A stretch of DNA of 25,840 nt from a virus. The notes beneath the pieces were generated by a model. It did not search any database. It saw nothing but the letters and a program-made list of their open reading frames with translations, and was not told the origin of the DNA. The position numbers were made by a program, and so were the translations under genes. This document shows, in pieces, positions 1-25,840 of this stretch; the first letter of the stretch is position 1, and each line of letters starts with the position of its first letter. Where the stretch lies: positions 1 through 25,840 of the IMG/VR virus record IMGVR_UViG_3300002835_000971; one strand, given 5' to 3'.

Positions 1-599
1 GTTTCATCAACGATTGACCATGTAACGATTTGACCCATGCCTTTCATTGTGCCATTGCGTGGGAAGTTCAACAACATAATGAATGATGAGAACAATTGCA
101 TACCTTCTGTAAATGCTGAGAACACGGCAATATGTTTGGCTGTATTTTGTTTTGTAGAATTTTGATCCGAAATATCTAACACATAATCGTGTTTCTGTTT
201 CATTGCATCATACTCTAAAAATTGATTATACATGGTATCTGGTAGACCCAATGTTTCTATGAGGTGTGAATAGGCCGCAATGTGTAGTGCTTCACGAGCC
301 GCAAAGCCTAATAACATCATGCGAACTTCTGGTTGTGGGAAATATGGTAGATAATTCTTTACATATCCACCTGCCACATCCACATCACCTTGTGTGAAGA
401 AACGGAAGATGTGTGTAAGAAATTGTTTCTCACTTGGTGTCAATCTATTCTTCCAATCTTTTACATCTTCCAACATTGGAACTTCGGTATGCAACCAATG
501 AATCTGTTCGTGTTTTAACCATGCTTCATATGCCCATGGATAGTGAAAGGGTTTAAAACTCTGTCTTTCATGCATTAAGTTGCTTTTTATTTTTACCAT
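1..599 (-). CDS. nrdB: Ribonucleoside-diphosphate reductase class I, beta subunit (partial, C-terminus outside window)
   Basis: This is the radical-generating subunit that works with NrdA to reduce ribonucleoside diphosphates to deoxy forms in the cytoplasm. I translated about 199 codons from the ATG at 597-599. The di-iron fold is recognisable: the first acidic ligand lies in QGDVDVAGGY. The segment EALHIAAY matches the E115-x-x-H118-x-x-x-Y122 spacing of E. coli NrdB, so the tyrosyl-radical residue is present. A later helix EGMQLFSSF fits the second ligand set. The gene runs off the left edge, so the C-terminal tail that docks on NrdA is not visible. It starts three bases after the nrdA stop, which indicates co-transcription. 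Family assignment is secure; only completeness is unknown. Confidence 0.95.
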   Translation of the reverse strand, partial: MVKIKSNLMHERQSFKPFHYPWAYEAWLKHEQIHWLHTEVPMLEDVKDWKNRLTPSEKQFLTHIFRFFTQGDVDVAGGYVKNYLPYFPQPEVRMMLLGFAAREALHIAAYSHLIETLGLPDTMYNQFLEYDAMKQKHDYVLDISDQNSTKQNTAKHIAVFSAFTEGMQLFSSFIMLLNFPRNGTMKGMGQIVTWSIVDE

Positions 600-602
600 T
601 TT

Positions 603-2399
603 TTATCCTTCGCATGCTAGGCAAACTTCTTCAGATGCCAATTGTTTTAGGTCGATTTCTTCTATTACTTGTCTTTCAATTTTCTTGGCGACTTTATCAG
701 CCTTTGCCAATTTTTCACTACGACAATAATATAATGTTTTTAATCCTTGTTTCCATGCCTGATAGTGAACCGCATGGAGATATTTTACATTAACATCTGG
801 TCTAAAAAAGAGATTGATAGACTGCGCTTGGTCAATGTAACTTTGTCTGTTAGCTGCATGGTCCACAATCCATCTTTGGTCGATTTCCATTGAGGTTTTA
901 TACACATCTTTTTGCCATTCATCAAGAAAGTCGAGGTGTTGAATACTTCCGTCATTTGCGATGATTGATGACCAAATCTCATTGTAGTCGAGCTTTTTGT
1001 CTGCATCACATTTCTCCTTAATAATCTTATCCAGATATTTGTTTTTATTCAAATGTGAACCACTTAATGTGTCCTGTCTGTATGCGTTAGCTCTAAATGG
1101 CTCAACAGAAGGAGAGGTATTACCCATGATGATTGATGAACTAGCATTAGGAGCAATAGCAAGCATATGTGAAAACCTTTGGCCTGTGCCTTTGGCATCA
1201 GGTGCTTCACCTCTTTGTTTTCCTAGATATATGTTTGCTTGATCCAAATACGCTCTGATGTGCTTAAACATTTTCAAATTTGCGCCTGTTGCTTGTGCTG
1301 ATTCCCACGGAATATTATTTTTTTGTAGATAAGCATGATAACCTAAAGCACCAATGCCAATACTTCTTTCCATTGTAGCAGAGTATTTTGCTCGTTGAAC
1401 GGTGTCTGGTGCATTATCAATAAAATACTGTAATACATTGTCAAGCATTTCTGCTACATCACGAAGGAATAATGGGTCATCTTTCCATTCGTCATAGTAT
1501 TCTAAATTGACCGATGAAAGGCAACATACGGCTGTTCTCTCTTTATCTGTTGGTAAAATAATTTCACTACACAAATTAGATTGTTTAATTGATAGTCCAA
1601 GTTTCTTTTGAAACTCTGGCATCATACGATTACTTGTGTCGATGAAATGTAAATATGGTTCGCCTGTTTGCATACGAATTTCTAAAATTCTTTGCCACAT
1701 TTCACGAGCAGGAATTGTATCACGCACCTCACCACTATGAGGATCTTTGAGTTCCCATGTATCATCTGCATCGGGTTCTAACATACACTTTTCAATCAAT
1801 CGCATGAAATCATCTGTGATGTTAATGCCATGGTGCAAATTCTGGCAACGCATGTTTTGGTCACCAGTTGGTTTACGCATCTCTAAAAAAATAAGAATAT
1901 CAGGATGGGAAACATCAAGATAAGCGGCGTAAGAACCTCTGCGAGTCCTACCTTGCCGGTAAGCGAGAGAAGAAGCGTCATAAGTGCGTAGATGAGGCAT
2001 AACCCCAACACTTTTGTCATCAGCTGAACGAATACCAATACCGATTCCAACACCACCTCCTAGCATTGATAACCAGTTAACTTCCGCCAAACAATCAACC
2101 AACCCTTCCGCAGAATCATCCAAATATGGAAGAAAACATGAAATAGGAAGACCACGCTTAGACCGACCAAAAGATAAAATGGGAGTAGAATAAGAAAGCC
2201 AATGTCGAGAGCTATACTCATATAACCTTTGCGAGTGTTCACTAGACGACCCAAAATGTTTAGAGACATATGCAAACCTTTCTTGTGGAGAGGTTTCGTC
2301 CTCTCTCATATAACTTTCTTTTAACCTTTTAATTCCTAATTCATCAAACAGATTATCCCGAGAATAGTCGACCTTGATGCCATGAACGATATCAGACAT
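603..2399 (-). CDS. nrdA: Ribonucleoside-diphosphate reductase class I, alpha (catalytic) subunit, compact form
   Basis: This is the catalytic subunit (598 aa). Visible residues in order are C88 (LPISCFLPYL), the loop cysteine C277 flanked by N275 and E279 (SNLCSEI), C292 as partner of C88, the PNASSS turn, the radical-transfer pair Y557-Y558 (KTLYYCRSE), and a C-terminal CxxC (C593, C596) that re-reduces the active site. E. coli and T4 NrdA have roughly 750-760 residues and an N-terminal ATP-cone. Here C88 lies very early and no ATP-cone sequence is seen, so dATP feedback on overall activity is probably absent. GGAG precedes the ATG at a good distance. It sits between thyX and nrdB in one dNTP-supply operon. 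Function is near certain; loss of regulation is inferred from length. Confidence 0.97.
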   Translation of the reverse strand: MSDIVHGIKVDYSRDNLFDELGIKRLKESYMREDETSPQERFAYVSKHFGSSSEHSQRLYEYSSRHWLSYSTPILSFGRSKRGLPISCFLPYLDDSAEGLVDCLAEVNWLSMLGGGVGIGIGIRSADDKSVGVMPHLRTYDASSLAYRQGRTRRGSYAAYLDVSHPDILIFLEMRKPTGDQNMRCQNLHHGINITDDFMRLIEKCMLEPDADDTWELKDPHSGEVRDTIPAREMWQRILEIRMQTGEPYLHFIDTSNRMMPEFQKKLGLSIKQSNLCSEIILPTDKERTAVCCLSSVNLEYYDEWKDDPLFLRDVAEMLDNVLQYFIDNAPDTVQRAKYSATMERSIGIGALGYHAYLQKNNIPWESAQATGANLKMFKHIRAYLDQANIYLGKQRGEAPDAKGTGQRFSHMLAIAPNASSSIIMGNTSPSVEPFRANAYRQDTLSGSHLNKNKYLDKIIKEKCDADKKLDYNEIWSSIIANDGSIQHLDFLDEWQKDVYKTSMEIDQRWIVDHAANRQSYIDQAQSINLFFRPDVNVKYLHAVHYQAWKQGLKTLYYCRSEKLAKADKVAKKIERQVIEEIDLKQLASEEVCLACEG

Positions 2400-2419
2400 G
2401 TATAATACTCCAAATTTTA

Positions 2420-3091
2420 TTATTGTTTTTCTACAAACTCTTTCGCCATCGGAAATACTTTGGCGATTACTTCAGCACATTTCTGTGCTATTTGCATGTG
2501 TTCTTTCTGTGTGCCGTTTGCGGAACGGAGTTGTATGTAGTGTATCCAACTACGCAATGTTCCGTTCATATACAAACGAGAAACTGTGTTGCCTTCTGGC
2601 AGGACTGCTCTGGCTTGTTCTTTTGCGATACCTTTTGCGACTGCCCAATTATAAACTTCTATGGCGTGTGCAACGAGTTCTTTTTGTTTAAACATCCATT
2701 CATCACTAATTAAGGCCTGACCCAATGTACCATCTAATTCAATACTGTTTTGTCTATTTTTTGGGTCTTGTAATCTTGCTTCTCTGAGAACAAAGGCCAA
2801 GTCTTTGGTTGGGTCTGCGTATCGTTGTGAAAATTCTTGGAAAGAAAAACTACGATGACGCAACATTTGTCTTGCTATATCCCTTGTGGTTTCGATTTCT
2901 AAACACATGTTCACCATTTCAAGTGGCGACCAATGTTGATTCTTGATGAGATAACGAATTAACTTCTCACTTGTATCTTTATTCGATTGATTGCCAGGGT
3001 TCGACACCCTTGCACAAAAAGCAACCAACTCGGTTGTGTTTTCTGCGAAATACTCCGCAGGCTGTGAATAACTAATCAACTCAACCTTCAT
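2420..3091 (-). CDS. thyX: Flavin-dependent thymidylate synthase
   Basis: ThyX methylates dUMP to dTMP using methylene-tetrahydrofolate and reduced FAD, and needs no DHFR-coupled ThyA. The 223-aa length is typical. The diagnostic ThyX motif RHRx7S is present as R78-H79-R80 to S88 (RHRSFSFQEFS), followed by QRYA. A C-terminal stretch (LRSWIHYIQLRS) fits the second substrate-binding helix. It lies between primase (1-base gap) and nrdA (20-base gap), so it forms part of a nucleotide-synthesis block. T4 itself carries a ThyA-type enzyme (td), so the ThyX choice separates this phage from T4 and resembles many aquatic phages. Confidence is high because the signature motif is intact. Confidence 0.96.
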   Translation of the reverse strand: MKVELISYSQPAEYFAENTTELVAFCARVSNPGNQSNKDTSEKLIRYLIKNQHWSPLEMVNMCLEIETTRDIARQMLRHRSFSFQEFSQRYADPTKDLAFVLREARLQDPKNRQNSIELDGTLGQALISDEWMFKQKELVAHAIEVYNWAVAKGIAKEQARAVLPEGNTVSRLYMNGTLRSWIHYIQLRSANGTQKEHMQIAQKCAEVIAKVFPMAKEFVEKQ

Positions 3092-3092
3092 A

Positions 3093-4124
3093 TTAAACCT
3101 TCTTCCACATATTGAATTTTAACTGCGCCTCAATGCCTCTGAATGTGTTACTACTTATAATTTCTTCTATCTCATCCTGAGACTTTCCGGATAAAATAAT
3201 TTCATTTATATCTTTTCCGCCGATAGTATCAGGCCATATTACTACATCATACTTCAACCCGATTGCATTTTGCATCATCTTTACAATTTCTTTGTTACGG
3301 GGTTCATTGTCAAAGATTAAAACTATTTTATCTGATGAAATGGCATCGGCACATAAAACCAAATTGGCGTCACCAGAAGCAATACAATTTTTGAGAAATA
3401 GACTGTCAACAGGACCTTCAACAATTTTCACAGTTTGATTTAAGTCAACTCTGTCCATACCAAAAATTAATTTGTCCTGCGAATCATTAGTTCGCAATGT
3501 GATATATCGGAGTGTTTTGTCACCAGTTTCTAATGCACGACCAGAAACTGCAATTAACTCATTATACTCATCATAAAATGGGATTACAAGCCTTGCATCA
3601 TCAACGATTGTTTTACCATGATTTGGTACTAAGGTATCACAGAATTGTTTGTAATGAGGTGTGAATAATAATTTGCTTAATATATTAGAAGGAATCTGCC
3701 TTTTAACACAATATACTAAACAAAAATGTCCACTTGGGAGTTTGTCAACCCATTCTGCGTGTTCGAATACTTTTTGTTTGTCGAGTTTATCAAATCTCGG
3801 CGAGGGTATGTTGAGGATTGTGTTCGCACTACGGGTGTTATTGGTTTCACCTGATTTATATTTTTCGAGGACAAATTCCTTGTATAAAGATTCGTCAACG
3901 GCCTTAATGAAGTTTCCAACACTTATACTTACTCCGCAGTTATGGCAACGATAGAATAGATTGTTGCCTTTAGGAAATACATAACCTCTTGCCTTTGTTT
4001 TGTTCTTTTGAGAATCACCACAAATAGGGCAAGAGAAATTCCAAAGGTAATCTTTCTTCTGTTTGAAATTACGCAAACGGGAAGAAATTAACCTTACATA
4101 CTTAGATTCAATAGGAAGAGACAT
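3093..4124 (-). CDS. T4 gp61-type DNA primase
   Basis: This primase probably makes RNA primers for lagging-strand synthesis, acting with a replicative helicase encoded elsewhere. The 343-aa protein has an N-terminal zinc ribbon with C32, C35, C60 and C63 (CPICGD and CHNCG). A TOPRIM catalytic domain follows: the EGPVDSLFLKNC segment carries E236 and D240, and IFDNEPRN contains the second acidic cluster near D272. A later KDINE segment fits the third acidic position. The combination EGPxDSLFL plus DNEPRN is what I associate with T4 gp61 and marine T4-like phages. The gene begins 40 bases after the preceding membrane-protein gene, and that gap shows no clear promoter. Its position between lysis and nucleotide genes is unlike T4 gene order. 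Confidence 0.92.
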   Translation of the reverse strand: MSLPIESKYVRLISSRLRNFKQKKDYLWNFSCPICGDSQKNKTKARGYVFPKGNNLFYRCHNCGVSISVGNFIKAVDESLYKEFVLEKYKSGETNNTRSANTILNIPSPRFDKLDKQKVFEHAEWVDKLPSGHFCLVYCVKRQIPSNILSKLLFTPHYKQFCDTLVPNHGKTIVDDARLVIPFYDEYNELIAVSGRALETGDKTLRYITLRTNDSQDKLIFGMDRVDLNQTVKIVEGPVDSLFLKNCIASGDANLVLCADAISSDKIVLIFDNEPRNKEIVKMMQNAIGLKYDVVIWPDTIGGKDINEIILSGKSQDEIEEIISSNTFRGIEAQLKFNMWKKV

Positions 4125-4164
4125 AGATTCATAATATAACAGATTTCACAGAAAAATGCAACTA

Positions 4165-4602
4165 CTATTTTAAAAGTTTACCTAACATAGTCAAATCGAC
4201 ATTGCCAATTAACCAACCTAAGGCAAGTGCGCCGCCTAAAATCATCCACTTATACTTTTCAATCTCAGCCAACATTTCAGGTATACGACCTTTATCTTGT
4301 TGTTTGTGATTCATTAAGTCATTACGAAGAGCATCAATACGAGCAGAAATATGTCTTTCTACTTGGTCAATTCGGTCATGTAAGTCTTTAATATCGTTTT
4401 TCACTTCTGCTTCTACTTTCTCATGTTGTTCATGTCTCTGTTCATGTAAAGTAATCATTTGCATGATGTTTACATTTAGTTCCTGTATCTTTGCAATTGA
4501 TTCAGAAAGTTTTTCACAAAGACGGTCGGTCTGCTCAACATCTTTGCCAAGCAGACCAACTTTCAATTCTAATTCGTGAACTTTTTGTTCGTCAGGTAAC
4601 AT
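4165..4602 (-). CDS. Coiled-coil protein with C-terminal membrane anchor
   Basis: I do not recognise a named family. The 145-aa protein is almost entirely heptad-rich and charged from about residue 5 to 112. It ends in one hydrophobic segment (about residues 116-134, WMILGGALALGWLIG) and a short tail. This layout, a coiled coil followed by one C-terminal transmembrane helix, resembles the shorter XhlA-type haemolysin/lysis accessory proteins of other phages, but length and sequence are not close enough to name it. It overlaps the preceding signal-peptide protein by one base and is the last gene of the run that holds holin and endolysin. A role in lysis timing or membrane attachment is therefore plausible but inferred only from context. 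Confidence 0.8.
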   Translation of the reverse strand: MLPDEQKVHELELKVGLLGKDVEQTDRLCEKLSESIAKIQELNVNIMQMITLHEQRHEQHEKVEAEVKNDIKDLHDRIDQVERHISARIDALRNDLMNHKQQDKGRIPEMLAEIEKYKWMILGGALALGWLIGNVDLTMLGKLLK

Positions 4603-4808
4603 TACTTCTTCTTTTCAGGAACCGGAGTGCCTTCTAACTTCTTATGCACTTTAATTTTTTTACATTCTTGCACAGGTTTGCCATCTTTACCCTTTACAAC
4701 TTGGCCTTTGGCATCTACCTTGTTTTTACAAACTTCTTTTATTTCTGCTTCAGCCATAGATGATACTGCAAAGAGTGACAACATTGAGGCAACGATTAAT
4801 TTTTTCAT
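4602..4808 (-). CDS. Small exported Lys-rich protein of unknown function
   Basis: This 68-aa protein starts with a clear signal peptide (MKKLIVASMLSLFAVSSMAEA), with likely cleavage after an AxA-type site near residue 20. The mature part is short, has two cysteines (EVCKNK and QECKKI) and is very rich in lysine, so it should be a small basic periplasmic protein, possibly with one disulfide. I chose the ATG at 4806-4808 over upstream in-frame codons because GGAAG sits just before it and the signal peptide begins there. Its start overlaps the stop of the holin candidate as ATGA, showing translational coupling. No family is recognised. Position suggests a lysis or envelope role, without direct proof. 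Confidence 0.82.
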   Translation of the reverse strand: MKKLIVASMLSLFAVSSMAEAEIKEVCKNKVDAKGQVVKGKDGKPVQECKKIKVHKKLEGTPVPEKKK

Positions 4809-5029
4809 TTTTGTTCTTCCTTTTTGGCAAATTTTTCGGAGGCGGTAAAACCTAATCCAGCAATTACAAGATATATCATAGAATCGAATAGTGATGGAGT
4901 TATTTTGTAACCATAAACATCGGCAACAAATCCAAAGGCACATAATAAAAATGCCAACATAGTTATAACTCTTTTACTACTGACGGTACCATTATGTCCA
5001 TCAGATAACAAACTATTCAACCAGTTCAT
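4805..5029 (-). CDS. Putative holin (two transmembrane segments)
   Basis: The 74-aa protein has a short polar N-terminus (MNWLNSLLSDG), a first hydrophobic helix at about residues 22-40, a short linker, a second helix at about residues 48-63, and a charged Lys/Glu tail (KFAKKEEQK). Small size, two helices, a charged C-terminus and direct adjacency to the GH19 endolysin are the usual signs of a class II-like holin, which would open the inner membrane for the endolysin. Its ATG overlaps the endolysin stop codon by one base. It is unlike T4 gpT, which has one helix and a large periplasmic domain. No specific family is recognised, so the holin call rests on topology and neighbours. Confidence 0.7.
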   Translation of the reverse strand: MNWLNSLLSDGHNGTVSSKRVITMLAFLLCAFGFVADVYGYKITPSLFDSMIYLVIAGLGFTASEKFAKKEEQK

Positions 5030-5658
5030 TAATGACCGCCCATTACATGTAGAGCGTGTTCATAATGTTTAATGCGGTCTTCCAAACCAATGTAACCACC
5101 ATTGATTCTGCGTGTTAATTCTTTAATGTCACCTGTATCTGCCCATTTATTGAGATTGTTTGATTCCCAAAACCAACAAGCAGACTGTGCTGCACCTTCA
5201 AATGTGGCAAGGTATTCTGGTACTTGTTCAACAGGTGTTTCAATACTATCTGCAAATGCTTGATAGTTGTTCTTACCAGTCAGTTGAATTAAACCACGAC
5301 CGCAATATCTCCATCCATCACCAGAAGCTTCATCGCCATTACCCATGCGACTTGCATAAACTTTGTTTGCAATAGCTTCTTGTTTGTTTGGCAATGATGC
5401 ATATTGTTTTGCAATTTCATCATTTGGAAAATACTTTGGAAAAATCTTGCGTAGTGTTTCCGCACGATAATTCAAATTCTCTTTCAATGCAGTAAAACCA
5501 CCAGATTCGTGAGCGCATTGTGCAATAAAGGCGGCAATGCGTTGTGGTGTATTAATTTCGTAGTCGGGCAATAACTGTGCCAATGCACGATGCCAGTGGT
5601 CGACATACGGATTTTTTGGCAATAGTTGTTTTAGTTGGTCGAGTGTCAATTGGGTCAT
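5029..5658 (-). CDS. Endolysin, glycoside hydrolase family 19 (chitinase-like muramidase)
   Basis: The enzyme is expected to cut peptidoglycan glycan strands during lysis. GH19 features are clear in the 209-aa sequence. The catalytic acid is E51 in CAHESGGF, a second acidic residue is E60 in LKENLNYRAETL, and the substrate-cleft motif GRGLIQLTGKNNY follows at about residues 120-132. Downstream lie the WFWESNNLNKWAD segment and the conserved RRINGGYIGL segment near residues 184-193. There is no signal peptide or membrane anchor, so export should depend on the neighbouring holin. Length is normal for single-domain phage GH19 endolysins and no separate cell-wall-binding domain is visible. T4 uses a different lysozyme fold, so this lysis gene is of non-T4 type. 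Confidence 0.94.
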   Translation of the reverse strand: MTQLTLDQLKQLLPKNPYVDHWHRALAQLLPDYEINTPQRIAAFIAQCAHESGGFTALKENLNYRAETLRKIFPKYFPNDEIAKQYASLPNKQEAIANKVYASRMGNGDEASGDGWRYCGRGLIQLTGKNNYQAFADSIETPVEQVPEYLATFEGAAQSACWFWESNNLNKWADTGDIKELTRRINGGYIGLEDRIKHYEHALHVMGGH

Positions 5659-5667
5659 TTGTTTTCC

Positions 5668-5877
5668 TTAAGCAAGTGCGGATACCACAGAAATAGCGGC
5701 ATTGATTGCAATGTTTAAATTTTCTTTATATTGTAGTTCTTCTGCGTTCATTGAAACGGCTTTCTCTACTTCCAATCCTTCTAGCAATGATTTATATTCT
5801 GTGGCACTAATTTGTCCTGCATTGTATAAAGATGTATATTCTTCATATGATTGTGCAATTTGTTGTAAGTGGTTCAT
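5668..5877 (-). CDS. Small helical protein of unknown function in lysis cassette
   Basis: The 69-aa product begins MNHLQQIAQSYEEY and appears to be two amphipathic helices followed by a mildly hydrophobic C-terminal stretch (about residues 54-69, NIAINAAISVVSALA). That stretch is too short and weak for a confident membrane helix but could associate with a membrane. I recognise no family. It is probably real because it fills the space between the endolysin and a lipoprotein gene exactly, and its start overlaps the upstream stop as ATGA. A minor lysis-accessory role is only a guess from position. Confidence 0.75.
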   Translation of the reverse strand: MNHLQQIAQSYEEYTSLYNAGQISATEYKSLLEGLEVEKAVSMNAEELQYKENLNIAINAAISVVSALA

Positions 5878-6281
5878 TTTGGTTTCTTTCCAATCACTTT
5901 TTGAGCGACTTCAGCAGAGCGACTAATTTGTTGTAACTTGAGTTTGCAAAATGTTTCAGATACATTAGGATTTTTGACATATTGTTCTTTTCCTTGTTTT
6001 GTAAGTTCAACTAAATTACCTGCTAATTTAGCCGTATCTTCATTGCGAGGAATATTAACTGCGAAATTTCTCAATTCAACTGCGGTATTATACAGGTCAT
6101 CCGCATTTTGTTTCGATTTAATAGGGTCTTTACAATCTTCTACCGAAAGTTCTGCTTTAGTTCTAACCTTATTCACCATGGCATATTCATTACTATCATA
6201 ACCTGCCATCAAGTATGCATCTATCAAAGCACAACCAGATAAAGAAGAAATAACGATTAATGATACAATAAGTTTTTTCAT
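5874..6281 (-). CDS. Predicted outer-membrane or periplasmic lipoprotein
   Basis: The 135-aa protein has a textbook lipoprotein signal: MKKLIV, a hydrophobic core, and lipobox LSGC with the lipidated cysteine near residue 17. The mature part is mostly helical and charged, with two further cysteines (EDCKDP and ETFCKL), and ends in a basic KKPK tail. It overlaps both neighbours by ATGA junctions. Being a lipoprotein inside a lysis cassette makes it a candidate second o-spanin-like or envelope-disruption factor. However, it lacks the short proline-rich character of Rz1 and the neighbouring 89-aa lipoprotein is a better spanin match. Function unknown. Confidence 0.82.
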   Translation of the reverse strand: MKKLIVSLIVISSLSGCALIDAYLMAGYDSNEYAMVNKVRTKAELSVEDCKDPIKSKQNADDLYNTAVELRNFAVNIPRNEDTAKLAGNLVELTKQGKEQYVKNPNVSETFCKLKLQQISRSAEVAQKVIGKKPK

Positions 6282-6547
6282 TTAATACTGTCCGATATTT
6301 GTTTTTGTTGTTTATGCCACTCTATCCACGCATCAATCTTTAATTTACATTCGTGATACTGTGTATAGTTTTCTACCACAACTTCAATTACCTTACTTAA
6401 CTTTGTTTCGTTTTCTTGTGTTTGTTTTAAATCTGGACATGCCTGTTGCATTTCTTCAGGAACACTAGGAAAATCCATCTTAACTGGTATTGATTTTAGA
6501 CAACCAGTTAATAAAATTACAGGTAGCAAAAGAAATAATTTTTTCAC
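6278..6547 (-). CDS. Outer-membrane spanin-like lipoprotein (Rz1-like)
   Basis: The 89-aa protein starts with a lipoprotein signal (MKKLFLLLPVILLTGC; lipobox LTGC, Cys16). Next comes FPSVPEEMQQACPDLKQ, with the prolines and cysteine often seen in Rz1-type o-spanins, and then a helical segment with a second cysteine (YHECKLK). The o-spanin would sit in the outer membrane and bind the inner-membrane partner to fuse the membranes at the end of lysis. The start is GTG at 6545-6547, supported by GAGGAG five bases upstream and by the signal peptide beginning there. It overlaps the stop of the i-spanin candidate, the arrangement expected of a spanin pair. Assignment is by architecture, not by a search. 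Confidence 0.72.
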   Translation of the reverse strand: MKKLFLLLPVILLTGCLKSIPVKMDFPSVPEEMQQACPDLKQTQENETKLSKVIEVVVENYTQYHECKLKIDAWIEWHKQQKQISDSIK

Positions 6548-7005
6548 TTCTTCTCCTCTTTCACAGGAGTTTTTGCTGCCTGATTTAAAATCTGAATTGA
6601 TTCTGGTGTGACTTCACACTTCGCATCAATAATTTTTTCAACTTCTTTAATCTTTTCTTTAATAATTATTTCCTGTTCTTTGACAATTTTTACTTTGTCA
6701 CGATAAACAGTTTGAATTTGTGTATTAACTTCTTTTGATTTTTCTTCAGCAAGTCTAACTTGTTCTTGGTATCTCTGAGATTCTGCAATCCATTCTTGTG
6801 ATGCAAAGTTATAACCTTCTAAGAACAAACCAATGACAAATAAAATTCCTGCAACGGCTTTAACGATATTACCATATGCACTAATAAATGGAATTTTAGA
6901 TGCAAAACCACCTACTACTAATCCAATAACACCTGCAAAGAAAATTGCATGAATTACATATGCAATCCAAGCTGCGGGTATAAAAGAAAGAAATAAGTAA
7001 CTCAT
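6544..7005 (-). CDS. Inner-membrane spanin-like protein with several N-terminal membrane helices
   Basis: The 153-aa protein has hydrophobic segments at about residues 4-32 and 47-62 (two or three helices). A long periplasmic coiled coil follows from about 68 to 125 (EEKSKEVNTQIQ, KEKIKEVEKIID). It ends with DAKCEVTPESIQILNQAA, which matches the C-x-x-x-P...LLNxA ending common in Rz-like i-spanins; the cysteine could form a disulfide with its partner. It lies immediately upstream of the lipoprotein with a 4-base overlap. Classic i-spanins have one N-terminal helix, so the multi-helix anchor is unusual. It could alternatively be an unrelated membrane protein with a coiled coil. Confidence 0.7.
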   Translation of the reverse strand: MSYLFLSFIPAAWIAYVIHAIFFAGVIGLVVGGFASKIPFISAYGNIVKAVAGILFVIGLFLEGYNFASQEWIAESQRYQEQVRLAEEKSKEVNTQIQTVYRDKVKIVKEQEIIIKEKIKEVEKIIDAKCEVTPESIQILNQAAKTPVKEEKK

Positions 7006-7214
7006 TTTTTCCTTGTAAACATTTTAAACGGAATAATTTTTTTCTTAGTCATTTTCTTTACACCTGGCTCACCTTGTGAACCAACACCAAGACCTGCCAC
7101 TTTGCCATCGCCAACATTGTTGACTGGTGCATCTTCTTGTATAGGTTTGCAGACCATATCGGTTGAACACCAATAATAACCTACACCACATTCTTTTTTA
7201 AATTCGTTTGCCAT
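7002..7214 (-). CDS. Small Cys-containing basic protein, unknown function
   Basis: The 70-aa protein opens MANEFKKECGVGYYWCSTD, with three cysteines at residues 9, 16 and 22. The pattern C-G-x-G-Y-Y-W-C-x5-C resembles short cysteine motifs that recur in hypothetical proteins of marine T4-like phages. A Gly/Val-rich linker follows, then a strongly basic tail (KKMTKKKIIPF...RKK). No signal peptide or transmembrane segment is seen. It overlaps the i-spanin candidate by ATGA and follows the PA14-like gene with no gap. Function unknown; it may be a minor virion protein given the structural genes directly upstream. Confidence 0.75.
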   Translation of the reverse strand: MANEFKKECGVGYYWCSTDMVCKPIQEDAPVNNVGDGKVAGLGVGSQGEPGVKKMTKKKIIPFKMFTRKK

Positions 7215-7775
7215 TTAAAATCCATTTGTTGCTGCGTTATAAAACACTCTACCTGTTACTGTTGTTGTTTTAGATATTGTTGGTGTTGAATAATTAAATG
7301 TCATTGCATCACCACCACCAGCTTCACCAAATTGTATTCTTATTGGATAATATACACCAGATGTTAATGAAATAGTTCCACTTCTTTCTTGAACAGCGTG
7401 AGCACCACCATTGTTTACTATTGCATTTGCGGTTGTGAAACCAGTTAATGCATTTGAACCCACCCAAACATAAGAAGCGTCATCACTTGCTGTAAAAAAT
7501 GTATAAGTTTCTGTTGTGTTTGGTAAAAAATAACCTAACCATTCACAACTAAAATTTGACCCATCATCACTACCCGCTTCAGAAATTGCAGTAGTTTGTA
7601 CCGATGTTGCTGGGTTTGTACCATATGTTGTCGGTGTAGCTGTTGCAAAGAAACTAGGCACATCGGCAAAATAACCAGCATAAGTTGTCTTAAACAAACC
7701 TGCAGTATATGTGATGTTGTTTTCAGGAATAATACTGACACCAGCACCAACTCTAATACCCGAACTAATAATCAT
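7215..7775 (-). CDS. PA14/GLEYA-like beta-sandwich protein, putative carbohydrate-binding virion component
   Basis: The 186-aa protein is beta-rich, with many Thr, Ser and aromatic residues. Features that fit a PA14-type fold are the early GYFADVPSFF strand, the CEWLGYFLPNTTETYTFF strand pair, and the SDDASYVWV acidic turn (a pair of aspartates that in PA14 domains can bind calcium or sugar). SGVYYPIRIQFGEAGGGDAM near residues 138-158 also fits. PA14 domains occur in adhesins, toxins and phage tail proteins that contact glycans. The protein is little longer than one such domain and has no export signal. Being next to structural genes suggests a tail tip or decoration role. The fold call is from sequence patterns only. 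Confidence 0.68.
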   Translation of the reverse strand: MIISSGIRVGAGVSIIPENNITYTAGLFKTTYAGYFADVPSFFATATPTTYGTNPATSVQTTAISEAGSDDGSNFSCEWLGYFLPNTTETYTFFTASDDASYVWVGSNALTGFTTANAIVNNGGAHAVQERSGTISLTSGVYYPIRIQFGEAGGGDAMTFNYSTPTISKTTTVTGRVFYNAATNGF

Positions 7776-8164
7776 TTTAAATCTCTTAGTGTTTTCGCCA
7801 CAACCATATCAACAGGAACATCAGAAGAAATTATATCTTGCCCTTTTATACCACGCACACGCTCTGGCATATAACTTAAAAAAAGCAAATATGTTTTTAA
7901 TGTAGAATAGTCATCTTTTGACATTTTAAAAAATAATGTTCTTGTTGCAACTTCTGGACCAAAAACATTGTATAATACAACTAAATGGTTAAGAACTAAT
8001 TGTTCTCTTAATTCACCTAATTTGCGATAACGCTTAAACAACCTTTTAAGGTAATTAAATCGTTTCATATCGTCTTTAAACTCACTCATAATGCAATTTG
8101 GTCTATCATATGCTTTTACCAAGTATAACATTATGTTTTCATTTGTCAAATCATCAAAAGACAT
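7772..8164 (-). CDS. Conserved phage protein of unknown function (helical)
   Basis: The 130-aa product begins MSFDDLTNENIMLYLVKAYD and is largely helical with many Lys, Arg and Leu residues. Segments such as YDRPNCIMSEFKDDMKRF and RTLFFKMSKDDYSTLKTYL look like a protein I have seen among the small conserved genes of marine T4-like phages, but I cannot name its function. It overlaps the PA14-like gene by ATGA and follows the acidic 124-aa gene by two bases, so all three are probably expressed together as late genes. No membrane segment or catalytic motif is visible. Confidence 0.82.
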   Translation of the reverse strand: MSFDDLTNENIMLYLVKAYDRPNCIMSEFKDDMKRFNYLKRLFKRYRKLGELREQLVLNHLVVLYNVFGPEVATRTLFFKMSKDDYSTLKTYLLFLSYMPERVRGIKGQDIISSDVPVDMVVAKTLRDLK

Positions 8165-8166
8165 TA

Positions 8167-8541
8167 TTATTCTTCTTCTTCGTCAATCTCCTCATCCGAT
8201 AGTAGTTCTTCCATGCGTTCTTCATCGCCAATTTCAGCGTAAAACTCATAACGACCATCATCGGTGAGATTATACAAAATGTAAAGGTTTGTTTCACCTA
8301 TATCTGTTACTATTTCTTCTCCTTCAGGGTTGACACCGTAAAGTGCCGATAATTCTAAATCGAATTTTTCTAACACTTTACGGATTGCCAAGATACCACT
8401 TTCGGGAGAGATAAAAGTATCATCCAACTCATCTGCTAGACGAAAATTTACTTGTGAAAGGTCCTCTGATTCTTCAGATTCCATTTCTTCTTGGCCGTTT
8501 TCAATCTCGGCCATTTCGTCTAGATATTTTTTAAAACGCAT
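8167..8541 (-). CDS. Acidic protein with CTS-like N-terminus, unknown function
   Basis: The 124-aa protein is very acidic, with Glu/Asp runs at residues 12-28 and again at the C-terminus (EEIDEEEE). The middle (about 45-110) looks like a small alpha/beta domain (SALYGVNPEGEEIVTDIG, NLYILYNLTDDG). It starts MRFKKYLDEM, which resembles the capsid-targeting sequences of T4 internal proteins and other proteins in this window. However, the residue after LDE is M rather than the A, G or S preferred by T4 gp21 protease. Function unknown; a head-internal or assembly-associated role is possible. It abuts the beta-rich virion protein with a 1-base overlap. Confidence 0.8.
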   Translation of the reverse strand: MRFKKYLDEMAEIENGQEEMESEESEDLSQVNFRLADELDDTFISPESGILAIRKVLEKFDLELSALYGVNPEGEEIVTDIGETNLYILYNLTDDGRYEFYAEIGDEERMEELLSDEEIDEEEE

Positions 8542-9347
8542 TATTCGCCAAACTGTGTATCGTCTGCGCCGTCACCTGTCATTGAACCCATTGCAACCAA
8601 TGTTTCAACTTGAACACGACCTGCACGACCACCTGTACCAACTTTGCGTAATACCCAACCTGCATGAGCACCTTTGTTGGATGCATCATTACCATCTAGG
8701 TTAACTGTAACCGCACCAGAAGAAATTCCGTTACCAGTAACAGTTGCACCAACAGTAGATTGGTTGTAATCTTGACCAGGATTGCTTACTGTAACAGATT
8801 CAATACCAAAACGAATGTTAGCAGTCAAACCTGAACCAGATGCGGTATTAGATAAGAATGTGGTATTATTTGTTGCAGCAGAAATAACTGTTGAATATTT
8901 ACCAGCATTGGTAATTGTTAAACCAGTAACATTACCATTTACATCAACTCCTGAAACAGTTAAAACTGCACGGGTTGTATTGGCACCAGCATTAACAAAA
9001 ACTGTGTTACCAACTGCGTAACCAGTACCACTTACATTAATTGTTGCGGAAACAACTTTAACATTAATTGTTGCGGTTGCTTGTGTTGTATTTGCGCCAG
9101 TAACAGTTACAGTTGGAAGACCAAAGGCACCTGTTCCAGAGTTTTGAACTGTGAATGTTGATACATTACCTGTACCAACAGTTTCATCAGCAGATACACC
9201 AAATGTTCCCAAAGCGATACCAGTAACAAAGGCGTCTGTTGTAGTATTGCCATAGGTAACAAAACCATTGGCAGATACACCTAGACCACCTGCCACCGCA
9301 TACTTTGGTGCGCTTGTGTCAGCGTCTGTATTAGACCATAAAGACAT
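8541..9347 (-). CDS. Beta-rich virion structural protein
   Basis: The 268-aa sequence is dominated by Gly, Thr, Val, Asn and Ala in beta-strand-like alternation with almost no charged residues until the end, typical of a phage surface or tail/head decoration protein. The N-terminus MSLWSNTDADTSAPKYA and C-terminal end WVLRKVGTGGRAGRVQVETL plus DGADDTQF strongly resemble hypothetical structural proteins of marine T4-like phages; I know no exact function. Two short repeats (ATINV twice, nine residues apart) lie near residue 100. AGGAG precedes the start, and a late-promoter-like CATAAATA lies about 30 bases upstream, supporting strong late expression. Confidence 0.82.
   Translation of the reverse strand: MSLWSNTDADTSAPKYAVAGGLGVSANGFVTYGNTTTDAFVTGIALGTFGVSADETVGTGNVSTFTVQNSGTGAFGLPTVTVTGANTTQATATINVKVVSATINVSGTGYAVGNTVFVNAGANTTRAVLTVSGVDVNGNVTGLTITNAGKYSTVISAATNNTTFLSNTASGSGLTANIRFGIESVTVSNPGQDYNQSTVGATVTGNGISSGAVTVNLDGNDASNKGAHAGWVLRKVGTGGRAGRVQVETLVAMGSMTGDGADDTQFGE
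9034..9076. repeat. 16-bp direct repeat inside the beta-rich virion gene
   Basis: ACATTAATTGTTGCGG occurs at 9034-9049 and again at 9061-9076, exactly 27 bases apart (nine codons), so both copies encode the same peptide ATINV in frame. This looks like an internal duplication of a beta-strand element, as is common in repetitive phage surface proteins, rather than a regulatory site. Confidence 0.75.
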
Positions 9348-9377
9348 TTTTCTCTCCTAAAGAATAAGTTTGTATAT

Positions 9378-9385
9378 TATTTATG
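9378..9385 (-). promoter_or_regulatory. Putative T4-type late promoter (one mismatch)
   Basis: On the minus strand this reads CATAAATA, one base off the T4 late consensus TATAAATA. It lies in the 51-base gap upstream of the beta-rich virion gene, leaving a leader of roughly 25 bases that contains AGGAGAG before the ATG at 9347. The gap has no other obvious element. A single mismatch in AT-rich DNA can occur by chance, so confidence is moderate. Confidence 0.45.
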
Positions 9386-9398
9386 TTATCAATCAAAA

Positions 9399-10238
9399 TT
9401 ACATTTTAACTTGTGATTTGCTGATAATTGGATCTTTTTGAAAAGAATCAGCCGAATCTTTTTTCTTTTTTGCAATAGTTTTAACAATCTGTGCCTTATT
9501 AGACATTTCTTCTTCTTTAATAGGCTTTTTCATTTTATCAGATTGTTTTTGCATTGCCATTCTTGCAAGATGACGAGCAGTAGAATAACCTACGCCATAC
9601 TTACCAGCAACCACTTGTTGTTTTTTTGGTGGGTCTGGATCAAATGGTGGTTTTTCTTGTTTTGCTTCACTTACAGACTTCCAACCACCACCCATTTCTT
9701 TGTATTTCTTTGCTGCCCAACCATTTGCGTATGCAGATGGATAAACATCAAACTTGGCCTTTGCTTGCGCTTTTGCTTGTGACCATTTTTCTGGTGAAGT
9801 TGGTACATTCTTTTCATCTAAATGTTCAATATCTTCATTCATTGCTTCTTTTGCAGATTCAAGTGATGTGTAATATTTTGCTTTTTTACCATCTTTGTAG
9901 AGTGCAAAAGAATCTTCACCATACTTTTCAATATGGTCATCACCCTTTTTATATACAACTGGTCCACCAGATTCTTGCAATTTTACTTCTTCGTTCATTT
10001 CTGCTTCCATGTAATTGGCAACAGTTGAAATGTAATCTTCTGCTTTAGTAATCTTTGACTGAACCCATTCTGGTAGATTATCATCATCTTCAATCATGTC
10101 GTGCATTTTCTTTGCATTAGCAATGATTGAACGCAAGTCAGATTTGGCCATATCACCTTCTTGGTCATATTCGCCTTCATCATACTTGTCTTTTTTTTCT
10201 TCTTGCATATTTTTAGTAAGGTCTCTAAACTTTTTCAT
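9399..10238 (-). CDS. Probable internal-head/scaffold-like protein with conserved marine-phage modules
   Basis: The 279-aa protein is highly charged, Lys/Glu-rich and mostly helical. Residues about 54-80 (NLPEWVQSKITKAEDYIS) form a module seen in many T4-like marine phage proteins. Residues about 147-186 (SPEKWSQAKAQAKAKFDV, YPSAYANGWAAKKYKEMG) are a second conserved module, which I tentatively link to the domain called DUF5872. The C-terminus is basic and rich in lysine. LQES near residue 89 resembles a T4 gp21 prohead-protease site ((L/I)-x-E before A/G/S). Composition and neighbours suggest a prohead core or packaged protein. The start MKKFRDLTKN is not a good CTS match. Function remains unproven. 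Confidence 0.78.
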   Translation of the reverse strand: MKKFRDLTKNMQEEKKDKYDEGEYDQEGDMAKSDLRSIIANAKKMHDMIEDDDNLPEWVQSKITKAEDYISTVANYMEAEMNEEVKLQESGGPVVYKKGDDHIEKYGEDSFALYKDGKKAKYYTSLESAKEAMNEDIEHLDEKNVPTSPEKWSQAKAQAKAKFDVYPSAYANGWAAKKYKEMGGGWKSVSEAKQEKPPFDPDPPKKQQVVAGKYGVGYSTARHLARMAMQKQSDKMKKPIKEEEMSNKAQIVKTIAKKKKDSADSFQKDPIISKSQVKM

Positions 10239-10239
10239 T

Positions 10240-11034
10240 TTAGTCTTTCATCGCTTGTTTAGTTGCGGTGGCATACATAACATTCTTTGCTCTTTCACCA
10301 TAACGCTCTTTGAAACCTGTCATACCTTTTTTCATTGATTTAACAATTTCTTCACGCTTTTTCATTTCTGGTTCGGTCATTTCTCTTTCTTCAATAGTGT
10401 CAATTTGAACACCATTTATTTTATCAGCATCTAAAACTTCAATTTCTTCATTCTTAACTGCTTGAATATAACCTTTGGTTAAATCTGGTTGTTTCTTTTT
10501 ACCTTCGGCTTTTGCCTTTGCATCTTCTAACTCTGCATTGTATTGGTCATTGGTTGGTTCTTCTTTAACTAATGCTTCTTCAAGACCTTTAAGACCCGAT
10601 TCTTTATAAACACCCAATAAAGCAGAAAATGATTCATTAACACGGGTAGAACGAACAAAGTTTTGACGAGCGCCATATTTTTTACGATTTGGTTTATCTT
10701 TTAAATTCTTTTTAGCCAATTCGTTTTCTTTGTCGTAATCTGTATAACCTGCTTCAACAGATTTTTCTGTGCCGTAGGTACCTTTGTGTCTATAAACACC
10801 ACCTTTTGATTCATATTCTTGAATCTGTTCAACTTCTTCTTTCTTCACATCGGCAGGTTTTTTACCTGCACGGAGTTTTTTGAAGTCATCAGCAGTTAAC
10901 TCATCTTTCTCTGGCTCATGCACATCCAATTTCTGTTGATTTGGATGTAATTTTTCATCAACTTTTTGTTGACCAGACATAATTTGTGCCGCAATATCGG
11001 CTACATCACGAATTAGTTTATTGTTAGAATACAT
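10240..11034 (-). CDS. Charged helical phage protein, possible prohead core/internal protein
   Basis: The 264-aa protein is Lys/Glu-rich and low in hydrophobic residues. N-terminal KLHPNQQKLDVHEPEKDELT, then DDFKKLRAGKK, is a segment I associate with conserved T4-like marine phage proteins. The C-terminal MKKGMTGFKERYGERAKNVM with ATATKQAM is another recurrent module. Several Leu/Ile-x-Glu sites, such as LEEA near residue 156, could be prohead-protease targets. AGGAG is well placed before the ATG, and it ends one base before the next gene. No enzyme motif or membrane helix is visible. A scaffold or internal head role is inferred from composition and neighbours only. Confidence 0.78.
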   Translation of the reverse strand: MYSNNKLIRDVADIAAQIMSGQQKVDEKLHPNQQKLDVHEPEKDELTADDFKKLRAGKKPADVKKEEVEQIQEYESKGGVYRHKGTYGTEKSVEAGYTDYDKENELAKKNLKDKPNRKKYGARQNFVRSTRVNESFSALLGVYKESGLKGLEEALVKEEPTNDQYNAELEDAKAKAEGKKKQPDLTKGYIQAVKNEEIEVLDADKINGVQIDTIEEREMTEPEMKKREEIVKSMKKGMTGFKERYGERAKNVMYATATKQAMKD

Positions 11035-11061
11035 GGAGTTCTCCTAGTTTAATTAATTTTT

Positions 11062-11658
11062 TTATGCAACCGAAGTTGAAGTTGTTTCGTAGGAACCACT
11101 TAAATCAAAGTGGCTAGTGTTTGATGTTGCGGCAACTGGTGTGCTATATTTCCAAGCTAAATCAGTTGTGCTTCCTGAATAATACAATTTCATTGTTGTA
11201 TTTGCATCTGGTGAAGCATCTTCTATATCTGTTATGCCAGCAATATGATATCTTGCATCAGTACCTTCATTATGTAATGTTCCACCACGAAGTGTTATTG
11301 TAGAGGCAACAGGAAATGGTAATGTAAACATATATTGATTGTTTGCACCAAAGTCGGTTGTATTTGCAAAATCAACATTGATTCTAAGGTGAACAATTGG
11401 GCCTTGTTTAACATAACTTCCAGTTGATACTGTTCCTGCTAAAGTGTTACCTGTATTTGAACGAAACTGTGGATTAAATGATGTGCTAACAGAAGCAACA
11501 CCAAAAGGTATACCACCTGGCGTTACACCATCAGAAAGCCTTAGTGGTGTTGTACCATCAATATCATAGAATACTTCACCAGTTGTTCCAATATAATTAT
11601 TGGCTCTTGTGCCGCCCATTTTGTCGGCAAACATTTTGAATGTTGCATTAGTTGACAT
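11062..11658 (-). CDS. Tail-fibre-like virion protein
   Basis: The 198-aa protein begins with a module used in many phage fibres: GTTGEVFYDIDGTTPLRLSD followed by GVTPGG (about residues 23-49), similar to the short N-terminal repeats that count attributes of a fibre. The rest is beta-rich, low in charge and Ser/Thr-rich (LYYSGSTTDLAWKYSTPV), with a repetitive Ser/Thr tail. This fits a small receptor-contact or fibre-associated protein. No chaperone motif or enzymatic domain is visible. It sits between internal-protein-like genes, as is common in marine T4-like phages where small fibre genes are scattered. Receptor specificity cannot be read from sequence. Confidence 0.72.
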   Translation of the reverse strand: MSTNATFKMFADKMGGTRANNYIGTTGEVFYDIDGTTPLRLSDGVTPGGIPFGVASVSTSFNPQFRSNTGNTLAGTVSTGSYVKQGPIVHLRINVDFANTTDFGANNQYMFTLPFPVASTITLRGGTLHNEGTDARYHIAGITDIEDASPDANTTMKLYYSGSTTDLAWKYSTPVAATSNTSHFDLSGSYETTSTSVA

Positions 11659-11667
11659 ATTTTTTCC

Positions 11668-12057
11668 TTAACAGTTCCACTTTCTCAATGCTTTGTTAAT
11701 ACGGCTATCTGGATCATTTGCAGTTTTTGCTGATGTTAAACGCTTTTTCATACCACCCATACGAGCACAAAATGATTTACGGCGATTGGCTGCCTTCGAA
11801 CCAGGTTTTAACTTTGATGGTTTTGTTGTAACTGCCATTGAAAGTTTTGAACCAGGATTTTCACGGCGATAAGATTCAATGCCTTTACGATTCAAACCGC
11901 CTTCAGGATTTTTACCTTCTTTGCGTTGCCATGCGGCCACTTCATCGATTTGTTCATCTTCTTTTACGCAAGAGCCTGGTGAATATGGTTTTTTACCTTT
12001 TACGGACTTATAACCATCCCAACATCTTTCGGCAATGTATGATTTAAATGATTTCAT
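11668..12057 (-). CDS. Cys-containing basic phage protein with CTS-like N-terminus (DUF6321-like)
   Basis: The 129-aa protein starts MKSFKSYIAERCWDGYKSVK. The first ten residues match the T4 capsid-targeting pattern closely. A Cys/Gly module follows (CWDGYKSVKGKKPYSPGSC, Cys13 to Cys31). The C-terminal part GGLNRKGIESYRRENPGSKL plus FCARMGGMKKRL (about residues 54-105) resembles a small basic module found in phage and giant-virus proteins that I tentatively call DUF6321. High charge and basicity suggest nucleic-acid contact. It could be a head-internal DNA-associated protein. It overlaps nothing but lies one base from the 822-aa gene, whose own C-terminal half carries a related basic Cys motif. 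Confidence 0.78.
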   Translation of the reverse strand: MKSFKSYIAERCWDGYKSVKGKKPYSPGSCVKEDEQIDEVAAWQRKEGKNPEGGLNRKGIESYRRENPGSKLSMAVTTKPSKLKPGSKAANRRKSFCARMGGMKKRLTSAKTANDPDSRINKALRKWNC

Positions 12058-12058
12058 A

Positions 12059-14527
12059 TTATCCTACAAATTTCTTTGCTTTAAATGATTGTAAATTGAT
12101 ACCAACTTTTTTAAGTTCATCTTCTTTTTTATCACCAATACTCATCGTAGTTTCATCACCAGTTAATTCTTCAAGTGGTTTCTTAATAGGTTTGATTCTA
12201 GTAATACCGCCTCTTGTAGAATTTTCTCCTGATGATGCCATTGAAAGACCAGGTTCAATGCCTTTGTCTATACTCTCTTTGCGGACTTCTTTTTGTTTTG
12301 ACCTGATTTTTGCGAGTGTGATTTTGTTGCCTTGGTTTGAACTGCCGGTTTCTTGGGTTGTTGTTGGCGTGGCTTCGATTCCGCCTTTTGCGTATTCTGA
12401 ACCGGTTGTGAGTTCTGCGACACCTTCTGAGATAAGTTTTCCATTCTCTCTTGTGCCACTCTGGTTGAACCGTCTAAAGGATGAGACTGAGATTCCTGTT
12501 TTGGTTTGATTTTCAGATAGTTGATTAGTGCTTTGAACATTTTGATTCTCCTCATTTAATTTAATAACATAGCCATTCTTATAAGGTATGACTGTACCAT
12601 TCATTATGTGTGCTTCTTTTGCTGCTGCACGGCGTAACATAAAAATTCTTACTTTACCATCACTATCTTTGAATAGGTTGGTTTTTTTCTTTTCTTCTGA
12701 CAATTTGCCTTTGCCATAATTTGAAACATTAATTGGTTCACCTTTACGCTCAGGATTTGGATCGTGTTTGCGTTTGGCACGAACCGCAGATGCTCTTTCT
12801 TTTTTAGTAAGAGATTCACGCTTGGCTCTCGACATGCATTTTGGTTTTGGTTCGCCTGGTTCTCTTGCACAAGGACCAATTGCTTCACCTTTACTGTTGA
12901 TTCTTTTCCAATCACCCTCTGGATGTGATTTACTAAACCAATTGCGTAAATCTTCTGAAAAGACTTCTTCAAATTCTTCGTTAACTGTTTTCTTTTTCAT
13001 TGAAGTGCCTGGAACAGGAATATTAGGTTGTTCAGGTTCACCTTTTTGAACTTCAACTAATTTGTCGTGAATAGAACGATGTGTAACTTTGCCATTTTTA
13101 CCATAACGACCAAATCCATAATATTGAAGTCCCATACTTCGTGCTTCTTGTGCAGCACCAGAATCTGGATGTGGTGTCATTTCTGCACCATCTTTTGGAA
13201 TTGGTAATTTATCATTTACATCCATCTCATGTGCAACCCATAGAGATGCGGCTTCAGATTGTGGTGGTTCTGTTACAAACTGTTGAACATTTTTAAACAG
13301 TTGTAACATTTCATCTTTTTTGGCTTTGACTACTTCTGGTGATGCTTGGCGTAAATCTTCAGAGTTATCAAACTCCATGTATTTGTCACCAAACATTTTT
13401 GCAAGTTCTGGTCGTGATGCTTGAACGGCATCCCATTTTTGTTTGCGAATTTCTTCTGGCACGGTACGACCGCCACGGGTACCTCTTTCGATGTTTCTTT
13501 GCTTAGAAACTTCATCGTCAGTATTTACCATAACCATTGAGGTGTCGTAACCAATTTCTTCTAATCGGTCTTTAATGCGACTAATCTTTTCATGGTCATC
13601 ACCAGTACCATTGATGATGAGACCATTACGGCCAAGAAGTGCAAGGCGTTGACGAAGTTCTGTCATACCCTTTGCACGACCACGAACCAAGTCTCTCTTT
13701 TCTTGTTCAGATGAAGGCATTGTTTTATCAAGACCTTCTTTGTCCATTAAGAACTCTAATGCTTTATCTGAATTGATTTCTGTTAAGCCGTGACCTGAAA
13801 GAGTATTGTCGAGGACATAATCTTTTCCCGAACCAGGACCGCCAGCCAGAAAGACCGCTTTGAATATTGATTTATCGTGGACGCCTTCTATTAATAAAGT
13901 TTCAAAATCTTCATCAACAGATTCATTTACACCCATGCCTTTTCTAACATCATTATACATGTCTTTAGCTTGAGCATCAGACATTTTAGATGGCACACCT
14001 TTACGAAACTCTTTAAAGTTTCCTTTTGATGCAAGTTCACGCATTTTACTTGCAGACATTCCTTCCACACCTTCTGCATCGGGGTCTCTATCACCGGCAG
14101 AATGAACTTCAATATTTTTAAAATTAAAAAGTCCATGTGGACCTTTTACTCCATTGTATTTGTTTAATAAAGTTTTGTATTCATCAACACGGTCTTGTCC
14201 GCCAACCATGTGAAAGTGCGTAACACCTGATTTGTATAACTTTGCGGCTTGTGCGAGAAAGTTAGGTGCAGATTTATCGGATGCAGAAACATTTACACCA
14301 GGAAATGCTCTTTTGGCATGCTTAAGTTTCTGTGCTGCGGTAAGGGGATTTTTCTTTGGGTCTTGCGAATGTGATACGACAATGTGCGCCGAACCACCGA
14401 CTTTTTTCGCAAGTTCTTGGACTTTATTGACTAATTTTTCATGGCCGACAGTAATCGGATTCATTCGGCCAAATGCCATTACGGCATGTTTTTCTTTTTG
14501 CTCTCGCAAAAAATCTGCAAATCTCAT
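12059..14527 (-). CDS. Multidomain protein: nucleotidylyltransferase + P-loop kinase + basic modules
   Basis: This 822-aa protein joins several domains. Residues 14-200 form a NadM/cytidylyltransferase-type nucleotidylyltransferase, with TVGH at 26-29 (the (H/T)xGH motif) and SASKMR at 158-163 as the ISSTxxR-like end. Residues 222-420 form a P-loop kinase or zeta-toxin-like domain (Walker A GGPGSGKD, 229-236). Residues 430-500 are a conserved unknown module. Residues 527-600 form a basic Cys module (GPCAREPGEPKPKC). The C-terminal 70 residues end LEELTGDETTMSIGDKKEDE. The start MRFADFLREQ resembles T4 capsid-targeting sequences. LIEG (212-215) falls exactly between the first two domains, and ISEG lies further on; both fit prohead-protease sites. 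A late promoter and GGAGAG precede it. It may be a packaged polyprotein; activities are inferred. Confidence 0.85.
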   Translation of the reverse strand: MRFADFLREQKEKHAVMAFGRMNPITVGHEKLVNKVQELAKKVGGSAHIVVSHSQDPKKNPLTAAQKLKHAKRAFPGVNVSASDKSAPNFLAQAAKLYKSGVTHFHMVGGQDRVDEYKTLLNKYNGVKGPHGLFNFKNIEVHSAGDRDPDAEGVEGMSASKMRELASKGNFKEFRKGVPSKMSDAQAKDMYNDVRKGMGVNESVDEDFETLLIEGVHDKSIFKAVFLAGGPGSGKDYVLDNTLSGHGLTEINSDKALEFLMDKEGLDKTMPSSEQEKRDLVRGRAKGMTELRQRLALLGRNGLIINGTGDDHEKISRIKDRLEEIGYDTSMVMVNTDDEVSKQRNIERGTRGGRTVPEEIRKQKWDAVQASRPELAKMFGDKYMEFDNSEDLRQASPEVVKAKKDEMLQLFKNVQQFVTEPPQSEAASLWVAHEMDVNDKLPIPKDGAEMTPHPDSGAAQEARSMGLQYYGFGRYGKNGKVTHRSIHDKLVEVQKGEPEQPNIPVPGTSMKKKTVNEEFEEVFSEDLRNWFSKSHPEGDWKRINSKGEAIGPCAREPGEPKPKCMSRAKRESLTKKERASAVRAKRKHDPNPERKGEPINVSNYGKGKLSEEKKKTNLFKDSDGKVRIFMLRRAAAKEAHIMNGTVIPYKNGYVIKLNEENQNVQSTNQLSENQTKTGISVSSFRRFNQSGTRENGKLISEGVAELTTGSEYAKGGIEATPTTTQETGSSNQGNKITLAKIRSKQKEVRKESIDKGIEPGLSMASSGENSTRGGITRIKPIKKPLEELTGDETTMSIGDKKEDELKKVGINLQSFKAKKFVG
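12268..12540 (-). CDS. Candidate overprinted gene nested in the 822-codon gene (90 aa)
   Basis: A second reading frame inside the 822-codon gene begins at ATG 12538-12540. GAGGAG lies at 12548-12553, seven bases upstream, which is a near-ideal ribosome binding site. The product starts MFKALINYLKIKPKQE (an amphipathic start), continues SHPLDGSTRVAQERM, and ends in a Lys/Gln/Pro-rich basic tail (QNKKKSAKRV). It looks more protein-like than the host frame here, which is a Ser/Thr/Asn-rich stretch without any recognised module. It ends at 12268, just where the conserved C-terminal module of the big protein resumes. It could be a true overlapping gene or a chance open frame. I rank it as possible, not proven. 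Confidence 0.42.
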   Translation of the reverse strand: MFKALINYLKIKPKQESQSHPLDGSTRVAQERMENLSQKVSQNSQPVQNTQKAESKPRQQQPKKPAVQTKATKSHSQKSGQNKKKSAKRV

Positions 14528-14553
14528 ATCTCTCCGCCTCTACAGCGTTAATT

Positions 14554-14585
14554 TTTAATTATTTAATGATGTATTTATAATTAAA
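14554..14585. repeat. AT-only 9-bp inverted repeat around the late promoter
   Basis: TTTAATTAT at 14554-14562 pairs perfectly with ATAATTAAA at 14577-14585, with a 14-base spacer. The right arm covers the stop codon of the upstream glycosyltransferase gene and overlaps the late promoter. Being all A/T, the hairpin would be weak and has no following U-run, so I do not call it a terminator. It may still separate the sugar operon from the late genes. Confidence 0.4.
14572..14579 (-). promoter_or_regulatory. T4-type late promoter, perfect TATAAATA
   Basis: The minus strand reads TATAAATA, identical to the T4 late promoter octamer recognised by the gp55 sigma factor with gp33 and the gp45 clamp. 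It lies in the only sizeable gap (14528-14580) between the sugar cassette and the late-gene block, leaving about 40 bases to the ATG at 14527 with GGAGAG in the leader. The upstream glycosyltransferase ends at 14581. Position between two functional blocks makes this the most credible promoter in the window. Confidence 0.72.
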
Positions 14586-15540
14586 TGAGACTCAGAATAT
14601 CATCAACTGTGTTTTTTATTAGATGGTTTTGTAATACATGTTTGTAGGCCAATGCGGTAGTGAAATCGTCTGGCTCCCAAGTTTTAAGTATTTCGGTTAA
14701 CTGTTCTTCGGTATCATAGACTGTTCCATACCGAGAAAGCAGTTTTGCACCAGCAATATTCCGTGAAATCCATGGCGTCTTGTTAATCATCGATTCCAGA
14801 ATGACGAGACCAAACCCCTCCTCGCTTGAATTCATAACATAACAGTCCGCATCAACAATAGCGTCTTTAATGTCCTTAGGGTCTTCCACCATTAACGGCA
14901 TAACATTGTCTGAGGCATGTGGCATAATATTAAATCTATTATCATACCCGGTAGTTACAAGAATGGCATCTTTTAGTTCTGCCTTTCGAAACGCTTCTGC
15001 CAATTCAATCATCTTCTTATTTGGCCAATAACCACCACACGATAGAAACATTCGTTTGTCTTTTGGAATATTGTATTTGTCTTTAAAACGACCTGCTGTG
15101 CCAATGCAATCAGTTGGTGAAATGCCATGAATAACTTTATGTGATTTGCCTTGCATCATCCATTTTTTTACATGGTCCCAATCTTCAGGTGCAGAACATC
15201 CAATGAACTTACATTCTCTTAAACCTTTTAAACAAGTAGGACTCTCAGAAGGTTTAATTAACATGTAGAGAATAGGTGAATTAATTTGTTGTGCATGTTC
15301 TAATACAAAGTTTTGCACACCAACATCACCACCATGAACAACGACAAGGTCTTTATCTATTAATTCATTTGGGTCTGATGTAACACGAACACCGTTAAGA
15401 GGTCCTTTGTGTTCACCTGCAACTACTGTAACATCAAGGTGTCTTTGCACACATTCTTCGGCCATTTGTTGAACATAATATTCAGAACCACCTGGATATG
15501 GTGCATATCGGTGAACTACAAAGCAAATTTTCTTATTCAT
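14581..15540 (-). CDS. Glycosyltransferase, GT-B fold (GT4-like)
   Basis: The 319-aa protein should transfer a sugar from an activated nucleotide donor. The N-terminal Rossmann domain starts KKICFVVHRYAPYPGGSEYY, with the Gly-rich GGSE acceptor-side loop near residues 17-20. The C-terminal donor domain contains the EX7E signature at E241 and E249 (EEGFGLVILES), preceded by ADCYVMNSSE. It lacks transmembrane helices and is expected in the cytoplasm or at the inner membrane. It is the last gene of the sugar cassette, overlaps the nucleotidylyltransferase-cupin gene by ATGA, and stops at the late promoter. Donor and acceptor are unknown; a heptose-type donor is inferred from the neighbours. It is shorter than many GT4 enzymes but both motif regions are present. 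Confidence 0.86.
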   Translation of the reverse strand: MNKKICFVVHRYAPYPGGSEYYVQQMAEECVQRHLDVTVVAGEHKGPLNGVRVTSDPNELIDKDLVVVHGGDVGVQNFVLEHAQQINSPILYMLIKPSESPTCLKGLRECKFIGCSAPEDWDHVKKWMMQGKSHKVIHGISPTDCIGTAGRFKDKYNIPKDKRMFLSCGGYWPNKKMIELAEAFRKAELKDAILVTTGYDNRFNIMPHASDNVMPLMVEDPKDIKDAIVDADCYVMNSSEEGFGLVILESMINKTPWISRNIAGAKLLSRYGTVYDTEEQLTEILKTWEPDDFTTALAYKHVLQNHLIKNTVDDILSLI

Positions 15541-16289
15541 TTTCTCTCAATATCTTCTTCAATGCATTTTGAACCCCATTGAATTTCAATAATTTGTAAT
15601 GGTTCTTCAAAAGGATTTGATAGTTTATGCCAAACACCACAAGGAATATTTACATGATGGTCTTTGTATAACTCTTTTCTTACTGATGAACTAGGTCTTT
15701 CTTCATAGACAACACCTTTGCCAGAAACAACATGCCAATATTCATTTCTGTATTGGTGTCTTTGCATGCTTAAAGACAAACCAGGATTTACAGTCAGTTC
15801 TTTAACTTTACAAGTTTCTGTTTCATGTAAAACACGATAGTAACCCCAAGGCCTATTTGTTTTGTTTTCGAAATAATTGTGTAGAATCCATGATGATGAA
15901 TTCATCTTATTTTCACCACCAACACCAAATGCAAAGGTGAGTTTATCATCTTGCACATCTTGTTCGGCAGTATTGCCTGTTCCACGGTCACCACCATTTG
16001 CAAAAATTAACTCTGCATCAGGAAAAGTTTGTCTTGTGAGTTTAATTGCGTTACGAGCAGTATCATCATCGTCATTAAATTCAATTACAAAATCGACCAT
16101 CTTTAAATTCTGAAGGATTTTACATCTTTCGTGCCATGTCATAAATGGTCGACCTTTTTTACGAGATAACCACCCATCAGAATTAAGACCTACGACAAGT
16201 TTATCACCTAGCGACTTTGCGGCATTGAAGTATGCGATGTGACCTGAATGAATAGGATCAAATCCACCTGTTACAATAACAACTTTCAT
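15537..16289 (-). CDS. HldE-C-type nucleotidylyltransferase fused to mannose-6-phosphate-isomerase cupin
   Basis: The 250-aa protein is a two-domain fusion. Residues 1-138 match the cytidylyltransferase-family domain of HldE/RfaE, which activates heptose-1-phosphate: GGFDPIHSGH at 8-17 holds the HxGH motif, FANGGDRGTGN lies near 96-106, and GGENKMNSSSWIL near 124-136 is the C-terminal nucleotide loop. Residues 146-250 match the type II phosphomannose-isomerase cupin found at the end of ManC/AlgA: RPWGYYRVL, QRHQYRNEYWHVVSG with likely metal-binding H178, and IIEIQWGSKCIEEDIERK. In ManC this cupin is fused to a GDP-mannose pyrophosphorylase of a different fold, so this is an unusual pairing. 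It overlaps both neighbours as ATGA. The nucleotide used (ATP, CTP or GTP) cannot be read. Confidence 0.85.
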   Translation of the reverse strand: MKVVIVTGGFDPIHSGHIAYFNAAKSLGDKLVVGLNSDGWLSRKKGRPFMTWHERCKILQNLKMVDFVIEFNDDDDTARNAIKLTRQTFPDAELIFANGGDRGTGNTAEQDVQDDKLTFAFGVGGENKMNSSSWILHNYFENKTNRPWGYYRVLHETETCKVKELTVNPGLSLSMQRHQYRNEYWHVVSGKGVVYEERPSSSVRKELYKDHHVNIPCGVWHKLSNPFEEPLQIIEIQWGSKCIEEDIERK

Positions 16290-16891
16290 AATTTTATTCC
16301 ATTATTTTTACTATTTGTTTCACGAATATGTTGTGCCAAAATATGCATTAAACATTGATGACAATCTTCAATAATTCCATAATTATCTTCTTGCACATGC
16401 AGCACTATGTCAGAGAGTTTTGCGGCTTCACCGCCATCAAACCCAACAAATGCAATTGTGTCCATGTTCAATTCTTTGGCCTTCTTAATTGCATTGACAA
16501 TATTTGGTGAATTACCTGATGCTGAAATTGCAACAAGAATATCACCTGCACTACCTTTCATACTTAGCTGAAAAGAAAAAACATCTTCATAACCAATATC
16601 ATTTGCAATCGCTGTCAATATTGAACCTGATGTAAGTGGTTCAATTTTTGGCCTCAAATGTGCATCATAATGAGTTCCTTTTGCATGGTCGCAATGAAAG
16701 TGGTCACTCATTGTAAGAGAACCACCATTGCCACATACAAATACAGGAAGTCTTTTCTTATATGCTATTTCTAATGTTTCTAAGACCTTTTGCAACTGTT
16801 CTTTATTGACCGATTCTAAACCTGCGTTAACACGGTTCGCATAGTTAGATAGTCGTTGATTTATTTGCGATGTTATTGACATACCATTCAT
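16286..16891 (-). CDS. gmhA: Sedoheptulose-7-phosphate isomerase (GmhA-type SIS protein)
   Basis: GmhA converts sedoheptulose 7-phosphate to D-glycero-D-manno-heptose 7-phosphate, the first committed step to activated heptoses. The SIS fold is evident: VFVCGNGGSLTMSDHFHCDH (phosphosugar loop GNGGS), LTAIANDIGYEDVF, SISASGNSPN-like AISASGNSPNIVNAI, and the C-terminal helix EDCHQCLMHILAQHI with the conserved His. Length (about 200 aa) is normal. The start is uncertain: an in-frame TTG at 16909 and ATGs at 16891 and 16882 are possible. None has a strong ribosome binding site, and all overlap the end of the reductase gene, which suggests coupled translation. Neighbouring HddA-type kinase and nucleotidylyltransferase support the heptose assignment. 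Confidence 0.87.
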   Translation of the reverse strand: MNGMSITSQINQRLSNYANRVNAGLESVNKEQLQKVLETLEIAYKKRLPVFVCGNGGSLTMSDHFHCDHAKGTHYDAHLRPKIEPLTSGSILTAIANDIGYEDVFSFQLSMKGSAGDILVAISASGNSPNIVNAIKKAKELNMDTIAFVGFDGGEAAKLSDIVLHVQEDNYGIIEDCHQCLMHILAQHIRETNSKNNGIKL

Positions 16892-17813
16892 ACGCTTTCT
16901 TAATTCCAATTGACAAATCAGTTTTTGGTGTCCAACCTAACTTAGTAATCTTACTATTATCGGTAAGTTTATTCATTGTTCCATTAGGTTTACTGATATC
17001 ATACACTATTTCACCTTTGTAGTCAAGCGCTTTCATGGCAATTTTTACAAATTCACCAATTTCAATATCTTGGCCTGCACCCACATTTACAAAGTTTTGC
17101 ATAGGTTCTGTTACCGAATCCCACAATTTTTTATCCACATTCATCACATGAATTGCGGCATCTGCCATGTCATCAACATAAACAAATTCACGCCTAGGTT
17201 TACCTGTTCCCCATACAATGAATTGACTTTCATCATTTACTTTAGCACGATGCAATCTTTGAATTACACCTGCGGCTAAGTGACCATTTTGTTCATCGTA
17301 ATTGTCACCAGGTCCATATAGATTGCATGGAAGAATTGAACGATAGTCTGTACCAAATTGACGATTGTAACTCTCACACATTTTGATACCTGCAATCTTC
17401 GCAATTGCATAAGGTTCATTTGTTTCTTCTAATTTACCTGTCATCAAAGCTTCTTCTTTGATTGGATTTTCTGCAAACTTTGGAAGAATACATGTTGAAC
17501 CTAAGAACAATAGTTTTTGAACACCATGTGTATATGCTTGATGAATTACATTATTCTGAATCATAAGATTCTTGTAAATAAAATCACCGGGATAAGTGTT
17601 GTTACCTACAATGCCTCCAACTTTTGCCGCTGCGACATAAACTTGGTCGATTTTATTCTTTGTAAAAAATTCTGTAACTGCCACTTGATTAGTTAAATCT
17701 AATTCGTTATGTGTTCTTGTAATAATATTATTTGAGTTAACACCAGAATCAATCAGTCTGCGAACTATTGCAGAACCAATTAACCCTCGATGACCCGCCA
17801 CATAAATTTTCAT
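16845..17813 (-). CDS. GDP-L-fucose-synthase-like epimerase/reductase (WcaG family)
   Basis: This NADPH-dependent short-chain dehydrogenase/reductase (322 aa) normally converts GDP-4-keto-6-deoxymannose to GDP-L-fucose. Here the neighbours suggest a heptose analogue, as with the WcaG-type reductases that finish GDP-6-deoxyheptose synthesis in Campylobacter and Yersinia. Motifs are intact: nucleotide loop GHRGLIG (7-13), catalytic S106-T107-C108 (GSTCILPK), Y135 and K139 (YAIAK), the NLYGPGDNYD loop, and H178. I chose the ATG at 17811-17813 because GAGGAAG lies just upstream and the protein then starts exactly at the Rossmann strand; upstream in-frame codons lie inside the kinase gene. It follows the kinase stop by one base. 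Substrate is inferred. Confidence 0.9.
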   Translation of the reverse strand: MKIYVAGHRGLIGSAIVRRLIDSGVNSNNIITRTHNELDLTNQVAVTEFFTKNKIDQVYVAAAKVGGIVGNNTYPGDFIYKNLMIQNNVIHQAYTHGVQKLLFLGSTCILPKFAENPIKEEALMTGKLEETNEPYAIAKIAGIKMCESYNRQFGTDYRSILPCNLYGPGDNYDEQNGHLAAGVIQRLHRAKVNDESQFIVWGTGKPRREFVYVDDMADAAIHVMNVDKKLWDSVTEPMQNFVNVGAGQDIEIGEFVKIAMKALDYKGEIVYDISKPNGTMNKLTDNSKITKLGWTPKTDLSIGIKKAYEWYVNNIANKSTTI

Positions 17814-17814
17814 A

Positions 17815-18813
17815 TTATTCTTCCTCATCTTGATAGTCGTGGTAAATGACTTGACTTCCCAAATATTCAAAATCAACAGGCACTTCTCTGAGATTTAATT
17901 CTTTTCTTACTTTTTCATGTTTTTCTGGTGGTGTCAAAAATAAAATGAAACCACCACCGCCTGCACCAAGTAGTTTACCACCTATTGCACCGGCTTTAAT
18001 TCCTTTTTCATAGATGTAATCTATTTCAGTATTTGATATAGATTTTTCCATATTTTTTTTAATCAACCATTGTTCATTCAATAGTTTTGCAAAATCTTCA
18101 ATGTTATCAGAAAACAAATGTTTTTCTGCCTCTACGACCAAATCTTGCATGTCTTTTAAATCTACTTTTTTTTCTTTAATGTTTGTGATTTTTTTGTCTG
18201 CAATATCGTGAGCATTTCTCAATTGTTCTGTGAAAAATAATTGAACCCACGATTCAAGTTTTTTAAGTGTGTTCTTTTTAATTACTAAAGGTGAACAAAC
18301 AAAGTCTGCTTCGCCGCCAATAACAAAATCAATTTTATTCAGACCACCAAATGCAGCTGCAACTTGGTCTTGAGAACCAACTGCTTCACCTAAAATAGAT
18401 TGTTCAAGGTAAATTGCATCTCTTGCTAATTGTCTTTTGGTGATATTTTCATGTTTTAAAACTGCCAAACCGTGCAATAAAGAAACAGTAAAACTAGAAC
18501 TTGATCCAATGCCTGTTCGATTAGGTAAATCACCATGATGTGTAATGTCCACACCTTTTTGATAATTCATGTATTTGATTGCTTCACGAATAACTGGAAT
18601 ATTAATCTCATCGACTTTTTGTGCTTCTTGCTTTTCATAATAACGAACACGATAATTGTAATCAAAAATATTTGGCAATTTTCTGAGAACAAGAAACGAA
18701 TACTTATTGATGGTTGTAGAAATTACAGAACCTCCATGCTCTTTATACCATGCAGGATAATCTGTACCACCACCAAAAAATGAAATGCGGAAAGGTGTTC
18801 TAATAATAATCAT
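17815..18813 (-). CDS. hddA: D-glycero-D-manno-heptose 7-phosphate kinase-like GHMP kinase (HddA type)
   Basis: HddA phosphorylates heptose 7-phosphate at C1 to give the alpha-1,7-bisphosphate on the GDP-heptose route. The 332-aa protein has the expected GHMP features. The N-terminal IIRTPFRISFFGGGTDYPAW (about residues 3-22) is typical of HddA-like kinases. The ATP-binding loop is GIGSSSS at 101-107 (preceded by DLPNRT), and LLGAGGGGFILF near residues 284-295 is the third motif. Neighbouring GmhA and a nucleotidylyltransferase support the heptose role over fucokinase or other GHMP enzymes. It overlaps the dehydratase gene as ATGA. A GmhB phosphatase, needed to remove the 7-phosphate, is not seen in the window and may come from the host. 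Confidence 0.87.
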   Translation of the reverse strand: MIIIRTPFRISFFGGGTDYPAWYKEHGGSVISTTINKYSFLVLRKLPNIFDYNYRVRYYEKQEAQKVDEINIPVIREAIKYMNYQKGVDITHHGDLPNRTGIGSSSSFTVSLLHGLAVLKHENITKRQLARDAIYLEQSILGEAVGSQDQVAAAFGGLNKIDFVIGGEADFVCSPLVIKKNTLKKLESWVQLFFTEQLRNAHDIADKKITNIKEKKVDLKDMQDLVVEAEKHLFSDNIEDFAKLLNEQWLIKKNMEKSISNTEIDYIYEKGIKAGAIGGKLLGAGGGGFILFLTPPEKHEKVRKELNLREVPVDFEYLGSQVIYHDYQDEEE

Positions 18814-19826
18814 CTAATTACAAACTTTCCACTTGCTTCGGCAACTCTATCACGCCAATAGTTTAACAAATCTTCCATTGTTTGTTGATATGGAATCTCT
18901 GGTTTCCAACCTGTATGCAAACGAAACTTCTCTGTATTGGGTACTTGCAAGTCTGCATCGATTGGCCGTAATCTAGCCGGATCAACTTCAATTCTGATTT
19001 TCTCTTTTATTGGTGACATAGACAATAGTGTGTTTAATACATCTGAAATTTCACAGGTGAAAGTACCACCAATGTTATAGTATGCACCTGGTACAGGATT
19101 ATGTGTCAACAACAAATAGTATGCTCTAACGGCATCTCTTACATCTGCAATTGTTCTGAGTGATTTGAGATTGCCAACTTTGATAACTGGTTCAATGTAG
19201 CCTGCCTCTGCCATTGCAATTTGTTTTGCAAATGTGGATTCCGCAAATACATCACCACGGCGAGGACCTGTATGAGTAAACATACGAGTAGTTTGCACAT
19301 TCATATTATATGCTTCTGCATAGAAACGACCAACAAGGTCTGTTCCTACTTTTGAAATAGCATATGGTGATGCAGGATGAAAACTACATTCTTCATCGAT
19401 TGGAAGTTTATCTTGTGGTACACGACCAAAAACTTCTGATGAAGCACATACATGAATGTGTGCATCAGGTGCCCACTTCTTACAAGCATCAAGTAATCTT
19501 ACTGTGCCCTGAACATTAACATTTAGTGTTTCAAGTGGCGAATCAAAACTCGTTTTAGGAAAACTTTGGGCCGCCAAATGGAAAACATAATCAGGCCTGT
19601 TGTCTTTGATTGCCGTGTCAATCGATATTCCATCATTTAAATCTCCATAAACTAATTTAACCCGATTCATGTTGTTGATATTTTCAATCAGGTTGCTAAT
19701 ATTATGTAGTGGACTTCTCCAACGAATAAGACCAACGATATCCCAATCTGTATTTTCAATTAAAAAGTCCGCAAGGTGCGAACCAACCATGCCTGTAATG
19801 CCTGTAATAAACGCAACTTTTTTCAT
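18810..19826 (-). CDS. GDP-mannose/GDP-heptose 4,6-dehydratase-like SDR
   Basis: The 338-aa short-chain dehydrogenase/reductase should dehydrate a nucleotide sugar to its 4-keto-6-deoxy form using bound NADP. The loop GITGMVG lies at residues 9-15, HLAAQSF at 83-89, the catalytic S/T-x-E as S129-S130-E131 (CASSEVFG), and Y155 with K159 (SPYAISK). The C-terminal LRPIDADLQVPNTEKFRLHT then GWKPEIP matches the GMD/RMD group. GMD makes GDP-4-keto-6-deoxymannose; a related enzyme, DmhA, acts on GDP-manno-heptose. Because GmhA- and HddA-type genes follow in the same operon, I favour a heptose substrate, but mannose is possible, especially with the PMI-like cupin nearby. It overlaps both neighbours by ATGA. 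Confidence 0.88.
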   Translation of the reverse strand: MKKVAFITGITGMVGSHLADFLIENTDWDIVGLIRWRSPLHNISNLIENINNMNRVKLVYGDLNDGISIDTAIKDNRPDYVFHLAAQSFPKTSFDSPLETLNVNVQGTVRLLDACKKWAPDAHIHVCASSEVFGRVPQDKLPIDEECSFHPASPYAISKVGTDLVGRFYAEAYNMNVQTTRMFTHTGPRRGDVFAESTFAKQIAMAEAGYIEPVIKVGNLKSLRTIADVRDAVRAYYLLLTHNPVPGAYYNIGGTFTCEISDVLNTLLSMSPIKEKIRIEVDPARLRPIDADLQVPNTEKFRLHTGWKPEIPYQQTMEDLLNYWRDRVAEASGKFVIR

Positions 19827-20842
19827 AATGATTCCGAAATGTGAATAATGTCTTTCAAACGATTAACAAAAGTATGATACTCTTTAACCTTTTTCATTTG
19901 ATTTAAAATTCTATCTTTTGTTTTTGGATCTTCTTGCATTTCTCTTGCTATGTGAAACAATTCTGCGGTGTCACTTGAATATGCCGCATCACCATCAAAA
20001 AATTCATACGCAGCTTTAGAATTTGTAATAGGTAACTGACCATAACTCACATTCTTCAACAATCGGTCAGGAACATAATTATTAGCTAAATGATTCTTTG
20101 GTCTAATATCTAAAGGGATAAATGATTCTAAAACCCACTTCTTCAACTGTTGATGTGTAACAGGTGTTTGATGTGAATTGTTATATGCAAATTGTATATT
20201 GTTTTTTTCACACTCTTGGATAAAAGGCATAAAAAGAGATTCATTTCCATCATCTGCATTTCCCCATCCTTTCGAAATTGTTCCACTAAAGAACGCATAC
20301 TTCGGTTCGTTAAAGGGTGTTAATCTATCTTCAAAATTAATTTCATCAGGAGTTAAATCGGAAGCCCATAGTGTGTAAAGAATATCATAGTCTTTTCCTT
20401 TTTCGAATGAGGCAAAACTATTTGGCAGTTGTTCACATTTTTCTTTTTCGAATTTGTATGCCCATGCTTTATCGGGGACGCCATCGACACCCCAATTACA
20501 TGCAAAACGAAACTCAGTTAAACGACCAACTCTATCAATATAATGACTTGCACCAGGATTCATTTCATTATCTGGTGATGCAGGTTTGTTGCCAACATAA
20601 TTGACAAAATAATGTGATGACTTTCTTAATGGTAGATTATTACTCAATCCATTTCTTGTTACTAACCATTGTTCTGAAATGATAATTGAATCATCAAAGA
20701 ACTCAGGTTCTACATTGTCTCTATTGTCTAACCAATAAACAGGTCGTTTTAGATATTCAGCGGCTCGATAAAAACCAAGATGTGCAAACCCATGCGTGTG
20801 ACCTGAATCTAATTTTGCACCCCAAATAATAATCTTTTTCAT
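19823..20842 (-). CDS. Putative glycosyltransferase, GT-B-like, divergent
   Basis: I recognise no exact family for this 339-aa protein. It begins with a short Rossmann-like strand (KKIIIWGAKLDSGHTHGF). Its C-terminal third (PDRLLKNVSYGQLPITNSKA, then AAYEFFDGDA and DTAELFHIAREM) looks like the donor-binding half of GT-B enzymes, where a conserved run leads to a G-x-(L/I)-P-(I/V)-T-N-S type loop. Acidic and aromatic-rich central segments have no clear motif. It overlaps the dehydratase and methyltransferase-like genes by 4 bases each, so it is made with the sugar enzymes. A sugar transfer role is inferred from the C-terminal pattern and context. It could also be a modifying enzyme of unknown type. 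Confidence 0.66.
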   Translation of the reverse strand: MKKIIIWGAKLDSGHTHGFAHLGFYRAAEYLKRPVYWLDNRDNVEPEFFDDSIIISEQWLVTRNGLSNNLPLRKSSHYFVNYVGNKPASPDNEMNPGASHYIDRVGRLTEFRFACNWGVDGVPDKAWAYKFEKEKCEQLPNSFASFEKGKDYDILYTLWASDLTPDEINFEDRLTPFNEPKYAFFSGTISKGWGNADDGNESLFMPFIQECEKNNIQFAYNNSHQTPVTHQQLKKWVLESFIPLDIRPKNHLANNYVPDRLLKNVSYGQLPITNSKAAYEFFDGDAAYSSDTAELFHIAREMQEDPKTKDRILNQMKKVKEYHTFVNRLKDIIHISESL

Positions 20843-21399
20843 TCAATATATGCCAAGAAAATGTCATCATCAGGAAATTGGCGACCAAAACTAAAACCAC
20901 CATCTAAATTGGTGAACTTATAATTAGGATTGATTTTTAATACTGCATCAATATAATCACTTTTCTTTAGAAAGTCCCAACCTTGTGTATCAAACAATCT
21001 ATGGTCATCGGCAAAGATAAGATGATTTTTAATTTTTGATTTTCCAATTTCAGTAACTTCATAAACAAGCGGACATGCGCCATACTTTTCACTACCAGGC
21101 ACTTCTAATTTGCCACTACGATGAGCATCTAACCAAAATGTTGCTTGATGTTTAAGATTTGGAATAATTTCATCTCTGAGAATATCTGGCGAATCGCCTT
21201 TCCAAATTTTAACTTGTGGATAATTTTTGAATCTTTCTTTAGACATTTCATAATACTTGTCTAACAATTCAATACTGTGTATTTCTTCAAATCCAAAATC
21301 AATTGCAGTTTGAACTGTATCTCCTTCATAAGTTCCACTTTCAACAAATACTTTCTTTTCTGAATACTTGTTCAAGTAATCCATTTTTAACTGAGGCAT
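20839..21399 (-). CDS. Class I SAM-dependent methyltransferase-like protein
   Basis: The 186-aa protein opens with a Rossmann motif I-like VFVESGTYEGDTV (about residues 17-29), followed by IHSIELLDKYYEMSKERF, where the acidic residue after the second strand would hold the SAM ribose. Later come IWKGDSPDIL and TFWLDAHRSG, consistent with motifs III-IV. It is short and lacks the extra domain that would identify the target. In a sugar operon it could methylate a heptose or another glycan hydroxyl, or act on nucleic acid; nothing here decides. AGGAAT precedes the ATG. It follows the second methyltransferase by three bases and overlaps the divergent glycosyltransferase. Confidence 0.74.
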   Translation of the reverse strand: MPQLKMDYLNKYSEKKVFVESGTYEGDTVQTAIDFGFEEIHSIELLDKYYEMSKERFKNYPQVKIWKGDSPDILRDEIIPNLKHQATFWLDAHRSGKLEVPGSEKYGACPLVYEVTEIGKSKIKNHLIFADDHRLFDTQGWDFLKKSDYIDAVLKINPNYKFTNLDGGFSFGRQFPDDDIFLAYIE

Positions 21400-21402
21400 A
21401 AT

Positions 21403-22056
21403 TTATTCCTTTATCAGGTACCACATTTTCTCACCTGTTTTAATATCAGGTTTATTTTCAGAAAAGAAATCATTTAGGCCATTACTAATAGTTGTTAAAG
21501 TAATGTCATCACCAGAAACAATTCCACCTTTTTTTACTTTAGGAAAATAACTACTCAAATCTTTAGTAAATCCATCATATGAGTGGTCGCCATCAATAAA
21601 AATAAAATCTAAAGATTCATCTTCAATAGAGTTGGCAAAAGTTGAACTATCTTCATAGATAAATTCAATTTTTTCTTTGAATGGTTTGAGAACATCGATT
21701 GCATATTGTTTCATTAATTTTTGGCGTTCTTCATTAAAATCTGCACCATTCCAATCTATGTAAGTTGGATAACTATCAATTGCATAATACTTTTTAATAC
21801 TTGGTACATTTTTCATAAAGAGTTCTGTTGATGCGGCCAGACAAACGCCGATTTCAGCACCAACGATTTCTTTGTCACCAAAATGTTCGACAAAAAGTTT
21901 TTCTAAACCAAGACCAGATGCGTCTGAATTATTTCTCCAATCAATTTGTTTTTGAACCCATTCTGTTGCAGGCAAATGATGAAATGGGTCTTGACTAACC
22001 ACTTTTTCACCTCTAATCATGTTTTGTGTTGTGTCTATAATAAATTCATCACTCAT
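21403..22056 (-). CDS. Class I SAM-dependent methyltransferase (Methyltransf_24-like)
   Basis: The 217-aa protein has a clear small-methyltransferase pattern. EIVGAEIGVCLAASTELF (about residues 57-75) is motif I, followed by KKYYAIDSYPTYIDW. SLDFIFIDGDHSYDGFTKDL is the signature of the Methyltransf_24/TylF-like group, where the IDGDH acidic pair can bind metal. PKVKKGGIVSGDD is the next strand. Such enzymes often O-methylate sugars or small molecules. No transmembrane segment or targeting sequence is seen. Its ATG overlaps the stop of the preceding 56-aa gene. Sugar methylation is inferred from the operon; the sequence supports the fold and likely metal-dependent O-methyl transfer but not the acceptor. 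Confidence 0.82.
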   Translation of the reverse strand: MSDEFIIDTTQNMIRGEKVVSQDPFHHLPATEWVQKQIDWRNNSDASGLGLEKLFVEHFGDKEIVGAEIGVCLAASTELFMKNVPSIKKYYAIDSYPTYIDWNGADFNEERQKLMKQYAIDVLKPFKEKIEFIYEDSSTFANSIEDESLDFIFIDGDHSYDGFTKDLSSYFPKVKKGGIVSGDDITLTTISNGLNDFFSENKPDIKTGEKMWYLIKE

Positions 22057-22223
22057 TTTTTGTCCTTGATTTTGTTCAGTATATCCATTGCATCAGGATA
22101 TTCTCTCATCCATGAAACCAACTCATCATTCTTTATCACATCTTCTAATGAATTCTTTGGCTGTGTGTTTACTACAACATTAAACTTTGCCAATTTATTC
22201 CAATCAATTTGATATTCACTCAT
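22053..22223 (-). CDS. Small protein in sugar operon, unknown function (56 aa)
   Basis: The 56-aa product starts MSEYQIDWNKLAKFNVVVN and continues with a mostly helical, acidic-basic mixed sequence (SLEDVIKNDELVSWMREYPD), ending NKIKDKK. I recognise no family. It is probably genuine because it fills the space between two genes exactly: the ATG at 22221-22223 lies inside the last codons of the glycosyltransferase gene and its stop overlaps the next ATG as ATGA. An in-frame upstream codon would add four residues but has no better ribosome binding site. Partner or regulator of the adjacent methyltransferase is possible but speculative. Confidence 0.66.
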   Translation of the reverse strand: MSEYQIDWNKLAKFNVVVNTQPKNSLEDVIKNDELVSWMREYPDAMDILNKIKDKK

Positions 22224-23070
22224 ATTTTTTCTCAATTATCCCTTTCCATTCTGGCACACGGTCATATTGATGTACCATTACAAAAGGTGTGCCATCACTT
22301 GTGCATACTGTATTATCTACTAAAATTGGAGTTTTTTCAACCAGCTTGTCAGCATATTTACCTACAATATGTGGACCTGTTGTACCTAGTTGTGCCGCCC
22401 ATCCTTCTTCAGAGGCAGTAAATCTTGTAATGTCTCTATAAGGTTTCATGTTCAAAAGAATATTGACTGCGGCTTGGTCAGGACCACCTCCACCCTCTGT
22501 AAAATGAGAAGTGCCATTACACATCATATAAACATTTAAAAAGAAATCGAGCATCGTATCAAACTTGCCTGATACTGTGCCTGCATTGTAAATGAGATTG
22601 TTTTGGTTGTGGTCGTGAACTAAAGGACCAAATGCTTTGAAAAGATTGTGATTACCCCAATCTTCATCTTTGTACCGAATCGATTCACATGCAACATTAA
22701 TCTGTGCATCATTCATGTTCTTTTCTAACCACTCTGATGGATTAGTTTGAAAGATAACATCTTTCACATCGGTAGAAACAATGTATCGGTATTGTCCTTG
22801 AAACTTTTTAAAGAAATACCATAGATGTAAGAACCTCTCCACAACAATAGAGAAGTTTTCTTTGTATTCGAATTTTTTTAGATTGTCGTTCTTACCGAAC
22901 GCTAAAACTGTATATTGTCTTTTGACAAGTTCTTCCACAGTTTCATAATCTACATTATAACAAATCATGGCCTTTACGCCATCAAAACCACAACGGTCTA
23001 AAGAATTGACCCAAGGTTTAATTTTATCAAATGTGTACCCGGTGATACACCCAACCACAATGTCTTTCAT
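22216..23070 (-). CDS. Putative GT-A-type glycosyltransferase
   Basis: From the ATG at 23068-23070 the product has 284 aa. GGAG lies seven bases upstream, so I prefer this start to an in-frame TTG four codons earlier. Residues about 85-120 (HLWYFFKKFQGQYRYIVS, then TDVKDVIFQTNPSEWL) contain a DxxD-type motif, matching the metal/nucleotide-sugar site of GT-A enzymes in the form D-x-x-D-V-(I/L)-F-Q found in viral and plant transferases. Further on, NLIYNAGTVSGKFDTML and GGGGPDQAAVNILLN resemble the acceptor/donor loops of that group (Asn-Ala-Gly, Asp-Gln). It is the first gene of the sugar cassette. Substrate is unknown; context suggests a nucleotide-heptose or other LPS sugar donor. Confidence 0.78.
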   Translation of the reverse strand: MKDIVVGCITGYTFDKIKPWVNSLDRCGFDGVKAMICYNVDYETVEELVKRQYTVLAFGKNDNLKKFEYKENFSIVVERFLHLWYFFKKFQGQYRYIVSTDVKDVIFQTNPSEWLEKNMNDAQINVACESIRYKDEDWGNHNLFKAFGPLVHDHNQNNLIYNAGTVSGKFDTMLDFFLNVYMMCNGTSHFTEGGGGPDQAAVNILLNMKPYRDITRFTASEEGWAAQLGTTGPHIVGKYADKLVEKTPILVDNTVCTSDGTPFVMVHQYDRVPEWKGIIEKKYE

Positions 23071-23090
23071 AATAAACTCCAATGATATAT

Positions 23091-23984
23091 TTACTTAGTC
23101 TTTACATAATCAGTAAATGATTTAATTTTTTGTCCTGGTGTGTCTTTTTGATATTTCTTCCGAAGTTCATTCGTACCATCTTCACCTGCACCATATTCTT
23201 CATGCACACTTTTATGTAGTTTCACGCCAGTAACATCTTGAACTAACTGCCATGCAGCTTTGTTTTCTTTCTTACGGATAAACTCTTTGAGTTTATCTTT
23301 TTGTTGTGCATTTGCCTTTTCAAAAAACTTAAACATTTCCATCGCACCAATATTACCTGCGTATGCGGCTTCGTGAATATGTTTTTTTGTTTTACCTTCA
23401 TGCGTAACATGGTGTGCATGAAATTTGATTTTTGGATATTCTTTTTGCAATTTTAAAAAATGATTTAGATTTGTTTTACTATCATCATACATGTGAACAT
23501 GATGATAATTTCCTGAATTCAAGTGTTTTCTTAAAACTACATTTTTCTTTTCTGCTGGCGGTTGATTACCAGGTATATTGCCGGCACGATGAATGTGTGT
23601 ATCATTTACATCGATACCATGTTTCTTAAACTTATTTAAAAAGGTGTGTTTGTCATCAAAATCTGCACGAGCAGTATTCATAATGATTTTACTATTGTGT
23701 CCTTTTTCTTTAATATTCTTATGAATTGCATTTAACTTATTAATCATCGGATGAATTGGTTCGGATTCATCGTGAAACTTTTTCGCACTTTTGAATTCTT
23801 TGAAGTCATACGAATGACCAGGTTTTAATTTGTGGTCATTAAACTCTTGGTTACTCAATTTAGAGACAGTTTTACCCGAAGGGTCTTTCACATGAATCTT
23901 TGCACTTGTTTTAAACAAAGTTTCATCAATATCAAATACATGCAGGCCTGTGCCTTCTGTAATGTATTTTTTATAGTTTTTCAA
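23091..23984 (-). CDS. HAD-superfamily phosphatase-like protein with CTS-like N-terminus (TTG start)
   Basis: The 297-aa protein starts at TTG 23982-23984 (AGAGGA just upstream), giving MKNYKKYITEG. This fits both the T4 capsid-targeting pattern and the gp21 cleavage rule I-x-E before G. HAD motif I follows directly as HVFDIDETLF (D18, D20); motif II is in KIIMNTARAD; motif III/IV is in HMYDDSKTN. So it should be a phosphatase-type hydrolase of unknown substrate. A basic His-rich region and a C-terminal helical module (AGNIGAMEMFKFFEKANAQQ), starting after IHEA, another possible protease site, complete it. It does not look like GmhB. It may be a packaged enzyme acting on host nucleotides or on nucleic-acid ends; this is inference. 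Confidence 0.84.
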   Translation of the reverse strand: MKNYKKYITEGTGLHVFDIDETLFKTSAKIHVKDPSGKTVSKLSNQEFNDHKLKPGHSYDFKEFKSAKKFHDESEPIHPMINKLNAIHKNIKEKGHNSKIIMNTARADFDDKHTFLNKFKKHGIDVNDTHIHRAGNIPGNQPPAEKKNVVLRKHLNSGNYHHVHMYDDSKTNLNHFLKLQKEYPKIKFHAHHVTHEGKTKKHIHEAAYAGNIGAMEMFKFFEKANAQQKDKLKEFIRKKENKAAWQLVQDVTGVKLHKSVHEEYGAGEDGTNELRKKYQKDTPGQKIKSFTDYVKTK

Positions 23985-23985
23985 T

Positions 23986-24258
23986 TTATCCTCTTGTCAA
24001 AGCTAGAATCTTTTGTATTTGTGATTCAACAAGTGCCTTGCGATTTGGCCAATAGATATATTCTTTATCAGCAGTTTTTAATAGTTTGGTGAAAAAAGGA
24101 AGAACTAATTTTTCAACTTGGTCTAATTTTGCTTTGTATTCTTCTGCGGTGTCAGCAGTTTCAGATATAACTCTATTGTATTCTTCTTCAGATACGGCAG
24201 AAAATCCAAAATCATCTTCACCATATTCTGCCAAAATTTTACTTAAATCATATGCCAT
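23986..24258 (-). CDS. Small conserved phage protein, unknown function
   Basis: The 90-aa product starts MAYDLSKILAEYGEDDFGFS and then AVSEEEYNRVI, a sequence type I have seen in marine T4-like phages without a known role. The rest is helical and charged (AEEYKAKLDQVEKLVLPF...). I chose the ATG at 24256-24258 because GGAG lies six bases upstream; a second ATG three bases earlier is also possible. The start overlaps the stop of the 408-aa gene, and the stop lies one base before the HAD gene, so it is translated with both. No membrane helix or enzymatic motif is visible. Confidence 0.78.
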   Translation of the reverse strand: MAYDLSKILAEYGEDDFGFSAVSEEEYNRVISETADTAEEYKAKLDQVEKLVLPFFTKLLKTADKEYIYWPNRKALVESQIQKILALTRG

Positions 24259-25484
24259 CATTTGCTCCAATTTTTTGCGGCGTTGAAATTGGCTTGACTG
24301 AATTCTAATCTATCGACCAATTTAACTGCATTGCCTTTTAATTTATCTACTGCCACAAAACCTTCTGGTGCAGTAATTCTATAACCTGTATCTGTTCTCA
24401 CAAATGTTCCAATTGAACGAATTGATTCTAATTTACGAACAATCATTAATTTTGCATCAACCAATAAGTTCTGTAAATCAAAAATGAATCTTAATTGTGC
24501 GGCATTTGTTCTAAAGAAACGCATAATCTCAGTTTTTTCTTTTGTTCTTTTTGCTTTTGTTTCGGCTTTCTTCACATCAGCAATGTCTTTATTTAATTTT
24601 GCTTCTACCCAACGAATCAATTCAAGTGTATGTGATTGAGTATTTGTTATCTTTTTACCCTCACGAACCTTTGTATTGTTGAATGTCTTGATATAAGTTA
24701 AGATAGATTCACTTGATGAAATGCGATTCAAAACTAATGAATTGATTGATTGAAAAGTTCTACCTGCTAAAGATAGAAGATATGTTATGTCTTTTGTTTC
24801 TTGTTCGGTGAAAGTTGCAGAACCAGAAGCATCTGTAAACGATGCATCTCTGAACCAAATATCTTTTGTTGGTGTTAAACGACCAATGTCAATGTTAAAA
24901 GATGCTTTCATATCTTCCATTGTTCGACCTGTATAAGAGGTATGAAATACAACACCAATTTGTGCAGCTAACATTGTCTGCGATAATTTGGAATCTGTTG
25001 GTACTGCATATACAATCGTATTTGGTTGAAATGTAATATAAGATTCGCCCTCAATAGTTTCTTTCTTAATGTCACCTTTGGTGAACATCATGTCACCTTG
25101 AAGAATACCTTTAATGCCGAGTTTTGGAAGATATCGTAATGCAACTTTAAGTTTTTCATTTAAACCACCACTTGGATGATTTGTATCGATATCATCTTCT
25201 GTGTAGTTTAACTTAGCATTTTTATTGAACACCGATTTTGTGCCAACAAAAAACTTACCATTTTCAGGATTGGTTCCGCAAAAGATTGCAGGTGCACCAT
25301 CCCATTTTGTTGTGACATTAACTTTTGATTGTGCATGACCCGCAAGCATATCTCTTAATGATTGTAAGAAATTGATTGCATCTCTCGCACCCACAACACC
25401 ACGATTGAGAACTTCATCCTCAATATGTTCAAGGTGAACATTTTTGCCTTCTTTGGCTTCTGTTAAGTATTCTGTGAATTTCAT
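24258..25484 (-). CDS. Putative covalent nucleotidyltransferase/ligase-like protein with CTS-like N-terminus
   Basis: The 408-aa protein starts MKFTEYLTEAKEG; YLTE followed by A fits the T4 gp21 cleavage rule exactly. At residues 58-70, TTKWDGAPAIFCG contains K60-W-D-G, the KxDG motif I of DNA/RNA ligases and capping enzymes, where the lysine forms a covalent nucleotidyl adduct. GKFFVGTKS (76-84) could be the following strand, GILQGDMMF (126-134) resembles motif III (DGE-like), and TFQPNTIVYAVP (151-162) motif IIIa. Motifs IV and V are not clear. The C-terminal half is helical, rich in Lys and Leu. The ligase link is my inference from one clear and several weak motifs. I know similar hypothetical proteins in marine T4-like phages. 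Confidence 0.8.
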   Translation of the reverse strand: MKFTEYLTEAKEGKNVHLEHIEDEVLNRGVVGARDAINFLQSLRDMLAGHAQSKVNVTTKWDGAPAIFCGTNPENGKFFVGTKSVFNKNAKLNYTEDDIDTNHPSGGLNEKLKVALRYLPKLGIKGILQGDMMFTKGDIKKETIEGESYITFQPNTIVYAVPTDSKLSQTMLAAQIGVVFHTSYTGRTMEDMKASFNIDIGRLTPTKDIWFRDASFTDASGSATFTEQETKDITYLLSLAGRTFQSINSLVLNRISSSESILTYIKTFNNTKVREGKKITNTQSHTLELIRWVEAKLNKDIADVKKAETKAKRTKEKTEIMRFFRTNAAQLRFIFDLQNLLVDAKLMIVRKLESIRSIGTFVRTDTGYRITAPEGFVAVDKLKGNAVKLVDRLEFSQANFNAAKNWSK

Positions 25485-25840
25485 TAGTATATCTTTACGA
25501 AAGGTCCGTTTGTATCTCTAAATTCTTTTTTAGCACCATAATAAAGAGTTTTTAACCATTCATCCATTAAGTTTTTTTTCTCAATTAATGCCCATGCATA
25601 TGCCCATCTTAAACAAGTCAATTTAGAAGAAAGACGACCTGCAGCATATCTTGTAGATTTTTCTTCTCTTATACAATAGTCCAAAACATTTTCAAAACTA
25701 TTTTTTGATACCGTTTTATTTTTATATTTAACTTCTAAAAGACCAAAGTCAATAGGTTTGCCATTAACTTTAAACTTACTTAATTCTTTTTGAAAATCTA
25801 ACCAATACTTGCGTGTTTCCTTTGACCACTTACCTACTTC
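25484..25840 (-). CDS. Unknown phage protein, N-terminus outside the window
   Basis: The frame is open from the right edge to the stop at 25484-25486, giving at least 118 residues. The visible part reads EVGKWSKETRKYWLDFQKEL at its start, then a charged middle (NGKPIDFGLLEVKYKNKTVS), a Trp-rich helix (CLRWAYAWALIEKKNL) and the C-terminus FRDTNGPFVKIY. A TTG inside is not a likely start because the frame continues upstream with normal-looking protein. I do not recognise the family. It overlaps the ligase-like gene by one base, so the two are likely co-expressed. Confidence 0.75.
   Translation of the reverse strand, partial: EVGKWSKETRKYWLDFQKELSKFKVNGKPIDFGLLEVKYKNKTVSKNSFENVLDYCIREEKSTRYAAGRLSSKLTCLRWAYAWALIEKKNLMDEWLKTLYYGAKKEFRDTNGPFVKIY

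What the first reader, a model, noticed from the sequence alone, without database searches (positions are those of the whole stretch)
24258..25484. Uncharacterised ligase-like protein (KxDG) predicted to be packaged in the capsid
TTKWDGAPAIFCG gives the core motif I of covalent nucleotidyltransferases, with weaker later motifs (GILQGDMMF and TFQPNTIVYAVP). Combined with a CTS-like start, this suggests a DNA or RNA ligase or end-modifying enzyme delivered with the genome, for example to seal or protect ends on entry. I know of no described packaged ligase in this phage group.
Basis: partly seen in the sequence, partly recalled or inferred. Interest (0 to 1): 0.72.

Follow-up and report, generated by a model that had tools for sequence, protein, structure and literature searches.

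The report
Ligase-like phage enzyme with capsid tag
A gene of unknown function found in nearly all T4-like cyanobacterial viruses looks like a very distant DNA/RNA ligase, an enzyme type these viruses were thought to lack, and in this virus and its close relatives it also carries a short tag that would load the enzyme into the virus head for delivery with the DNA.

Summary
The 408-aa ORF is Pfam DUF6267 (E 8.5e-121), a family of unknown function. K60 and D62 are invariant in 315 of 315 aligned homologues. However, AlphaFold models (pLDDT 82 and 88) searched against the PDB return mainly covalent nucleotidyltransferases: for the compact model ranks 1-9 are all DNA ligases or capping enzymes, each individually weak (E 0.1-1). 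After motif V there is no room for an OB domain, so I do not file it as a DNA ligase.

DUF6267 is near-universal in Kyanoviridae, in which no known ligase family was found in the records searched. The leader MKFTEYLTE|A matches the T4 capsid-targeting sequence. It is conserved in 64 of 68 relatives in the window's clade and absent from cyanophage orthologues. In cyanophage S-CREM2, all four annotated genes with this motif are in the published virion proteome; its leaderless DUF6267 is not. Best reading: a divergent covalent nucleotidyltransferase, probably a polynucleotide ligase, packaged and injected in this clade. Catalysis and packaging remain untested.

The parts
24258..25484 (-). DUF6267 ORF, 408 aa, ligase-like
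   Evidence: Pfam PF19782 E 8.5e-121; phrog_455 E 5e-119; AlphaFold pLDDT 82
25458..25484 (-). Capsid-targeting-like leader MKFTEYLTE, predicted gp21-type cut before A10
   Evidence: Matches T4 IPII/IPIII MKTYQEFIAE|A; 64/68 clade relatives keep it; model pLDDT < 50 at residues 1-17
25296..25307 (-). Motif I, K60-W-D62-G63 (predicted nucleotidylated lysine)
   Evidence: Invariant K, D, G in 315/315
25236..25238 (-). K83 in FFVGTKSVFNK, invariant (possible motif Ia)
   Evidence: 315/315; the Ia assignment is inference
25092..25100 (-). Motif III, Q129-G-D131
   Evidence: Q and D invariant in 315/315; lies in strand 127-135; E in S-T4
25008..25022 (-). Possible motif IIIa, N155-TIV-Y159
   Evidence: Invariant in A2; strand 158-162; assignment inferred
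24420..24806 (-). Helical insert, residues 227-355, between motifs III and IV; mostly absent from compact cyanophage members
   Evidence: DSSP on models; alignments
24354..24365 (-). Motif IV, E374-G-F-V377
   Evidence: E, G, V invariant in 315/315; strand 376-380
24309..24323 (-). Motif V, K388-L-V-D-R392
   Evidence: K and R invariant in 315/315; strand 385-389
23091..23984 (-). HAD-type phosphatase with CTS-like start MKNYKKYITE|G; candidate co-packaged partner
   Evidence: phrog_415 polynucleotide kinase E 3e-9; leader kept with variation in relatives, MLSFRQYLFEE
12059..14527 (-). NMNAT/cytidylyltransferase-like plus P-loop kinase protein with CTS-like start MRFADFLRE|Q
   Evidence: phrog_3041 E 2e-67 and phrog_395; Zeta_toxin 6e-10, AAA_33; its cyanophage relative T4-GC190 is a virion protein
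25484..25684 (-). C-terminal part of the upstream gene (phrog_1462), cut by the window end; overlaps the DUF6267 start
   Evidence: phrog_1462 E 5e-11

Best explanation
The protein is a member of DUF6267, a core gene family of Kyanoviridae (T4-like cyanophages and relatives). DUF6267 is a highly divergent covalent nucleotidyltransferase without an OB domain. K60 would be nucleotidylated, and motifs III, IV and V would bind the nucleotide and metals. The most likely activity is joining of polynucleotide ends; DNA nicks are somewhat more likely than RNA, because these phages lack every recognised ligase family. In the window's clade a T4-type capsid-targeting sequence has been added. It would take the enzyme into the prohead, where the gp21-type protease would cut after LTE. 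The mature N-terminus would then be like that of the leaderless cyanophage proteins, and the enzyme would enter the cell with the genome to act before phage genes are expressed. Shown here: motif invariance, family distribution, absence of other ligases in the records searched, leader conservation, and that the same motif marks virion proteins in S-CREM2. Inferred: the fold (my estimate 0.85), packaging (0.75), ligase chemistry (0.55).
For: Motif positions invariant in 315/315 and in 52 representatives at 29-78% identity to the window. Models with pLDDT 82 and 88. In Foldseek against the PDB, ranks 1-9 of the compact model are all DNA ligases or capping enzymes, and 27 of the top 50 belong to the superfamily; the full-length model likewise lists ligases among its best weak hits. 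Motif I to III spacing is 69-71 residues (T4 Rnl2 64, gp30 58). DUF6267 was found in about 462 records where UvsX was found in about 465, counted by organism name. None of four ligase Pfams was found in Melnitz and five cyanophages, while T4 has three; none over cut-off in 14 further records for two of them. PMC2984593 states that gp30 ligase is missing from cyanomyoviruses and leaves open unrecognised distant homologues. Leader: conserved in amino acids but not codons, 64/68 in the clade and none in three cyanophage groups. In S-CREM2 all four annotated genes with the motif are in the virion proteome (P 0.003). S-SM1 cytidylyltransferase GC190 starts MKKFSAFLNEAE, its cluster is a virion protein, and its gene overlaps that of DUF6267.
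Against: No Foldseek hit to a solved structure has E < 0.1, and TM-scores of the ligase hits are 0.13-0.30. hhalign to T4 Rnl2 and gp30 is negative and no Pfam ligase model matches. There is no OB domain after motif V. Motif V has one lysine, and motifs IV and V are only 12-14 residues apart (about 21 in T4 ligases). Neither the window protein nor any leader-bearing DUF6267 has been seen in a virion. Host ligase could substitute for a phage one (PMC2984593). The leader was lost in one subclade (L066, L069, L076, L079), so packaging is not essential to the family.
Confidence: 0.5

Rival explanations
1. It is an RNA-repair ligase, delivered early to mend tRNA cut by host anticodon nucleases, working with the CTS-bearing HAD phosphatase and P-loop kinase as T4 Pnkp works with Rnl1.
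For: A PNK-type HAD protein (phrog_415) is two genes away and a P-loop kinase (Zeta_toxin/AAA_33, weak phrog_505 polynucleotide kinase match) is in the same window, both with CTS-like starts. RNA ligases appear among the weak Foldseek hits: 1xdn, 6vtd, 5d1o.
Against: The HAD gene is not next to most leaderless homologues. Cyanophages keep DUF6267 beside replication genes and the cytidylyltransferase. The best structural hits are DNA ligases. The kinase may be nucleotide- or zeta-like rather than PNK.
Confidence: 0.22
2. It is a covalent nucleotidyltransferase that does not join polynucleotides: it transfers a nucleotide to a host or phage protein, to a 5' end, or to a small molecule, perhaps drawing on NAD made by the adjacent NMNAT-like enzyme.
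For: No OB or other known ligase domain. Family-specific invariant blocks HLxHxED and HTxY. Adjacent to, and in some phages apparently fused with, an NMNAT/cytidylyltransferase-like protein that is repeatedly found in cyanophage virions (PMC3037559, PMC10665884, PMC9602691). Capping enzymes are among the weak fold hits.
Against: DNA ligases rank above capping enzymes in the compact-model search. The absence of every other ligase in these phages suggests a ligase role.
Confidence: 0.2
3. The enzyme works only in the infected cell, for example at Okazaki fragments; the leader is a chance resemblance or has another role.
For: Cyanophage orthologues lack the leader, and DUF6267 of S-CREM2 (gp87) is not in its virion proteome. 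Many orthologues lie next to uvsX, gp41 and mazG.
Against: The leader is kept in 64/68 clade members with more than 30 distinct sequences that all keep F, aromatic or H, L/I and E. Unrelated neighbours carry the same motif. In S-CREM2 the motif predicted virion proteins 4 of 4.
Confidence: 0.17
4. It is not a nucleotidyltransferase at all: the KxDG and EGxV patterns and the fold resemblance are coincidental.
For: All Foldseek E-values are above 0.1; profile comparisons are negative.
Against: All motif residues are invariant, in the right order and on the right strands; the top nine structures all belong to one superfamily.
Confidence: 0.1

Closest known systems
DUF6267 (Pfam PF19782) / phrog_455 / T4-GC 71 of cyanophages
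   Same: Full-length match over 376 of 376 profile positions; all invariant residues shared
   Different: The window clade has an N-terminal capsid-targeting-like leader and a long helical insert; most cyanophage members are shorter and leaderless
Covalent nucleotidyltransferase superfamily: ATP/NAD DNA ligases, RNA ligases, capping enzymes
   Same: Order and strand position of motifs I, III, IV and V; closest solved structures by fold
   Different: No detectable sequence-profile link, no OB domain after motif V, helical insert between III and IV, extra invariant HLxHxED and HTxY blocks
T4 internal proteins IPI, IPII, IPIII and Alt (CTS-directed, gp21-cleaved, injected)
   Same: N-terminal 9-10 residue motif ending in I/L-x-E|A; disordered leader ahead of a folded protein; prohead protease present in relatives
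   Different: Cargo is a predicted nucleotidyltransferase, not a small inhibitor or an ADP-ribosyltransferase; packaging not measured for this protein
Cyanophage NMNAT/cytidylyltransferase T4-GC190 (S-SM1), gp154 (S-CREM2)
   Same: CTS-like start, detected in virions, adjacent to or fused with DUF6267
   Different: A non-covalent HxGH-type nucleotidyltransferase, an unrelated fold

Membership tests
DUF6267 (PF19782) | Full-length profile match above the curated cut-off | tested here: met
   404 bits against cut-off 27
Covalent nucleotidyltransferase superfamily | Motif I KxDG with invariant lysine | tested here: met
   K60, D62, G63 in 315/315
Covalent nucleotidyltransferase superfamily | Acidic motif III, EGxV motif IV and lysine motif V, in order and on strands | tested here: met
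   D131, E374-G-V377 and K388 invariant; strands 127-135, 376-380, 385-389
Covalent nucleotidyltransferase superfamily | Nucleotidyltransferase core fold | tested here: inconclusive
   Foldseek ranks 1-9 and 27 of the top 50 are superfamily members, but E is at least 0.12; superposition not inspected
Covalent nucleotidyltransferase superfamily | Sequence-profile similarity to known ligases | tested here: not met
   hhalign against T4 Rnl2 and gp30 families; no Pfam ligase hit
Covalent nucleotidyltransferase superfamily | Covalent lysyl-NMP intermediate | not testable with these tools
   Needs an assay with a K60 mutant
ATP-dependent DNA ligase / mRNA capping enzyme | OB domain following motif V | tested here: not met
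   About 17-20 residues, one main helix, after motif V
T4 Rnl1/Rnl2 RNA ligases | Match to PF09414 or PF09511 and a C-terminal helical domain | tested here: not met
   No match in DUF6267-bearing genomes; the helices are internal, not C-terminal
T4-type CTS cargo | N-terminal targeting peptide ending in a gp21 site (L/I-x-E) | tested here: met
   MKFTEYLTE|A; 64/68 in clade
T4-type CTS cargo | Prohead protease in the phage | tested here: inconclusive
   Annotated in the related Melnitz and S-CREM2 genomes; the window record is a 25.8 kb fragment
T4-type CTS cargo | Presence in the mature virion, leader removed | not testable with these tools
   No proteome of a leader-bearing DUF6267 phage was found; in S-CREM2 all four annotated motif genes are virion proteins

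The most novel reading that the evidence does not exclude
DUF6267 is the missing ligase of T4-like cyanophages, a new OB-less family of covalent nucleotidyltransferases, possibly fuelled by NAD+ from the adjacent or fused NMNAT-like virion enzyme. In the window's clade it is a virion-packaged ligase, injected with a phosphatase and a nucleotidyltransferase-kinase as an end-repair kit.
Probability: 0.15. Interest if true: 0.9.

Novelty: new variant of a known kind. Interest (0 to 1): 0.72.

Why it matters
T4-like cyanophages are among the most abundant ocean viruses, and a 2010 review noted that they lack the T4 DNA ligase, leaving open whether an unrecognised distant homologue exists. This near-universal gene of unknown function is a concrete, assayable candidate. 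The capsid-targeting motif also offers a simple predictor of which enzymes these viruses inject: in S-CREM2 it picks out four proteins, three of them enzymes whose presence in virions the authors could not distinguish from co-purification.

Tried and rejected
Sequence-only links to ligases: Pfam over 52 members, PDB profile search, hhalign against T4 Rnl2 and gp30 families; all negative. The NCBIfam match to fumarate reductase (E 0.001) lies in the helical insert and was discounted as chance. Foldseek hits to CorA, BAR domains and similar lie in helical regions with TM about 0.1 and were discounted; the vaccinia capping-enzyme hits of the full-length model have rmsd about 21 and were not counted as support. 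'DNA ligase' gp190 of S-CREM2 was considered as an existing cyanophage ligase and rejected: it is DUF6433, 167 aa, with no KxDG. An NAD+-ligase domain Ia reading of HLxHxED was considered and left as speculation, because compact members have only about 25 residues between that block and the catalytic lysine. DUF6267 had no hits in the paper library.

Full report
What is there. It is 408 aa from an ATG that overlaps the stop of the upstream gene (TAATG). It is Pfam DUF6267, a family of unknown function (404 bits, E 8.5e-121), and phrog_455. The window is a 25.8 kb virus record. tblastn with this protein finds 471 phage records, nearly all T4-like cyanophages and relatives (Kyanoviridae), the closest isolate being Methylophilales phage Melnitz-3 at 50% identity.

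Motifs. I collected homologues from IMG/VR and GTDB contigs. Among 52 representatives (the others 29-78% identical to the window protein), 35 columns are invariant. Over 315 sequences K60, D62, G63, K83, Q129, D131, N155, E374, G375, V377, K388 and R392 never vary. My script required KxDG or KxEG, which biases K60; however, all 11 readable loci that failed the pre-filter also have KxDG. The order KxDG, QGD, EGxV, K is that of motifs I, III, IV and V of covalent nucleotidyltransferases. The spacing from I to III (69-71 residues) is near that of T4 Rnl2 (64) and gp30 (58). The spacing from IV to V (12-14) is shorter than in those enzymes (about 21).

Fold. AlphaFold models were good: window protein pLDDT 82, pTM 0.75; compact 295-aa cyanophage-type member pLDDT 88, pTM 0.83. 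The motifs sit on strands as expected. Foldseek against the PDB gave no significant single hit. But for the compact model ranks 1 to 9 are all DNA ligases (LIG4, LIG1, archaeal) or the human capping enzyme, and 27 of the top 50 are ligases or capping enzymes, with E 0.12-7 and TM 0.13-0.30 (my count). If the superfamily makes up 1000 of 350,542 chains (an assumption), nine of nine has a chance near 1e-23, though the entries are not independent. The full-length model shows the same tendency more weakly. Sequence-profile comparisons were negative. I conclude that the core is probably a very divergent nucleotidyltransferase. Only about 17-20 residues follow motif V, so the OB domain of DNA ligases and capping enzymes is absent; the extra mass is a helical insert between III and IV.

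Distribution. UvsX, used as a yardstick, gives Synechococcus 374, Cyanophage 61, Prochlorococcus 24, Methylophilales 4 and Pelagibacter 2 records. DUF6267 gives 371, 61, 24, 4 and 2. These are counts by name, not checked record by record. None of Melnitz and five cyanophages has a match to PF01068, PF09414, PF01653 or PF09511, while T4 has three. Of 14 further records none has a match over cut-off for PF01068 or PF09414. The review PMC2984593 says gp30 ligase homologues are not found in cyanomyoviruses, allows for unrecognised distant homologues, but thinks host ligase more probable. The 'DNA ligase' annotated in S-CREM2 is DUF6433 and has no such motifs.

Leader. T4 IPII and IPIII start MKTYQEFIAE|A; the window protein starts MKFTEYLTE|A. 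In the window clade 64 of 68 homologues keep such a leader in more than 30 different sequences. F and E are invariant, written with more than one codon. Cyanophage groups lack it and start at MPNKHLEH or MKNTHLQH. The model is disordered at residues 1-17, so a cut after LTE would leave an N-terminus like that of the leaderless orthologues. On a tree the leader needs about four changes, with a loss in one subclade. Five of 35 window proteins carry the motif against 0.05-0.1 expected, among them the HAD phosphatase and the nucleotidyltransferase-kinase.

Test of the motif against data. S-CREM2 (Kyanoviridae) has a published virion proteome of 52 proteins (PMC10665884). Scanning its genome, the motif occurs at the start of four annotated genes: gp6 SAM hydrolase, gp13, gp14 kinase and gp154 cytidylyltransferase. 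All four are in the virion list (P 0.003, or 0.0004 among non-structural proteins). Two other scan hits are an antisense frame and an internal start. S-CREM2 DUF6267 (gp87) lacks the leader and is not in the list. The authors could not tell packaging from co-purification; the motif favours packaging. In S-SM1 the cytidylyltransferase GC190 starts MKKFSAFLNEAE; T4-GC190 was detected in the S-SM1 virion (PMC3037559), and its gene overlaps the end of DUF6267. Fold-library hits annotated as cytidyltransferases but matching DUF6267, and the joint phrog_455 profile, indicate fusions of the two.

Mechanism. My best reading is a polynucleotide ligase-like enzyme, cytoplasmic in cyanophages and packaged in this clade to act on incoming DNA or early RNA. 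Fold about 0.85, packaging about 0.75, end-joining about 0.55; DNA rather than RNA is a lean, not a result. The NMNAT-like neighbour (weak NMNAT profile matches) makes NAD+ as cofactor an attractive but untested idea.

Limits. No enzyme assay, no virion data for a leader-bearing member, no coordinates to superpose. The HAD and kinase partners are assigned from moderate profile matches.

Noticed in passing
window 8167-8541, 11668-12057, 12059-14527, 23091-23984 (minus): Four further proteins with T4-type capsid-targeting starts (MRFKKYLDE, MKSFKSYIAE, MRFADFLRE, MKNYKKYITE), suggesting a set of packaged proteins.
   Followed up: partly
L391-L394 (Synechococcus phage S-CREM2): The capsid-targeting motif marks gp6 SAM hydrolase, gp13, gp14 kinase and gp154 cytidylyltransferase, all in the published virion proteome; the Cas9-annotated gp12 has a similar stretch (LRFASFMAEA) near residue 17. 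Only one paper in the library mentions both capsid targeting and cyanophages.
   Followed up: yes
window 14581-23082 (minus): Island of sugar genes between the DUF6267 locus and the nucleotidyltransferase-kinase: glycosyltransferases, HldE-like adenylyltransferase fused to a cupin, GmhA-like isomerase, heptose-kinase-like protein, GDP-mannose dehydratase-like and epimerase-like proteins. It looks like a nucleotide-heptose or deoxyhexose pathway (names partly from memory of the motifs).
   Followed up: no
L393:44929-45432 (S-CREM2 gp190): Annotated as DNA ligase, but it is DUF6433 (E 1e-30), 167 aa, with no ligase motif; probable misannotation.
   Followed up: yes
L389:3989-5768 (S-PM2, AJ630128): DUF6267 is broken in this record (frame lost after about 190 aa), while a 591-aa S-PM2 protein in the fold library matches it full length; a sequencing error or a strain difference.
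   Followed up: partly
L066, L069, L076, L079: A subclade that has lost the leader and starts MATK; in L066 and L079 an in-frame upstream stretch (IEYLFLRES, IEHLFLKDS) looks like a decayed leader.
   Followed up: partly
L082:12203-13288 and L014:2816-3886: The gene upstream of DUF6267 (phrog_22045-like) also has a CTS-like start (MQGFKTFLSEA, MKPFKQFISED); the Melnitz copy contains a DILIG...SLKIG stretch that might be a PD-(D/E)XK nuclease core.
   Followed up: partly
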